Shown: one piece after another, positions 1 through 64,000 of the stretch
How positions within the stretch are numbered: the stretch's first letter is position 1
Layout: each line of letters opens with the position of its first letter
Assembly: GCF_900105315.1 (NCBI RefSeq)
Contig: NZ_LT629766.1
Location: 682,001 to 746,000, forward strand
DNA from: Brevibacterium siliguriense
GTDB taxonomy: Bacteria > Actinomycetota > Actinomycetes > Actinomycetales > Brevibacteriaceae
Direction of reading: 5' to 3'
Length of the DNA stretch: 64,000 nucleotides
Program-made: the position numbers and the translations under genes
Notes under the pieces: generated by a model
Told to the model about the DNA's origin: nothing
The model's input: only the letters and a program-made list of their open reading frames with translations
The model's database searches: none

Positions 1-664
1 TCGCCGCCCGCACACCAGCAGCCACGGCCGCCCGCGCAGCCTCGGCATTGAGTGCAGTCATCGTGGCAATCGCCTCATCGAAACGATCACCCGTGACCTT
101 GTGTCGATTATTGAGGATTCCCACGCCGATCGGCTTGGTCAAGGTCAGGGGCAGTCCCGCCTCGGCGGCATCATTGCGCATGAGCTCATCTGGGTGGGCC
201 ACACCGGTCACGGCCATCCCATACTTCGGTTCGGGATCATCGATCGAATGCCCACCGGCGACGGGGCAGTTCGCCTGCGCCGCAACATCGAGCCCGCCAC
301 GCAGAACCTCGGTGAGCAGCTCCATCGGCAGCTTCTCCCGCGGCCACCCGACGAGGTTGATCGCCGTGACCGGTGTACCGCCCATCGCGTAGATATCGGA
401 GAGTGCATTGGCTGCGGCGATCCGTCCCCAGTCGTAGGCATCGTCGATGACCGGGGTGAAGAAGTCAGCCGTGGAAAGCACCGCGAGGTCATCACGGACT
501 CGCACCGCCGAGGCATCATCGCCGTCATCGAGGCCGACGAGGACATCTGGACCGGGCTGACCGACCAGCCCGCGGACCGCATCCTCGAGCTCGCCAGGCG
601 GGATCTTGCAGGCACATCCTCCACCGTGGGCGAACGAGGTCAGACGGTCATGAGTCGCAGTCAT
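1..664 (-). CDS. selD: Selenide, water dikinase (selenophosphate synthetase), C-terminus cut by window edge
   Basis: Makes selenophosphate from selenide and ATP, the selenium donor for Sec-tRNA formation. I translated the minus strand from ATG at 664 and obtained 221 open codons up to the left edge. The N-terminus contains the glycine-rich active-site loop HGGGCACK with Cys17 and Lys20, the same positions as the catalytic pair of E. coli SelD. The codon at 17 is TGT, so this is the cysteine form, not a selenoprotein. The motifs STADFF and GGHSIDD, typical of the AIR-synthase-like fold, follow. It is divergent from the selenocysteine tRNA and selA. The missing part lies beyond base 1. Confidence 0.95.
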   Translation of the reverse strand, partial: MTATHDRLTSFAHGGGCACKIPPGELEDAVRGLVGQPGPDVLVGLDDGDDASAVRVRDDLAVLSTADFFTPVIDDAYDWGRIAAANALSDIYAMGGTPVTAINLVGWPREKLPMELLTEVLRGGLDVAAQANCPVAGGHSIDDPEPKYGMAVTGVAHPDELMRNDAAEAGLPLTLTKPIGVGILNNRHKVTGDRFDEAIATMTALNAEAARAAVAAGVRAA

Positions 665-787
665 ATCCGGAGACTAACACTCGCGTGGTGGGGCCGTCAC
701 CAGGTCCGACGAGCGTCCATATCTCGACGGATGGCCCACTTCAACGGGCGCTGAGAGCACCTGTCGTCCCGCGATAGGATGACAGGT

Positions 788-882
788 GGAGGCGTCCGTG
801 TCCTGGTGGGCACCCTGGTCTTCAAAACCAGTGAGACCGAGTATCTCGGTCTGGCGGGTTCGATTCCCGTCCGCCTCCGCCA
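788..882 (+). tRNA. selC: tRNA-Sec (anticodon TCA), CCA encoded
   Basis: The acceptor arms GGAGGCG (788-794) and CGCCTCC (872-878) pair perfectly and are followed by G and an encoded CCA. The anticodon loop CTTCAAA between CTGGT and ACCAG presents TCA, which reads UGA. The extra arm is very long and perfectly paired (AGACCGAG / CTCGGTCT), the mark of tRNA-Sec. The T loop is GGTTCGATTCC-like. It lies between divergent selD and selA, about 60 bases ahead of selA, so it may share a transcript with selA. Confidence 0.97.
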
Positions 883-945
883 ACCGTCCCGTGGTCACGC
901 CGGCCAGGTGTCACCGCCATGATTCCGCACCGAGGAGGAGGTCAG

Positions 946-2277
946 ATGGTCGAGTCCGACCCGCGCCGATCCATTCCGCGAACCGATCATCTCCTCGCCC
1001 TTCCGGAGGTCATCGCCGCAGGCGAGCACGTCAATCAGGCAACCATCAAGGTCATCATCTCCGAGGTGCAGACCGCGGCCCGAAACGGCGAGATCCCCGT
1101 CGCCGAGGTGGTCCCCACCATCACCTCCAAGCTCAGTTCCCGTTCGGCCTCATCCCTGATCCCGGTGCTCAATGCCACCGGCATCCTCGTCCACACGAAC
1201 CTCGGGCGGGCGCCGCTCTCACCTGCGGCGACGCAAGCAGTCGTCGAAGCGGCCGGTTACGTCGACGTCGAAATGGACCTCGGCACCGGCAAACGCAGCA
1301 AGCGGGGGACCGGAGCGAAAGCCGCCCTGCTGCGGGCCTGCCCGGCCGCCGAGGATGCCCTCGTCGTCAACAACGGTGCCGCCGCCCTGCTGCTGGCTGT
1401 CACTGCGCTGCGCGGTCGCGGTGCAGGTTCCGGTGAGATCCTCATCAGCCGCGGCGAACTCATCGAAATCGGCGCCGGGTTCCGCCTCACCGACCTCATG
1501 ACGACCACCGGCTCACGGCTGCGCGAGGTCGGCACGACGAACCGCACCCACCTGACCGACTACGCGGAAGCGATCGGCCCGAACACATCGAGCCTGCTCA
1601 AGGTGCATACCAGCAACTTCCGCGTCGAAGGATTCACCTCCTCCGTCGACGTGGCGGATCTGCGCACACTCGCGGACAAGCACGATCTCCCGCTCATCGT
1701 CGACCTCGGCTCCGGACTCTTCACCCCCGACCCGGCCCTGCCCGACGAACCGGACATCGACACAGCCCTGCGCGCCGGCGCCGACCTCGTCATCGTCTCC
1801 GGAGACAAGCTCTTGGGCGGCCCGCAGGCCGGACTCATCCTCGGTCGCACCGAAGCGGTGCAGACACTGGCCAAGCACCCCCTGGCCAGAGCGCTGCGCA
1901 CGGACAAACTCACCCTCGCCGCCCTCGAAGCCACGATCACCGACGCGACGAACCCTATCCACGACGCCCTCCACATCGACGCAGAACACCTGCGGAAACG
2001 CACCGAAACCCTCGCCGAGGCGGTCGGCGCCACGGTCGTCGAACACGACGGCCGGGTCGGCGGCGGGGGAGCCCCCGGAGTGCCCCTGCCCGGCTGGGCC
2101 GTCGAACTGCCCGAAGACTGCGCCGAACCGCTGCGCCTTGGGAGCCCTGCGATCGTCGCCCGCGTCCACCAGGGACGATGTCTCATCGACCTGCGCTGCG
2201 TGCCCGAAACCGACGACCAGCGCGTCGCCGATGCCATCGACAGAGTGACATCCGTCCGCGTCGGTGACGATGACTGA
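946..2277 (+). CDS. selA: L-seryl-tRNA(Sec) selenium transferase
   Basis: This PLP enzyme converts seryl-tRNA(Sec) to selenocysteyl-tRNA(Sec) with selenophosphate. The 443-residue product has the family's usual length. It has the conserved NATGILVHTNLGRAPLS segment near residues 75-90 and the PLP-lysine motif SGDKLLGGPQAG, with Lys288. I chose ATG 946 over the in-frame ATG at 919 because GAGGAGGAGG lies just ahead of it, while that same purine run would be inside the coding sequence if 919 were used. Its last 14 bases overlap selB, so the two are translationally coupled. Confidence 0.96.
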   Translation: MVESDPRRSIPRTDHLLALPEVIAAGEHVNQATIKVIISEVQTAARNGEIPVAEVVPTITSKLSSRSASSLIPVLNATGILVHTNLGRAPLSPAATQAVVEAAGYVDVEMDLGTGKRSKRGTGAKAALLRACPAAEDALVVNNGAAALLLAVTALRGRGAGSGEILISRGELIEIGAGFRLTDLMTTTGSRLREVGTTNRTHLTDYAEAIGPNTSSLLKVHTSNFRVEGFTSSVDVADLRTLADKHDLPLIVDLGSGLFTPDPALPDEPDIDTALRAGADLVIVSGDKLLGGPQAGLILGRTEAVQTLAKHPLARALRTDKLTLAALEATITDATNPIHDALHIDAEHLRKRTETLAEAVGATVVEHDGRVGGGGAPGVPLPGWAVELPEDCAEPLRLGSPAIVARVHQGRCLIDLRCVPETDDQRVADAIDRVTSVRVGDDD

Positions 2278-4207
2278 GACGCCCCGGACCGCCGATGCGG
2301 CTGCACCCGGCACCTTCGTCATCGCCACCGCCGGGCATGTCGACCACGGGAAGTCGACGCTGGTGGGTGCCCTGACCGGTATGGAACCCGACCGTTGGGC
2401 CGAAGAGAAGAAACGCGGACTGACGATCGACCTCGGGTTCGCCTGGACGACCCTGCCCTCGGGGCGAGAACTCGCGTTCGTCGACGTTCCAGGACACGAG
2501 AAGTTCCTTGCGAACATGCTCGCCGGACTCGGTCCCGCACCCATCGCCTGCTTCGTCATCGCCACCGACAAGGGGTGGCAGGCCCAATCGAGTGACCACC
2601 GCGACGCGATCAATGCGCTGGGCATCACTCACGGTCTCGTCGTCATCACCCGCGCCGACCTCGTTCCTGACTCCGTTGAAACCACAAAGGAGCAGGTCAG
2701 CGCCCAACTGCGTGGTACGACACTCGAAGCGGCCCCGATCGTCACGGTCTCGGCCACGACCGGGGAGGGCCTGCCCGAGCTCATCAGCGTCCTCGACGAG
2801 GTCACGGCCACAGCCGAGCCCCCGTCCGCCTCGGGGAGGGTGCGTCTGTGGATCGACCGCGCGTTCAGCATCAAGGGAGCCGGCACGGTCGTGACCGGAA
2901 CCCTCACCGCAGGCACCCTGACCACCGGCGATACCGTCGAACTGCGTGGAGACACCATCGACCGGACCGTGGGCGTGCGCGGCCTCCAGTCCCGGAACTC
3001 CACCACCACCGAGGTGGTCCCGCAAGCCCGCGTGGCCGTCAACCTCCGCGACGTCCCCGCCGACAACCTCCACCGCGGCGACGCCCTGCTCACCCCAGAA
3101 GCCTGGCCGATCGTCGACACGATCGACGTGCGCCGCACCATGGGTGAGGCCCTCGATTCCGGAATCCACGAACTCATGGCCCATATCGGCACCGCCGCCG
3201 TGCCCGCAAGACTGCGATCCTTCGCCGCCGATCATGCCCGGCTCACCCTCGACCGACCGCTTCCCCTGCAGGTCAGCGACCGGATCGTGCTGCGCGCACC
3301 GGGCAGCCGCAACGTCTTCGCCGGCCTCCTCGTCCTCGACGTCGACCCGCCCGAACTGACCCGGCGAGGCGACGGCGCCAGACGCGGACAACTGCTCGCC
3401 GAGCGTCCCAGCGAAGGCGAAATCCTCGCCGAGGTGGCCCGCCGCGGGGCCGTCGAACGCAACGTCCTCACCCGGTTCGGACTGCAGATCCCCGTCGACG
3501 ACTCCCTGCCAGCCGAGGTCGAAGACATGGGCGGCTGGCTCGTCCACTCGCCGGCGCTGACCACCTGGGTCGAGGCGGCGAAATCCCTGGTCAGCCGCGA
3601 ACTCACCGCCTCACCGATGGCGGCAGGTGTGCCGGTCAAGGCCGTTGCCGAGGCACTGCGCCGGACCTCGGGAACTGGCCGCAGACGGTCCGGAGAGACC
3701 AAAGACGATGCCTCGCCGAACGGGAAGACTCCGTCGACCCACCCCCTGCCCGAAAGCACGGGCACAGCGACTCGGACACTGCTGGGCGAGATCATCTCCC
3801 GAGCCGGGCTCGAAGCCGTCGACGGAATCGTACGCCCTCCAGGGCATGTCGCCGGCCTCGGCGCGGCAGAAGCCGGTATCGCCGAGATCGAACAGCGACT
3901 CGCAGCCGACCCGTTCGCCGCACCGGAAGCCGATGACCTGCGCGAACTCGCCCTCGGAGCGCGGGAGCTCGCGGTCGCCGAGAAGGCGGGACGGATCCTG
4001 CGCCTCGGCGACGGAATCATCGTGTCCCCGCGCACCCCGGCGCGGGCGATGCGGATCCTCGCCGGTCTCGACCAACCCTTCACCACGAGTCAGGCGAGGC
4101 AGGCGCTGGGGACGACCCGACGCGTCGTCATCCCTCTGCTCGAACACCTCGATGGCCGGGGATGGACGCGCCGACTCGACACCACACATCGCGAAGTCAT
4201 GCGCTGA
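2264..4207 (+). CDS. selB: Selenocysteine-specific translation elongation factor
   Basis: This GTPase carries Sec-tRNA to the ribosome at UGA codons marked by a SECIS hairpin. The G1 loop GHVDHGKST is at residues 24-32, the G3 motif DVPGHEKF near 72-79, and TRAD serves as the guanine-specificity motif. EF-Tu-like beta-barrel domains follow, then a C-terminal winged-helix region that would bind SECIS RNA. The linker around residues 470-500 is rich in Gly, Arg, Ser and Pro. At 647 residues it is in the family range. The start is GTG 2264 or ATG 2270; both overlap the selA stop. Confidence 0.95.
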   Translation: MTMTETPRTADAAAPGTFVIATAGHVDHGKSTLVGALTGMEPDRWAEEKKRGLTIDLGFAWTTLPSGRELAFVDVPGHEKFLANMLAGLGPAPIACFVIATDKGWQAQSSDHRDAINALGITHGLVVITRADLVPDSVETTKEQVSAQLRGTTLEAAPIVTVSATTGEGLPELISVLDEVTATAEPPSASGRVRLWIDRAFSIKGAGTVVTGTLTAGTLTTGDTVELRGDTIDRTVGVRGLQSRNSTTTEVVPQARVAVNLRDVPADNLHRGDALLTPEAWPIVDTIDVRRTMGEALDSGIHELMAHIGTAAVPARLRSFAADHARLTLDRPLPLQVSDRIVLRAPGSRNVFAGLLVLDVDPPELTRRGDGARRGQLLAERPSEGEILAEVARRGAVERNVLTRFGLQIPVDDSLPAEVEDMGGWLVHSPALTTWVEAAKSLVSRELTASPMAAGVPVKAVAEALRRTSGTGRRRSGETKDDASPNGKTPSTHPLPESTGTATRTLLGEIISRAGLEAVDGIVRPPGHVAGLGAAEAGIAEIEQRLAADPFAAPEADDLRELALGARELAVAEKAGRILRLGDGIIVSPRTPARAMRILAGLDQPFTTSQARQALGTTRRVVIPLLEHLDGRGWTRRLDTTHREVMR

Positions 4208-4329
4208 GCACGGACGCGGCGCAAACGGCCGTGGTACCAACGGCCGAGTCGCCTCGCCGGCGGATCGATGACGGATCGATGCCTGCGGAAGCTGAGTGAC
4301 CGCCTGGGCGAATCTTCGTGATCTGTACT

Positions 4330-4351
4330 ACGATCATGTCGGAATGATCGT
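4330..4351. promoter_or_regulatory. Perfect 8-bp inverted repeat, candidate operator upstream of gabD1
   Basis: ACGATCAT and ATGATCGT face each other across a 6-base spacer. The repeat lies about 195 bases ahead of the aldehyde dehydrogenase start, in a 339-base gene-free stretch (4208-4546). The same stretch has a short tandem repeat of CGGATCGATG at 4260-4280 and nothing else I recognise. The size suits a dimeric regulator, but no partner regulator is known. Confidence 0.4.
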
Positions 4352-4546
4352 TCGCGCCGATTCGGGCGCTTCCGTCGATGGTATGGGTGATAACTGACTG
4401 CGGTGATGGGGCCGCAGCGACGCCATTCATCGCCTCACGTTCCCCATACTCGGGTGCGCAGCACTGACCGCACCCCGAAATCCTCACCATTGACCGTCTC
4501 CGGTCGCGGGCTCGCAATCCCGACCGGAGCCTGCGAAGGAGCAACC

Positions 4547-5923
4547 ATGTCGAACTATCGTGTTGAGAATCCCGCCACCGGCGAAATCGTCGAGACCTTC
4601 CCCGAGGCGACCGATGTCGAGATCGAATCCACCGTCACTGCCGCTCACGCCACTTATCTGACCTGGAAAGATACGGACATCCAGGAGCGGGCGTCGATTG
4701 TGCGTCGGGCTGCGGAGATCTTCCATGAACGCAAAGACGAACTCGCCAGAACGATCTCGGTCGAGATGGGCAAGTCGTATGCCGAGTCCGTTGACGAGGT
4801 CGAGTTCGCCGCCGACATCATCGACTACTACGGCGTCCACGGTCCCAGTCTGGCCACGGATTATCAGATCCCGTCGACCATTCCCGGCACCGCGCGGATC
4901 GAATCCCTGCCGGTTGGTGCCTTGTTGGGTGTGATGCCGTGGAACTTCCCCTACTACCAGGTGGCCCGGTTCGCTGCCCCGAATCTGGTGCTGGGCAATA
5001 CGATCATGCTCAAACACGCTGACATCTGTGGGCGGTCGGCGTTGTTGATCGAGGAGATCTTCCGTGCCGCCGGTGTCCCCGAAGGCGGGTACTCGCACCT
5101 GTTTGCCGACCATGACCAGATCGCTGCGATGATCGCTGACCCCCGGGTGCAGGGAGTGTCCCTGACCGGGTCGGAGCGGGCGGGTGCGATCATCGGTGCC
5201 CAGGCCGGTCAGAACCTCAAGAAGGCCGTGCTCGAGCTCGGTGGCATCGATCCGATGGTCGTCCTCGACGCCTATGATGTGGCTGCGGTGGCGCGTGAGG
5301 CGTGGGAGTTTCGGACGTATAACGCCGGTCAGGTGTGCAACTCGAACAAGCGCCTCATTGTTATGGACGACATCTATGACGAGTTCGTCGCCGAACTCGT
5401 GAGGCTCGGCACCGGGTTGACGCCGGGGGATCCGATGAATCTGGGTGAGGGTGAGTATGTGCCGCTGTCGAGCCGTGCCGCTGCCGAAACCGTTGACGCG
5501 CAGGTGAAGAAGGCCGTGTCCGAAGGCGCTCGAGTGCTCATCGGCGGTGAGCTGGGAGAAGGCCCGGCGGCGTATTATGCGCCGACGGTGCTCGTCGATG
5601 TGCCCAGGGATTCCGAGTCGTATGGTGAGGAGATCTTCGGACCCGTGGCCACAGTGTTCAAGGTCAGCAGTGACGAGGAGGCTCTCGAGTTGGCCAATGA
5701 TTGTGCCCTTGGTCTGGGTGGGTCGGTGTTCTCGACTGATGAGGGGCGTGCTGAACGTGTGGCTGCTCGTCTTGAGGTGGGGATGACGCATGTGAACACG
5801 ATTGCTGCTGAGGCTGCTGAGTTGCCGTTCGGTGGGGTGAAGCGGTCTGGTTTCGGTCGTGAGATGGGTCCGATCGGGATGGGTGAGTTCGTGAATAAGC
5901 GCCTCCACTTCATCGCGAAATAG
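4547..5923 (+). CDS. gabD1: NAD(P)-dependent succinate-semialdehyde dehydrogenase family protein
   Basis: An aldehyde dehydrogenase of 458 residues, the length of the actinobacterial GabD1 group that oxidises succinate semialdehyde to succinate in GABA and putrescine breakdown. The catalytic Cys264 is in NAGQVCNSNKR and the general base Glu230 in LELGG. The start ATG 4547 follows GAAGGAG at 6-base spacing and gives MSNYRVENPATGE, the usual N-terminus; an upstream in-frame ATG at 4403 would add unrelated sequence. It is a single gene, facing the MarR gene across a short hairpin. The substrate is inferred from family resemblance; other short aldehydes remain possible. Confidence 0.85.
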   Translation: MSNYRVENPATGEIVETFPEATDVEIESTVTAAHATYLTWKDTDIQERASIVRRAAEIFHERKDELARTISVEMGKSYAESVDEVEFAADIIDYYGVHGPSLATDYQIPSTIPGTARIESLPVGALLGVMPWNFPYYQVARFAAPNLVLGNTIMLKHADICGRSALLIEEIFRAAGVPEGGYSHLFADHDQIAAMIADPRVQGVSLTGSERAGAIIGAQAGQNLKKAVLELGGIDPMVVLDAYDVAAVAREAWEFRTYNAGQVCNSNKRLIVMDDIYDEFVAELVRLGTGLTPGDPMNLGEGEYVPLSSRAAAETVDAQVKKAVSEGARVLIGGELGEGPAAYYAPTVLVDVPRDSESYGEEIFGPVATVFKVSSDEEALELANDCALGLGGSVFSTDEGRAERVAARLEVGMTHVNTIAAEAAELPFGGVKRSGFGREMGPIGMGEFVNKRLHFIAK

Positions 5924-5935
5924 GGGAAGGGGAAA

Positions 5936-5947
5936 CCGCCTCGGCGG
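5936..5947. terminator. Short GC hairpin between convergent genes
   Basis: CCGCC and GGCGG pair across two bases between the stops of gabD1 (5923) and the MarR gene (5960). It has no U tract, so it is at best a weak bidirectional terminator. The arms also match a word that recurs across the window. Confidence 0.35.
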
Positions 5948-5959
5948 AGCATCGGACGC

Positions 5960-6388
5960 TCAGCCCGAGCGGTTCACCGCCCGCAGGCGCGCAGCTGCCT
6001 CGGCGATGAACCCCACGATCTCCGGACTCGGCTCGTCCTCGTCGACCGCACGGTCGGCACTCGCATAGGCCGAGTCGAGCTCGGCGAATCGTGTGGTCGA
6101 GCGGATGGTCATCGAGCGCCCGTCGGAGGGGTTGGTGCCGCGCTCGATCCACCCGTCCTTCTCGAGCCGGGATAGCACCCCGGTCATCGTCGCTCGGCTC
6201 CAGCCGATCCGTCCGGCGATCTGCGAAGGCGTGCAGGGTCCTTCACGGTCGATGACGTCGAGGATGTCGAGGTCACGTGGCTGAAGCCCGACGGAGCGGG
6301 CGACCCGGTCATTGAGGATGACGAGTTCGATCCGGAATTCGCGAATCGCATCCTTGAGGCTCTGGGTCCTGGTCGTGTCGTCGTTCAC
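5960..6388 (-). CDS. MarR-family transcriptional regulator
   Basis: A 142-residue winged-helix protein. The helix-turn-helix and wing run from about residue 45 to 95 (LDILDVIDREGPCTPSQIA, then SRATMTGVLSRLEKDGWIER and DGRS), the MarR pattern. Its GTG start overlaps the TGA stop of the preceding oxidoreductase by four bases (GTGA), so the two are co-transcribed from a promoter near 7070. MarR proteins often repress their own operon and respond to phenolic or oxidant ligands; the inverted repeat at 7080-7092 is a candidate site. Confidence 0.88.
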   Translation of the reverse strand: MNDDTTRTQSLKDAIREFRIELVILNDRVARSVGLQPRDLDILDVIDREGPCTPSQIAGRIGWSRATMTGVLSRLEKDGWIERGTNPSDGRSMTIRSTTRFAELDSAYASADRAVDEDEPSPEIVGFIAEAAARLRAVNRSG

Positions 6389-7041
6389 TTTGCGCGGCGA
6401 TCGGTTGCCGGTGCCATTGCACGGTGGATGTGCTGCGGTTCCTCGAGCTCGGCGATCATGGCAGCGGCGAGGTCGGCACGGGAAGTGAAACCGCCGTCGA
6501 GGACGTCGGGCGTGAGTCGATACCGAGAGACCTGGTCGCGGTTGATGAGTCTGCCAGGCCGCATCACCGTCCAGTCGATGTCATCGCAGGTGCGGAGGAA
6601 TTCCTCCATCGACCGCATGTCGGCGTAGAGGGTGCGGCCGATGACATTGCGGAGCAGGGGAAAGAGGATCAGGTCGCCGAAGATGTTGGTGCGCGGCGGC
6701 GGATAGGTCAGGCCCGAACTCACCACGACGAGGCGCCGGCCGGCCGCTCGCTCCCGCAGACCCGAAACGATGTTCGAGGTTCCGGTCGAGTAGATGTCGA
6801 TCGGCTTGCGGGTATACGCGGTTCCCAGCGCCGACAGCGCGGCATGCGCGCCGTCGAGCGCCCCATCGACGCCGGCACCCGTGCCGGGATCGGCCAACAC
6901 CTGCTCGAGATTGTCATGCCTGGGCAGCGGCAGGCGATCGGCTCGTCGGCTCACCGCCCTCACCGAGTGCCCAGCGGCCAGGGCCTGCTTGCAGACGAGC
7001 AGGCCGGTGGGCCCGCTTGCCCCGAATACCGTGATGTTCAT
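6385..7041 (-). CDS. NAD(P)-binding oxidoreductase (NmrA/flavin-reductase-like SDR)
   Basis: A Rossmann protein of 218 residues starting MNITVFGASGPTGLLV, so the GxxGxxG dinucleotide loop is at the very N-terminus. The rest (VVVSSGLTYPP, DWTVMRPGRL) resembles atypical short-chain dehydrogenases of the NmrA / biliverdin-reductase-B type. These act as NADPH-dependent quinone or flavin reductases or as redox sensors. I chose ATG 7041 because GGGGTGGGA lies just upstream and the Rossmann strand begins there. It leads a two-gene operon with the MarR regulator. The substrate is not predictable. Confidence 0.8.
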   Translation of the reverse strand: MNITVFGASGPTGLLVCKQALAAGHSVRAVSRRADRLPLPRHDNLEQVLADPGTGAGVDGALDGAHAALSALGTAYTRKPIDIYSTGTSNIVSGLRERAAGRRLVVVSSGLTYPPPRTNIFGDLILFPLLRNVIGRTLYADMRSMEEFLRTCDDIDWTVMRPGRLINRDQVSRYRLTPDVLDGGFTSRADLAAAMIAELEEPQHIHRAMAPATDRRAK

Positions 7042-7079
7042 GGGTCCCACCCCGAAGAGTCTGATCATTCCTAATATAG

Positions 7080-7092
7080 TACGAGAACCGTA
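7080..7092. promoter_or_regulatory. Inverted repeat TACG-N5-CGTA in the SDR-marR promoter
   Basis: TACG and CGTA flank five bases, about 39 bases ahead of the SDR start, next to an AT-rich TATATT that could be the -10 on the minus strand. Position and symmetry suit autorepression by the MarR protein encoded in the operon. Confidence 0.4.
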
Positions 7093-7446
7093 TCAGTTTC
7101 TCCGCGGGTTGCCCAGAGCCAGTGCGTCCTCGATGATGTCCTCCATCGCCGAGGCGGTCAGCCCCCGCCACTGCTGACGCGACGGTGCGGATGGGATCCG
7201 CGCGCCCCGTACCTTGGCCAGGGCCACCTCGGTGATGGGGGCATGCTGAGGAAATGCGTCCAATGCGTGACGACCCGCTTCCTCCTTGCCGATGATCTCA
7301 TCGGTCGCGAGCGTGCGATGCATGCGCGCGGGACCGATTACGCACCACGAAACGGTACCGACGGTCAGTCCGAGCGGGGACGTGAGCAGTCGGTGGAGCA
7401 GGGCTCGCGGCGTCCGAGGGGAGGGTCGGCGGCATGGAACCAGCAT
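7093..7446 (-). CDS. Small hypothetical protein, 117 aa
   Basis: An open frame directly upstream of, and in the same direction as, the SDR-marR operon, with 51 bases between its stop and the SDR start. A basic N-terminus precedes one hydrophobic stretch (LGLTVGTVSWCVIG, about residues 25-38) and a polar C-terminus. I recognise no family. Competing frames on the other strand are similarly long, so this could be non-coding. It is listed because it would otherwise leave 790 bases without a gene. Confidence 0.35.
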   Translation of the reverse strand: MLVPCRRPSPRTPRALLHRLLTSPLGLTVGTVSWCVIGPARMHRTLATDEIIGKEEAGRHALDAFPQHAPITEVALAKVRGARIPSAPSRQQWRGLTASAMEDIIEDALALGNPRRN

Positions 7447-7828
7447 GCGGTGGGGCGGCGATTCGGGCGTGCGAGCGCCTGAAATTTCCCTGGCTCACGC
7501 CTGCTAACAGCCCGACGAGCCGATCGAGACCCCGATCACGGGCCGGTGAGAGCGCCGCTGGTGACCCCGCAGGGTGGTCAGCGAACTCTGATCGCATGCA
7601 CACGGATCCATGACGATTCGTTGCGGTGAGAGTAAGTCACCTCGAAGTCTCTCTGCATTGAACAGGGCCGATCGGTCCGTCAGTGTTGTGTGGGGCGATT
7701 CCACGGCACCTTCTGCACTGGTGTTCCTGTGCCGATCACAGGCCAAATGCCGCAGAACACAACACGGATGCCGAGCACCGGGAGTCGCCGACCGGGTCGA
7801 GGGCCCGATCAAGAGAAAGTGAGAACCT
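7447..7828. other. Gene-free leader region ahead of the secreted protein gene
   Basis: About 380 bases with no credible frame. The final 60 bases are GC-rich and end in GAGAAAGTGAG just before the ATG at 7829. A long 5' leader is suggestive because actinobacterial cell-wall hydrolase genes often carry RNA switches, but I could not fit the c-di-AMP riboswitch consensus here. Confidence 0.4.
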
Positions 7829-8416
7829 ATGAATCGTGTGCGCACCTTTGCAGTGACTGCACTGTCCGCCGCCGTCCTCGCCGGAGGAGTTTCCCTGGCA
7901 ACGGCGACCTCGGCTTCCGCCGGCCCGATCTCCGGAGGCGTTGAACAGCCCGGCGAGTCCCAGGATGCCGGTTCGACCGGCGGAATCGACGACCCGGGTG
8001 AGCTGAGCGAAGAGCAGATCGACAATGCGCGCACGATCATCGGTGTCGGCAAGGGTGCGGATCTGTCCGAGCATGCCCAGAAGATCGCAGTGATGACCGC
8101 ACTGCAGGAATCGAGCCTCAACGACCTCGACGGCGGTGACCGTGATTCTGCCGGTTCGTTCCAGCAGCGGCCGTCCGCCGGCTGGGGGTCGACCGACGAA
8201 GTCACCGACACCGTGTACGCATCGAAGGCCTTCTACGGAGTCGACTCCGGAACCGACAATCCCGGACTGACCCAGATCGACAACTGGGAGAGCATCGACC
8301 CCGGTGCCGCCGCACAGGAAGTGCAGCGCTCCGCCTTCCCCGACGAATACGCGAAGTGGGAACCGCTGGCGGAGAAGCTCGTCGACGAGAACCAGGACGT
8401 CGACTCCATCGACTGA
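7829..8416 (+). CDS. Secreted transglycosylase-like cell-wall protein
   Basis: A 195-residue exported protein. Residues 1-31 are a Sec signal peptide (basic MNRVR, hydrophobic core, cleavage near ASA-GP). An acidic linker follows, then a domain with the pattern AVMTALQESSLNDLDGGDRDSAGSFQQRP and AAQEVQRSAFPDEYAKWE. The same pattern occurs in actinobacterial NlpC/P60- and Rpf-associated lysozyme-like domains; the Glu in LQES is the likely catalytic acid. It would act on peptidoglycan outside the membrane. It has no catalytic partner domain, so it may be a stand-alone muralytic enzyme or a degenerate binding module. Confidence 0.75.
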   Translation: MNRVRTFAVTALSAAVLAGGVSLATATSASAGPISGGVEQPGESQDAGSTGGIDDPGELSEEQIDNARTIIGVGKGADLSEHAQKIAVMTALQESSLNDLDGGDRDSAGSFQQRPSAGWGSTDEVTDTVYASKAFYGVDSGTDNPGLTQIDNWESIDPGAAAQEVQRSAFPDEYAKWEPLAEKLVDENQDVDSID

Positions 8417-8445
8417 CCTCGGTTGTCAGACCGGAGCACCGACCG

Positions 8446-9711
8446 TCAGGCCAGGGCACCGGCGGCGAGCCGGCGGACCACCTCGGTGAGGTGATGGAGG
8501 CCTGAGACGAGATCCTCGTCTTTCGTGAACTCGGCCAGGCTGTGTGAGACGCCGTCGACGCTGGGGACGAAGAGCATGACGGTGGGCACCTCGTCCTTCA
8601 TATTCGTCGAATCGTGCCCGGCCACGGTCATCACCTTCGCCGAAGTGAGTCCCAGATCATCTGCGACTGACCGTGCCAGCTCGACCCCGTCCTCGGAGTA
8701 CGGGTTCTGATCCCAGCTGTGTTCGGCGACGATCTCGATCTCCACCCGGTCGTCGTCGCTGACCTGGGCGATCGTGGCCATGAGCTTCTCATGGGCGGCG
8801 GCGATCACCTCGGCGCTGGGAGAGCGCAGATCGAGCAGCAGGCTGACCTCGCTGGCGACGACGACCGGAGAATTCGGGTAGACGGTGAGCTGACCGCACG
8901 CGGTGTGCAGAGTTCCGGGCTCGAAATCGTCGACGAGTTCACGAGCGGTCACGACGAGACGCGCCGCACCGAGCAGGGCATCCTGCCGGTCGGCCATGAG
9001 CGTCGACCCGCTGTGCGCCTGAGCACCGGTGACCTTGAACTCGTACTTGTGGGCCGCCCACGTGGCGTTGACCAGGCCGATCGCCACCCCGTCCTCTTCC
9101 ATGCTGCGACCCTGCTGGACGTGGATCTCCGCATAGGAGGCGATCTCCGGGACCGTGAAGTCTCCCCGTTCTCCCAGCTCATCGAGTGCCTCGGCGACGG
9201 TGATTCCAGCAGCATCACGCGTGGTCAGGGCCGCTTCCAGCTCGGCCTTGCCAGTGAAGACATTGGAACCCATCATCGAGGGCTTGAACCGGGACCCCTC
9301 TTCGTTGAACCAGTTGACCACGGCGAGGTTGAACTTCGCCTGCGACGGGTCAGCCCGCAGCTCATCGGCGACGGCGAAGCACGCATGCGCCGAGGACATC
9401 ACTCCGTAGGCCCCATCGAAACGCCCGGCGGTCGGCTGGGAATCCATGTGCGAACCGGTGAGCACAAAGGGGGCACCGGGCACGAGCTCGAGGAGCCCGA
9501 ACTGATTGCCGATCGCATCCCGGTGGACGCTGAAGCCGTGCTTGACGAGCAGCTCTTCGAACCATTTCCGCTGCTGACCATCGGCGGCGCTCGCCGCCTG
9601 CCGGTCGACCCCGTTCGTGCCCTCGATGGCGCCGAAACGCGAATGCACGGCCCAATCGGCGAGGAACTCGGCCTCGCGATCGGAACTGATCAGAGAGGGT
9701 GAAACGGTCAT
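8446..9711 (-). CDS. M20-family amidohydrolase (allantoate / N-carbamoyl-amino-acid hydrolase type)
   Basis: A 421-residue metallohydrolase. Metal ligands are visible in GSHMDSQPTAGRFDG, in NEEGSRF and in EIHVQQG, and the C-terminal GHDSTN supplies the last histidine. These are the AllC / beta-ureidopropionase signatures (Zn- or Mn-dependent cleavage of a carbamoyl or ureido group). ATG 9711 follows AAAGGA and is preferred over frames reaching to 9963. It is last in a minus-strand operon after an MHS transporter and a ThDP enzyme, with a PucR-type regulator divergent. A purine, ureide or carbamoyl substrate is plausible but not shown. Confidence 0.82.
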   Translation of the reverse strand: MTVSPSLISSDREAEFLADWAVHSRFGAIEGTNGVDRQAASAADGQQRKWFEELLVKHGFSVHRDAIGNQFGLLELVPGAPFVLTGSHMDSQPTAGRFDGAYGVMSSAHACFAVADELRADPSQAKFNLAVVNWFNEEGSRFKPSMMGSNVFTGKAELEAALTTRDAAGITVAEALDELGERGDFTVPEIASYAEIHVQQGRSMEEDGVAIGLVNATWAAHKYEFKVTGAQAHSGSTLMADRQDALLGAARLVVTARELVDDFEPGTLHTACGQLTVYPNSPVVVASEVSLLLDLRSPSAEVIAAAHEKLMATIAQVSDDDRVEIEIVAEHSWDQNPYSEDGVELARSVADDLGLTSAKVMTVAGHDSTNMKDEVPTVMLFVPSVDGVSHSLAEFTKDEDLVSGLHHLTEVVRRLAAGALA

Positions 9712-9829
9712 GATGGGTCCTTTCGAGACGGTGTCGCCGGTGGGGTAGGTTGCGACTGTGAGGGGGAGGGGTGCGGCGCCGGCAGTGCCGGTGTCAGGTC
9801 GGTGGTGCCGGGTGGGCACCCAGGATGGA

Positions 9830-11578
9830 TCAGGCGGTTTCGTCGGCGGCCGGCGGCATCGTCGCCGGGTCGATGAGCACATGGATGAGCGCCGGCCCGT
9901 CATGGGCAAGCGCCCTATCGAGGGCGGGTCCGAATTCCTCGGTCGTCTCGACGCGTTCCCCATGCCCGGTCAGCACGGACACGGATGTGTCGCTTCCGGT
10001 CAAGCACGCGTCACTCGCCGAGGCGACCCCGGAGCTGCTGAGGTCGAACGCCGACATCCACGCGGCGAAGTTCGGGTTGACCATGCGCGTGCCCGAGGGC
10101 CGGCCCGGATAATGATTCTCCTGGTGAGACACGATCGTGCCGTACATGCCGTTGTCGACGACGATGATGAGCGGTGTCCCACCGTGGGCGAAGGCCGTGG
10201 CGATCTCCTGGCCATTCATGAGGAAGTCCCCATCACCGCAGATCGCGACAGTGCGCCGATCCGGGCTGACCAGAGAGGCCGCCACCGCGGCGGGAACAGC
10301 GAGACCCATCGCCCCGTTGCGGGCTCCGACGAGACCGGCCGGTCGCTCATGCCGGATGAACCGGTGCCCCCAGATCGTGGCATTGCCCGCCCCATAGGTG
10401 AGGATCGCATCCCCGCCGAGGCGGTCATCGAGGATCCCGAACGCCACCCCGAGATCGACTCCGGCACGATCCGCGTTCTCCGGTGCCGCCTCGGCGTCGG
10501 GGCGGTGAGCGGCGAACCGGGACTGCACGTCCGCGCGTCGTTGCATCCACTCATCCGTTCGGGCGCCGCGCAGCGGACTCGCATCCCGCGCCGCACCGGC
10601 ATCGGCCCTGGTCAAGGCCCTGGTGAAGGAGTCGGGGGAGGCGATGATGTGCTCATCGATGCGCCCCGCGTGCTGGGTGGCCTCCATATCGAGGGAGACG
10701 ATCACCGTCTCGGCGTCGAAACCGATGGTGTACCCATCGCTGGCGACGTCGGAGCGGGTGCAGCCGACGAAGACGATGAGGTCCGCCTCGGCGAACCCGG
10801 CCGCCACCGCATCGGCGCGTCCGTAGCCGAGCCACCCCGCCCACGCCGGGGAGGAATGCGGAACCGCATCGTAGGCGCGCCAATCGCAGAAGATCGGCAC
10901 CCCCGCCGAGGCGGCCAGACCGGCCAGCTCGGCTCCGCAGCCGTTGTGCCACCCATCCCCGCCGAGGACGAACGCGGGACGCTCGGCGGCCGCGATCCGC
11001 GATGCCAGCCCGTCGATGACGGTGGGGGCAGGAGTCGGCGGGGCCACCTCGGCGAGGGCCGGGGTTTGAGCCTTAGTGAGACGGACGAGGACATCCTCGG
11101 GCAGGCCGACGACGACGGGACCGGGGCGACCGGATGCGGCGATGCGCAGGGCATCGGCGGTGATCTCGCCGGCACGGTTCTCATCATCGATGGTGAGCAC
11201 GCGCTTCGCCGTCGAGGAGAACCACTCGCTCAGGCTGAACTCCTGGAAGGATTCGCGGGAGCGGTCGCCCAGAGGGACAAGGCCGACGAACAGGACGAGC
11301 GCGGTCGCGTCCTGCCAGGCGGTGTGGACGGAGATCATCGCGTTCGCCGCACCCGGACCGCGGGTGACCATGGCGATTCCGGGACGGCCGGTCAGCCGCG
11401 ATTCGGCCAGCGCCATGAACCCCGCACCGCCCTCCTGCCGGCACACGACGGTCTCGATCTTCGCGTCGTACAGTCCGTCGAGGACGTCGAGGTAGGACTC
11501 GCCGGGAACCGCGTAGACGCGTTCGATGCCCGCGCTCTCCAGGGTGTCGACGATGAGGTGGCCGGCGGAATGCGACAT
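9830..11578 (-). CDS. Thiamine-diphosphate-dependent enzyme, acetolactate-synthase-like
   Basis: A 582-residue protein with the three-domain order of the ThDP decarboxylase/carboligase family: PYR domain (residues 1-170), central domain, PP domain. The ThDP-activating glutamate is present in CRQEGGAGFMA, and the metal/diphosphate motif is GDGDFLMN ... DNGMYG. Presence of the Glu argues against glyoxylate carboligase, which lacks it. No regulatory subunit is adjacent, so it is probably catabolic rather than for branched-chain synthesis. It sits between an MHS transporter and an M20 amidohydrolase on the same strand. Confidence 0.8.
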   Translation of the reverse strand: MSHSAGHLIVDTLESAGIERVYAVPGESYLDVLDGLYDAKIETVVCRQEGGAGFMALAESRLTGRPGIAMVTRGPGAANAMISVHTAWQDATALVLFVGLVPLGDRSRESFQEFSLSEWFSSTAKRVLTIDDENRAGEITADALRIAASGRPGPVVVGLPEDVLVRLTKAQTPALAEVAPPTPAPTVIDGLASRIAAAERPAFVLGGDGWHNGCGAELAGLAASAGVPIFCDWRAYDAVPHSSPAWAGWLGYGRADAVAAGFAEADLIVFVGCTRSDVASDGYTIGFDAETVIVSLDMEATQHAGRIDEHIIASPDSFTRALTRADAGAARDASPLRGARTDEWMQRRADVQSRFAAHRPDAEAAPENADRAGVDLGVAFGILDDRLGGDAILTYGAGNATIWGHRFIRHERPAGLVGARNGAMGLAVPAAVAASLVSPDRRTVAICGDGDFLMNGQEIATAFAHGGTPLIIVVDNGMYGTIVSHQENHYPGRPSGTRMVNPNFAAWMSAFDLSSSGVASASDACLTGSDTSVSVLTGHGERVETTEEFGPALDRALAHDGPALIHVLIDPATMPPAADETA

Positions 11579-11672
11579 TGGGATGTCCTTTCGACGATCG
11601 GGTGGTGAGAGGTCCGGGAGGCCCGGCTCAGTGCTGTGCTCAGCGCGGAGTGTGGCTCTGGGTTCCGGGTTC

Positions 11673-13004
11673 TCAGTGTTTGAAGCCGGGCAGGTCGACG
11701 CTCATACGGGGAGCGACGAAGCCTGCGAACGCCGTGAACAGGGAGAGAAAGACGAGCATTGCGGCGGCCGGCCACCAGTGATCACCGGCGGAGGCGACGA
11801 AGCTCGTGGCCAACAGCGGAATGAAGCCCGAGAGCATGCCTGCGGCGTTCTGCGCCATGCCCACACCCGTGTAGCGGGTCGTCGCGGGGAACAGCCCGGT
11901 GAGCACCGTGCCCGATGCTGCATAGGGCAGTGACAGGGTGGACACGGCCAGGGTCATGGCGATGACGACGAGGACCGGGTTGCCGGATTCGAACAGGAAG
12001 AACGCGGGAACCGCGACGGCCGCCGAGGCGACTCCGCCCCAGAGGATGACCTTCGAGGCCCCGAACTTCGTACCCAGGACGCCGCCCCAGATGAGGGCAC
12101 CGATTTCGACGGCGGCCGCGACCATGCTGCCGAGCAGGAGGAGCGAGTCGTCGTAGCCGAGGATGTTGACGCCGTACCAGACGCAGAATGCGGTGACGAG
12201 GTAGAAGCCGCCGACGCCGAGCAGGGCAGCGGCCATGCCGATGATGATCTGCTTCCACGAATCACGGAAAGTGGTGCGGATGGGGCTCTTCTCGACCTCG
12301 CCGGACTCCTCGAGTTGGCGGAAGACGGGGGATTCCTCGAGACGGGAGCGCAGGTAGACGGCGACGACGAGCAGTGGGAGGGCGATGAGGAACGGGATCC
12401 TCCAACCGAAGGAGTTGAAGCTGTCCTGCGAGAACAGCAGGGTCATGACGAAGAAGCCGCCGGAGGACAGGATCGTGCCGATCGGGGAGCCGATCTGCGG
12501 GATCGCTGCATAACGGGCACGCAGGTGGAGCGGGGCGTTCTCGACGACGAGCGTCATCGCCCCCGACCATTCGCCGCCGACGAAGAGACCCTGGAGGATG
12601 CGCAGGAGCACGAGCAGTGCGGGGGCTGCGAAACCGATCGCGGCGTAGGTCGGCAGGAGGCCGATGAGTCCGGTGACGACGCCGATGCCGATGATCGTGA
12701 TGAGCAGGACTTTGCGGCGCCCGATCTTGTCGCCCATGCGGCCGAAGATCAGACCGCCGATGGGACGAGCGGCCAGCCCGACGCCGAAGGTGGCGAAGGA
12801 GGCCATGGCGGCGGCCGTGGCGTTCTCGCTGGTGAAGTACTGGACGTTGAAGATAAGGGCTGCCGCTGCCGAGAAGAGGAAGAAGTCGTACCATTCGAGG
12901 GCGGTGCCGATCAGGGCGCCGGCGGCGACCTTGTTTGCGTCCTTGACGCTCAGTTCCGTTGTGGCGTTGAGCTCGGCGGACGCCGTAGTGTTCTGCTCGC
13001 TCAT
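11673..13004 (-). CDS. MFS transporter, metabolite:H+ symporter (MHS) family
   Basis: A 443-residue, 12-helix symporter. The N-terminal LIGTALEWYDFFLF and the loop 2-3 motif GRMGDKIGRRKVL are diagnostic of MHS proteins, which import organic acids, betaines or aromatic acids with protons. The start ATG 13004 follows GGAGAGA. It is first in an operon with a ThDP enzyme and an M20 amidohydrolase and is divergent from a PucR-type regulator. Two inverted repeats lie in the shared promoter region. The cargo is presumably the substrate of the two downstream enzymes. Confidence 0.88.
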   Translation of the reverse strand: MSEQNTTASAELNATTELSVKDANKVAAGALIGTALEWYDFFLFSAAAALIFNVQYFTSENATAAAMASFATFGVGLAARPIGGLIFGRMGDKIGRRKVLLITIIGIGVVTGLIGLLPTYAAIGFAAPALLVLLRILQGLFVGGEWSGAMTLVVENAPLHLRARYAAIPQIGSPIGTILSSGGFFVMTLLFSQDSFNSFGWRIPFLIALPLLVVAVYLRSRLEESPVFRQLEESGEVEKSPIRTTFRDSWKQIIIGMAAALLGVGGFYLVTAFCVWYGVNILGYDDSLLLLGSMVAAAVEIGALIWGGVLGTKFGASKVILWGGVASAAVAVPAFFLFESGNPVLVVIAMTLAVSTLSLPYAASGTVLTGLFPATTRYTGVGMAQNAAGMLSGFIPLLATSFVASAGDHWWPAAAMLVFLSLFTAFAGFVAPRMSVDLPGFKH

Positions 13005-13070
13005 GGATTCTCTCCGTCGAGTCCGGGGACCTGGGCCTGGTCGGCCGAGTCCGGGTGCGGGTGGTGCAGC

Positions 13071-13091
13071 GGTCGATCGTTGCGATCGACC
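13071..13091. promoter_or_regulatory. Perfect 9-bp inverted repeat in the MHS operon leader
   Basis: GGTCGATCG and CGATCGACC are separated by TTG. The repeat is about 70 bases ahead of the MHS start and just downstream of a TATATC that could be its -10, a place where a bound protein would block transcription. Confidence 0.5.
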
Positions 13092-13164
13092 AGCAGATAT
13101 AGACCTTACAGAGTGCCACATGTCCTGATCCAGGCACATTTGTCGCCGAAAAGTGGGCAATGCT

Positions 13165-13178
13165 TGTGCAGATGCACA
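13165..13178. promoter_or_regulatory. Inverted repeat TGTGCA-N2-TGCACA near the PucR-type gene start
   Basis: The site lies 17 bases ahead of the regulator's ATG 13195 and within the divergent region shared with the MHS operon. It is a candidate autoregulatory site for the PucR-like protein. Confidence 0.4.
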
Positions 13179-13194
13179 TATTCTGGACGGTGTG

Positions 13195-14376
13195 ATGGAT
13201 GAACAGGATGGAATTGCGGGCACACGACAGCTTCGGGACCGTCCGGAGCCCGGAGACGAACGTCGCTGGCTCGAGCTCCTCGACGCTCTCGATCTCGACG
13301 AGCTGACTGATCGGTTCATGACCCGCGTCGTCACGGTCTCCGGCTACGATCCCGCACCGATTCCGGTCTCGGAGCTGCGGCGGACCGGTCGGCTCTCCTT
13401 CTCCACCCTCATCGAGGGACTGCGAGCCGGTGGGTTCGACGGGTCAGTGGCGGTGTCAACGGAGGTCGGGGTCTCCCGGGCGCGGGCAGGAATCCCGCTC
13501 GAGGCGCTGATGACCGCGATCCGCCACGATTTCAATGTGCTCTGGGAAGTGCTCACGAGGGTGGCGAATCAGGAGGATGCGGAACTCGTCATCCGGCACA
13601 CCGGCATCGTCCTGTCCACCGTCGATGAGTACGTCTCGCAGGTCCAGCAGGCCTATACCGCCGAACGCACACGGATGCGGGCGGAGGAGGATTCGGTGCA
13701 CGCCGGACTCATCGCGAGCCTCTTCGACGATCCCGATCCGACGAGTGAGCGTCTGTCGACGATCGCGACCGGCCTCGGACTCGACGTGGACTCACCGCTG
13801 CTCGTCATCGCCGCCGCTGGAGACGATGTCCGGGCGCTGCGGGTGATCATCTCCGACCATGTCCGCGCGGGCGGGACCATATTCACCCACCACCTCGGCG
13901 AGGTTCTCATCGCATTCAGTCCGGTACCGGGCGGTTCCGTCCCTACCTCGGCGGCGCTCGCCGGCAGGATCGTCGAGGCCAGGGTGGGGTACGTGCGCGC
14001 CGACGGGATCGGGACGCTGCGGCGTTCCGCGCTGACGGCCCGAGACCTCGCCGATGTCATCGCCGCTGATGAGACGTCCGCGATGACGTGGCGAAGCGGG
14101 TGGGCCAGGCTGGCGGCCCGGTCGCTCAACGCCGCGGGCAATCCCATCCTCGCCGATGTCGAGTCGGCGCTAGCCGCCTGCGGTCCGATTGAGCGAGAAC
14201 GCCTTGTCGAAGCGGTCCGCGCCTATCTGTCCTCGGGGAGCATCGGTGCCTCCGCAGGCCGACTGTTCTGCCACCGCAATACCGTGGCCAATCGTCTGCG
14301 CCGTTTCGCCGAACTCACCGGCGTCGATCCGATGATCCCCGCCGAGGCGGCCCGCCTCGTCGTCGGATGGGCGTGA
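13195..14376 (+). CDS. PucR/CdaR-family transcriptional regulator
   Basis: A 393-residue regulator. The C-terminal 55 residues (YLSSGSIGASAGRLFCHRNTVANRLRRF) are the PucR-type helix-turn-helix; the middle is a GGDEF-like / CdaR region without catalytic motifs. I chose ATG 13195, which has GGACGG ahead; GTG 13192 and GTG 13153 are alternatives. It is divergent from the MHS-ThDP-M20 operon, which it likely controls in response to the substrate. PucR relatives often govern purine, ureide or sugar-acid catabolism. Confidence 0.85.
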   Translation: MDEQDGIAGTRQLRDRPEPGDERRWLELLDALDLDELTDRFMTRVVTVSGYDPAPIPVSELRRTGRLSFSTLIEGLRAGGFDGSVAVSTEVGVSRARAGIPLEALMTAIRHDFNVLWEVLTRVANQEDAELVIRHTGIVLSTVDEYVSQVQQAYTAERTRMRAEEDSVHAGLIASLFDDPDPTSERLSTIATGLGLDVDSPLLVIAAAGDDVRALRVIISDHVRAGGTIFTHHLGEVLIAFSPVPGGSVPTSAALAGRIVEARVGYVRADGIGTLRRSALTARDLADVIAADETSAMTWRSGWARLAARSLNAAGNPILADVESALAACGPIERERLVEAVRAYLSSGSIGASAGRLFCHRNTVANRLRRFAELTGVDPMIPAEAARLVVGWA

Positions 14377-14475
14377 GCGGGGCTGCGGCGCGTCGATCAA
14401 GGCGGCCCTCAGATATCGCCCCGTGAACGGCGAGACATCCGCGCTGCGGCTTGAACGAGGCCACCCGACCGTTGA

Positions 14476-15510
14476 TCAGGACTGCGGTAACCCGGTGAAG
14501 CTCTGCCCATGCGGTCCGGTCAGAGCGACAGCTTGGCCGTCGACGCTGAGGACGAATCGCCCAGCGGGCTCGATGCCGATCGCCTCGAGCTGTGCGCGGG
14601 TATCCGGGAGGACGTCGGCTCCCTCGTTGCTCATCCACACGATGTCACCGCGCGAGAGCATGAGGGAGGCGAAACGGGCACGAGTCTCCGCTTCGGCATA
14701 GGCGAGCACCGCGCTGTGGAAGACGACGGGCTGGGCGCCGGCCGGTACCTCGGCGATCAGGGATTCGATCGTCTCGAGCAGGTCGCCGCGGACGAGGCGC
14801 GGGGGATCAGCGGCCGCGACCGAGGCGGCGGCGAGGAGGCGCTCCCGTCTCGACTCATGTTCGGGCCAGATCAGCGATGTCAGCCATTCGCGCTGGTCAG
14901 CATCGGTGATATCGAGAGGATTGAGATCGATTCCGGCTCGCCACGCGACCTCGGGAAGGCGCTTCGGTGTCGTGGCATTCGTCAGTTCGCAGTCGAGCAC
15001 GACCGGGCTTGGACCATCCGCCGGGTCGAGCGTCGTCGACCGCTCGAACTCCGCGCCGGACGACCCGGCCGCCTCGGCGGAGGTGAACCGGTAGCTGTAT
15101 CGGTCGGGGTAGAGGCAGAGACCGGCCGAAGCGCCGACCTCGATGAGCGCGAGCGGCCCGTCGATCCGCGCGAGCGCCGGCAGGAGCGTCGCACATCGAC
15201 CCGCCTCGTTCGTCTGCGTGGACCGCGCGAGCATGAGCTCTCGAATGTCGTCCCAGTGGTCAAACAGCCACACCCGCAACTCCGCGTAGGACCCTTCATC
15301 GGCGCCGAGGTGGCGGGCCGCGGCGAAGAGAAGGTTGGCTTGGCGTTTCGGTCGGGGAAGCTCGACGAGGAGGGCGATGACCTCATCGTCCGCGGCCACG
15401 CCCTCAGCCCACGAGGCGTAGATCGGGGAGGTCTCGGCCGCCTCGAGTCGGGCGAACCTGCCGTAGTAGTCGCGCAGAGTCTCGGCTTCGAGCTCGGTCA
15501 TCGGCTGCAT
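14476..15510 (-). CDS. DUF2332-family protein
   Basis: A 344-residue soluble protein of a family widespread in actinobacteria and of unknown biochemistry. The conserved patterns LLVELPRPKRQANLLFAA near residue 50 and IEVGASAGLCLYPDRYSY near residue 120 are present; the latter looks like the glycine-rich loop of a methyltransferase-like fold. ATG 15510 follows AAGGGA at 7 bases. It stands alone between a regulator and a transporter that face other ways. Function unknown. Confidence 0.78.
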   Translation of the reverse strand: MQPMTELEAETLRDYYGRFARLEAAETSPIYASWAEGVAADDEVIALLVELPRPKRQANLLFAAARHLGADEGSYAELRVWLFDHWDDIRELMLARSTQTNEAGRCATLLPALARIDGPLALIEVGASAGLCLYPDRYSYRFTSAEAAGSSGAEFERSTTLDPADGPSPVVLDCELTNATTPKRLPEVAWRAGIDLNPLDITDADQREWLTSLIWPEHESRRERLLAAASVAAADPPRLVRGDLLETIESLIAEVPAGAQPVVFHSAVLAYAEAETRARFASLMLSRGDIVWMSNEGADVLPDTRAQLEAIGIEPAGRFVLSVDGQAVALTGPHGQSFTGLPQS

Positions 15511-15696
15511 CGGTGTCCCTTCGTCGGTCTGTTCCCATCGTAGTCGTCGGAAGCGGTCCCGATATTCGGTACTTTCGCCGCGAACTCTAGGCGTGACCGG
15601 GCCGGTGTCGTAATGTGTTGCCGTAATGCGCCGACAGCCGCGATCGCGGCATGACCCCGGCTGCCACAGCAGCCGGTCCTGATCGAAGGAGATCGC

Positions 15697-17061
15697 ATGT
15701 CATCCGAGGTGAGCCCGCCGACCAGCGGACAGACCCCTGCCGATTCGGCGCTGGAGAAGCGGACCCTGCGCAAGGTCCTCATCCGTCTCATCCCGTTCGT
15801 CATCGCGATGTACTTCATCAACTACCTCGATCGGACGAACATCGGCATCGCCGGCCCGGGCGGAATGAACGAAGACCTTGCGATGAACGCGACCCAATTC
15901 GGGTTCGCCGCAGGCATCTTCTTCTTCGGCTACCTCATCCTCGAGGTGCCCTCGAACCTCGCTCTGCACAAGTTCGGCGCCCGCATCTGGCTCGCCCGCA
16001 TCCTCATCAGCTGGGGTATCGTCGCCGCCGCCATGGCGTTCGTGCCCAACCACGGCTGGCTCTACGTGCTGCGGTTCCTCCTCGGCGTCGCCGAGGCGGG
16101 ATTCTTTCCCGGCATCATCCTCTACCTCACGTACTGGTTCCCGACCTCGATGCGCGCGCGGGCCACGGCCCTGTTCATGCTCGCCATCCCGCTCTCCAGC
16201 GTCGTCGGCTCGCCCCTGTCGTCGTGGCTGATCTCCAGCGGCAACGCGATCTTCGAGAACTTCGCCGGCTGGCGCTTCATGTTCATCATCGAAGGCGTGC
16301 CCGCCGTCCTCCTGGGCATCATGTGCATCTTCTACCTCACCGACCGTCCGCGTGATGCGAAGTGGCTGAGTGTCGAAGAGCGCAACTGGCTGCAGTCGAC
16401 GATGGACGCCGAGGAGAAGAGCAAGGAAGAGACCTTCCACTACCCGGTCCGCCGGTCGCTGCTCCAGCCGCGCGTGTGGGCTCTGTCCTTCGTCTACTTC
16501 GGCATGGTCTACGGACTGTATGCCATGAGCTTCTTTCTCCCCACGATCATCGCGGGCTTCCAGGAGTCCTTCGGCGTCGAATACTCGATCGTCGAGATCG
16601 GCCTCATCACGGCCATTCCCTACGTCTTCGGCGCCTTGGCCATGTACTTCTGGTCCCGCCACGGCGACCGCACCGGCGAGCGGGTCTGGCATGTCGCTCT
16701 GCCGCTGTTCGTCGGCGGAGTGGCGATTCCCATCGCCCTCTACCTGTCCTCGCCGTTCACGACGATGATCGCGGTGACGATCACCTGCATGGCGATCTGC
16801 GCGGCCCTGCCCACCTTCTGGCCGCTGCCGCAGACCTTCCTCGCCGGTGCCGGTGCCGCTGCGGGACTCGCGCTCATCAACTCGCTCGGCAACTCTGCGG
16901 GCTTCTTCGCCCCCTACATCACCGGCTGGCTGGCCGACCTCACCGGCACCCAGAACGCGGGCATGTGGGTCGTCGGCGCAGCCATGGTCGCCGCCGGCAT
17001 CGTCACCCTCATCCTCAGAGCCGCTCCCGCACCCGATAACCTGGACGCGACGCTGAAGTGA
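15697..17061 (+). CDS. MFS transporter, anion:cation symporter (ACS) family
   Basis: A 454-residue, 12-helix permease. The segment MYFINYLDRTNIGIA at residues 30-45 and SWGIVAAAMAF, with a long cytoplasmic loop near residue 220, are typical of the ACS family (phthalate, tartrate, hexuronate importers). The start follows GAAGGAG. The next gene on the strand is a GlcD-type 2-hydroxyacid dehydrogenase, so the likely cargo is a hydroxy acid such as D-lactate, glycolate, tartrate or 2-hydroxyglutarate. Confidence 0.87.
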   Translation: MSSEVSPPTSGQTPADSALEKRTLRKVLIRLIPFVIAMYFINYLDRTNIGIAGPGGMNEDLAMNATQFGFAAGIFFFGYLILEVPSNLALHKFGARIWLARILISWGIVAAAMAFVPNHGWLYVLRFLLGVAEAGFFPGIILYLTYWFPTSMRARATALFMLAIPLSSVVGSPLSSWLISSGNAIFENFAGWRFMFIIEGVPAVLLGIMCIFYLTDRPRDAKWLSVEERNWLQSTMDAEEKSKEETFHYPVRRSLLQPRVWALSFVYFGMVYGLYAMSFFLPTIIAGFQESFGVEYSIVEIGLITAIPYVFGALAMYFWSRHGDRTGERVWHVALPLFVGGVAIPIALYLSSPFTTMIAVTITCMAICAALPTFWPLPQTFLAGAGAAAGLALINSLGNSAGFFAPYITGWLADLTGTQNAGMWVVGAAMVAAGIVTLILRAAPAPDNLDATLK

Positions 17062-17191
17062 CGGCCTTCGTGGTCATCACCCCTCGCCGAGGCGGCCGAC
17101 CGTTCCGAGCGTGACCGGCACGTCCGTGACCGCCCGGCACGTCCGTGATTGCCCGCCGTCCGCCTTCGCCCCACCGATCCGAGGAGCAGAA

Positions 17192-18628
17192 TTGACGACC
17201 CCGACGTCCACCGCACCCGACTTCCCCGCCCTCGACCCGGTGGCGCTCGACGATCTCGCGGCACGACTGAGTGACGGAGCGCTGACGACCGATCCGGATG
17301 TCATCGACGCCCATTCCAGCGACGAGGCCCTGTTCTGCCCGCAAGAGGGCGCGATCGCCCTGGTCAGGGCCGCCTCGGTGGACGACGTCCGAGAGGTCAT
17401 GGCTTTCGCCAGCGCACACCGGGTGCCGGTCGTCCCGCAGGGGGCCAGATCCGGGATCTCGGGAGGTGCGAATGCCTCACCGGGAGCGATTCTGCTCAAC
17501 GTGTCGAAGATGAGGGACGTCTTGGCCGTCAATGAGGCCGAGCGTCTCGTCACCGTTCAGCCGGGCATCATCAATCAGGATCTCAAGGACCACCTCGCCC
17601 CGTTCGGGCTGTCCTACCCTCCGGATCCGGGTTCGGTGGCACTGTCGTCGATCGGCGGGAACATCGCAACGAACGCCGGTGGACTCTGTTGCGTGAAATA
17701 CGGCGTGACCAGGGACTATGTTCGCTCACTCACGGTCGTCCTCGCCGACGGGACCATCACCACTCTCGGTCCGCAGACGGCCAAGGGTGTGGCCGGACTC
17801 GACATGCGCCAGCTCTTCATCGGCTCCGAAGGCACCCTGGGCATCGTCGTCGAGGCGACCCTGCGCCTCGTGCCCGCCTTGCCCGAGCCGTTCACCGCGA
17901 TCGCGACCTTCCCGGACGAGCGCAGCGGACTGCAGACCGTTGCTGACTTCATGGCCGGAGGCGGGGTACCGAGCCTGTTCGAATTCCTCGACGGGGCCAG
18001 CCTGCGGATGCTCAACGACTTCGGCGACTTCGGCCTCGACGGCGATGCCGGAGCGATGCTCATCATGCAGGTCGACGACAACCCGGCCGATGCCGAAGCT
18101 GCGATGTCGACCTTCACCGAGGTGGCCGGGCGCTGCGGTGCCCTCGACGTTGCGTACTCCGACGATCCGAGCGATTCCGCGGCGCTCATCACCGCACGGC
18201 GGATGATCCAGCCGGCCTACGAGAAATTCGCCAACGCTCACGGCGGCGGTCAGCTGCTCGACGATGTATGCCTGCCGCGCACCGCCGTGCCCGAGTTCTG
18301 TGACCGTCTGGCCGAGCTGCGGTCATCTTCCGGACTCGAGATCGCCCTCGTCGCGCACGCCGGCGACGGCAATATGCACCCATCGGTGTTCTTCGATTCG
18401 TCAGACGCGGCGGAGACGGAGAAAGCCGAGGGCGTGTTCGCGGAGATCATGCGCGTCGGCCTCGAACTCGGCGGCACGATCACCGGCGAACACGGGGTCG
18501 GATTCCTCAAACGCGCCTGGCTGCCGAATGAACTCGACGAAGGATCACGGCGGATCCAGCTGGCCGTGAAGAACGCGCTCGATCCGCTGGGCATCCTCAA
18601 CCCCGGCAAGATGCTCGCCGAGATCTGA
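17192..18628 (+). CDS. FAD-linked 2-hydroxyacid dehydrogenase (GlcD / D-lactate dehydrogenase type)
   Basis: A 478-residue flavoenzyme. The PCMH-type FAD-binding domain occupies the N-terminal half (VPQGARSGISGGA, then DPGSVALSSIGGNIATNAGG). The substrate-binding FAD-oxidase C domain carries HAGDGNMHP and GEHGVG. It would oxidise a 2-hydroxyacid to the oxoacid. I chose TTG 17192, five bases after GAGGAG; the in-frame ATG at 17111 would add 27 residues of non-conserved sequence. It follows the ACS transporter by 130 bases and faces a LysR gene with two bases between stops. Confidence 0.86.
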   Translation: MTTPTSTAPDFPALDPVALDDLAARLSDGALTTDPDVIDAHSSDEALFCPQEGAIALVRAASVDDVREVMAFASAHRVPVVPQGARSGISGGANASPGAILLNVSKMRDVLAVNEAERLVTVQPGIINQDLKDHLAPFGLSYPPDPGSVALSSIGGNIATNAGGLCCVKYGVTRDYVRSLTVVLADGTITTLGPQTAKGVAGLDMRQLFIGSEGTLGIVVEATLRLVPALPEPFTAIATFPDERSGLQTVADFMAGGGVPSLFEFLDGASLRMLNDFGDFGLDGDAGAMLIMQVDDNPADAEAAMSTFTEVAGRCGALDVAYSDDPSDSAALITARRMIQPAYEKFANAHGGGQLLDDVCLPRTAVPEFCDRLAELRSSSGLEIALVAHAGDGNMHPSVFFDSSDAAETEKAEGVFAEIMRVGLELGGTITGEHGVGFLKRAWLPNELDEGSRRIQLAVKNALDPLGILNPGKMLAEI

Positions 18629-18630
18629 GC

Positions 18631-19521
18631 TCAGTCCGCGGCGAGCTCGCACAGGGCCATGACCGCGTCCGCGATGAGATCCTGCTGCGGGTGGCCGGGA
18701 TCGCTGATCGCGTGGATGAAGCGGATCGGTTCCGGCGCTGCCAGCGGGATGACGGCCACCCCGGGAGGCAGAGGTTCGACACCGAGCCGGGGCAGCAGAG
18801 TCAGACCCAGACCCCGACCGACCATGTGCAGGGCCGTGACGAAGCTGTGGGCTTCATGTTTGAAGTGCACTCGCACTCCCGCGCGGGCACAGGCGTCGAA
18901 GAGAATCGTCCGGCACGGGCCGTCCCCGGTGTCATTGTCGATCCATGGGTGACCCTCCAATTCGCTGAGACTGACCTCTGCCCGGGAGGCCAGCGGATGG
19001 TCATCCGGCACCGCGACCACGTACGGGTCCTCGGTGAGGAAATGCCCCTTCACTTGCGGCGGGAACTGCGGTGTCGCGGTCTCCGAAATCACCAGGTGCA
19101 GATCGTAGTGGAACTCGGTCCACGGCCCCTCGGCCAGATTGAGCCGGACCGTGACATCTGGGTGGCGGTTCTCGAGGTAGGCGACGAGTTCCGGCAGCCA
19201 CTGAGTTCCCGCCGTAGCGAAGTACCCGATCGACAGGCGTCCGATTCGATTCTCATGCAGATCCGAGATGCGCTGCCCCAATCGTCCCGAGCTCTCGAGC
19301 ACGGAATCGACGTCGGACATGATCGCCGAGCCGGTATCGGTCAGGCACAGACCGCGCCCCTGACGCTGAAACAGAGTCAGACCGGTCTCCTGCTCAAGCA
19401 TTTTGAGGTGGTGGCTGACCGCGGACGGGGAGAGGCCGAGATGCTGCGCGGCGGAACGGACGGACCCGGTGAGTGCGACCGATTTGAACGACTTCAGGTG
19501 CGCGACGTTGTACACGATCAA
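18631..19521 (-). CDS. LysR-family transcriptional regulator
   Basis: A 296-residue LTTR with an N-terminal winged helix (FKSVALTGSVRSAAQHLGLSP, residues 12-32) and a two-lobed effector domain from about residue 90. It is divergent from an EamA exporter gene, and its start is adjacent to an inverted repeat with TGCA ends. It also closes on the hydroxyacid dehydrogenase gene with two bases between stops. The exporter is the more likely target by position. Confidence 0.9.
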   Translation of the reverse strand: MIVYNVAHLKSFKSVALTGSVRSAAQHLGLSPSAVSHHLKMLEQETGLTLFQRQGRGLCLTDTGSAIMSDVDSVLESSGRLGQRISDLHENRIGRLSIGYFATAGTQWLPELVAYLENRHPDVTVRLNLAEGPWTEFHYDLHLVISETATPQFPPQVKGHFLTEDPYVVAVPDDHPLASRAEVSLSELEGHPWIDNDTGDGPCRTILFDACARAGVRVHFKHEAHSFVTALHMVGRGLGLTLLPRLGVEPLPPGVAVIPLAAPEPIRFIHAISDPGHPQQDLIADAVMALCELAAD

Positions 19522-19536
19522 ATCGTACGCATATTA

Positions 19537-19550
19537 TGCACAGTCGTGCA
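19537..19550. promoter_or_regulatory. LysR-type operator candidate TGCAC-N4-GTGCA
   Basis: A dyad in the 76-base gap between a LysR gene and the EamA gene, flanked by near-symmetric AT blocks (ATTA left, AATAAT right). It fits the T-N11-A pattern of LysR sites. Confidence 0.55.
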
Positions 19551-19597
19551 ATAATGTGCGCTTTTCTTTCATAATCAAGCGACGAATAATCGTCCTT

Positions 19598-20551
19598 ATG
19601 AACAGATCAGCTGTCAGCACTCGAGTCGCGAGTCCGAATCCCCGACAGACGACACCTCCCCGCGTCCTCCCGTGGATCGCTGCCCTGCTCACCATGACCT
19701 TCTGGGCGTCGTCCTTCGTTGTCATCCGCGATGCCGGTGAAGTGTTCTCGCCCGGTCCGATGGCGCTGCTGCGGGGCGCGTCGGCCGCCGTAGTGCTCTC
19801 CGTCTGGATGCTCTTCCGCCGTCCGCGGTTCCCCTCCGGCAAGGTCGTCTGGCTGATTCTCGCCCTCTGGGGTGTGGCCTGGTTCTCCGCCTACGTCGTC
19901 GTCCTCAACGCCGCCGAACGGTCGATCGATGCCGGAACTGCCTCGATGATCGTCAATATCGCACCGCTCATCATCGCTGTCTTCGCCGGTCTCGTCCTCG
20001 GCGAAGGGCTGCCGAAACGTCTGCTCATCGGCATCTTCGTCTCCCTGCTGGGAATCGCGATGATCACGGCCGCCAGCTTCAACGGGTTCTTCACTGTCGG
20101 CGGTCTCGTCCTCAGCCTCGTCGCAGCGGTGCTCTATGCCGCTTGCGTGCTGCTGCAGAAGCACTTCTTGTCCGGGGAGGACTCGGTGACCGTCACCTGG
20201 ATGGGAATCCTCATCGGTGCACTCGTCAGTCTCATCTTCGCCCCCGGGCTCATCGACGAGGTGGCTGCGGCACCCATCGAACTGACACTGCAGGTCGTCT
20301 ACCTGGGAGTCGTCCCGACCGCCATCGCCTTCAATCTCTGGGGATACGCCCTGAAGTTCCTGCCGGCGGGCCTGCTCAGCTCGTCGAGCCTCCTCGTCCC
20401 CGCCATCGTCGTGGTAATGGCCTGGATCATTCTCGGAGAGGTTCCGCCTCCGCTGGCCGCGGTCGGCGGCGTGCTCTGCTTGGCAGGTGCCTCCGCCGCG
20501 ATCGGGCCGCAGATCATGCGGGCCCTGCGACGGTCACCGGCTCAGGTCTGA
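19598..20551 (+). CDS. DMT-superfamily (EamA) transporter
   Basis: A 317-residue protein with two EamA repeats and about ten membrane helices (WIAALLTMTFWASSFVVIRDAG opens the first; VTWMGILIGALVSLIF the second). Such carriers export amino acids or related metabolites. The ATG at 19598 has no clear Shine-Dalgarno and lies eight bases after GAATAAT (19584-19590), so the transcript may be leaderless. It is divergent from a LysR regulator with a shared dyad. Confidence 0.85.
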   Translation: MNRSAVSTRVASPNPRQTTPPRVLPWIAALLTMTFWASSFVVIRDAGEVFSPGPMALLRGASAAVVLSVWMLFRRPRFPSGKVVWLILALWGVAWFSAYVVVLNAAERSIDAGTASMIVNIAPLIIAVFAGLVLGEGLPKRLLIGIFVSLLGIAMITAASFNGFFTVGGLVLSLVAAVLYAACVLLQKHFLSGEDSVTVTWMGILIGALVSLIFAPGLIDEVAAAPIELTLQVVYLGVVPTAIAFNLWGYALKFLPAGLLSSSSLLVPAIVVVMAWIILGEVPPPLAAVGGVLCLAGASAAIGPQIMRALRRSPAQV

Positions 20552-20595
20552 TCCCAGCTTCAGCCTCAGTCTCGGCCCAAGTCTCGGGCCTCGGA

Positions 20596-21605
20596 TCAGC
20601 CTTCAGCCCTGCCCTGACGCCAGTAGCCCATGAACGCGATCTGCTTGCGGTCGACCCCGACTTCCTGGACGAGGTAGCGGCGCAGACGCTTGACCGGTCC
20701 GGCCTCTCCGGCGATCCAGGCATAGAAGGGGCGGTCGTCCTTCTCCGTGGCACTCGAACTGCCCTGAGCCGCTTCGGTGAGGGCCGCGGGAACATCCCAG
20801 AGGATCTCCTCGTCGATGTTGACATCGTCGAGGTCCCGGACAGGACTGTCCGGCCCGCCCGCTGACCCGGCTCCCACCTCGGCGGGGATCCGCGTTTCCG
20901 AACGGACCGCCTCGCGAACGGCGGGTTCGAGCAGGTGGCCGAACTCGGCTTCCCCGCGCGGCAGCCATTCGATCTCGAAGCCGGCGGGAGCAGTCATGTC
21001 GATGATGTCCTCGGCGCGCGGAACCTCGAGAACGGCTTTGCCTCGGGTGCGGCTGTCCTTGAGCGAATCGAGGATCGAGGCGATGGCCGGCACGGCGGTC
21101 TCGTCGCCGGCGAGCAGGATCTGGTGGGCATCGCCGGGGGCGAATTCGATTCCGGCGCACGGAGTCTCCGAGGCGCGGGAGGGGCCGATGATATGAAGGC
21201 GGTGTCCCACCTCGGCGGACTCGGCCCACTCGGCTGCCGGGCCCGAGTGACCGTGCTCATCGGTGTGAAGGACCATGTCGATGACGAGTCGGCGGTCGGC
21301 GTCGTTCCACTCGCGCACGGTGTAGGTGCGCATCGCGCCTCGCTCCTCGGGACTGACCTGCAGCCAGGCCTGATACCAGGACACCCCGGCGGCCTCCTGC
21401 TCGGTGAGGAACGTCGGCAAGTCGAACTGCGGTGCGGCGGCACGCTGAGGAGGGATGACGAGCTTGATCCGGAGGTCACGCGGGTGAGTGTTCGGGCCGA
21501 ATTCCTCGAGTCCCGCACCCCGAAAGTCACCCGACGGAAAGACGGGCTGAGATCTTCAACAGCGAGAACCTCTGCTTCGAAGGCACCGATGGGGGCTCGT
21601 GACAC
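20596..21605 (-). pseudogene. Siderophore-interacting protein (FAD-dependent ferric reductase), single-base frameshift
   Basis: The frame from GTG 21605 (after AAGGAG) gives the family N-terminus MSRAPIGAFEAEVLAV and SPSFRRVTFG, then goes out of register. From about 21517 another frame continues with the conserved HPRDLRIKLVIP, GAMRTYTVREW, LLAGDETAVPAI and a C-terminal YLVQEVGVDRKQIAFMGYW. The switch is at a run of four C on the plus strand (21518-21521). One extra base there restores a 336-residue siderophore-interacting protein, a normal length for enzymes that reduce ferric siderophores with NAD(P)H. It is either broken or misread. It is divergent from a siderophore-binding-protein remnant across a DtxR-like box. 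Confidence 0.85.
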
Positions 21606-21732
21606 TGATTCTCCTTCGCATCCCCAGCGACCATGTGGTCGTGAGGTCGTCCCCGCTGGGACGCGTTCTGTTCATATGTGCAGCAGTCGTGGATGTGCGA
21701 ACATCCGCAACACTACTCTACTCTAATTCAGT

Positions 21733-21744
21733 AAGGCTAGCCTT
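21733..21744. promoter_or_regulatory. DtxR/IdeR-like iron box
   Basis: AAGGCTAGCCTT is a perfect 12-base palindrome, extended to GTAAGGCTAGCCTTTCC. It matches the core of the DtxR/IdeR consensus (TTAGGTTAGGCTAACCTAA). It lies between the divergent siderophore-interacting protein gene and the siderophore-binding lipoprotein remnant, where iron repression is expected. Confidence 0.7.
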
Positions 21745-21881
21745 TCCGAATAGTGCTACGGTGGTTTCGGCCTCACTGCAGAAGTCCACAGCCCGTCCAG
21801 CAGTTCAGCTCTCTGACCAGCACTTCCGCCGTGCATCTTTGTCCAAACGTCCCCGCGGGGACGTTCCGCGAAAGGCTCTCG

Positions 21882-22350
21882 ATGCGTCGTCGTCAGATTC
21901 TTGCCCTGTCCGTGCTGGCCCGTTCGCTCTCGTCGCCTGCCGTGGCGAGACCGATGGTGAGGCTGGAGGCGGTGCCTCCGGCGCTGCGGAAAGCGCTCCG
22001 AACTTCACGTATTCGCCGGAGAGATCAACTACACCTCGAACTCCCTGGGCATCGCCGAGATGCTCAGCGAGGACGGACTCAACCTCGTCGGCCCCGACGC
22101 CACGGGAGAGAGCAGCTGGGCGGAAGTCTCCTGGGAGAAGATGACGGACTACCCGGCCGACGTCGTCCTCGTCCACGACGCCTCGACCGATTATGAGGAC
22201 AATCCCGTCTTCAAACGGCTGCCCGCGGTGGAGGCAGGACAGCTGGGCACCTGGGACGACAAACGCGCCCACACCTATGAGGGCTACGCGAAATGGCTGA
22301 ACGAACTCGCCGACGTCCTCGACTCCGCGAAGAAGATCGTCAAGAACTGA
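21882..22350 (+). pseudogene. Remnant of an iron-siderophore ABC substrate-binding lipoprotein
   Basis: Three pieces in three frames. ATG 21882 gives MRRRQILALSVLA. A shift at the CCC near 21919-21925 then gives FALVACRGETDGEAGGG, with a lipobox cysteine, followed by an Ala/Gly linker and APNFTY. At about 22010-22020 the frame changes again and the text becomes the C-terminus of a FecB/FepB-type binding protein (AGEINYTSNSLGIAEML, then a Trp-rich lobe to KIVKN). The remnant would encode about 156 residues against the usual 320 or so, so most of the ligand-binding fold is missing. No permease or ATPase genes follow. Confidence 0.8.
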
Positions 22351-22381
22351 GGGCCGCACCCCGCAGGGCTACGATCGGTGC

Positions 22382-23737
22382 ATGACCGAACTGCCTGACG
22401 ACCTGAAGACCGACGAGATCATCCGATCCCTGGCATCGGACCGATCGACCACGTGGCTCCGCTCCACCCCCACCGAGGCGGCCCTGCCCGATCTCGGCGC
22501 GGTCATGGATTCCGCGGCGGCCCGGTTCGACCGGTTCGCCCCCTGGTTCGCAACGACCTTCCCGGAGACGTCGACGGTCCCGGCCGAGCTCGCCGAGGCG
22601 TTCCCCGAAGCCGGCGGCGGAATGATCGAATCGCCCCTGGTTCCGGCAACTGCGGCACAGCGTCGCCTCGACGAACTGTTCGGGTCCGAAGTGACCGGAC
22701 AACTGTGGCTCAAACGCGACGACAGCCTGCCTGTGAGCGGGTCGATCAAGGCTCGCGGCGGCTTCCATGAGGTGCTCGAATTCGCCGAGGCGGTCGCTGC
22801 CGACCATGGCCTCGACGCATTCGATCCTGCCACCTATTCGAGTCCTAAGTTTCGTGAGATCGCCGCGAACCACCGCATCGTCGTGGGCTCGACCGGCAAC
22901 CTCGGGCTGTCGATCGGGATCCTGAGCGCTCGTCTCGGGTTCGCTGCCTCGGTGCATATGTCTGCTGATGCTCGGGAATGGAAGAAGACACTGCTGCGCG
23001 ACCACGGAGTCGACGTCATCGAACATGCCGGCGACTTCGTCGAAGCTGTCGAAGCCGGCCGGGCATCTGCCGAGGCCGCCGAGAACACGCACTTCGTCGA
23101 CGACGAGGACTCCGTGAGCCTCTTCGCCGGATATTCGGTGGCTGCCCTGCGGCTGGAGCGCCAGTTCGCGGCCGCCGGGGTGACCATCGATGAGCGGAAT
23201 CCGCTCATCGTCTATCTGCCCTGCGGAATCGGCGGCGGACCCGGAGGAGTGACCTTCGGACTCAGACGCGTCTTCGGCACTGCGGTGCGGTGCGTCTTCG
23301 TCGAACCCAGCCAAGCCCCTTCGATGTTCCTCGGCGTGCGCACCGGTCTGCACAGCGACATCGCCGTTCAGGACATCGGCCTGTCCGGAGCCACCGCTGC
23401 CGACGGACTGGCAGTCGCCCGCCCATCACGATTCATCGGACCCACGATCGGGCCCCTGATCTCCGGCTTCGCCACAGTCCCCGACGAGGTCATCCGGGCC
23501 GGAGTCGGCATTCTTCACGAGACCGAAGGCATCGACGTCGAACCCTCGGCAACCGCCGGCCTGACCATCCCATGGCGCACGGGAGACGCCGCGGCCGAAT
23601 CCTCGAGCGGCATCCACCTGATGTGGCTCACCGGTGGGGCGATGGTCCCCGACGATGAACGCATCGCCTATGTCGAGGAAGGACGCGGGCTCGTGGAACG
23701 GATCGGCAGCAACGCCTCGGCGATCTTCGTCGACTGA
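22382..23737 (+). CDS. dsdA: D-serine ammonia-lyase (D-serine dehydratase)
   Basis: A 451-residue PLP enzyme of fold type II that deaminates D-serine to pyruvate and ammonia. The Schiff-base lysine is Lys123 in SGSIKARGG, close to Lys118 of E. coli DsdA. The phosphate loop STGNLGLS and the glycine-rich PCGIGGGPGG are present. It starts 31 bases after the siderophore-binding remnant, without a dsdC or dsdX neighbour, so it appears to be a lone detoxification gene. Confidence 0.92.
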   Translation: MTELPDDLKTDEIIRSLASDRSTTWLRSTPTEAALPDLGAVMDSAAARFDRFAPWFATTFPETSTVPAELAEAFPEAGGGMIESPLVPATAAQRRLDELFGSEVTGQLWLKRDDSLPVSGSIKARGGFHEVLEFAEAVAADHGLDAFDPATYSSPKFREIAANHRIVVGSTGNLGLSIGILSARLGFAASVHMSADAREWKKTLLRDHGVDVIEHAGDFVEAVEAGRASAEAAENTHFVDDEDSVSLFAGYSVAALRLERQFAAAGVTIDERNPLIVYLPCGIGGGPGGVTFGLRRVFGTAVRCVFVEPSQAPSMFLGVRTGLHSDIAVQDIGLSGATAADGLAVARPSRFIGPTIGPLISGFATVPDEVIRAGVGILHETEGIDVEPSATAGLTIPWRTGDAAAESSSGIHLMWLTGGAMVPDDERIAYVEEGRGLVERIGSNASAIFVD

Positions 23738-23776
23738 ACCGAGTGACCCGGGCGGGGTCGGGCCACACCGTCTCGG

Positions 23777-26700
23777 TCACCAGTCCCAGGGGTCGTCGTT
23801 GACGGTGATGACGATCTTCCCGTCGACGATCTCGGCCGTGCCGTTGAGGTCGAAGGACACAGTGTCATCGAAGGGTTCGGACTCGTCGAACATGTCGTAG
23901 CTGCCGGTCACGAGTGCCTCACCGGAGGTGTCCGAGGAGATCAGCCACGCCGGACCGCCGTTCGGGCCGATCGCGTCCTCGGGGTTCGAGTACTGGTCGG
24001 CACCCATGGAGTCATCGGCGACGGTCACCGTCGGGTATGACGAGATCGACCATGTGAGGCCCGTGGCGTCATAGCTTTCGGCCAGTGAGGACCCGAACGG
24101 GCACCCGTCGGGCTGGGCGACGGACTTCTTCGCGCAGCTGTCGATGAGCGTCTTGACCTGCTTGTCGACCTCGGTGCGGAACGCGTCCGAGGGGTGAGCC
24201 GAGAGCACCGGCGTGTCCTCACCCTCCATGTTCGCGTCATCGCCGAGGAACGCCCGAACTTCAACCGCGTCGGCGGTGATGAGATCGGACTTCTCGGCCA
24301 GGTCGATCGTGTAGAGACCCGGGAAGGCCGGCAGGGACAGGGTCGACCCGTCGCTGTCGACTTCGATTCCGTTGACCTTGACCTTCTTGAGGCCGGGAGT
24401 ATCGACGGTGAGGGTGAGCAGATCCGGGCTCTTGAGCGCCCAGTCGTCGAAGAACAGCGCCTTCTTCCCAGCCTTGTGCAGGGTCAGTGTGCTGTTGCCC
24501 TTGGAACCGCCGACATCGTAGGTGACTGCGACCGTCGCGGTGTCTCCGGAGATCTCGGCATCCTCGACGGTGACATCGTCGGGCAGTGCCTTCGAGCCGC
24601 CGAGGACGTCGTTGGTCAGCAGGGTTCGAGACTCCTGTGGAACGTCGACGTCTGCGACCTTGAGTGCGCCCTCGGCATCACCGTCGGAGAGCTCCCCGAA
24701 GTACTTCTCCACCGTCGCCTCGGGACCGAACATGTGTCCGTTGAGCTGGGTGACGACGATGAGGGCGGCCACGAGGAGGAGGACAGCACCTCCGGCGACG
24801 ACCGAGACGAGCTTCGCCTTCTTCTTGTCGAAAGGTTGGGCCGGACCTGCGTACGGCTGCGCGGCGTACATTCCCTGCGGTGCCGAGTACGACTGCTGCC
24901 CGGCAGAGCCCTGCGGCCAGGCATAGGCCTGTTGACCGGACGGAGTCGGATGCTGTTGCGGACCCTGCTGAGGAGAGCTCGGGGCGGAAAGATGTTGGGG
25001 ATCCTGCTGCGCACCGCCCGGTTGGGCCTGCGGCTGACCCTGTGAGCCGAATGCTTCCGGCGGTGCGGGCTGACCCTGATATCCGACAGGACCCTGTGGA
25101 CCGACTTCGCCGGGTCCGGGAGCAACCGGCGGCGGTGTGGGAGCCGTGGCTTGAGCCAGATCGGGATGGACGAATGCGAACTGCGGTTCGCTCATCCCCA
25201 GATACGGTCCCCAGTGCGGGTGCACCGTCCGTCCGGCAGCGATCCGTGCCACCGCGGGGAAGGTGAGGGCCAGACGTGGGCCCAGCGTGCGCGAGAGCAC
25301 CTCGATGATTCCGCCCCAGATGGCGAAGATGAGGAACGTCCACGCCAGCGGACCGATTCCTGCACGGGCCGCACCGGAACCGCCGAAGAACATGGCCGCC
25401 TCGGCGGATCCGGACATCGACATGTTCGCCGGAATGGCCAGTAGCGACAGCAGGCCCCAGACGAGGCAGAACGCCACCGGCAGCTTCCACGCGCTCGACC
25501 ACTGCTGTTTGTCCTGCTCGATCACGGTCCAGGCCGGACGCCGCGTGACGGTGGCGACGATCGTTGCGATCAGCACCGCGGCTGCGACGACGAGCAGCCC
25601 CAGCCACAGCAGTCCGGGAGCCTCACGGTTGAACAGGGTGAGGCTTTCGCTGAAGGTGTCCGAGTAGAAGCCCAAATCGCCCTGGGCGGTGGCGCTGATT
25701 CCGCCGAGGTGGGTCAGTGAGGTGAGGATGAGTCCCATGTTGATGAATGTCAGCGGGACCAGCTGGCCCGGCATCTCGACGGACAGCGGCAGGACGAAGA
25801 GCGCGACGACCGAGAACACGGCCACGTTGAGTGCCAGATGGATCCAGGTCACCAGCAGAGGCGGAACGGCCCAGCGCAGGAATGGTGCACCGATCGCCTC
25901 GGTGCCCTTGAAATGCCCGGCGACCCGGCCGGCGATGCTCGCGATGAGAATGACGAGCAGCGGCAGGAAGAACGATCGGGCCGTGACCGCTGAGAAGGTG
26001 AAGGTGAACGATCCCTCCTCTTCGAAGGCGGAGGCGCGGGCGGCGAAGATGACCTGGAAGAGGAAGAGCACGAGCGTCATCGCCAGGGTCGCGACTCCGA
26101 TGCGGATCCATGTGGACACCCGATTGGGTGCGGGGGACCGGCGTTCGCTGATCTTCGTCGTCCACCACAGCAACCCCACGGTGACGATGGTGACCACCAG
26201 AGGTGCTCCGGTCGTGAAGATGCTCAGCTGGGCATTGAAGCTGTCAGGGGCGTTGATGTCCAGGCGCAGCGCCGCCGAACCGAACAGCGACAGGGCCATG
26301 AAGATGAATGGCAGGGCGTAGTTGAGGCTGTCGAGGTTGAGGCCGGTCTCCTCTGTCACGGAGCCGAACTCTGACATCGACGTGAGGATGACAGTGAGGA
26401 TGATGGAGACGATGATGCCGCCGAGGAGGGCGATCCCCGGTGGGATCAGCGCAGTCTTCCACGTGGATCCCTTCCCCAGCGCCGAGGCGAATTTCGACTT
26501 CGGGGCATTCGCCGGGTAACCCGGTGGTGCGGGGTAGGGCATGGGACCGGATTGGCCGGGTTGGTAGGGGCCCTGCTGGTGAGGGATTTGCTGGTAGGGG
26601 CCGGGCCCTTGGGCGTAGTACGGACCTGCGCCCTGTGGATGTGGCTGCTGTTGGGCATCCGGACCCTGAGGGTACGCGCTGGCCGCCTGGGGCCGAGGGC

Positions 26701-27028
26701 CGGTGTTCACAGAGTCGTCCTCGGTGACGTTCTCATATGGGGCGACTGTCTGCTCGGCCGCGGGTGTGCCGTCTTCCGGCGGCGCCCAACGAGCAGTCTC
26801 TTCGGTGGAATCGGAGGAGGCGGGGTCCATCACCTCGGTCGTCTCCTCGTCGTGGGCTTCGGCGGTGTCCGGGGCGTCGGAGTCGGAACGCTCTTCGGGC
26901 TCGGCCTCTGCGCTCGCCTCCTCAGAAGGCTCGGGACGCTCTTGGTCCTCAGCGGCCTGGTCCTCGGTGGTCTGATCCTTCGGATCCTCGGCGGCGGTTG
27001 GTGTCGTCTCGTCGGATTCGTCGTGCAT
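23777..27028 (-). CDS. Large multi-pass membrane protein with Pro/Gln-rich linkers and an extracellular C-terminus
   Basis: A 1083-residue protein I cannot assign to a named family. Residues 1-95 are acidic and low-complexity; 95-170 are Pro/Gln/Gly/Tyr-rich. About ten hydrophobic helices follow from 190 to 630, then a second Pro/Gln-rich linker. A last transmembrane helix (KLVSVVAGGAVLLLVAALIVV) is followed by a 280-residue extracellular region that begins TVEKYFGELSDGDAEGAL, like the DUF4878/TcaA type of stress-sensing ectodomain. It is divergent from another protein with a P/Q-rich cytoplasmic part and one helix. A cell-envelope role is inferred only. Confidence 0.7.
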   Translation of the reverse strand: MHDESDETTPTAAEDPKDQTTEDQAAEDQERPEPSEEASAEAEPEERSDSDAPDTAEAHDEETTEVMDPASSDSTEETARWAPPEDGTPAAEQTVAPYENVTEDDSVNTGPRPQAASAYPQGPDAQQQPHPQGAGPYYAQGPGPYQQIPHQQGPYQPGQSGPMPYPAPPGYPANAPKSKFASALGKGSTWKTALIPPGIALLGGIIVSIILTVILTSMSEFGSVTEETGLNLDSLNYALPFIFMALSLFGSAALRLDINAPDSFNAQLSIFTTGAPLVVTIVTVGLLWWTTKISERRSPAPNRVSTWIRIGVATLAMTLVLFLFQVIFAARASAFEEEGSFTFTFSAVTARSFFLPLLVILIASIAGRVAGHFKGTEAIGAPFLRWAVPPLLVTWIHLALNVAVFSVVALFVLPLSVEMPGQLVPLTFINMGLILTSLTHLGGISATAQGDLGFYSDTFSESLTLFNREAPGLLWLGLLVVAAAVLIATIVATVTRRPAWTVIEQDKQQWSSAWKLPVAFCLVWGLLSLLAIPANMSMSGSAEAAMFFGGSGAARAGIGPLAWTFLIFAIWGGIIEVLSRTLGPRLALTFPAVARIAAGRTVHPHWGPYLGMSEPQFAFVHPDLAQATAPTPPPVAPGPGEVGPQGPVGYQGQPAPPEAFGSQGQPQAQPGGAQQDPQHLSAPSSPQQGPQQHPTPSGQQAYAWPQGSAGQQSYSAPQGMYAAQPYAGPAQPFDKKKAKLVSVVAGGAVLLLVAALIVVTQLNGHMFGPEATVEKYFGELSDGDAEGALKVADVDVPQESRTLLTNDVLGGSKALPDDVTVEDAEISGDTATVAVTYDVGGSKGNSTLTLHKAGKKALFFDDWALKSPDLLTLTVDTPGLKKVKVNGIEVDSDGSTLSLPAFPGLYTIDLAEKSDLITADAVEVRAFLGDDANMEGEDTPVLSAHPSDAFRTEVDKQVKTLIDSCAKKSVAQPDGCPFGSSLAESYDATGLTWSISSYPTVTVADDSMGADQYSNPEDAIGPNGGPAWLISSDTSGEALVTGSYDMFDESEPFDDTVSFDLNGTAEIVDGKIVITVNDDPWDW

Positions 27029-27066
27029 ACCCAGTCCTCAAGTGCAGTTGCCCGACAGCTGCGCAA

Positions 27067-27117
27067 TGTAGTTCAAATCGAAACAATCAACTGAGCAGAT
27101 CAGGCATGTGTAGTTCA
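27067..27117. promoter_or_regulatory. Direct repeats TGTAGTTCA, 42 bp apart, in a divergent promoter region
   Basis: TGTAGTTCA occurs at 27067-27075 and 27109-27117, four helical turns apart, between the two divergent envelope-protein genes. A TATATT that could serve as a -10 for the rightward gene follows at about 27123. Same-face spacing suggests paired binding of one regulator. Confidence 0.4.
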
Positions 27118-27201
27118 CAACTTATATTAGGCTGTTAATGCAAGAGAAGTTCTATATTGGGACTTTTTCTGAAATACGGTGTGATCGATCTGGAGTTGCG
27201 G

Positions 27202-28107
27202 ATGAGTACGAACCCTCCCGGGCGCGGGGATGAGAACGAATGGGACGTAAACGACCGGTCGGGAAGCCAATGGTCGTCGCAGCCCGGATCCCAGTCCGGA
27301 CCCCCGTCGGGATCCCAGCCGAGTCCTCAAACGGGCAATGGCTGGGGCGCGCCTCCGCCGCCTCCTCCTTCGTCGTCGCAACCGCAGCGTCCCTATATCC
27401 AGACTCCGCATCCGCAGAGCGGCCCGCCTCCTCGCTCCGGTCAGCAAACACCCCAGCAGCCCTACGGCTATGGGCCGGGACCATATCAGCAGGCCGGACC
27501 GCCTGCGCAGAAGAAGCGCGGTGGACTGATCGCTCTTCTCGTCGTCGTCAGCATCGTCCTCGCGGGAGGCATCGGCTGGGGCGCGGCGAACTTCTTCTCG
27601 AAGGACTCCGAGGATCCCGCCACCGTCGCCTCCACGAATGAGCCGACGAGCACCGCCAGTGATGACAGTTCGGCTGGAGCCAGCAAATCACCCGAACCCA
27701 CCGAGACCGAATCGGCGCTTCCCGACGACCCGAAGAAGGCACTCAAGCAGCTCGCCGATTCCGACGGACAGGCCGCGAAGAGCGAACTCGACGGCAAATG
27801 GGTGCCGCAGCTGAGTTCGAAGAAGGTCGGCCTCAAAGCCGAAGGAAAGACCTGGGACGAAGAGGCGATCCTCGAAGAATTCGAAGGACTGCGCGAAGAA
27901 TTCCCCCGCGTGAAACTCATCTGGTCCGGCGACTTCAGCAGCTTCAAGGAGAACAACTTCTGGGTCACCGTCGTCGGCATCGGCTACGACGACCCGGAAG
28001 ACGCCCTGTCTTGGTGCTCATCGCACGGACTCGGCGCCGACAGCTGCTACGCCAAACAGCTCAACACCTCCGGCGGTCACGACGGAACGACCCGCCTGCA
28101 GGACTGA
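27202..28107 (+). CDS. Single-pass membrane protein with Pro-rich cytoplasmic N-terminus
   Basis: A 301-residue protein. Residues 1-105 are rich in Pro, Gln, Ser and Gly (poly-Pro near residue 50). One helix (GGLIALLVVVSIVLAGGIGWGAA) is at about 115-137. An acidic Ser/Thr linker follows, then a compact C-terminal domain of about 110 residues with two cysteines (SWCSSHGLGADSCYAKQL) that could form an extracytoplasmic disulfide. ATG 27202 follows GGAG; the frame also opens at 27157. I do not recognise the C-terminal domain. The architecture parallels the divergent neighbour. Confidence 0.7.
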   Translation: MSTNPPGRGDENEWDVNDRSGSQWSSQPGSQSGPPSGSQPSPQTGNGWGAPPPPPPSSSQPQRPYIQTPHPQSGPPPRSGQQTPQQPYGYGPGPYQQAGPPAQKKRGGLIALLVVVSIVLAGGIGWGAANFFSKDSEDPATVASTNEPTSTASDDSSAGASKSPEPTETESALPDDPKKALKQLADSDGQAAKSELDGKWVPQLSSKKVGLKAEGKTWDEEAILEEFEGLREEFPRVKLIWSGDFSSFKENNFWVTVVGIGYDDPEDALSWCSSHGLGADSCYAKQLNTSGGHDGTTRLQD

Positions 28108-28159
28108 CGACCACCTCGCCGAGGCTGCCCGACCGTGGGTTCGGCAGGGGGCCGAGATC

Positions 28160-29569
28160 TCACGCTCGCAGCGTGCTCCGATTGTTCACCGCGAACACCG
28201 CAATGCCGATGACGAGCCAGATCGCTCCGATGACGAGGGCCAGCGGATTCGCGCTGACGAGCACAGCGATGAGCAGACCGGCGCCGATGACGGGAACGAT
28301 ACCGTGGTTGAACCAATTCGGAGCCTCACTGCCCTGCTTCTTCACGAGGAAGAATCCGACCACCGAGGCCTGGAGGAACACGAACGCCGTCAGCGCCCCG
28401 ACGTTGACGATCGAGGTCAGCTGGTCGAGACCATCGGCACGGGTCGCCGCCCACCCGGCCACGATGACATTGCTTCCGGCGGCCACAAGGATTCCCTTCC
28501 ACGGGACACCAGTCTTCGGGGCCACCTCGGCGAGGAATTTCGGCACCTGACGGGACCGTCCCATGTCCATGAGGATGCGGGAGCCGGCGGCCTGGCCGAT
28601 CATCGCGGAGAACGCCGCGCCCACGGCCTTGGCCAGGGCGAGCAGCCAGTGCAGCCACGGTCCCAGAGTCGAGTCGACTGCGCTGTAGTAGGCGGCACCC
28701 TCGAGCGCGGGATCGGCCTGCAGCTCCGCGGGGGTCAGTGGTGAGAGCAGACTGCCCACCCAGGTCTGGGCGACAAAGAAGACACCGGCCAGCACGAGGC
28801 AGATGAGCGTGGCCCGGCCGACGATCCGCGGCCCGCCCTTGGCCTCCTCGGAGAACGTCGCGAGCGAATCGAAGCCGAGATACGACAGGACAGCCACGGA
28901 CACGGCCGCGAGCACCGCGGTCACGGAGAACGTATCGACCCCGGTCAGAGGGGTCAGCCATCCCCGCGTCGGCCCATGCTGGACAAGGTAGGCGATGCCG
29001 AGGACGAGGACCAGAGCGAGGACGGCCACCTCGGCGAGGACGACTCCGGTGATCACACGGGAGGCGACCTTGACCCCAGCGAGATTGAGGCCGGTGGTGA
29101 GGACGACGGCGACGGCCACGAACACCCAGACGGGGACGGCCGGGAAGATCGAGTTCAGGGCGATCCCGGTGAACAGATAGGCGACCGAGGGGATGAAGAG
29201 ATAGTCGAGGAGGATCATCCACCCGGCGACGAAGCCGGCCGGCTTCCCGATGCCCGCTGAGGCGTAGGCGAATACCGTGCCCGCACGCGGAACCTCCCGT
29301 GACATGCGCATATAGCTGACCGCGGTGAAGGCCATGACGATCGTCGCGACGATATAGACCAGGGCGACGGCCCCGCCCGACCGGGCATCGAGCGTGCCGA
29401 ACACACCGACGGCGGCCGCGGGACCGATGAAGACGAGGCCGAAGAAGACGAGTTCGCTCAACCCGATCGTCCGCCGCAGGAGTCCCCCGTTCGCCGAGGC
29501 GGCCGTGTCCTCGGGCGCTGACGGATCGGTCCCGGTTCCGGATCGGTCGTCGGCAGTCGTGTCGTCCAT
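28160..29569 (-). CDS. APC-superfamily amino acid / polyamine permease
   Basis: A 469-residue, 12-helix transporter. The segment LSELVFFGLVFIGPAAAVGVFG at residues 39-60 and SREVPRAGTVFAYASAGIGK at about 108-127 are the conserved first and third helix regions of the APC family. It resembles the putrescine-importer-like (PuuP) branch. It stands alone between convergent and divergent unrelated genes, so the substrate is open. The gabD1 gene in the same window would fit polyamine use but lies 24 kb away. Confidence 0.82.
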   Translation of the reverse strand: MDDTTADDRSGTGTDPSAPEDTAASANGGLLRRTIGLSELVFFGLVFIGPAAAVGVFGTLDARSGGAVALVYIVATIVMAFTAVSYMRMSREVPRAGTVFAYASAGIGKPAGFVAGWMILLDYLFIPSVAYLFTGIALNSIFPAVPVWVFVAVAVVLTTGLNLAGVKVASRVITGVVLAEVAVLALVLVLGIAYLVQHGPTRGWLTPLTGVDTFSVTAVLAAVSVAVLSYLGFDSLATFSEEAKGGPRIVGRATLICLVLAGVFFVAQTWVGSLLSPLTPAELQADPALEGAAYYSAVDSTLGPWLHWLLALAKAVGAAFSAMIGQAAGSRILMDMGRSRQVPKFLAEVAPKTGVPWKGILVAAGSNVIVAGWAATRADGLDQLTSIVNVGALTAFVFLQASVVGFFLVKKQGSEAPNWFNHGIVPVIGAGLLIAVLVSANPLALVIGAIWLVIGIAVFAVNNRSTLRA

Positions 29570-29715
29570 CGTGGTGACGTCCCTTCGAAAAGAGGCCCGA
29601 TGCGCTGAGCTCCGTGAGCTGTGTGCGTTCGGTGTGCGTGCGCTTCAACTCTACGCTCAGATCATGGTGTGGTTTCCGGTCCCCGATAGGATCGGGAGAG
29701 ACGAAGGAGGCGCAG

Positions 29716-30108
29716 ATGACGCATCACCCTCACTTGGCCCAAGCCGGTGGGTTCCCGACGACCGGGCGACCTGCGAAGAAGCCGTCTGTGGTTCCGGGAA
29801 TCCTCCTCATCATCGCCGGAGCCCTCGGGCTCGGGGTGGGGCTGTGCATCCTCGTCATCCCCCTGTTCCTGTTTCTGGTCGGAGGCGGTGGGAACGTCGA
29901 TGCCTTCGACGATTTCGCTGCGGGCTTCTATACCACCGGGTTGGTTGTGGCCGTCATCTCCGTTCTGGTGCTGATCGCCGGGATCGTCCTCACCACTGTC
30001 GTCGCCAGAAGGCGACGCAGAATGCGACCGCAGGTCTGGATGGTCATGCCCCCTGGCGCGCCGCAGTTTCAGCAGACTCCCGGAGGCCCTCCAACGCCGA
30101 GGCGATGA
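29716..30108 (+). CDS. Small two-helix membrane protein
   Basis: A 130-residue protein starting at ATG 29716 after GAAGGAGG. It has a polar N-terminus, two hydrophobic helices (VPGILLIIAGALGLGVGLCILVI and LVVAVISVLVLIAGIVLTTVV), then RRRRR and a Pro-rich tail, so it is probably N-in, C-in. No family is recognised. Its last 65 bases overlap the 3' end of a LysR gene on the other strand. Confidence 0.65.
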   Translation: MTHHPHLAQAGGFPTTGRPAKKPSVVPGILLIIAGALGLGVGLCILVIPLFLFLVGGGGNVDAFDDFAAGFYTTGLVVAVISVLVLIAGIVLTTVVARRRRRMRPQVWMVMPPGAPQFQQTPGGPPTPRR

Positions 30109-30970
30109 TCGGCTGACTGCCCGAACCGCGGCGGATTCCCGACAGGATCTTCCGCGACGGCACCGGATCACCGCGCAGCGGCACACGCACCACATCGAAG
30201 CCTTCGGCCAGGCGCGCCAGGCGAGGAATGAGCGCGACCCCAAGACCCGCCGAAACCAGCGACGCTCCCGTTTCCCATTCGCGTGACTGGTGGGCCTGTT
30301 CCGGTTGGAAGCCTGCCGCCGCGCACGCTGTTCGCACCAGGCGGTGATACGGCGAACCCGTCCGATCGAGGATCCAGGATTCCTCGGCGGCCTGGCTCAA
30401 CGCCACCGCTGACTTCTCTGCCAGAGGGTGTCCCACGGGAACCAGCAGATCGAGGCGATCGCTGAACAGCGCCGACTGCTCGAAGCGAGGATCGCTGCGC
30501 GGCGGCAGCGGGTCGGTGGCCACGACCACGGCGACATCGGCGTGTTCGGAGACAAGAAGGTCGAAGCACTCCTCGGGATCGGCTTCGATGATCGTGACCT
30601 CGGCACCCGGGAACCGCTCCATCACCGTCAGGGCAGTCGGTGGAAGCAGAGCGGCCGCAGCCGTGGAGAACCCGCACAGACGCAGCCGTCGGTTGCGCGT
30701 ATCGAGCCCGGAGTCGAGACCGTCGAGCTCACCGCGGATCTCCTCCCACCGGGTGAAGAGCTCCTGCGAGCGTTCGAGGAGGAGCTGGCCGGCGCGAGTG
30801 AGCACGAGGCCGCGGCCGCGCGGTTCGACGACGCGCACACCGAGATCCTTTGATAAGCCTCTGAGCTGGTGCGATACGGCCGAAGGGGTGTATCCGAGGC
30901 GGTGCGCCGCCTCGGTGAGGGTGCCGACTTCGGCAAGGACCCGAAGGACGTGGAGGCGTGGATCAATCAT
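30044..30970 (-). CDS. LysR-family regulator, probable controller of the Rieske oxygenase genes
   Basis: A 308-residue LTTR. The helix-turn-helix is at residues 5-45 (VLAEVGTLTEAAHRLGYTPSAVSHQLRGL) and the effector domain spans 90-290. It starts at ATG 30970 or at GTG 30985, which would add five residues. A perfect palindrome covers the start region. It is divergent from the Rieske oxygenase/reductase pair, the usual LTTR arrangement, so it likely activates those genes and represses itself. Its 3' end overlaps a convergent small membrane protein gene by 65 bases. Confidence 0.88.
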   Translation of the reverse strand: MIDPRLHVLRVLAEVGTLTEAAHRLGYTPSAVSHQLRGLSKDLGVRVVEPRGRGLVLTRAGQLLLERSQELFTRWEEIRGELDGLDSGLDTRNRRLRLCGFSTAAAALLPPTALTVMERFPGAEVTIIEADPEECFDLLVSEHADVAVVVATDPLPPRSDPRFEQSALFSDRLDLLVPVGHPLAEKSAVALSQAAEESWILDRTGSPYHRLVRTACAAAGFQPEQAHQSREWETGASLVSAGLGVALIPRLARLAEGFDVVRVPLRGDPVPSRKILSGIRRGSGSQPIIASALEGLRESAETAARQGA

Positions 30971-30984
30971 GCAATAGTATTGCA
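30970..30984. promoter_or_regulatory. Perfect LysR-type palindrome TGCAATAGTATTGCA
   Basis: A 15-base perfect dyad with the T-N11-A pattern, lying on the LysR gene's own start codon and about 140 bases ahead of the chosen start of the Rieske gene. Binding here would block the regulator's transcription or translation start. Confidence 0.65.
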
Positions 30985-31124
30985 CGTTTCGGATGAAGAA
31001 GATTCGCTTTTCTTCAGCAAACCTCTGGCGGACACTGGGGGCAGGAGAACGAACTCCCGGGCGCGGCCGGCGAAGGGGCCGGGACGAGACGCGGTCGAGT
31101 CATTACGAAGAGGTGGTGGACGAA

Positions 31125-32486
31125 TTGACTCTGGCGCCAGAGCAGAAGCGGACCGATTCCAGCACGAGCGGACCCGCCGGGTCGGGTGCGGCTGCCGGAT
31201 CGGGCGGGCACGGCAGGACCGATATCGACCGGCTCATCAACGAACGTGTGCCCGGCTATTCGCTGGCGGCGCCGTTCTACATCAGTCCGGAGTTCTTCGC
31301 GCGCGATATCGAGGCGATCTTCGCCTCGACGTGGATCTTCGTTGCCTCTGCTGCCGAAGTGCCCGAGGCCGGTGACTATCTCACCATCGACATCGGCGCC
31401 TACTCCGTCATCGTCATCCGTGATGACGACGGTGAGATCCGCGCCCACCACAACGTGTGCCGTCACCGGGGCACTCGGCTGCTCAATGATCTGTCCGGCT
31501 CGGTGGGCAACATCGTCTGCGGCTACCACCAGTGGACGTACACACCGTCGGGCGAACTCATCTCCGCGGGTGCCCAAGCCCCCGGTTTCGATCGGTCCTG
31601 CTTCTCGCTGCGCTCGGTGAACCTCCGGGTCATCGGCGGGCTGATCTTCATCTGCCTCAGTCCCACCCCGCCTGATGACATCGACGAGGTGGCCGACGTC
31701 ATCGAGCCCTATCTGTCCGGTCATGACATCGCCGGGACGAAGGTGGCTGCGCAGAGTGACCTCATCGAGGACTCGAACTGGAAGCTCGTCATGGAGAACA
31801 ACCGCGAGTGCTACCACTGCGAAGCCGGGCACCCGGAGCTGACCTGCACGTTCTTTCCCACCTACGGCTACGAACCCGATGAGATCCCCAAGCGCCTGCA
31901 GCCGGCCTACCAGCGCTACCTCGACGCCGAGGAGCAGCTGCATGCCGACTGCGATCGCAATGGCCTGCCCTATGCACTCGTCGAGGAACTGAGCGGACGT
32001 CCCACCGGGTTCCGGATCGAACGGGCAGCCCTCGACGGGAAGGGCGAGTCATACACGATGGACGGATCGGCCGCCTCGGCGAGATTATTGGGCGACCTCG
32101 ACACCTTCGTTCTGGGCCGAGCGTCGCTGCACGTGCAGCCGAATATGTGGTTCCACGCAATGGGCGACCACGTGGTGACGTTCAGCCTGCTGCCGCTCGC
32201 TGAGGACAAGACGCTGGTGCGCACGACGTGGCTCGTCCACGCCGATGCGGAGGAGGGTGTCGACTACGAGCTCGACAACCTCACGACGGTGTGGCTCAAG
32301 ACGAACGAACAGGACGCGACCTTCTGCGAACGCGGGCAGCTGGGAATCTCGTCGCCGGCGTACGTGCCGGGCCCCTACGCCCCCACCGAATCGCAGGTCG
32401 ATGACTTCGTCACCTGGTACATCGAACGCCTCAAGGCCCATCGAGAACAGCGAACCGTGCAGTTGGAAGGGGCTGAGCGACGATGA
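31125..32486 (+). CDS. Rieske-type oxygenase, betaine N-demethylase (GbcA/stachydrine-demethylase-like)
   Basis: This is the terminal oxygenase of a two-component system. The Rieske [2Fe-2S] ligands are in CRH and CGYH, 17 residues apart. The mononuclear iron ligands are in NRECYHCEAGH. The overall match is to oxygenases that remove an N-methyl group from quaternary amines (glycine betaine, proline betaine, carnitine), releasing formaldehyde. The frame is open from ATG 30993, but that start lacks a ribosome site and adds a basic low-complexity stretch. TTG 31125 follows GAAGAGGTGG, and conservation begins near 31220. Overlap by ATGA couples it to its reductase. Confidence 0.82.
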   Translation: MTLAPEQKRTDSSTSGPAGSGAAAGSGGHGRTDIDRLINERVPGYSLAAPFYISPEFFARDIEAIFASTWIFVASAAEVPEAGDYLTIDIGAYSVIVIRDDDGEIRAHHNVCRHRGTRLLNDLSGSVGNIVCGYHQWTYTPSGELISAGAQAPGFDRSCFSLRSVNLRVIGGLIFICLSPTPPDDIDEVADVIEPYLSGHDIAGTKVAAQSDLIEDSNWKLVMENNRECYHCEAGHPELTCTFFPTYGYEPDEIPKRLQPAYQRYLDAEEQLHADCDRNGLPYALVEELSGRPTGFRIERAALDGKGESYTMDGSAASARLLGDLDTFVLGRASLHVQPNMWFHAMGDHVVTFSLLPLAEDKTLVRTTWLVHADAEEGVDYELDNLTTVWLKTNEQDATFCERGQLGISSPAYVPGPYAPTESQVDDFVTWYIERLKAHREQRTVQLEGAERR

Positions 32487-33757
32487 GGTACCGCCATTCG
32501 ACATTCGCCCAGGCAGCGTCCGCGCCGGTGGGCAAGGCGACTTTCCGAGTGCCCACTCGGGGCAGGAGACCCGCAACCGCGGCCGCTGCCTCGCCGGTCT
32601 TCGATACGGCAGTCGAGCCTGTGCTCGCCACGCCGGTCGACCGGGCGCCCGCTGAGGCAGCTGGCCCTGTGTTCGCCGAACTTCAGCTCGATCCCGAACT
32701 GCTCACCGGCCCCGTCGAGGTCACCGGCATGACCCAGGTGACCCACGATGTGAAGACCTTCGAGCTGCGGGCGGGATGGATGGCTGCGGTCGATTTCGCC
32801 CCGGGCCAGTACGTGACGATGCGCATCCCCGAGCTCGGACTCGAGCGCTGCTACTCGATCTCCTCGGCGCCCTTCGGCACGAACATCTTCACCATCACGG
32901 TCAAGCGCGTGCCCGGGGGAGTGGTGTCGACACATCTGCACGACAACGTTCGGGTCGGCGATCAGCTGCACGTGGACGGGCCGTACGGGCTGTTCAGCAC
33001 GAGCTTCCATCAGGCCGAACGTCACCTCTTCCTCTCCGCCGGCTCCGGAATCACTCCGATCATGTCGATGGTGCGCAGTCTGCTGGCCAGACAGGGAGCG
33101 TTCGGCACGGACATCGTCTTCATCCACAGCGCCTCGACGCCGCGCGATATCATCTTCCGCGCCGAGCTCGAACAGCTCGCCGAGGTCGCCGGAGTCAGCG
33201 TCACCATTCTGTGCTCCCGGGAATCCGAGACCGAGACCTGGGCCGGTCGGAGGGGTCGGATCGATGCGTCCACCCTCGCCGAGGTGGTCCCCGACGCGGC
33301 CGACCGCGAAGCCTTCGTGTGCGGGCCGGGTCCGTATATGGATGCGGTACGGCCCCTGCTCGCCGAGGCGGGGGTGGAGTCGGCGCGAATGCACGAGGAG
33401 TCGTTCGGCTTCGCCACTTCACCTGCCGACCGTTTGGCCAAGGCAGGTACGAGAGCCAAAGCTGCCGGAGCCAGCGTCGTCGGCGGCACTGGAGTGAGCC
33501 ACGTCGTCGAGTTCGCGGTCTCCGGGCGCGTAGTCGACTGCGACGAGACCACGACCGTCCTCGATTCTGCTTTGGACGCCGGACTGTCCGTGCCCTCATC
33601 CTGCTCGGAAGGCGCGTGTGGAACCTGCAAGTCCGTGCTCATCAGCGGCGAAGTCGAGATGAAGCATGCGGGAGGCATCCGGCCGAAGGAGATCGCTGCG
33701 GGCAAGTTCCTGCCCTGCTGCTCGACTCCGCTGACCGACCTCGTCATCGAGAGGTGA
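32483..33757 (+). CDS. Oxygenase reductase with FNR-type flavin domain and C-terminal [2Fe-2S] (GbcB-like)
   Basis: A 424-residue electron-transfer partner. After a low-complexity N-terminus of about 70 residues come an FAD domain (ERCYSISSAP), an NAD domain (FLSAGSGITPIMSM ... FVCGPGPYMDAV) and a plant-type ferredoxin domain at the C-terminus with CSEGACGTC and a later LPCCS. This domain order is that of GbcB and stachydrine-demethylase reductases. It moves electrons from NADH to the Rieske centre of the preceding protein, whose stop it overlaps by four bases. Its stop is nine bases from the stop of the convergent dppA. Confidence 0.88.
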   Translation: MRYRHSTFAQAASAPVGKATFRVPTRGRRPATAAAASPVFDTAVEPVLATPVDRAPAEAAGPVFAELQLDPELLTGPVEVTGMTQVTHDVKTFELRAGWMAAVDFAPGQYVTMRIPELGLERCYSISSAPFGTNIFTITVKRVPGGVVSTHLHDNVRVGDQLHVDGPYGLFSTSFHQAERHLFLSAGSGITPIMSMVRSLLARQGAFGTDIVFIHSASTPRDIIFRAELEQLAEVAGVSVTILCSRESETETWAGRRGRIDASTLAEVVPDAADREAFVCGPGPYMDAVRPLLAEAGVESARMHEESFGFATSPADRLAKAGTRAKAAGASVVGGTGVSHVVEFAVSGRVVDCDETTTVLDSALDAGLSVPSSCSEGACGTCKSVLISGEVEMKHAGGIRPKEIAAGKFLPCCSTPLTDLVIER

Positions 33758-33766
33758 GCTGCCTGC

Positions 33767-35308
33767 TCAGTGCTTGAGCTTCGTCTCCTTCAGCCCATAG
33801 GTGCCGAGGACGTAGGGTTCGAAGCCGACGACATCCCGGCTCATTCCGTACAGTGCCCGCTGGTAGGCGATCGGCACGATCGGGGCGTCATCGGCGACCT
33901 GCTGCTGGATCTGGGCATAGAGCTGGTTCTGCTTCTCCGGGTCCTCTTCGGCCACGGCCTGCTCGGCCCATTTCTCCACGTCGGGGTTGGCATAGCCCGA
34001 ACGAACCCCGGAGTCGTCGGTGACGGCGAGGAAGTTGATCATCTGCGAAGTGTCAGAAACGTCGGACGTCGCATAGCTGACCTGAACTTGGAAGTCGCCG
34101 TTCGTGCGGTTCGTCGTCAGGGTCGCATCGTCGAGCTTTTGGACGTGAACGGTCAGGCCGATGTCCTGCCATGCTTGCTGGGCGATCTGCGCCAGCAGCT
34201 CACGATCGGCGACACCCGAGGGAATCTGAATGGTGATGTCGATTCCGTCTGGATGATCAGACTCCTTGACCAGCTGTTTGGCCTTCTCCATGTCGAACTG
34301 GCTGCTGTCGACCTTGTCTGCATGACCGGCAAGACCCGGTGAGATGAACGAGGTCGCAGGCTCGGCATAACCGGCGTAGACCACCTCGACGATGGATTTG
34401 CGGTCGACCGCATAAGACATGGCGCGGCGCAGCTTGGGATCGTCGAGTCCCTTCTCCTTGTTGTTGATGTTGAAGTAGAGAATCTTCGTCGAGGTGAAAG
34501 CCTGGGCATTGATGTCCTGTGAGCGCGAGAGCTGACTCATGCTCAGCGGTGCCGGTTCCTGATTGATATCGGCCTGACCGCCCTGCAGCTGCAGGCGACG
34601 AGTGTTGTCATCGGCAACGACGTTGAAGGTCACGGAATCCAGAGACGGGACTCCGTCCTGCCAGTAGTCCGGATTCTTCACCAGTTCGAGGCTCTGCCCC
34701 TTATTCCATCTGCCGACCTCGAACGGCCCAGTGCCGTCTGCGTGCGCTGCCATGTACTCGGCGTCGTGTCCGCCGAAGTCGTCAGGATAGATCGATGCGG
34801 CGAACAGCGCCATATAACTCGGCAGGGGACCCCACGGCTGCTTCAGATCAATGCGCACCGTGTGGTCATCGACCTTCTTCACGTCTTTGATCGGGTCGAA
34901 TTCGGCTGCCCAGAGATTGTTCTCATCCTCCTGATCCCGCGCATAGTTCAGGGAGAAGACGACATCGTCGGCGTCGAGGGTCTTGCCGCTGTGGAATTTC
35001 ACTCCCTCGCGCAGGTGGAAGGTCCAGGACATCTTGTCCTTCGATTCCTCCCAATCGGTTGCCAGTCCCGGTTCGACCCCGGACCCGTCGGGCTTGTTGA
35101 GTGTGAGAGTCTCATAGACCTGCTGCAGCGTCCAGATGTCTTCATTCTGGGTCGTCGTCGGTGGCAGCAGAGTTGTAGCATCGGCGGCACGAGCGAAGAC
35201 GAGGTCGCCCCCGGGCCGGGCGGTCTTCTCTCCTGATGAACTGCACCCTGCGAGGACCAGGAGGCTGGCGCAGAGCGCGGCAGTCACCGCTGCGAATCTC
35301 TTGGTCAT
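33767..35308 (-). CDS. Dipeptide-type ABC transporter substrate-binding lipoprotein
   Basis: A 513-residue SBP_bac_5 (DppA/OppA) protein. The lipoprotein signal is residues 1-23 with lipobox LAGC. Conserved features include WTFHLREGVKFHSGKTLDADDVVFSL and the AMSYAVDRKSIV region. It captures peptides, opines or betaine-like solutes outside the membrane. Its ATG shares one base with the stop of the upstream ATPase gene (TGATG), so it is the last gene of the dppBCDFA operon. In this context its ligand may be an N-methylated proline. Confidence 0.9.
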   Translation of the reverse strand: MTKRFAAVTAALCASLLVLAGCSSSGEKTARPGGDLVFARAADATTLLPPTTTQNEDIWTLQQVYETLTLNKPDGSGVEPGLATDWEESKDKMSWTFHLREGVKFHSGKTLDADDVVFSLNYARDQEDENNLWAAEFDPIKDVKKVDDHTVRIDLKQPWGPLPSYMALFAASIYPDDFGGHDAEYMAAHADGTGPFEVGRWNKGQSLELVKNPDYWQDGVPSLDSVTFNVVADDNTRRLQLQGGQADINQEPAPLSMSQLSRSQDINAQAFTSTKILYFNINNKEKGLDDPKLRRAMSYAVDRKSIVEVVYAGYAEPATSFISPGLAGHADKVDSSQFDMEKAKQLVKESDHPDGIDITIQIPSGVADRELLAQIAQQAWQDIGLTVHVQKLDDATLTTNRTNGDFQVQVSYATSDVSDTSQMINFLAVTDDSGVRSGYANPDVEKWAEQAVAEEDPEKQNQLYAQIQQQVADDAPIVPIAYQRALYGMSRDVVGFEPYVLGTYGLKETKLKH

Positions 35309-36123
35309 CACCCTTCCCCTCTTCGGATCCGATCGAGGTAAGCGCTGTCGAAGGTGGGTATCGCCTTCAGCAGCGTCTTCGTGTAGTCGTCGCGCGGGGA
35401 CGTGAAGATCTCCTCGGTGGTGTTCTCTTCGACGAGACGGCCGTTGTGGATGACGTAGATCCGCTCGCACAGCTTCCTGACGACCGCCAGGTCATGGGAG
35501 ATGAAGAGGATCGACAAGTCGAGTTCCTCGCGCAGTCGGGCGAAGAGTGCGACGATCTCTGCTTGAACACTGACGTCGAGGGCGGAGACAGCCTCATCGG
35601 CGACGATGATGCTGGGCTCGACGGCCAGCGCTCGGGCGATCGCCACCCTCTGCCTCTGCCCTCCCGACATAGCGGTCGGGGTGCGGTCGAGGAATTCCTC
35701 GGGAAGCCGCACCATCTCCATGAGCTCCGCACACCTGGCACGCACAGCGGAACCGGAGGCGAGACGATGATGGCGGATCACCTCGGATAGGGTGGCCCGC
35801 ACCGTATAACGGGGGTCGAGGGAGGCGAAGGGGTCCTGGAAGACCATCTGCACTATCCGCCACTGAGCGCTCGTGCGCTTCTGTGCGAACTCCCGACCGT
35901 CGACGCTCACCGTGCCGTCGTAGTCACGCTGGAGTCCGCAGATGACTCGGGACAGAGTCGATTTTCCCGAACCCGATTCGCCGACGAGTCCGACGATCTC
36001 GCCGGGGCGGACCTGCAGGTCGGCGGAATTGACCGCGGTGAAAGCGCGGTCACCACGGCCGAAGGTGACGGTGACGTTCTCGGCGAGCAGACCGCGCGCC
36101 GGTGCCGGCTGAGTCTCGGTCAT
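35308..36123 (-). CDS. Dipeptide-type ABC transporter ATP-binding protein (DppF/OppF type)
   Basis: A 271-residue ATPase with Walker [10 protein letters not shown] near residue 50, signature MSGGQRQRVAIARAL and Walker B IIVADEAVSALD. The C-terminal HNGRLVEENTTEEIF segment is typical of the OppF group. Its start overlaps the stop of the DppD-type gene by four bases. It works as a heterodimer with that protein to drive the importer. Confidence 0.92.
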   Translation of the reverse strand: MTETQPAPARGLLAENVTVTFGRGDRAFTAVNSADLQVRPGEIVGLVGESGSGKSTLSRVICGLQRDYDGTVSVDGREFAQKRTSAQWRIVQMVFQDPFASLDPRYTVRATLSEVIRHHRLASGSAVRARCAELMEMVRLPEEFLDRTPTAMSGGQRQRVAIARALAVEPSIIVADEAVSALDVSVQAEIVALFARLREELDLSILFISHDLAVVRKLCERIYVIHNGRLVEENTTEEIFTSPRDDYTKTLLKAIPTFDSAYLDRIRRGEG

Positions 36124-36950
36124 CGTGTCTCCTCGGCAAGGCCCGAATCGTCAACGTCCTCATCGATTCGCGGAGTCGCAGTCAGCAGTCGACGCGTGTA
36201 CTCCTCCCGGGGATCGTCGAAGACCTCCTGCAGCACACCGTGTTCGACGATCTGCCCGTCCTTCATCACACTGATCGAGGAGCACAGCTGAGCGACGACC
36301 GCGAGGTCATGGGTGACATAGAGCAGACCGAGGCCCTCGTCCTGCTGCATGGTGCGGAAGAGATCGAGCACCTGTGCCTGGATAGTCACGTCAAGCGCCG
36401 TCGTCGGTTCGTCACAGAGCAGAATCTGCGGCTCCTGCGCCAATGCCGCCGCGATCATCACGCGCTGACGCATTCCGCCCGAGAACTGGAACGGGTAGTG
36501 CCTGGCTCTGCGGTCAGGGTCGGTGATGCCGACACGGTTCATGAGCTCGACGGCGAGGTCGTGAGCCTCCTTCTTCGACAGTCCTCTGCGCTCGGCGATG
36601 GCATCGGTGATCTGACGGCCGACCTTCATCACCGGGTTGAGCGCGATGGCCGGTTCTTGGAAGACCATCGAGATGCCGGTGCCGCGGATGCGCTGGTCGA
36701 ATTGTCCACCCGGTCCGGAGGTGAGGATATTGCGACCGTCGAACCGGATCTCCCCGCCGACGACGGAGGCGCCGGGCGGGAGCATCCCGAGAATGCTGCG
36801 CAGCGTCATCGACTTGCCCGATCCCGATTCGCCGACGAGACCCATCGGCTCACCGGCCTCGAGGCTGATCGACACGTCGTCGAGGATCCGACGCCGTCCG
36901 GCCTCTCCGTCGAGGTCGACGGTGAGGGAGTCCACTTCGAGGATGGGCAT
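36120..36950 (-). CDS. Dipeptide-type ABC transporter ATP-binding protein (DppD/OppD type)
   Basis: A 276-residue ATPase with Walker [10 protein letters not shown] near residue 37, signature [15 protein letters not shown] and Walker [16 protein letters not shown] 36950 follows AGAGGTG and is preferred to an upstream frame start at 37040 inside dppC. The usual C-terminal Cys cluster of long OppD proteins is not evident; the sequence ends soon after [12 protein letters not shown]. The stop of dppC lies two bases upstream. Confidence 0.92.
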
Positions 36951-36952
36951 GG

Positions 36953-37897
36953 TCACCTCTTCGGCTTCAGCGTGTTCGTCAGTCCGTCGCCGATGAACGC
37001 CAGCGCAAAAGACACGATGACGACGGCGAATCCCGGCCACAGGATGAGGCCGTAGTTGCCTGTGCCCATGTACTGCTGGCCGTCATTCATCATCTGACCC
37101 CAGTCGGCGGTCGGCGGGACGATGCCCATGCCGAAGTAGCTGAGGGTGACGACGACGCCGATGTTGAGCACGATGTCACTCATCGCATAGATGACGCCCT
37201 GGCTGACGGTGTTCGGAATGATGTGGCGGGTGAGGATCCGGGGAGTGCTCAGCCCCGAGGCACGGCAGGCGGAGATGAATTCCTGCTCTCTGAGCACGAG
37301 CACCTCGCCGCGGACGATGCGGGCGTAGGCCACCCAGGATACGGCGCTGATGGCGACGAAGATGCTGCCCATTCCGTTGCCCATGACGAAGACGAGCACG
37401 ATGACCAGGACGTAGAACGGGAAGGCCGAGACGATATCTGCCAGGCGCATGATGACGATGTCGACCCAGCGGCCGAAGTAGCCGGCCAGCGAACCGAGGA
37501 TGGTGCCGAGGATGAAGGGCACGATGACGGCGACGACGGCGACGATGAGGTCGACGCGACCGCCGTGAAGGAAGCGGGAGAGGACATCTCGCCCGAGTTG
37601 ATCGGTGCCCAATGGGTGCGCGACCGAAGACGGGGCGAAGGTGTTGAGCAGGTCCTGCCGATTGGGGTCGTCGGTGACGAAGAGCGGTCCGACGGCGAGC
37701 AGCAGCACCATCGCACCGAGAATGACCGCGCCGACCCACAGCTGCAGATTGTGCCGTCGCAGGAACGCCGGCAGGGGAAGCGTGAACCGCGCGGTCGGGG
37801 TCGCCCGGGACGCGGTGCCGCCGCGAGTCCGCGGCGGTTTCCCGCCCGGTCCATCGGGGCCGGCCGTCGCGGGGGAGGCCATCGGTTCGCTCATCAT
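36953..37897 (-). CDS. Dipeptide-type ABC transporter permease (DppC type)
   Basis: A 314-residue inner-membrane permease with a proline-rich cytoplasmic N-terminus, one helix (LQLWVGAVILGAMVLLLAVGPLF), then the BPD_transp_1 core of five helices. The EAA-type loop reads YARIVRGEVLVLREQEFISACRASGLS. It overlaps the dppB stop by four bases and pairs with DppB in the membrane. Confidence 0.92.
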   Translation of the reverse strand: MMSEPMASPATAGPDGPGGKPPRTRGGTASRATPTARFTLPLPAFLRRHNLQLWVGAVILGAMVLLLAVGPLFVTDDPNRQDLLNTFAPSSVAHPLGTDQLGRDVLSRFLHGGRVDLIVAVVAVIVPFILGTILGSLAGYFGRWVDIVIMRLADIVSAFPFYVLVIVLVFVMGNGMGSIFVAISAVSWVAYARIVRGEVLVLREQEFISACRASGLSTPRILTRHIIPNTVSQGVIYAMSDIVLNIGVVVTLSYFGMGIVPPTADWGQMMNDGQQYMGTGNYGLILWPGFAVVIVSFALAFIGDGLTNTLKPKR

Positions 37898-38837
37898 GCC
37901 CCCAGCCGTACGCGTGGATCGACGATGCTGTAGACGACATCGGTGAGCAGGTAGACGAGGACGACGAGGACACCGAAGATCACAGTCAGCGCCTGCACGA
38001 CGTCGTAGTCGCGAGCGAGGACGGCTTCCATGAGGAGTGAGCCGACACCGGGGATCGCGAAGACGTTCTCGACGACGAGGGCACCGCCGACGAGGTGGCC
38101 GACCTGGATGCCGAGGATCGAAACGCCCGTGATTCCGGCGTTGCGGAAGGCATAGTCGATCACTGTTCGCTTCCTGCTCAGTCCCTTCGACAGGGCGAAG
38201 TTCGTGTACTCGGCCGACATCGAATCGTTCAGTGCGGCCGTGAGGCTGCGGATGAGCACGGGGCAGATCGTCAGTGCGACAGCGAGACCGGGCAGGACGA
38301 GGGAGTAGAGGTGCTCACCGAAATTGCTGCCGTAGCCGCCGACCGGGAAGATGCCCAGGTTCACCCGAGGACGAGGATGAGCAGGGTGCCGACGAAGAAA
38401 GCCGGCATGCCCTGGACGGTGGCGGCGAAGACCCTGGACACGATCGCCGAGGCGGCAGATCGTTTCGCCGCCACCCACAGTGACAGCGGGACGGAGATGA
38501 CGACAGCGAACACCAGAGACACGAGCATGAGCAGCAGCGTCGCCGGCATCCGCAGCTTGAGCAGCTCGAGGACGGAGGTCTGGAAGATGAACGACTGCCC
38601 GAAGTCACCGGCGAGAAGGCCCGTAAGGAACTGGAGGTACTGGATGATCATCGGTTCGTCGAGGCCCCATGCTTGACGAAGCTGAGCGACGTTCTCCGGA
38701 GTGGCTTTATCGCCGAGGTATGCGGCTGCGGGATCGCCCGGTGCCAGCTTCATGAGGATGAAGGACAGCGTGGCGACACCGAGGACGATCGGAATCATCA
38801 GCAGCACACGCCGGAGGATGTACTTGCCCACACCCAC
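37894..38837 (-). pseudogene. Dipeptide-type ABC transporter permease (DppB type), single-base frameshift
   Basis: The frame from ATG 38837 reads MGVGKYILRRVLLMIPIVLG and proceeds normally to FFVGTLLILVLG, then hits TGA at 38361-38363. The next frame resumes at once with VNLGIFPVGGYGSNFG and the complete C-terminal half, ending 3 bases inside dppC. One extra G in the GGG at 38364-38366 (CCC on the plus strand) would give 314 residues, a normal DppB. The other four importer genes are intact, so the break is either recent or a sequencing error. It is the first importer gene after the racemase. Confidence 0.88.
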
Positions 38838-38847
38838 CCCTTCGCAG

Positions 38848-38863
38848 TGTGACCTGGATTACA
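38848..38863. promoter_or_regulatory. CRP/GlxR-like site ahead of dppB
   Basis: TGTGA-N6-TTACA matches the CRP/GlxR consensus TGTGA-N6-TCACA except for one base. It lies 10 bases ahead of the dppB start and just downstream of a possible minus-strand -10 (TAGAAT, 38875-38870), where binding would repress. Confidence 0.45.
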
Positions 38864-38876
38864 CCTGTCATTCTAT

Positions 38877-38900
38877 TCGCAACAAGTCTTGTCGTTGCGA
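38877..38900. promoter_or_regulatory. Imperfect dyad in the dppB promoter
   Basis: TCGCAAC and GTTGCGA bracket an ACAAG-T-CTTGT core, with a three-base asymmetry between the arms. It sits immediately upstream of the possible -10 for dppB, so it would overlap the -35 zone. The gap between the racemase stop and dppB start (119 bases) suggests a separate promoter. Confidence 0.4.
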
Positions 38901-38956
38901 TGCGGGAATCGGCGTGTCTGCTGCGTCGACCGCTCTCATCCTGCGAGGGCAGTTCC

Positions 38957-40015
38957 TCACCGCAGCACGAACCCGGGCACGAGATCATCGAGCTCGTCGA
39001 CCTCGAACGTCAAGGAGGCCACCCGGTGGGCGCTGCCGGTGACGACCGGGATGACGCCGTCGGCGGTCTCTTCGAGCACTCGCGCCCGGAATCGCGTGCC
39101 GACGATCGACTCATGGACGAGCGTCTGCCCCAGGCGAAGCTCACCGCTGGCATGGAGAGCGGCGACTCGAGCCGCCGTTCCCGACCCGCACGGAGAGCGG
39201 TCGACCTGACCGTCAGCGAAGACCGTGACATTGCGCTGATGCAGTTCGCCGCTGGGCAGCGTGCCGAACCGATCGACGAAGATCGTGCCGTACACCCCGG
39301 AGAGCCGATCATCCTCGGGGTGGACGGTGCCCGGGTGATCGGCAAGACCCGCCTTGATCTCCCTGCCTAAGGCGATGAGCGCGGTGAGGTTCTCAGGAGC
39401 GACTTCGCAACTCACCTCACCGAGGTGGCCCACCTCGGCGTCCTGGGAGGAACCGGCGGCTCCCAAATGAGCGACGTTGACGAGCGCGTAGATCGCCCCA
39501 CCCCACGCGAGATCCACCGACACCGGACCCCGGCTCGTGTCCACCGTGATCCCAGAGCTGACGAGCCGGCTGGGCACGTTGACGAAGTCCACCGAGGCGG
39601 CCCGCCACCCGGCGTCCGTGTGCACTTGCGCGCGCACTCGACCCGAGGGTACGTCGATCGTGACCTCCGTGGTCCCGGACGGATCGACGGCGACGATTCC
39701 GGAGGACACTGCCCACGCGCCGAGCGCCATCGTCCCGTGGCCGCAGGCCGTGGAGAAGCCGTCCTTGTGCCAGAACAGGACCCCGAAGTCAGCCCCGTCG
39801 TCATCGGGTTCGGTGATGAAACCGCCGTACATGTCCGAATGACCGCGCGGCTCGAAGCACAGCAGCCTGCGCAGATCATCGGCCGCCGAACCGGGCCCGG
39901 CCAGTTCCCGTCGTTCTGCCACACTGCTACCGGGGATCTCGACCGGCGGTTCGGCGACGATCCGGAACGGTTCGCCGGCGGTATGGAAGTCGACACTCGT
40001 GCAGATCGTGCTCAC
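38957..40015 (-). CDS. Proline racemase / 4-hydroxyproline epimerase family protein
   Basis: A 352-residue cofactor-independent racemase. Both catalytic cysteines are present: the first in STACGHGT, the second in [11 protein letters not shown]. The trans-3-hydroxyproline dehydratase branch has Thr at the second site, so an epimerase or racemase is favoured. The substrate would be proline, 4-hydroxyproline or an N-methyl derivative. It overlaps the stop of the upstream flavoprotein gene by four bases and precedes the importer genes, so it belongs to the same catabolic unit. Confidence 0.87.
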
Positions 40016-42132
40016 AGCCCCATTCCCACTCTCAGTCCTTCCAGCACCGCCGCATGCACATTGCGGGAGGCGACAGCGTCACCGATCCGATACAGCGTGA
40101 ACGGGTGACCCGTCTCGGCGCCGGTGTCCGCTGGACTCGAATCGGATTTCGGCTGCGGCCGTCCGCGCACCCACGCCTCGAGATCCGTCGCTCCGTGGTT
40201 CGCCGACCGTGACTTGAGCTCGAAATAGACCTCATCATTGGGCGTCGTCCCGAAGTCGACGACTACCGCATCGGTGACGACTTCCGCTTCCCGATCCGAA
40301 TAGTCGTTGCGCAGCATCGCCACGATCTCCTTCCCCTCGATCCGCGGCTTCCGGCTCAGACGTTCGCCGAGGCGGACCTCGACTCCGAATTCGGAGAATA
40401 CCTGAAGATAGGCGGGGGAGTTCATCGACCCCACGTCGATGCCGATCGTGCGTTCGGGACTGACATAGGTGACCTGCTGGCCGGCCCTGGCAAGACGTTC
40501 GACGGCGTCGAGCGCCGGGTAGAACCCGTGATCGTCGAAGACGAGCACCCGCTGCTTCGACTTGAGCCGATCGTCCATGACGTCCCAGACGTCGAAGCTA
40601 GGTCCCTGCTCTCGGAAAGGATATCCGGCATCGGGGACGCCTCCGGTGGCGACGATGACGACGTCGGGGTCGAGGGCGAGGATGTCGTCCGCCTCGGCGA
40701 AGGTGTTCAGCCGCAGGTCGACACCGTGCTTCCTGCATTGCTGGACGCGCCAGTCGATGATGCCGATGAGGTCGCGGCGGCGCTGCGAGCGGGCGGCGAT
40801 GCGGACCTGCCCGCCGGGGGCGTCCTCGGCTTCGAGCAGGGTCACCCGGTGTCCGCGCACGGCCGCGACACGGGCGGCTTCGAGCCCGGCCGGACCGGCG
40901 CCGATGATGACGACATGCTTGGGTCCGGTCGTGACGTCGTGGGGAACCTCCTGCGGCAGATCGGCCTCCCGGCCGGTAGCGGGATTGTGGATGCAGGTGG
41001 CCGAACCGGAGGTGTAGATCGAGTCGAGGCACATGTTGGCGCCGACGCAGGGACGGATATCGTCCTCACGTCCTTCGGCCACCTTGCGCGCCAGGTGAGG
41101 GTCGGCCAGCTGCGCCCGGGTCATCCCGACCAGGTCGAGGCAGCCATCAGCGATCGCGAACCGGGCGGTCGCGGCGTCGGAGATGCGTGCGGCGTGGAGG
41201 ACGGGGATGTCGATGGCCCCGCGGATGCGGCGGCAGGTCTCGAGCCAGGGCGCCGAGGGGGTGCCCATGCCGGGGATCGCCTCGGCGAGCTGACGGTCCG
41301 AGCTGATCATCCCGACATTGAGGTTGAGGAAGTCGATGCCGTGATCGGTGTAGGTCCGGAGGATCTCGGTGGCTCTGGCCTCGTCCATGCCGTCTTCACG
41401 TCGCTCGTCGACGGCCATGCGGATGCCGAGGACGAAATCGTCGGGTACGGCCGCGCGCACGGCGTCGATGATGCGCATCGGGAACTTGATGAGATTCTCC
41501 AGTTCGCCGGAGAATTCGTCATCGCGATCGTTGAGCCACGGGGCGAGGAAGGAGTCGAGCAGATGGCCGGCATGCATGACCTCGAGTCCGTCGAATCCGG
41601 CGGCGGCCACGCGTTCGGCGGCGGACGCGAAGTCCGCGACGATGCGATCCATATCGAAGTCCTCGAGCGCCTTCGTGAATGACCGGTGCGCGGCCTCCCG
41701 GGTCCGAGAGGCCGAGACCAGCGGCAGCCAGTCGCTGGCGAAGTTCGAGGATCGGTGGCCCAGATGGGTCGCCTGGATCATGATCGCCGCGCCCTCTTCG
41801 TGGCAGTCGTCAGCGATCGCGGACAGCCACGGAACTACTTCGTCGGTGGAGAGGTCGATATTGCCGAACGCGGCCGGCGAGTCCTTCGACACGATGGCCG
41901 AACCGCCGATCATCGTCAGTCCGACACCGCCGCGGGCCTTCTCCCGGTGATAGAGGCGGTAGCGGTCCTTCGGCATGCCGAGTTCGGTGTACGCGGGCTC
42001 GTGCGAGGTCGAGACGATGCGGTTGCGCAATGTGAGTCTGCCGAGTGAGAAGGGCTGGAGGAGCGGATCGGCGGACGCGTCAGCCGCAGATGTTGTCGGT
42101 GCTGGTGTGCCGATTGCGGGTTCGGCGGTCAT
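40012..42132 (-). CDS. FMN/FAD oxidoreductase of the trimethylamine-dehydrogenase / dienoyl-CoA reductase type, probable N-methylproline demethylase
   Basis: A 706-residue two-part flavoenzyme. Residues 25-370 form an Old-Yellow-Enzyme-like FMN barrel; 400-680 form FAD/NAD-binding domains ([18 protein letters not shown]). The iron-sulfur region reads CVGANMC and, 11 residues on, C. Compared with the C-x2-C-x2-C-x11-C of trimethylamine dehydrogenase, the second cysteine is Ala. StcD and DgcA, N-demethylases of stachydrine and dimethylglycine breakdown, belong to this superfamily, and with a Rieske demethylase and a proline epimerase nearby the same job is inferred. The start follows AAGGAGG. 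It is divergent from a GntR gene. Confidence 0.82.
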
Positions 42133-42194
42133 GGGTTCCTCCTTCGTTGCAGGAACGGCATTGCGGGAACGACTCCGCTCGGGGAGTCGAAATG

Positions 42195-42208
42195 GGTAAT
42201 CGATTACC
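42195..42208. promoter_or_regulatory. Perfect palindrome GGTAATCGATTACC, candidate GntR operator
   Basis: A 14-base perfect dyad in the 208-base divergent region between the demethylase operon (start 42132) and the GntR gene (start 42341), 63 bases ahead of the former. GntR proteins of the FadR group bind short dyads of this type (GGT...ACC ends). Nothing else is recognised in 42133-42340. Confidence 0.65.
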
Positions 42209-42340
42209 GACTACCTGCTTCAATGGTGCGATCCCGCGGTTATGCTGTCAATAGCCGACCGGCAGACCGTCGCCGCAGAAAGGCGCCGGAGGCGGTGCGC
42301 GACTGCGGGCTGCCGGCCATGATTCGAACGGGGGTGTGAG

Positions 42341-43054
42341 ATGGAGCGAGCGAGACCGCAGGCCGAATCGCTGCGCGAACAGGCGCTGGGCATCATCCGC
42401 GACGCCATCACCGCAGGTGAGCTCGCCGAGGACCGCATCTACTCGGCCGCGGGCCTGGCCAAGCAGCTGGGCATGTCACTCAGCCCCGTCCGTGAAGCGA
42501 TGATGGCGCTCGTGACCGAAGGGACCGTCGAAGCCGTGCCCAATCGCGGGTTCCGTCTGGTCGCCATCACCGAGGCGGACCTCGAGGAGATCATTGCCAT
42601 CCGCGTCCTCCTCGCCGTTCCGGCCGCCCGGCAGCTCGCCGCAGCGTCCGATGACGCTGTCGTCGGACGACTCCAGGAGGTCGGTGCGGACGCGGAGGGC
42701 GAGGCGACGACCAAGGCCGAGGCGATCGCAGCGCTGCGTGGGTTCGCCGAAGCGACCGTGAGTGCCGCCGAAGCCGGGGATGTGCCCGAGTTCTATACTC
42801 AGGACCGACGCTTCCACGAAGCGCTGCTCGAACACGGGCTGGGCCGGCGGGCCGCTGAGATCAGCCTGCGCCTGCGCGACCAGTCCCGTCTCTTCCGCAA
42901 TGCCGATCGGTCCATCGCCGTCGACTCCGCTCGCGAGCTGCCCGTCCTCGTCGAGCTCATCGACGAAGGCAGGGCCGCCGAGGCCGCCGACCTCGTCACG
43001 TCGAACCTCTACTTCTTCAAGCGCGTCCCGGCTGCGGCCGAAGCCGAAGGCTGA
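42341..43054 (+). CDS. GntR-family (FadR/FCD subgroup) transcriptional regulator
   Basis: A 237-residue regulator with an N-terminal winged helix (residues 10-75: SLREQALGIIRDAITAG ... LSPVREAMMALVTEG) and a C-terminal all-helical FCD effector domain (FYTQDRRFHEALLEHG carries metal-ligand-type residues). It is divergent from the flavoprotein-racemase-importer operon, with a perfect palindrome between. It probably represses that operon until a betaine or proline-type ligand binds. Confidence 0.88.
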   Translation: MERARPQAESLREQALGIIRDAITAGELAEDRIYSAAGLAKQLGMSLSPVREAMMALVTEGTVEAVPNRGFRLVAITEADLEEIIAIRVLLAVPAARQLAAASDDAVVGRLQEVGADAEGEATTKAEAIAALRGFAEATVSAAEAGDVPEFYTQDRRFHEALLEHGLGRRAAEISLRLRDQSRLFRNADRSIAVDSARELPVLVELIDEGRAAEAADLVTSNLYFFKRVPAAAEAEG

Positions 43055-43264
43055 GTCGTCACTGTCGAGCCTTGCACCTTTCGACAGGCGCGCTGCGACT
43101 TGAACGAGGCGATTGCGGCTCCGTTGCATCGATGCGATCCGGCGAATCGGTACACATTCTTCTCAACTGCACAGGGAGGAACGTGGGTAGTTCAGAGAAA
43201 ACAGTGCCGAAATAGCCTTGGCTGCCTGCCCGCGCCTACGAACTGCACCGAGAAACGACGAAAC

Positions 43265-43301
43265 GACGCTGGGCCGTCCCGAAGCGGGACGGCCCAGCGT
43301 C
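43265..43301. terminator. Strong bidirectional hairpin, 17-bp perfect stem
   Basis: GACGCTGGGCCGTCCCG at 43265-43281 pairs exactly with 43285-43301 across the 3-base loop AAG. It lies between the convergent GntR gene (stop 43054) and ProP-like gene (stop 43348). On the minus strand a GTTTCGTCGTTTC tract follows, so it best serves the symporter transcript. The rest of the 293-base gap holds nothing I recognise. Confidence 0.8.
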
Positions 43302-43347
43302 TGCGAACGTCGATCAGCGATCACTGCCGATCATGTACTGACCTCGA

Positions 43348-44886
43348 TCAGGCAGGTGCCTTGTCGGGGTCGATGTCGACGATCGGCATCGCCTCGATAT
43401 CCATGTCCGGGTTGTCGGCCTGGGTGCGAGCCAGTTCCTCGGCCTCCTCGTGGGTGTTCACTGTCGGGAACGAACCCGGCAGCGGCCGGTGCGCCGATTC
43501 CTTCATGAGCAGTACGGCGACGAGTGCGACGACCGAGAAGAACATGATGTAGAAAGCGGGCATGTACGAGTTGCCGGTGACATCGATGAGCGCCTGGGCG
43601 AACAGCGGCGTGGTGCCGCCGAACAGAGAGACGCCGAGGTTGAATGTCAGGCCCATTGCTCCATAGCGCGACGCGGTCGGGAACAGTGCCGGCAGGGTCG
43701 AGGCGAGGCAGGCGATGTAGAACCCGGCCGGCAGCGCGACCATGAACAGTGCCACCATCACTGCCCACATCTCACCGATCTGCATAACGGCGAAGGCGGG
43801 AACGATGAGGACGATCGTCATGATGGCTGCTGCCAGGAAGACGAACTTGCGGCCCATCTTGTCGGAGAGCTTGCCGATGAGCGGCAGGCACAGCGACATG
43901 ATGACGAGGACCGGGATCGTGGCCACGGCCGCCTGGACATTCGAGACCTTGACGGTCTCTTCCAGGTAGGTGGGCATGAAGCTCGTCAGGGCGTAGCCGA
44001 CCGTCTGGGAGCCTGCGACGACGGCGATGCCGATGAGGATCTCTTTCCAGAAGTGGCGGATGACGCCGATGAGGCCGTGGCGGGCGTACTTGTCGTCCTT
44101 GATCTTGACGTCGCGTCCGGCTTCCTCGCTCACCTCGAAGCTCGGCGTCTCCGGGATCTTCAGACGGAACCAGATGGCGACGGCGCCGAGCGGGATGGCG
44201 ATGAGGAACGGGATCCTCCAGCCGCCGTCGAGCATGGCGTTCTCGCCGTTGATGGACGTGGTGATCACGGTCGTGAGAGCCACTGTTCCGGCACCGGCGG
44301 CGAAGCCAAGGTACGAGCCGACATCGAGCCACGAGGCCCAGTAGCCGCGGGACTTGTCAGGAGCGAACTCCGAGACGTAGGTGGTGGCACCGGCGTACTC
44401 ACCGCCGGTGGAGAAGCCCTGGATCATCTTGAGCAGATAGAGGGGGACGATCACCCACAGGCCGACCTGGGCTGCGGTCGGCAGTATGCCGATGAGGGCG
44501 GTGGCGGTGGCCATGGTGGCCATCGTGAAGAACAGGACCTTCTGGCGGCCGATCTTGTCACCCAGCGGGCCGAGCACCATGCCGCCGAGCGGGCGGACGA
44601 GGAAGGACACGGCGAAGCCGAGGAGGGTCACGAGCAGACCCATCTGTCGGTCCATACCTTCGGTGAAGACGGAGGTCATCGTCACGGCCAGGTAGCCGTA
44701 GACACCGAAGTCGAACCATTCCATGAAGTTGCCGACTGTGGTGCCGCCGATGGCGGTGCGGATCGATTTGGTTTCGACGACGATGCAGTCATCGGCCTCG
44801 AACCGCTTCTGTTTCTTGATTGCACGCCGTTCCCTGCGGGTCGGCTTCTTGTCTTTCTGCGCGGGTCTGTCGTGGGCCTCTGACAT
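43348..44886 (-). CDS. MHS-family MFS symporter, ProP-like
   Basis: A 512-residue, 12-helix proton symporter. A basic N-terminus (RRERRAIKKQKR) precedes GGTTVGNFMEWFDFGVYGYLA and GPLGDKIGRQKVLF, the MHS signatures shared with the proline/betaine transporter ProP. The segment LKMIQGFSTGGEYAG is the ProP-type helix 4-5 region. It has a long acidic C-terminal tail but no obvious ProP coiled coil. A near-consensus CRP/GlxR site is upstream. Placed beside the proposed proline-betaine genes, it is a candidate second importer for compatible solutes. Confidence 0.87.
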   Translation of the reverse strand: MSEAHDRPAQKDKKPTRRERRAIKKQKRFEADDCIVVETKSIRTAIGGTTVGNFMEWFDFGVYGYLAVTMTSVFTEGMDRQMGLLVTLLGFAVSFLVRPLGGMVLGPLGDKIGRQKVLFFTMATMATATALIGILPTAAQVGLWVIVPLYLLKMIQGFSTGGEYAGATTYVSEFAPDKSRGYWASWLDVGSYLGFAAGAGTVALTTVITTSINGENAMLDGGWRIPFLIAIPLGAVAIWFRLKIPETPSFEVSEEAGRDVKIKDDKYARHGLIGVIRHFWKEILIGIAVVAGSQTVGYALTSFMPTYLEETVKVSNVQAAVATIPVLVIMSLCLPLIGKLSDKMGRKFVFLAAAIMTIVLIVPAFAVMQIGEMWAVMVALFMVALPAGFYIACLASTLPALFPTASRYGAMGLTFNLGVSLFGGTTPLFAQALIDVTGNSYMPAFYIMFFSVVALVAVLLMKESAHRPLPGSFPTVNTHEEAEELARTQADNPDMDIEAMPIVDIDPDKAPA

Positions 44887-45028
44887 CAGTGGTTCCTCGT
44901 TTCAGCTGCTGCTGGGCAAGTTGCAGGGCCGAGTCGCCGGAATGGTGCGAACTCTGCGCGGCAGTTGCTGTCGGATTTCGACAATGCAGATCATCCTTGC
45001 GTGGCACTCAACGAGTGTCAATAAAAAT

Positions 45029-45044
45029 TGTGACACAGTTCACG
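45029..45044. promoter_or_regulatory. CRP/GlxR-like site ahead of the ProP-like gene
   Basis: TGTGA-CACAGT-TCACG matches TGTGA-N6-TCACA at nine of ten positions. It sits 143 bases ahead of the symporter start, partly overlapping a GTGTCA-N10-TGACAC dyad (45015-45036). A cAMP-responsive control of solute uptake is plausible. Confidence 0.55.
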
Positions 45045-45119
45045 ATGAATGCGCCTGTGGGCAGTTGCCTTCGTTGGAATTCGTCCGCCGGTCCAGAAGA
45101 TACGCAAAAGCGATCTTGT

Positions 45120-46739
45120 CTAATTCGCAATCTCTCTTGTCCAGAGGCCTTGTCGATTGGGGCCTTCGGGCTCGGGGCGAACGGATGTTGCGGATCCCCC
45201 AGTCGTGCTGGGGGATCCGGGCTCGGAGGGAGTGCCGGGGTCGTCGCTGGGTTCCGGCTCGGAGGGAGTGCCGGGGTCATCGGGGGTCTCGGGCTCGGAA
45301 GGAGTGCCGGGCTCGGTCGGCGTCCCGGGATCGTCGGTGGGCTCCGGCTGGGAAGGCGTGTCTGGCGACTCCGGCTCATCCGGAGCCGACGGCTCCTCCG
45401 GGGTCGTGGGGTCATCGGAGTCGGCAGGTTTCGATGGAGTGCCGGTCGGGGTCGAGCTGGAGGAGTCTGCTGGTGACTCGGCGGCCCGGTCTCCCTCCCG
45501 GGGCGACGTATCGCGGTCTTCATCGCGTCGACTCGGCGGATCGTCTCTGTGCGCCGGGTCAGTGGACGCGGAACTACCGGACCCGGTTGAGGCGCTTGTT
45601 TCGTCTCTTGCGTCGGTGGTGCTCGCTGAGTCAGGGGTGGAACCGGTGCCTGCGTCTGTGGTGCTGTTTGTGCGAGGGCCGGGTTCGGAAGCCCCGTGCG
45701 GCAGGATCGCGAACCCGAGAAGGGTGCAGAGCAGGCCGAGGCACGCCGCAATGAGAGGAATGAGCACCGGCTTCGGCAGAGTGAACTTCGCGTTCTCGTC
45801 GTGGTCGGTTGGGCCATCGGACTTGGCCGCAGGGTAGTTCGCCGAGTGCGCTGAGGCTGAGGGCGCTGCCGTCATCTGCAGAGTTGCCGCTGCGGCCGTG
45901 GTAGTTTCATCGATTGTTTCTGTCGAAGGCTCGCCGGTTGCCTTCGGAGCTTCGGAGGCGGCGGTGACAGCCGAGGGCTCTGAGGCGTCGGCGCCGGACT
46001 CACCGGAGTATGCGGCATCGGGCGGTTCGGTTGCGGCGGGGAGCTCATCGGTGTCGACCGAACCTGCGGCTGCCGCCTCGGTGTCGTGATCCGACTGGGG
46101 CGCCGCGACGAAAGTGTCGGAGAGGCGTTCGATGAGTATCGGCGAAGTGAGTAGGGCAGGAACTAGCTCGGCACGGTCAGCGATCGAACGCGGCCCGTCA
46201 GCGGGACGAGTCTGCGCCCACGTGTTCTCTAGCTCCTCGTGGGCCCGAGCAGTGAGTCGCTCCGCCGTGGCTGAGGTGATGCCGAGCAATTCGGCGGCGG
46301 ACTGTGCCGACTGGCCCTCGACTTCTCTCAGCCAGAGTATCCGCTGCCAATTGTCGGGCAACGACGAAAACGAGGAGGCGATGAGGGCCGAGGAGGAGAG
46401 GTCCTCCGGCTCTGCTTCGGCGAACTCGGGCGATGAAGCAGCGGAGCCTCTGTCGGGTCCCCGGCTGATCTCGTCACAGATGAGGGCAACAATGCTCGAG
46501 GTCCTGTCGGCGCTGCCGTTAAGCAGCGATTTCAGGATCGCAAGGAAGGCGGCGTCGGCCCGGGCGCGAGGGTTCGGCGTATCTGCGGCGGTCAAAGCCG
46601 CAAAAGTCGCAGCTGAGGCGATGTGGCGACGGTAGAACTCTGAGAAGGCTCCGGTGGTCCCAGCGTCGATGAGGGAGAAGAGCTCCTCTTCCGTGAAATC
46701 AGCGAGAGAGTCTCCAGGGAGATGTTCGTTCTTGTCCAT
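45120..46739 (-). CDS. ECF-sigma-like protein with membrane anchor and extracellular repeat tail
   Basis: A 539-residue fusion. Residues 15-170 resemble an ECF sigma factor: a weak region 2 (LFSLIDAGTTGAFSEFYRRH) and a clear region 4 (SSLPDNWQRILWLREVEGQSAQSAAELLGIT, then the recognition helix). A Glu/Ala/Ser-rich linker leads to one transmembrane helix near 325-345 (VLIPLIAACLGLLCTLLGFAIL). The remaining 190 residues are Ser/Thr/Asp then Pro/Glu repeats (DDPGTPSEPE), outside the membrane. ATG 46739 follows AGGA. It has no separate anti-sigma partner, so the tail may tether or sense. Region 2 is degenerate and may not bind promoters. Confidence 0.72.
   Translation of the reverse strand: MDKNEHLPGDSLADFTEEELFSLIDAGTTGAFSEFYRRHIASAATFAALTAADTPNPRARADAAFLAILKSLLNGSADRTSSIVALICDEISRGPDRGSAASSPEFAEAEPEDLSSSALIASSFSSLPDNWQRILWLREVEGQSAQSAAELLGITSATAERLTARAHEELENTWAQTRPADGPRSIADRAELVPALLTSPILIERLSDTFVAAPQSDHDTEAAAAGSVDTDELPAATEPPDAAYSGESGADASEPSAVTAASEAPKATGEPSTETIDETTTAAAATLQMTAAPSASAHSANYPAAKSDGPTDHDENAKFTLPKPVLIPLIAACLGLLCTLLGFAILPHGASEPGPRTNSTTDAGTGSTPDSASTTDARDETSASTGSGSSASTDPAHRDDPPSRRDEDRDTSPREGDRAAESPADSSSSTPTGTPSKPADSDDPTTPEEPSAPDEPESPDTPSQPEPTDDPGTPTEPGTPSEPETPDDPGTPSEPEPSDDPGTPSEPGSPSTTGGSATSVRPEPEGPNRQGLWTREIAN
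45191..45219. repeat. 12-bp perfect inverted repeat inside the sigma-like gene
   Basis: CGGATCCCCCAG (45191-45202) and its complement (45208-45219) flank TCGTG, within the last 35 codons of the minus-strand gene. The hairpin could slow transcription near the 3' end or protect the transcript. Confidence 0.5.
45220..45330. repeat. Tandem 36-bp repeats encoding a Pro/Glu-rich tail
   Basis: GGCTCGGAGGGAGTGCCGGG begins at 45220 and 45256 and, with changes, at 45292, a 36-base period. It encodes 12-residue units of the form DDPGTPSEPEPS. Nearly identical DNA in the first two copies suggests recent slippage or recombination. Confidence 0.8.
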
Positions 46740-47013
46740 CGTGTCCTGTGTCACTGGGAGTCGATCGGCTGCCCGCATTGCGTCGGTTCGACAGAGAGGG
46801 GGAAGATCGCTCGAATGCAGGTCGGACGGGCTTGAACACGTCCACACCGAGGACCGTAGCGTAATGATCGGAATTTCGCATTCGGAATCACCAGATGAGT
46901 CAGGAAGGGGTCATGATGCAGTCATCAATCCAATCGCTGCGAGGTCATGGGGAGTCACCGATGGAAGCGACGCAGAGCCGCTGACAGCATGCACAGAGTG
47001 CCGAGGCGAGCCC
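46740..47013. other. Intergenic region without recognised features
   Basis: 274 bases upstream of the sigma-like gene and downstream of the decarboxylase gene. It must hold the promoter of the sigma-like gene. I see an AT-richer segment around 46856-46885 but no clear hexamers, RNA gene or open frame. Confidence 0.4.
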
Positions 47014-48558
47014 TCAGTTCCTGACGACGCGATAGGTCTCGAGGCCGGAATCGACGGCGCCGCGGACGTGACCGGAAGGACTCGCCGCCACGGTCTGGAG
47101 GAATTCGACGGTCTCGGCGGTGATCTCCTCGCCGGGCAGGACATTCGGAATGCCGGGAGGATAGGCGGCCAGTGAACTGACGCTCACCCGACCAACCGCT
47201 TCCGCGGCGGGGACGAGTTCGGAGTCGGCGAAATACGCCTCACGCGGGGTCATCGCCAAACGGCCGGCTGTGGGCAGCGGCGGGAGAGCGTCTGCCGGGC
47301 TCGTCGCCGTGGCGGAGTCCGCGGTCTCTAGGCGCAGGGTCTCCAGGGCGTCGATGAGGCGGCCGATGTCCGGGGATTTTCCGATGCCGATGAGTGCGAC
47401 GAGGGTGGTTGCCGTCGACATCTCGGGGAAGATGTCGAAGTCCTCGGCCAGGCGTTTTCGCACCGTGTGCCCGTCGAGTCCGGTGGCGGTGATGTCGATG
47501 GGCAGGCGGAAGGGGTCGATGTCGACGACGTCGGCATGGCCGAGGAACTCGCCGGACAGCAGGTGATAGCGGTCGGTGGCCTCGATCTGCGCACGGATGT
47601 GGCGGATGTTCTCCAGTGACTCTGCGATCGCCTCGGTCGAGGTCATGAGTTCGCGGCGGGCCAGGTCGATCGAGGCCATGAGGTGTGCGTTCTCGCTCGT
47701 CGAGGCGGTCATCATGAAAGCCCTGGCCAGCGCCGGTTCGAGGCGATCGGCGAATTCGGTGTCGCCGAGGTGGAGGAGCGCGGACTGGGTGAGTGAGCCC
47801 GCGAGTTTGTGCGTGCTCATGATGACGATGTCCGCACCCTGGGTAACGGGGGAGGCCGGCAGGTCAGGGTGGAAACCGAAGTGGGCACCCCAGGCGGCGT
47901 CGACGATCAGTGCCGCACCTGCTTCGTGGGCCGCCTCGGCGAGGGATTCGACGTCGGCGACGGCGCCGAAGTAGCTCGGGGTCACGAGGTAGACGGCGGT
48001 CACGGGCTCGGGGTGGCTGCGGATGGCCTGGCGCAGGGCGTCGGGGGTGACGCCGTGGGCGATGCCGTTGACTTCGTCGACGTTGGGGTAGACGAAGCCG
48101 GGGTTGAGTCCGGCCAGCACGATGCCGTCGATGAAGCTCGAATGCGCGCTGCGCTGGGCGACGACTCCGGTGCCGAGGGTGCCGATCGCCAGGGCGGCCA
48201 TGCGGTTGCCCTGCGAGGAGCCGTTGGTGAGGAACCAGGTGCGGCGGGCGCCCCAGGCCTCGGCAGCCAATTGCAGGGATTCGTCCTTCGGGGTGTCGAC
48301 GCCGAGGTCGATGCCGTCGAAGAGCGGAGGGATGTCCAGGGAGAGGGTGTGCTCGCCGAAGAATTCGGCTTGACCTGCGGAGATGCCCTCGGTCGTGCCT
48401 CCGTGTCCGGGTGTGGACAGGAACAGCGAATTGCGGTCGGCCGCGTGCGCCAGAGCTTCGGCATAGGGCGCGCGTGACTGTGTGAGGGCACGATACCTCG
48501 GCGACTCCGATGATGAGTGCGGGGCCGGGGGCATGGGGGAGTCCTGGTGCACGGTCAT
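47014..48558 (-). CDS. Orn/Lys/Arg decarboxylase-type PLP enzyme
   Basis: A 514-residue fold-type-I PLP enzyme of the short, actinobacterial/Bacillus SpeA-YaaO-like type. The Schiff-base Lys251 is in MSTHKLAGSLTQ, the aspartate that binds the PLP nitrogen in VDAAWGAHFGFH, and TPGHGG near residue 50 is typical of the family. It would decarboxylate arginine, lysine or ornithine to a diamine. A LysR gene is divergent with dyads between them. The protein lacks the N-terminal wing domain of the large E. coli enzymes, normal for this group. Confidence 0.85.
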   Translation of the reverse strand: MTVHQDSPMPPAPHSSSESPRYRALTQSRAPYAEALAHAADRNSLFLSTPGHGGTTEGISAGQAEFFGEHTLSLDIPPLFDGIDLGVDTPKDESLQLAAEAWGARRTWFLTNGSSQGNRMAALAIGTLGTGVVAQRSAHSSFIDGIVLAGLNPGFVYPNVDEVNGIAHGVTPDALRQAIRSHPEPVTAVYLVTPSYFGAVADVESLAEAAHEAGAALIVDAAWGAHFGFHPDLPASPVTQGADIVIMSTHKLAGSLTQSALLHLGDTEFADRLEPALARAFMMTASTSENAHLMASIDLARRELMTSTEAIAESLENIRHIRAQIEATDRYHLLSGEFLGHADVVDIDPFRLPIDITATGLDGHTVRKRLAEDFDIFPEMSTATTLVALIGIGKSPDIGRLIDALETLRLETADSATATSPADALPPLPTAGRLAMTPREAYFADSELVPAAEAVGRVSVSSLAAYPPGIPNVLPGEEITAETVEFLQTVAASPSGHVRGAVDSGLETYRVVRN

Positions 48559-48595
48559 GTGTCCAGATTAAGGAGGAGAGCAGGTACGAGAGAAT

Positions 48596-48638
48596 AGCAA
48601 CTTTCCTCCATTGCTCTATAGTCAGTATTGAACTCAAT
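48596..48638. promoter_or_regulatory. Two dyads in the decarboxylase-LysR divergent promoter
   Basis: AGCAA-N10-TTGCT at 48596-48615 and ATTGA-AC-TCAAT at 48627-48638 fall in the 91-base gap between the two starts. Both have LysR-like symmetry and are close enough for a tetramer to span. Confidence 0.45.
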
Positions 48639-48649
48639 GAGGGAGATCA

Positions 48650-49654
48650 ATGGAACCTCTGGATACCCGCGGCCTCACCGCTCTGCGCGCCGTGGCCGAC
48701 ACCGGATCCGTCGCCGCGGCAGCCGACGCGCTGCAGTGGAGCCAGCCGACGGTCAATCACCATCTGCGCAACCTCGAACGCTCTCTGGGCGCCACTCTGC
48801 TCGATCGCACTCCGCGCGGATCGCAGCCGACGACCGTGGGCAGCCTCGTCGTGACCCGGGCCGTGGAGATCCTCGGACTGTGCCAGCGCCTCGGCGCCGA
48901 GGTGGCCCTCTGGCGGGAATCCCAAGCTGTGCCGGTGCGCATCGGGGCCGTCCCCACGGTCGGGGCGCGCGTCATTCCGAGCCTGCACGATCAGCTGCAG
49001 GCCCGCCCCAGGTGGCAGACCCGCGACGAGGCGGTCGCCGGGGACCGGACGGAGGTGCTCACCGCCGCCCTGGACGTGACGATGGACGAGCACGCGAAGC
49101 TCGTCTCCCGGCTCGAATCCGGGGACCTCGATCTCGCGCTGCTCGTGTCGACCGATCTCGACCGGACATGGATTCCGGCAACACTCAATGCCGCCCATCT
49201 GTATTCGGAGCGGCTCTTCCTGTGCGTGCCGAAGTCCATCGGTCCGATCAGCGTGGACGACCACGGGCGGCCGGATCTCACAGCGCTCGTCTCGCAGACC
49301 TGGGCGTTCAGCATCGACCCGGGTGACGCCATCGACGAGGTGGTTCGCTCCTTCTGCCTGTCCGCAGGATTCGAACCTCGCGTGGGGATGCGCATGGATG
49401 ACTACGCAGCCATCAACCGGATGATCTCCGCCGGCCTGGCGGTGGCGATGATTCCCGAATCATCGCTGTCGACCGACACGGACATCACCGTCATCCCGAT
49501 GCCGCTGAGCGACTGCCGCCGTGACGTTCTGCTCGTCTCCCGGTCCTCGCGACCGCAGGTGCGCGCCCGTCACGATCCGATCGTCGATGCGCACAATTCC
49601 GCCATCGCCGAGGTGGTCGCCGACGTCCGCACCGTCACCCGGCAGTGGCGGTGA
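48650..49654 (+). CDS. LysR-family transcriptional regulator
   Basis: A 334-residue LTTR, slightly long because of a polar insert near residues 90-150. The helix-turn-helix is at residues 5-45 (LRAVADTGSVAAAADALQWSQPTVNHHLRNLE) and the effector domain follows. ATG 48650 follows GGGAGA. It is divergent from the Orn/Lys/Arg-type decarboxylase and likely regulates it in response to a basic amino acid. Confidence 0.88.
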   Translation: MEPLDTRGLTALRAVADTGSVAAAADALQWSQPTVNHHLRNLERSLGATLLDRTPRGSQPTTVGSLVVTRAVEILGLCQRLGAEVALWRESQAVPVRIGAVPTVGARVIPSLHDQLQARPRWQTRDEAVAGDRTEVLTAALDVTMDEHAKLVSRLESGDLDLALLVSTDLDRTWIPATLNAAHLYSERLFLCVPKSIGPISVDDHGRPDLTALVSQTWAFSIDPGDAIDEVVRSFCLSAGFEPRVGMRMDDYAAINRMISAGLAVAMIPESSLSTDTDITVIPMPLSDCRRDVLLVSRSSRPQVRARHDPIVDAHNSAIAEVVADVRTVTRQWR

Positions 49655-49689
49655 CGCCGCGGTTTCAGAGTAGCGGTCAAGAATGCGTC

Positions 49690-51075
49690 TCAGAGCGCGA
49701 GGATCGCGGGCACCGTGAGCACTGCGACGTAGTAGCCCATGAACTGGACGCCGGCGTGCATGCCGATGAACCGGTTGAACAGTCCGCCGACGAGTCCGAC
49801 GGTGAGCGTCACCCCCAGGGCGAGCAGTCCGCCTTCATAGAGGCAGATGACGCAGATGAGGGCGGCGAAGCCGGCGATGATCGCTTCGTGGGAGACCGAC
49901 TTCATCACCCAGGTCGCAGCACGATGGGCGTTCGTCATCACGAAGGGGTAGGCGATGGCGACCGCGATGACGGCGGCGATGACGGCGAAGAGAGCGAACT
50001 GACCGGTCGTGAGCAGGTCGTGGAGATTATTCGTCGTTCCCGTCTCAGCATCGAGGGTGTAGACGGGAGGAGCGTTGAACAGCGGTCCTGCGGGACCGGC
50101 CGCCATCGGTGACAGAGGCAGGCCGATCGCGATGAGCGGGATGAGAGTCTCGGCGATATAGGTCGACTCTGTGGTTCCGTTGCGGACAGTGATGACGGTG
50201 GTGAGTCGTTCGTACCCGTTCTTGACCCGGCTTCCGACGATCTCGCCCATGAGCACAGCCATGGCCACGGGGGAGAAGACGAAGGTCGCCGAGGTGATCG
50301 CCGCTGAACCGCTGGTGTATGCCAGTTGCTTTCCGGTCAGCACTGTGAAGGGGTTCGGCATCCTCGAACCCCCTGCGGGCCGGACGTCGGGAGCAAGATT
50401 GAATTCCTGCTTGCCCGACTGCTGCATCGAGCGGCGTCCGGCAGGAGAGAGCGCAGCGAACAGGTCGAAGATGAGCGGACCGGTGGCGATGCCGAGGAAG
50501 AACGAAGTGGTGAAGGTCGCTTCCTTCTGCTCCATGATGAAGGCCTGCAGGCCGACGATGAGCAGGACGAACGGGACGAGTCCCGCAACCGCAGCGATCT
50601 TGCCCTTCGAGGTGTAGGCGACGAGAACGGCCGCGGCGATGAAGATCCAGGGAGCGGCAGCACCGATCGCCTCGGCGAAAGGAGTGAGTACGAGGGCGAA
50701 CACGATCGACAGCGGAATGGCAATGGCAACTGAGACGACTCCACCGGAGATCGCCTTCTGCAGTGCGATATGCGGGATTCCGAGAGACCTCAGCAGCTGC
50801 GCCTCACGCAGCATCGGCACCGCCGTGGTGTCACCGGGGATTCCGAGGAGAGTCGTCGGTACGGCGTGGGAGATGTGTTTGGCAATGATCGCGGCGAGGA
50901 AGAACGCGAGCACCCCGGCAGGAGGCACCCCGATGAGGATGACAAGCAGCGCCAAGGGTGCCACGATCGCCGTCTCGTCTGTTCCCGAGATCAGTCCGAT
51001 TCCGGTGAAGAGCACCCCGGAGAGGAGCGCCATCCCGACGGCCCACAGTACTGGTTCGATGAGTTCCGCGGTCAC
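49690..51075 (-). CDS. TctA-like large membrane subunit of a tripartite-tricarboxylate-type transporter
   Basis: A 461-residue protein with about 11 helices. The segment HAVPTTLLGIPGDTTAVPMLREAQ near residues 70-95 matches the TctA hairpin motif (IPGTPAS in classical members), and a second copy-like region is near LIPLIAIGLPLSPMAAGPAG. It would catalyse sodium- or proton-coupled uptake of a carboxylate. It overlaps the small membrane protein gene by four bases and ends the HMG-CoA operon. No TctC periplasmic protein is present. The cargo is inferred to be mevalonate. Confidence 0.8.
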   Translation of the reverse strand: MTAELIEPVLWAVGMALLSGVLFTGIGLISGTDETAIVAPLALLVILIGVPPAGVLAFFLAAIIAKHISHAVPTTLLGIPGDTTAVPMLREAQLLRSLGIPHIALQKAISGGVVSVAIAIPLSIVFALVLTPFAEAIGAAAPWIFIAAAVLVAYTSKGKIAAVAGLVPFVLLIVGLQAFIMEQKEATFTTSFFLGIATGPLIFDLFAALSPAGRRSMQQSGKQEFNLAPDVRPAGGSRMPNPFTVLTGKQLAYTSGSAAITSATFVFSPVAMAVLMGEIVGSRVKNGYERLTTVITVRNGTTESTYIAETLIPLIAIGLPLSPMAAGPAGPLFNAPPVYTLDAETGTTNNLHDLLTTGQFALFAVIAAVIAVAIAYPFVMTNAHRAATWVMKSVSHEAIIAGFAALICVICLYEGGLLALGVTLTVGLVGGLFNRFIGMHAGVQFMGYYVAVLTVPAILAL

Positions 51076-51494
51076 TTGTGCCCGCCCTTCTCGCGGATGC
51101 GCGCCTCATGGTTGTCGACGAGGGCGTCGAAGAGACCGAGGGCTCGGACTTCTGCCTGAACTCCCGGACCGAGGTCGCGGGGGTCGCCGAGATCCCCGTA
51201 TTCCTCGACGACCTCGTCGATGATCTCCTGCCGATTGCGGGTGTCGGCCGCCGAGGTGGTGATCACTCTCTTGGGTTTGAACAGAAGCCCGGAGACCACG
51301 GCGCCGACGATGCAGCCGACGATGCCGACGAGGAGCGCATAGGAGTGACCCAGCGCTTCATCGCCTCCGGTGGCGAAGAGATGATCGGCGATGAGGTAGG
51401 CCGGGACTGCTGTCCCGACGGCTATGGCGATTCCGCCGATGAGATGTCTGGGATCGACGGTGTCATTCCACACCTCGAGCAATTGCGGCATCAT
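51072..51494 (-). CDS. Small membrane protein, probable TctB-like partner
   Basis: A 140-residue protein with two or three helices (HLIGGIAIAVGTAVPAYLIAD, SYALLVGIVGCIVGAVVSGLL) and a polar, acidic C-terminal cytoplasmic tail of about 65 residues. The place between HMG-CoA lyase and the TctA-like gene suggests the small subunit of that transporter, but TctB usually has four helices and the tail is unusual. Coupled to the TctA-like gene by an ATGA overlap. Confidence 0.6.
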   Translation of the reverse strand: MMPQLLEVWNDTVDPRHLIGGIAIAVGTAVPAYLIADHLFATGGDEALGHSYALLVGIVGCIVGAVVSGLLFKPKRVITTSAADTRNRQEIIDEVVEEYGDLGDPRDLGPGVQAEVRALGLFDALVDNHEARIREKGGHK

Positions 51495-51542
51495 TGCCTG
51501 CCTTCTGTCGGCCGACGACTGTCGGGAACGTGAACGATGGAA

Positions 51543-52478
51543 CTACCGGCTGAGGATGGCCGAGGACGTTGCGGATGGAAGCGCAATGCCGAGCTGCTCG
51601 CCCAGCCACTGGCTGATCGACGCCAAGGCGTCGATGTCGACGCCGGTGGAGATGCCCAGCCCCTGGAGCATCCAGAGAAGATCCTCAGTGGCGAGGTTTC
51701 CGGAAGCTGTGCGGGCGAAGGGGCAGCCACCGATCCCTCCTGCCGATGCGTCGAACTGACTGACACCTGCTTGAAGCGCGGAGTAGACATTCGCAAGCGC
51801 CTGGCCATAGGTGTTGTGGGTGTGCAGGGCGATCCGATAGATCGGAATCCCGGCGCCGACCAGGCTATCAAGAACAGCGGTCACATGACCGGGAGTCGCG
51901 GTTCCGATGGTATCGCCGAGCGAGATCGTCAGGCATCCTGCATCGACGAGGCTACGCGCAGCCGTGGCGACGCGATCGGGATCGACTGCGCCTTCCCAGG
52001 GGTCCCCGAAGACCATCGACAGATAACCGCGCACCCGCAGGCCCGCAGCGGTCGCTGCGCGTGCCACCTCGAGGCTGCGATCGGTGGTGTGCTGAACGGA
52101 ACCGCCGAGGTTGGCCTGGGCGAACGATTCGGTGACGCTGATGAAGACCGAGGCGTCTTTCGTTCCCGCTGCAACGGCATCATCGAGACCCCTTCGATTC
52201 GGGACGAGGACGGGGAACGCGATTTCGGAGTCCAGGTCGAGCCCGGCGAGCACCGATCGGGTGTCGGCCATCTGGGGAACGGTCCGCGGAGAGACGAAGC
52301 TTCCGGCTTCGATGGTCTTCAGGCCGGCATCGGAGAGCCGCCGAATCAGTTCGAGTCGCGTTGAGACAGGAAGAGTGCGTGCTTGCGACTGCAGACCGTC
52401 TCGAGCGCTGACTTCGCAGACGCTGACCTCGGTCGGCAGGTTCGACGACGTAAACTGCTGGGGAAGCTGTGCCGTCAT
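51543..52478 (-). CDS. mvaB: Hydroxymethylglutaryl-CoA lyase
   Basis: A 311-residue TIM-barrel lyase that splits HMG-CoA to acetyl-CoA and acetoacetate. SARDGLQSQ carries the catalytic Arg-Asp pair, LHTHNTYGQALAN holds the metal-binding histidines, and GGIGGCPFA is the family signature with the active-site cysteine. Its start overlaps the stop of HMG-CoA reductase by four bases. The mvaA-mvaB order is that of the Pseudomonas mevalonii mevalonate-degradation operon. Alone, such an enzyme would suggest leucine breakdown, but no leucine genes are near. Confidence 0.93.
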   Translation of the reverse strand: MTAQLPQQFTSSNLPTEVSVCEVSARDGLQSQARTLPVSTRLELIRRLSDAGLKTIEAGSFVSPRTVPQMADTRSVLAGLDLDSEIAFPVLVPNRRGLDDAVAAGTKDASVFISVTESFAQANLGGSVQHTTDRSLEVARAATAAGLRVRGYLSMVFGDPWEGAVDPDRVATAARSLVDAGCLTISLGDTIGTATPGHVTAVLDSLVGAGIPIYRIALHTHNTYGQALANVYSALQAGVSQFDASAGGIGGCPFARTASGNLATEDLLWMLQGLGISTGVDIDALASISQWLGEQLGIALPSATSSAILSR

Positions 52479-61385: not shown

Positions 61386-61961
61386 TCAGGCTGTCTGCCG
61401 ATCGCTGGAAAGCATCCCGAAGATGAGGGTGTCGGTCCATTCGCCCTTCGACCACCAGTCCTTGCGCAGGTGCGCTTCTTCCCGCATCCCGATCCTGCGA
61501 GCCAGATTCGCCGAGGCGATGTTCCGGGAATCCATCTGTGCGAACACCCGGTGGAGGCCGTAATGGTCGAAGGCGACGTTGAGGACCGCGATGGCTGCTT
61601 CGGTGGCAAATCCATGGCCGCTGGCCGCCGGGTCGAGGATCCAGCCGATCTCGGCCTTCTCGTCACTGCCGTCTTCGAGCCAGATCGCAATGTCCCCGAT
61701 GACGTGCGAGCCTTCAAGGAAGTCGAGACCGTCGGCGGTCTCGATGACCAGGGCCAGGGCACGCGATTCGGTATCGAGCCCCGTGCGCCGCATGCGTTCT
61801 GAGACCTTGGTCCGGGCCACCTCGGCGGTCCAGGGATCTTCGAGGAGGAACCGGGAGACGTCCTCGCGGGAGAAGATCCGCAGCTGCTCCTCGGCGTCGG
61901 ATTCGACATAGGTGCGCAACCGCAGTCGGTCGGTGGTCAGCGGGAGATCAAGTGGGTCCAT
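61386..61961 (-). CDS. GNAT-family N-acetyltransferase (RimJ/RimL-like)
   Basis: A 191-residue acetyltransferase. LTTDRLRLRTYVESDAEE begins the fold and IGWILDPAASGHGFATEA contains the acetyl-CoA loop (Q/RxxGxG/A type); ARRIGMREEAHLRKD is the conserved last strand-helix. ATG 61961 starts the usual N-terminus. Members modify ribosomal proteins or small amines. It stands alone between two same-strand genes. Confidence 0.85.
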   Translation of the reverse strand: MDPLDLPLTTDRLRLRTYVESDAEEQLRIFSREDVSRFLLEDPWTAEVARTKVSERMRRTGLDTESRALALVIETADGLDFLEGSHVIGDIAIWLEDGSDEKAEIGWILDPAASGHGFATEAAIAVLNVAFDHYGLHRVFAQMDSRNIASANLARRIGMREEAHLRKDWWSKGEWTDTLIFGMLSSDRQTA

Positions 61962-62139
61962 GTGCCTACTCTGCCAGGTCGACCTGTGGAGACGACGAAC
62001 GATGCCGGTGAATGGCACGATTTCGCGGGTGCGTGGATGAGGTGAGCGAGCGGACGGTCTCCAAGCTGCTCTGTCCTCACACAAGACGGGCAGAGAGAAC
62101 GTGACACCTGAGTCAAATCTCCGTCCGGCCCGAGCGTCG

Positions 62140-63281
62140 TCACTTCCTCAGCGCCTGCCCCCACGTCAGCTTCGGTCCCGACTTCAGAATCGAGCGCTCG
62201 AAGATCCGCGTGGCCAGCAGCAGGGCCAGCAGAGTGGTGACGATGAGGATGAGCAGGGAGACCAGCGGTTCCCACCAGGCGATCGTGCCGAGGAAGACTC
62301 GCATCGGCACTGCCACCGCTGCGGAGAACGGAATGTAGGACAGCACCGCCATGACAGTTTCATTCGACGAGAAGATGATGACGCCCATGTACGGCAGGAA
62401 GATGAGCATCATGATCGGCGTGCTCGTCGACGGCAGATCCTCGGTGCGCGAGACCATCGACGCCGCGGCCGCGTAGAGGGCGGCGACCATGACGAAGCCG
62501 ACGATGAAGAGCGGGACGAACCAGGCGATCGGCTCTGCGACCTTGCCGAGTACGAGGTCGTTTCCGCTGATGGCGGCGCCTGCAAGGACCGCGACCGCGG
62601 TGAGTCCGATCTGCGCGAAAGCGAGGATCGTACAGGCGATGACCTTGCCGAACATGAGCACCCGCGCCGAGGTGGACGCGAGCAGGATCTCCACGATCCG
62701 CGACTGCTTCTCCTCCACTACGGACGAAGCGATCGTGTTCCCGAACGTCATCGCGGCCATGAAGAACACCAAACCGAGGCCGAGCCCGATGAAGTAGGTG
62801 AGCGCTGGGTCAGGGGCGTCGGGATCGAGGAGCTCGACCTCGGGGTGAGGCTGAGCGCCCCGATGAGTGATTCCGGTGCCGAGCGCAGGGACAGCACCGC
62901 GACCCCGGTCGGCGAATTCTGCGATTCGACGACTGCTGATTCGACCTTTTCGGAGGTGATCAGGGCTTTCGCCTCGTCGATGTCATCGACGGCGACGGCT
63001 TCGATATCCTCGATCCCCTCGATCGCCTTCGCCCCCGCCGAGGTGACCGCCACCTTGTCCGTGGAGGAGAACAATGAGGGCAGCGCTCCGGAGACCCCGA
63101 CGAGGACACCGAAGAGGATGATGCTCAGAATAGTCGAGACCATGAAGGCCTTCGACTTCAGCCGCACCATGATCTCGCGTTCGATGACGAGCCCGATCGC
63201 GGTGGTGAATCCGGCGCGGTTCGTGCCGGCGGTGGGAGTGCGTGGGCTGTCGGCGGTCGTGGTCGTATCGATGGTGCTCAT
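62140..63281 (-). pseudogene. NatB-like ABC permease, single-base frameshift
   Basis: The frame from ATG 63281 gives a first helix (KAFMVSTILSIILFGVLVGVSG) and a soluble loop up to SLIGALSL, then drifts into nonsense. From about 62857 the next frame continues QPHPEVELLDPDAPDPALTY, then five helices starting YFIGLGLGLVFFMAAMTFG and VVEEKQSRIVEILLAS, the hallmark of NatB/YhaP-type permeases. One more G in the GGGG at 62858-62861 (CCCC on the plus strand) gives 380 residues, the expected size. Overlap by ATGA with the upstream ATPase gene supports one operon. Confidence 0.85.
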
Positions 63282-64000
63282 GCCTGCGTGACCTCCTGGA
63301 AGAGACGATTGAGAGCAACTTCGTGCGGAGCGAAGGACGACACTGAGGAGACGGTGAGCGCTTTGCGCAGAACCGCCTCGGCAGAATCGGCATCAGGAGC
63401 CGTGAACCTGGCCCAGTTGCCGTCGAGTTCGATGACGGAGATATCGGGCAGGCCACGCACCCAGCCGAGGTCGGCATCCGTCTGCAGCGTCCACTCGGGC
63501 ATGCTGCGCTGACGGCGCAGTTCCGAGGTGGTGCCGGCTGCGACGAGGCGGCCGTCATTGATGATGACGAGATCATCGACGAGGCGTTCGACGAGGTCGA
63601 GCTGATGGCTGGAGAAGAGGACCGGGGCACCCGAGGAGGCAAAGTCGGAGAGGACGTTCAGGGTGCGTTCGACGGCTACGGGGTCGAGACCGGAGAACGG
63701 TTCGTCGAGGACGAGCGCCTGCGGATCGTGAATGAGGGCCGCGGCGATCTGGACCTTCTGCTGATTGCCGAGGCTGACCGATTCGAGGGTGTCGGTGGGT
63801 TCGCCTTTGAGCTCGAGCTGTTCGAGGAGCTCGAGTCCGCGCTTCTTCGCCGTTTGGCGGGTGAGTCCGTGGAAGCGGGCGAGGTAGACGAGCTGATCGA
63901 TGATCGGCATCTTGGGGTAGAGACCGCGTTCCTCGGGCATGTAGCCGATCGCGCTGCGGTGGTCCGCGGCGATGGGGGTGCCGTCGACGAGGATGCGCCC
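63278..64000 (-). CDS. NatA-like ABC transporter ATP-binding protein, N-terminus cut by window edge
   Basis: The frame is open through base 64000, so the true start and Walker A lie outside. Visible are IGYMPEERGLYPKM, the Q-loop zone of sodium-export-type ATPases, signature VSLGNQQKVQIAAAL and Walker B LVLDEPFSGLD, then a C-terminal domain of about 90 residues typical of YhaQ/NatA. An NQQ instead of GQQ in the signature is common in this subfamily. It pairs with the frameshifted permease. Confidence 0.88.
   Translation of the reverse strand, partial: GRILVDGTPIAADHRSAIGYMPEERGLYPKMPIIDQLVYLARFHGLTRQTAKKRGLELLEQLELKGEPTDTLESVSLGNQQKVQIAAALIHDPQALVLDEPFSGLDPVAVERTLNVLSDFASSGAPVLFSSHQLDLVERLVDDLVIINDGRLVAAGTTSELRRQRSMPEWTLQTDADLGWVRGLPDISVIELDGNWARFTAPDADSAEAVLRKALTVSSVSSFAPHEVALNRLFQEVTQA

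Follow-up and report, generated by a model that had tools for sequence, protein, structure and literature searches.

Which compounds are degraded by a Brevibacterium gene cluster that sets a Rieske oxygenase system beside a flavin-dependent demethylase and an enzyme of the proline-racemase superfamily (PRS)? The cluster lies on the chromosome of Brevibacterium siliguriense, in a stretch of 64,000 nucleotides referred to here as the window. A LysR regulator, a GbcAB-like Rieske pair, a Dpp-type importer, the PRS enzyme, a TMADH-like flavoprotein and a GntR regulator are encoded in two converging units, whose stops are about 10 bp apart (33757/33767). Open reading frames and profile matches agreed with the original prediction on every gene that it named, on their positions and on the converging arrangement. 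The clustering is more than chance, because blocks of it were found again across Brevibacterium. An APC-family permease gene (28160..29569, minus strand) lies next to lysR, and several relatives have one at this end of the island too.

The original prediction interpreted the cluster as a proline-betaine or hydroxyproline-betaine degradation island. Its N-methylproline-type demethylation was supported by the flavoprotein (40012..42132, minus strand), an OYE/TMADH-like protein with Oxidored_FMN and pyridine-nucleotide domains, which is 48–50% identical to Paracoccus HpbA and to the protein matched on pSymB of Sinorhizobium meliloti and taken to be StcD. In a 33-row tree, the actinobacterial flavoprotein clade joined the alphaproteobacterial HpbA/StcD clade (support 98/97), and both DgcA rows fell outside the combined clade (100/99). 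The flavoprotein thus belongs to the HpbA/StcD lineage and is separate from DgcA and mycofactocin OYE; by its sequence it is likely an HpbA/StcD-like N-methylproline demethylase. The gene for the GntR/FCD regulator (42341..43054, plus strand; Pfam GntR and FCD) is divergent from the demethylase gene, and the spacer between them contains the palindrome GGTAATCGATTACC (42195..42208), a candidate GntR operator. No other exact copy occurs in the genome (4.02 Mb), and the palindrome was kept in all 14 aligned gntR-demethylase spacers, in two of them as a variant.

The other unit encodes a Rieske [2Fe-2S] oxygenase subunit (30993..32486, plus strand; the start codon is uncertain, 30993 or about 31110) and a FAD/NAD/2Fe-2S reductase with three Pfam domains (32483..33757, plus strand). 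Divergent from it is the gene of the LysR-type regulator (30044..30970, minus strand; Pfam HTH_1 and LysR_substrate), a neighbour of the Rieske gene in relatives too. Among NCBIfam models, the pair best matched GbcA (NF058607, 404 bits) and GbcB (298 bits), below their curated cut-offs of 670 and 500 bits. The oxygenase is 51–52% identical to GbcA and 44% identical to Stc2, its top PDB match (3VCA/4QUP). In the Rieske tree, a 100/100 branch split it from the rows of Paracoccus pantotrophus and Stc2, the latter carrying one unresolved stop; it fell on the GbcA side, yet outside the branch holding the four GbcA rows. The predicted GbcAB-like character was thus borne out by grouping with GbcA-like enzymes, while a stachydrine-type grouping with Stc2/HpbB was not recovered, which counts against the proline-betaine interpretation.

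The genome contains a second locus, in which a GbcA-type oxygenase (Rieske B) is accompanied by a formaldehyde dehydrogenase and by a protein whose FAD and GcvT domains are ordered as in dimethylglycine and sarcosine dehydrogenases. This locus may be the one for glycine betaine. The island oxygenase (Rieske A) scored slightly above Rieske B on the GbcA model (404 against 382 bits), so the glycine betaine assignment of Rieske B is drawn entirely from its neighbours. Both paralogues, for which the proposed reading of the island suggests separate substrates, were present in 38 of 57 Brevibacterium genomes.

Across these 57 genomes, the demethylase was found in all 42 that have the island-type Rieske gene, within 20 kb of it in 33; the association (p = 7e-9) is not independent evidence, because the genomes are related. 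The demethylase was also found in 41 of the 43 genomes with Rieske B, which counts against the prolyl-betaine reading. In a class sample of 394 genomes (own genome included), three of the seven others with a close Rieske gene carried the demethylase, adjacent in each case, and these three belong to two families other than that of Brevibacterium; a close Rieske gene was not found, at the threshold used, in five of the eight others with the demethylase. Demethylation of a prolyl betaine is likely because the flavoprotein groups with HpbA/StcD, the Rieske and demethylase genes co-occur, and a second GbcA-type locus may serve glycine betaine. We therefore lean, with reasonable confidence, towards an island that would degrade N,N-dimethylated prolines or hydroxyprolines.

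How would such a betaine enter the cell? The original prediction proposed an Opp-type importer in place of a BCCT/ProU system. Genes on the minus strand encode a Dpp/Opp-type substrate-binding lipoprotein (33767..35308; SBP_bac_5, lipobox LAGC), two Opp/Dpp-type (OppD/F-type) ABC ATPases (35308..36950), a DppC-type permease (36953..37897) and a DppB-type permease (37894..38837), the ATPases and DppC being assigned by profile matches. All five components are present, but in this assembly dppB is disrupted by a one-base frameshift within a G-run, leaving pieces at 38361-38837 and 37894-about 38358. Twelve loci were scored at this junction, counting the window itself (L143); the frame was kept in all 11 others, including L022 with one in-frame stop. 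The substrate-binding gene was matched in 19 of 57 Brevibacterium genomes and in 18 of the 46 that bear the flavoprotein, and the Dpp importer is an optional module. The proposed replacement was not supported: a symporter gene was the commoner neighbour. It lies beyond 43054, where the predicted island ended (43348..44886, minus strand), and its MFS product is best matched by NCBIfam ProP (NF007927; 410 bits, below the cut-off of 544), so that ProP-type betaine/proline:H+ symporter is a putative, works-like label. Of the 31 Brevibacterium demethylase loci checked, 24 had a match of over 60% identity no more than 1.75 kb from gntR, among them all 20 loci fetched through PRS; the other seven (L150, L166-L169, L175, L176) had none near gntR.

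From family membership, residues, neighbourhood conservation and the conserved palindrome, we infer the following substrates, reaction order, transport and regulation. The island probably removes methyl groups from plant proline betaines, perhaps 3-hydroxylated, to make proline. The ProP-type symporter would import the betaine, the Rieske oxygenase and reductase would oxidise one N-methyl group, lost as formaldehyde, and the HpbA/StcD-like flavoenzyme would take the second to leave the free imino acid. Stachydrine would yield L-proline, to be burnt by the proline dehydrogenase present in this genome, and 3-hydroxystachydrine would yield 3-hydroxyproline. The stachydrine route would need no PRS enzyme; PRS would act on the 3-hydroxyproline, epimerising it at position 2 and/or dehydrating it to pyrroline-2-carboxylate. 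That compound would be converted to L-proline by an ornithine-cyclodeaminase family enzyme (OCD) in relatives or perhaps by the MLD2 reductase in this genome. The demethylase/PRS unit would be under GntR, acting through its single predicted operator, and the Rieske unit under LysR.

The PRS enzyme (38957..40015, minus strand) has the two predicted cysteines, Cys91 and Cys276. It scored far under every curated NCBIfam cut-off listed, the best model being t3HypD (280 bits, cut-off 540). Its AlphaFold model (mean pLDDT 87.9) gave t3HypD as the best Foldseek hit, and comparison with t3HypD (Z 41.9) and proline racemase (Z 42.6) was a tie. The catalytic pair is Cys/Cys in 97 of 98 rows of its clade and Cys/Thr, as in t3HypD, in one. 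Tyr63 and Tyr242 align with the pocket tyrosines Tyr76/Tyr241 of human t3HypD (PMC9309405) and are present in 98/98 rows, against Ser/His in 11/11 actinobacterial 4HypE-like paralogues. With Phe266 they form a pocket as in t3HypD. Proline racemases (ProR) combine Cys/Cys with Phe at sites 1 and 5, of which PRS has the pair and Phe266 at site 5, with Tyr63 at site 1. The 4-hydroxyproline 2-epimerases combine Cys/Cys with Ser/Val at site 1 and His at site 4 (after PMC4364671), and PRS shares the pair, but a Tyr stands both at site 1 and where the His would align. What is new is that, in its residues, PRS pairs Cys/Cys with a pocket like that of 3-hydroxyproline dehydratases and unlike that of 4-hydroxyproline epimerases, so that it blends features normally associated with two separate reactions. 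The pocket favours proline betaine or 3-hydroxyproline betaine over 4-hydroxyproline betaine, one form of the predicted hydroxyproline betaine.

The best novel reading of these sequences is that 3-hydroxyproline betaine would be catabolised as well as proline betaine. Relatives carry genes for OCD or for AcnX (cis-3-hydroxyproline dehydratase) beside the demethylase or Rieske gene. AcnX adjoins gntR and the demethylase gene in four of the seven Brevibacterium genomes possessing it; in these four the Rieske gene is elsewhere and no ProP match is near, which counts against the pathway. In Ornithinimicrobium, AcnX is likewise a neighbour of gntR and the demethylase gene, in a cluster with OCD, a choline/betaine-type ABC transporter, proline dehydrogenase and an island-type PRS gene. 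OCD (at least 70% identity) occurs in 19 of 57 Brevibacterium genomes, each time less than 4 kb from the island Rieske gene, and outside Brevibacterium it lies no more than 400 bp from PRS in 30 of 58 loci. Neither AcnX nor the cluster-type OCD was found in the B. siliguriense genome, whose single OCD-family gene is far from the island. It is conceivable, if rather doubtful, that the island is a 3-hydroxystachydrine pathway and its PRS part of a large actinobacterial clade of Cys/Cys 3-hydroxyproline enzymes with a dehydratase pocket, which would be either 2-epimerases that supply AcnX or OCD, or exceptions to the Cys/Thr rule among dehydratases. In the literature searched, we found no description of a bacterial route for this plant compound. 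The abstract of PMC6200017 reports it in Maerua edulis leaves, of which it and stachydrine make up as much as 2% of dry weight, and it is named in a study of food-intake markers in plasma.

Alternatively, the island would use stachydrine only, giving L-proline, and PRS, OCD and AcnX would form a separate route for free 3-hydroxyproline that shares this end product. Rieske and demethylase genes occur without PRS nearby in the three genomes of other families and in Brevibacterium G040, G041, G054 and G067 (loci L147-L150). Among 58 other actinobacterial PRS loci, PRS with OCD and without the demethylase is the common state (OCD in 32; demethylase in 3). PRS is missing from 12 of the 46 demethylase-bearing Brevibacterium genomes and unlinked in four more, and within the genus it is uncoupled from the cluster OCD (14/19 genomes, p = 0.38), so that free 3-hydroxyproline may be what PRS and OCD act on. 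Against this, PRS directly follows the demethylase gene in the window with a 4-bp overlap, and in relatives AcnX shares the gntR/demethylase control region, which ties the 3-hydroxyproline genes to the demethylase and not to general proline use. We regard use of stachydrine only as quite possible, though short of likely.

A pathway for betonicine (4-hydroxyproline betaine) as in the Hpb systems of Paracoccus and Pelagibaca, with PRS as the 4-hydroxyproline 2-epimerase, appears improbable. P. pantotrophus does group hpbA, hpbD, a Rieske pair, a PRS gene, OCD and fdhA, and one Pseudonocardia MAG contig bears a 4HypE-like gene, the island-type demethylase and PRS, as well as matches to three oxidoreductase genes found alongside 4HypE in Arthrobacter. 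However, the 4HypE markers are missing from the PRS pocket (Tyr63 for Ser, Tyr242 for His), two DHDPS queries had no match in 22 Brevibacterium loci, and no aldehyde dehydrogenase was among the matches listed for 10 island proteins. Conversion of glycine betaine through dimethylglycine to sarcosine by GbcAB and a DgcA-like demethylase would suit the GbcA/GbcB models, the tree position and the small lead of Rieske A over Rieske B, but we consider it unlikely: both models stay below their cut-offs, the flavoprotein lies outside DgcA, no DgcB, ETF or sarcosine oxidase was among the scanned island proteins, and the Rieske B locus has its own dimethylglycine/sarcosine-dehydrogenase-like gene. CntAB-like oxidation of carnitine or gamma-butyrobetaine is very improbable, since CntA, although of the same Rieske superfamily group, matched only part of the island oxygenase (104 bits against 369 for Stc2) and leaves the demethylase and PRS genes unexplained.

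Demethylation of proline betaines by the island would bring the two-step scheme of a Rieske and then an HpbA-type enzyme into Actinomycetota, here with an oxygenase from the GbcA side of the tree. The PRS clade is a natural system in which to test how one residue, Cys or Thr, decides between epimerisation and dehydration, and a true 3-hydroxystachydrine pathway would name a microbial fate for that compound.

Most of the island resembles known systems. The racemase-family enzyme, considered an unusual addition in the original prediction, has counterparts in known alphaproteobacterial betaine clusters: PRS genes accompany hpbA, hpbD and Rieske genes in Paracoccus, and in Rhizobium a 4-hydroxyproline epimerase and a glycine betaine/proline-type ABC transporter belong to a Rieske cluster. 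The Paracoccus Hpb cluster (L155, P. pantotrophus pPAN2) has hpbA, both Rieske genes, LysR, PRS and OCD in one region. The island differs in lacking hpbD and a ProU-type transporter, in having GntR and ProP, in its PRS pair (Cys/Cys against Ser/Thr) and in a Rieske enzyme outside the Stc2/HpbB clade. In S. meliloti, stachydrine is catabolised by a Rieske step and then a flavin demethylase. The StcD match is 48% identical to the island demethylase and Stc2 only 44% to its Rieske enzyme, and the genes, unlike those of the island, were found on two replicons (pSymA of strain 1021, L110; pSymB of strain 2011, L153). GbcAB/DgcAB resembles the island in its oxygenase and differs from it in the flavoprotein lineage and in DgcB, ETF and sarcosine oxidase, which had no counterpart among the island proteins scanned. 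The island PRS is likened to t3HypD by model, fold and pocket, and set apart by its score and by Cys in place of Thr as the second catalytic residue. Its counterparts in the actinobacterial PRS-OCD pairs of Arthrobacter (L105) and Streptomyces (L108), two loci with no matched demethylase or Rieske gene, share its clade, its Cys/Cys pair and its pocket.

The window (G000:C1:682001-746000) is part of a 4.02 Mb genome assembled as a single contig. ORF calls and domain and family scans of the window recovered all of the named genes of the island (30044-43054) in the arrangement that the original prediction had described. The Rieske oxygenase and reductase genes run rightward, with lysR transcribed away from them, and meet at 33757/33767 a leftward unit that comprises the flavoprotein, the proline-racemase-superfamily (PRS) enzyme and the Dpp block; gntR is transcribed away from this second unit. 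We propose that the island likely serves prolyl-betaine demethylation. Elsewhere in the window, ARAGORN called a tRNA-Sec at 788-882 (anticodon tca), a call that would imply selenocysteine use.

We placed the flavoprotein (40012-42132, minus strand) in a 33-row tree, in which the labels StcD and DgcA, like Stc2, HpbB and GbcA, were assigned from position and neighbours, while hpbA, hpbD and 'N-methylproline demethylase' are names from record annotation. It belongs to a clade of actinobacterial proteins that groups, at 98/97 support, with HpbA of Paracoccus and the pSymB match from S. meliloti, and the DgcA rows of Azospirillum and Paraburkholderia, whose loci contain sarcosine oxidase and ETF genes, lie outside this HpbA/StcD grouping (support 100/99). 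Its identity is 49-50% to HpbA, 48% to StcD, 41-45% to DgcA and 31% to a mycofactocin OYE. A passage of PMC12239276 gives pSymB as the site of stcD, the N-methylproline demethylase. In the HpbA, StcD and DgcA rows the TMADH-type iron-sulfur motif has Ala in place of its second cysteine (C-V-G-A), and the mycofactocin OYE row differs; given this substitution, the iron-sulfur cluster may be absent or otherwise ligated in the flavoprotein and its relatives. One genome (G006, C5:3926-12667) carries the demethylase gene twice on one contig in opposite orientation, the second copy as two adjacent pieces.

Demethylase and Rieske genes occur together across the genus. With minimum identities set by eye (65% for the island Rieske, 60% for the demethylase, 57% for PRS, fragments also scoring as present, and 70% for the cluster-type ornithine-cyclodeaminase family (OCD) gene), an island-type Rieske was found in 42 of 57 Brevibacterium genomes, all 42 of which carry the flavoprotein; four have the flavoprotein without it and 11 have neither (Fisher test, 7e-9, a value that overstates independence). 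The two genes lie less than 20 kb apart in 33/42 genomes and not in nine, of which at least one (G022) may owe the separation to a contig end. The second GbcA-type Rieske of the genome, Rieske B, also co-occurs with the flavoprotein (41/43). In a class sample of 394 genomes, eight outside the genus carry the flavoprotein and seven a close Rieske; the three with both have them adjacent, with a reductase and a LysR match, and the remaining five flavoprotein genomes lack a close Rieske.

Among solved structures, the island Rieske (ending at 32486, plus strand) comes closest to Stc2 entries (369 bits). In the tree it sits on the GbcA side, outside a branch of 100/100 support that holds the rows of Stc2 and P. 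pantotrophus (the Stc2 row has one unresolved stop), and it scores 404 bits on the NCBIfam GbcA model, under the cut-off of 670. Rieske B (G000 438191-439465) is 51% identical to it and scores slightly lower on the same model (382 bits). Its locus (L141, G000:C1:425000-444999, at 9086-17024) holds the Rieske, an FAD/GcvT-type dehydrogenase gene, LysR and fdhA. The adjoining 836-residue protein has DAO, FAO_M and GCV_T domains in the order of a dimethylglycine/sarcosine dehydrogenase, and a glutathione-independent formaldehyde dehydrogenase gene adjoins as well. Judged by these neighbours, the Rieske B locus is probably a glycine betaine route, which leaves the island Rieske free for another betaine. 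Rhizobium sp. N324 has a GbcA-side Rieske, a long branch in the tree, clustered with genes for 4-hydroxyproline epimerase (4HypE), a betaine-type ABC transporter, aldehyde dehydrogenase, DHDPS and putA; the GbcA side is thus not confined to glycine betaine.

We then consider the PRS enzyme (38957-40015, minus strand), whose catalytic residues are Cys91 and Cys276. Compared with solved structures, its pocket matches trans-3-hydroxy-L-proline dehydratases (t3HypD), with Tyr63 and Tyr242 aligned to human Tyr76 and Tyr241, described in part of PMC9309405 as the hydrogen-bonding pair of the closed state. Positions 63, 242 and 266 are Tyr, Tyr and Phe in 98/98 clade rows and the catalytic pair is Cys/Cys in 97/98, a set that counts the window sequence twice and takes several genomes from both collections. 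The exception, Zhihengliuella salsuginis (L056 9971-11014), has Cys/Thr and offers a natural contrast. All 11 4HypE-like actinobacterial paralogues have Ser, His and Ile at these positions, and the pocket residues argue against a 4-hydroxyproline epimerase. A section of PMC4364671 gives site 1 as Phe in proline racemase (ProR) and site 4 as His in HypE. Structure comparison left t3HypD and ProR tied within Z 1, and Foldseek ranked 6R76 first. From its residues, the Cys/Cys pair and the Tyr/Tyr/Phe pocket, the enzyme combines the catalytic pair of an epimerase with the pocket of a dehydratase. In human t3HypD, a Thr-to-Cys change reportedly restores 3-hydroxyproline epimerase activity. A precedent for dehydratase/2-epimerase activity is Pseudomonas LhpL, bifunctional on trans-3-hydroxy-L-proline according to an excerpt of PMC5144071.

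Gene neighbourhoods link the demethylase to 3-hydroxyproline. An OCD gene is present in 32/58 non-Brevibacterium PRS loci, less than 400 bp from PRS in 30, and OCD-linked PRS clusters are assigned to t3HypD in part of PMC4113996; the same 58 loci include the demethylase in three (L039, L067, L091) and a 4HypE gene in nine. Cluster-type OCD occurs in 19/57 Brevibacterium genomes, in every case at most 4 kb from the island Rieske and with the demethylase, and lies between lysR and an APC permease wherever the locus was read (L040, L041, L094, L146, L148-L150). The cis-3-hydroxyproline dehydratase AcnX, found in 7/57, adjoins gntR and the demethylase gene in four (G002, G016, G043, G069), where the Rieske is located elsewhere. 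An Ornithinimicrobium cluster (L091) unites AcnX, GntR, demethylase, OCD (domain confirmed by Pfam scan), a choline/betaine-type ABC transporter, proline dehydrogenase and an island-type PRS. Against the link, the window's genome yielded no AcnX and no cluster-type OCD, its one OCD-family gene being located elsewhere. Within the genus, PRS-OCD coupling was not significant (57 genomes), and PRS-demethylase linkage is incomplete: it holds in 30/46 demethylase-bearing genomes, and PRS is counted present away from the demethylase in G003, G016, G045 and G069 (unlinked) and G044 and G058 (no demethylase).

Further loci carry related genes. In the window's genome, a Ser/Cys-type PRS at 1079837 lies between a D-amino-acid-dehydrogenase (DadA)-like gene and an MLD2-family reductase gene; this locus (L145 8422-12027, G000:C1 about 1078400-1082000) is a second proline or hydroxyproline locus. 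A contig of a Pseudonocardia MAG (L039 1-11406) that combines an island-type PRS with demethylase, GntR, MFS, a 4HypE-like gene and three oxidoreductase matches may be a mixed locus for 4- and 3-hydroxyproline betaine. On Paracoccus pantotrophus pPAN2 (L155 1-18381), an hpbD/hpbA/Rieske cluster with Ser/Thr-type PRS, OCD and fdhA suggests a 3-hydroxyproline arm there too.

The gntR-demethylase spacer contains a palindrome, GGTAATCGATTACC, at 42195-42208, a candidate GntR operator kept in 14/14 aligned spacers (variant in two, L028 and L038). It is the sole exact copy in the genome, beside nine two-mismatch sites; a second genomic target was set aside on the exact-match count. As importer, the ProP-type MFS on the far side of gntR is the likeliest candidate; it lies at most 1.75 kb from gntR in 24/31 demethylase loci of Brevibacterium, among them all 20 that were fetched through PRS. 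It is not a universal neighbour, being missing in seven, four of them with AcnX. The Dpp/Opp importer, considered as the defining transporter, was rejected as a core component: its substrate-binding gene occurs in 19/57 genomes, 18 of these among the 46 with demethylase, the gap varies among relatives and dppB is broken here. Read by eye, the gap holds adenosine-deaminase-like and permease ORFs in L027/L029 and a TetR-like and quinone-reductase-like pair in L021. A one-base frameshift, either mutation or assembly error, interrupts dppB in the window; the frame is kept across the junction in the 11 other loci scored (the twelfth, L143, is the window's own sequence), including L022 with one in-frame stop.

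A literature search, with most subscription journals beyond its reach, found no 3-hydroxyproline-betaine pathway; 3-hydroxystachydrine is present in Maerua edulis leaves, according to part of PMC6200017. The interest of the island lies in its PRS clade and a possible 3-hydroxyproline betaine substrate. A racemase-family enzyme is not itself unusual, as had been supposed, since PRS genes already stand in Paracoccus and Rhizobium betaine-type clusters. The island follows the known Hpb/Stc logic in a variant form and is not a new kind of system.
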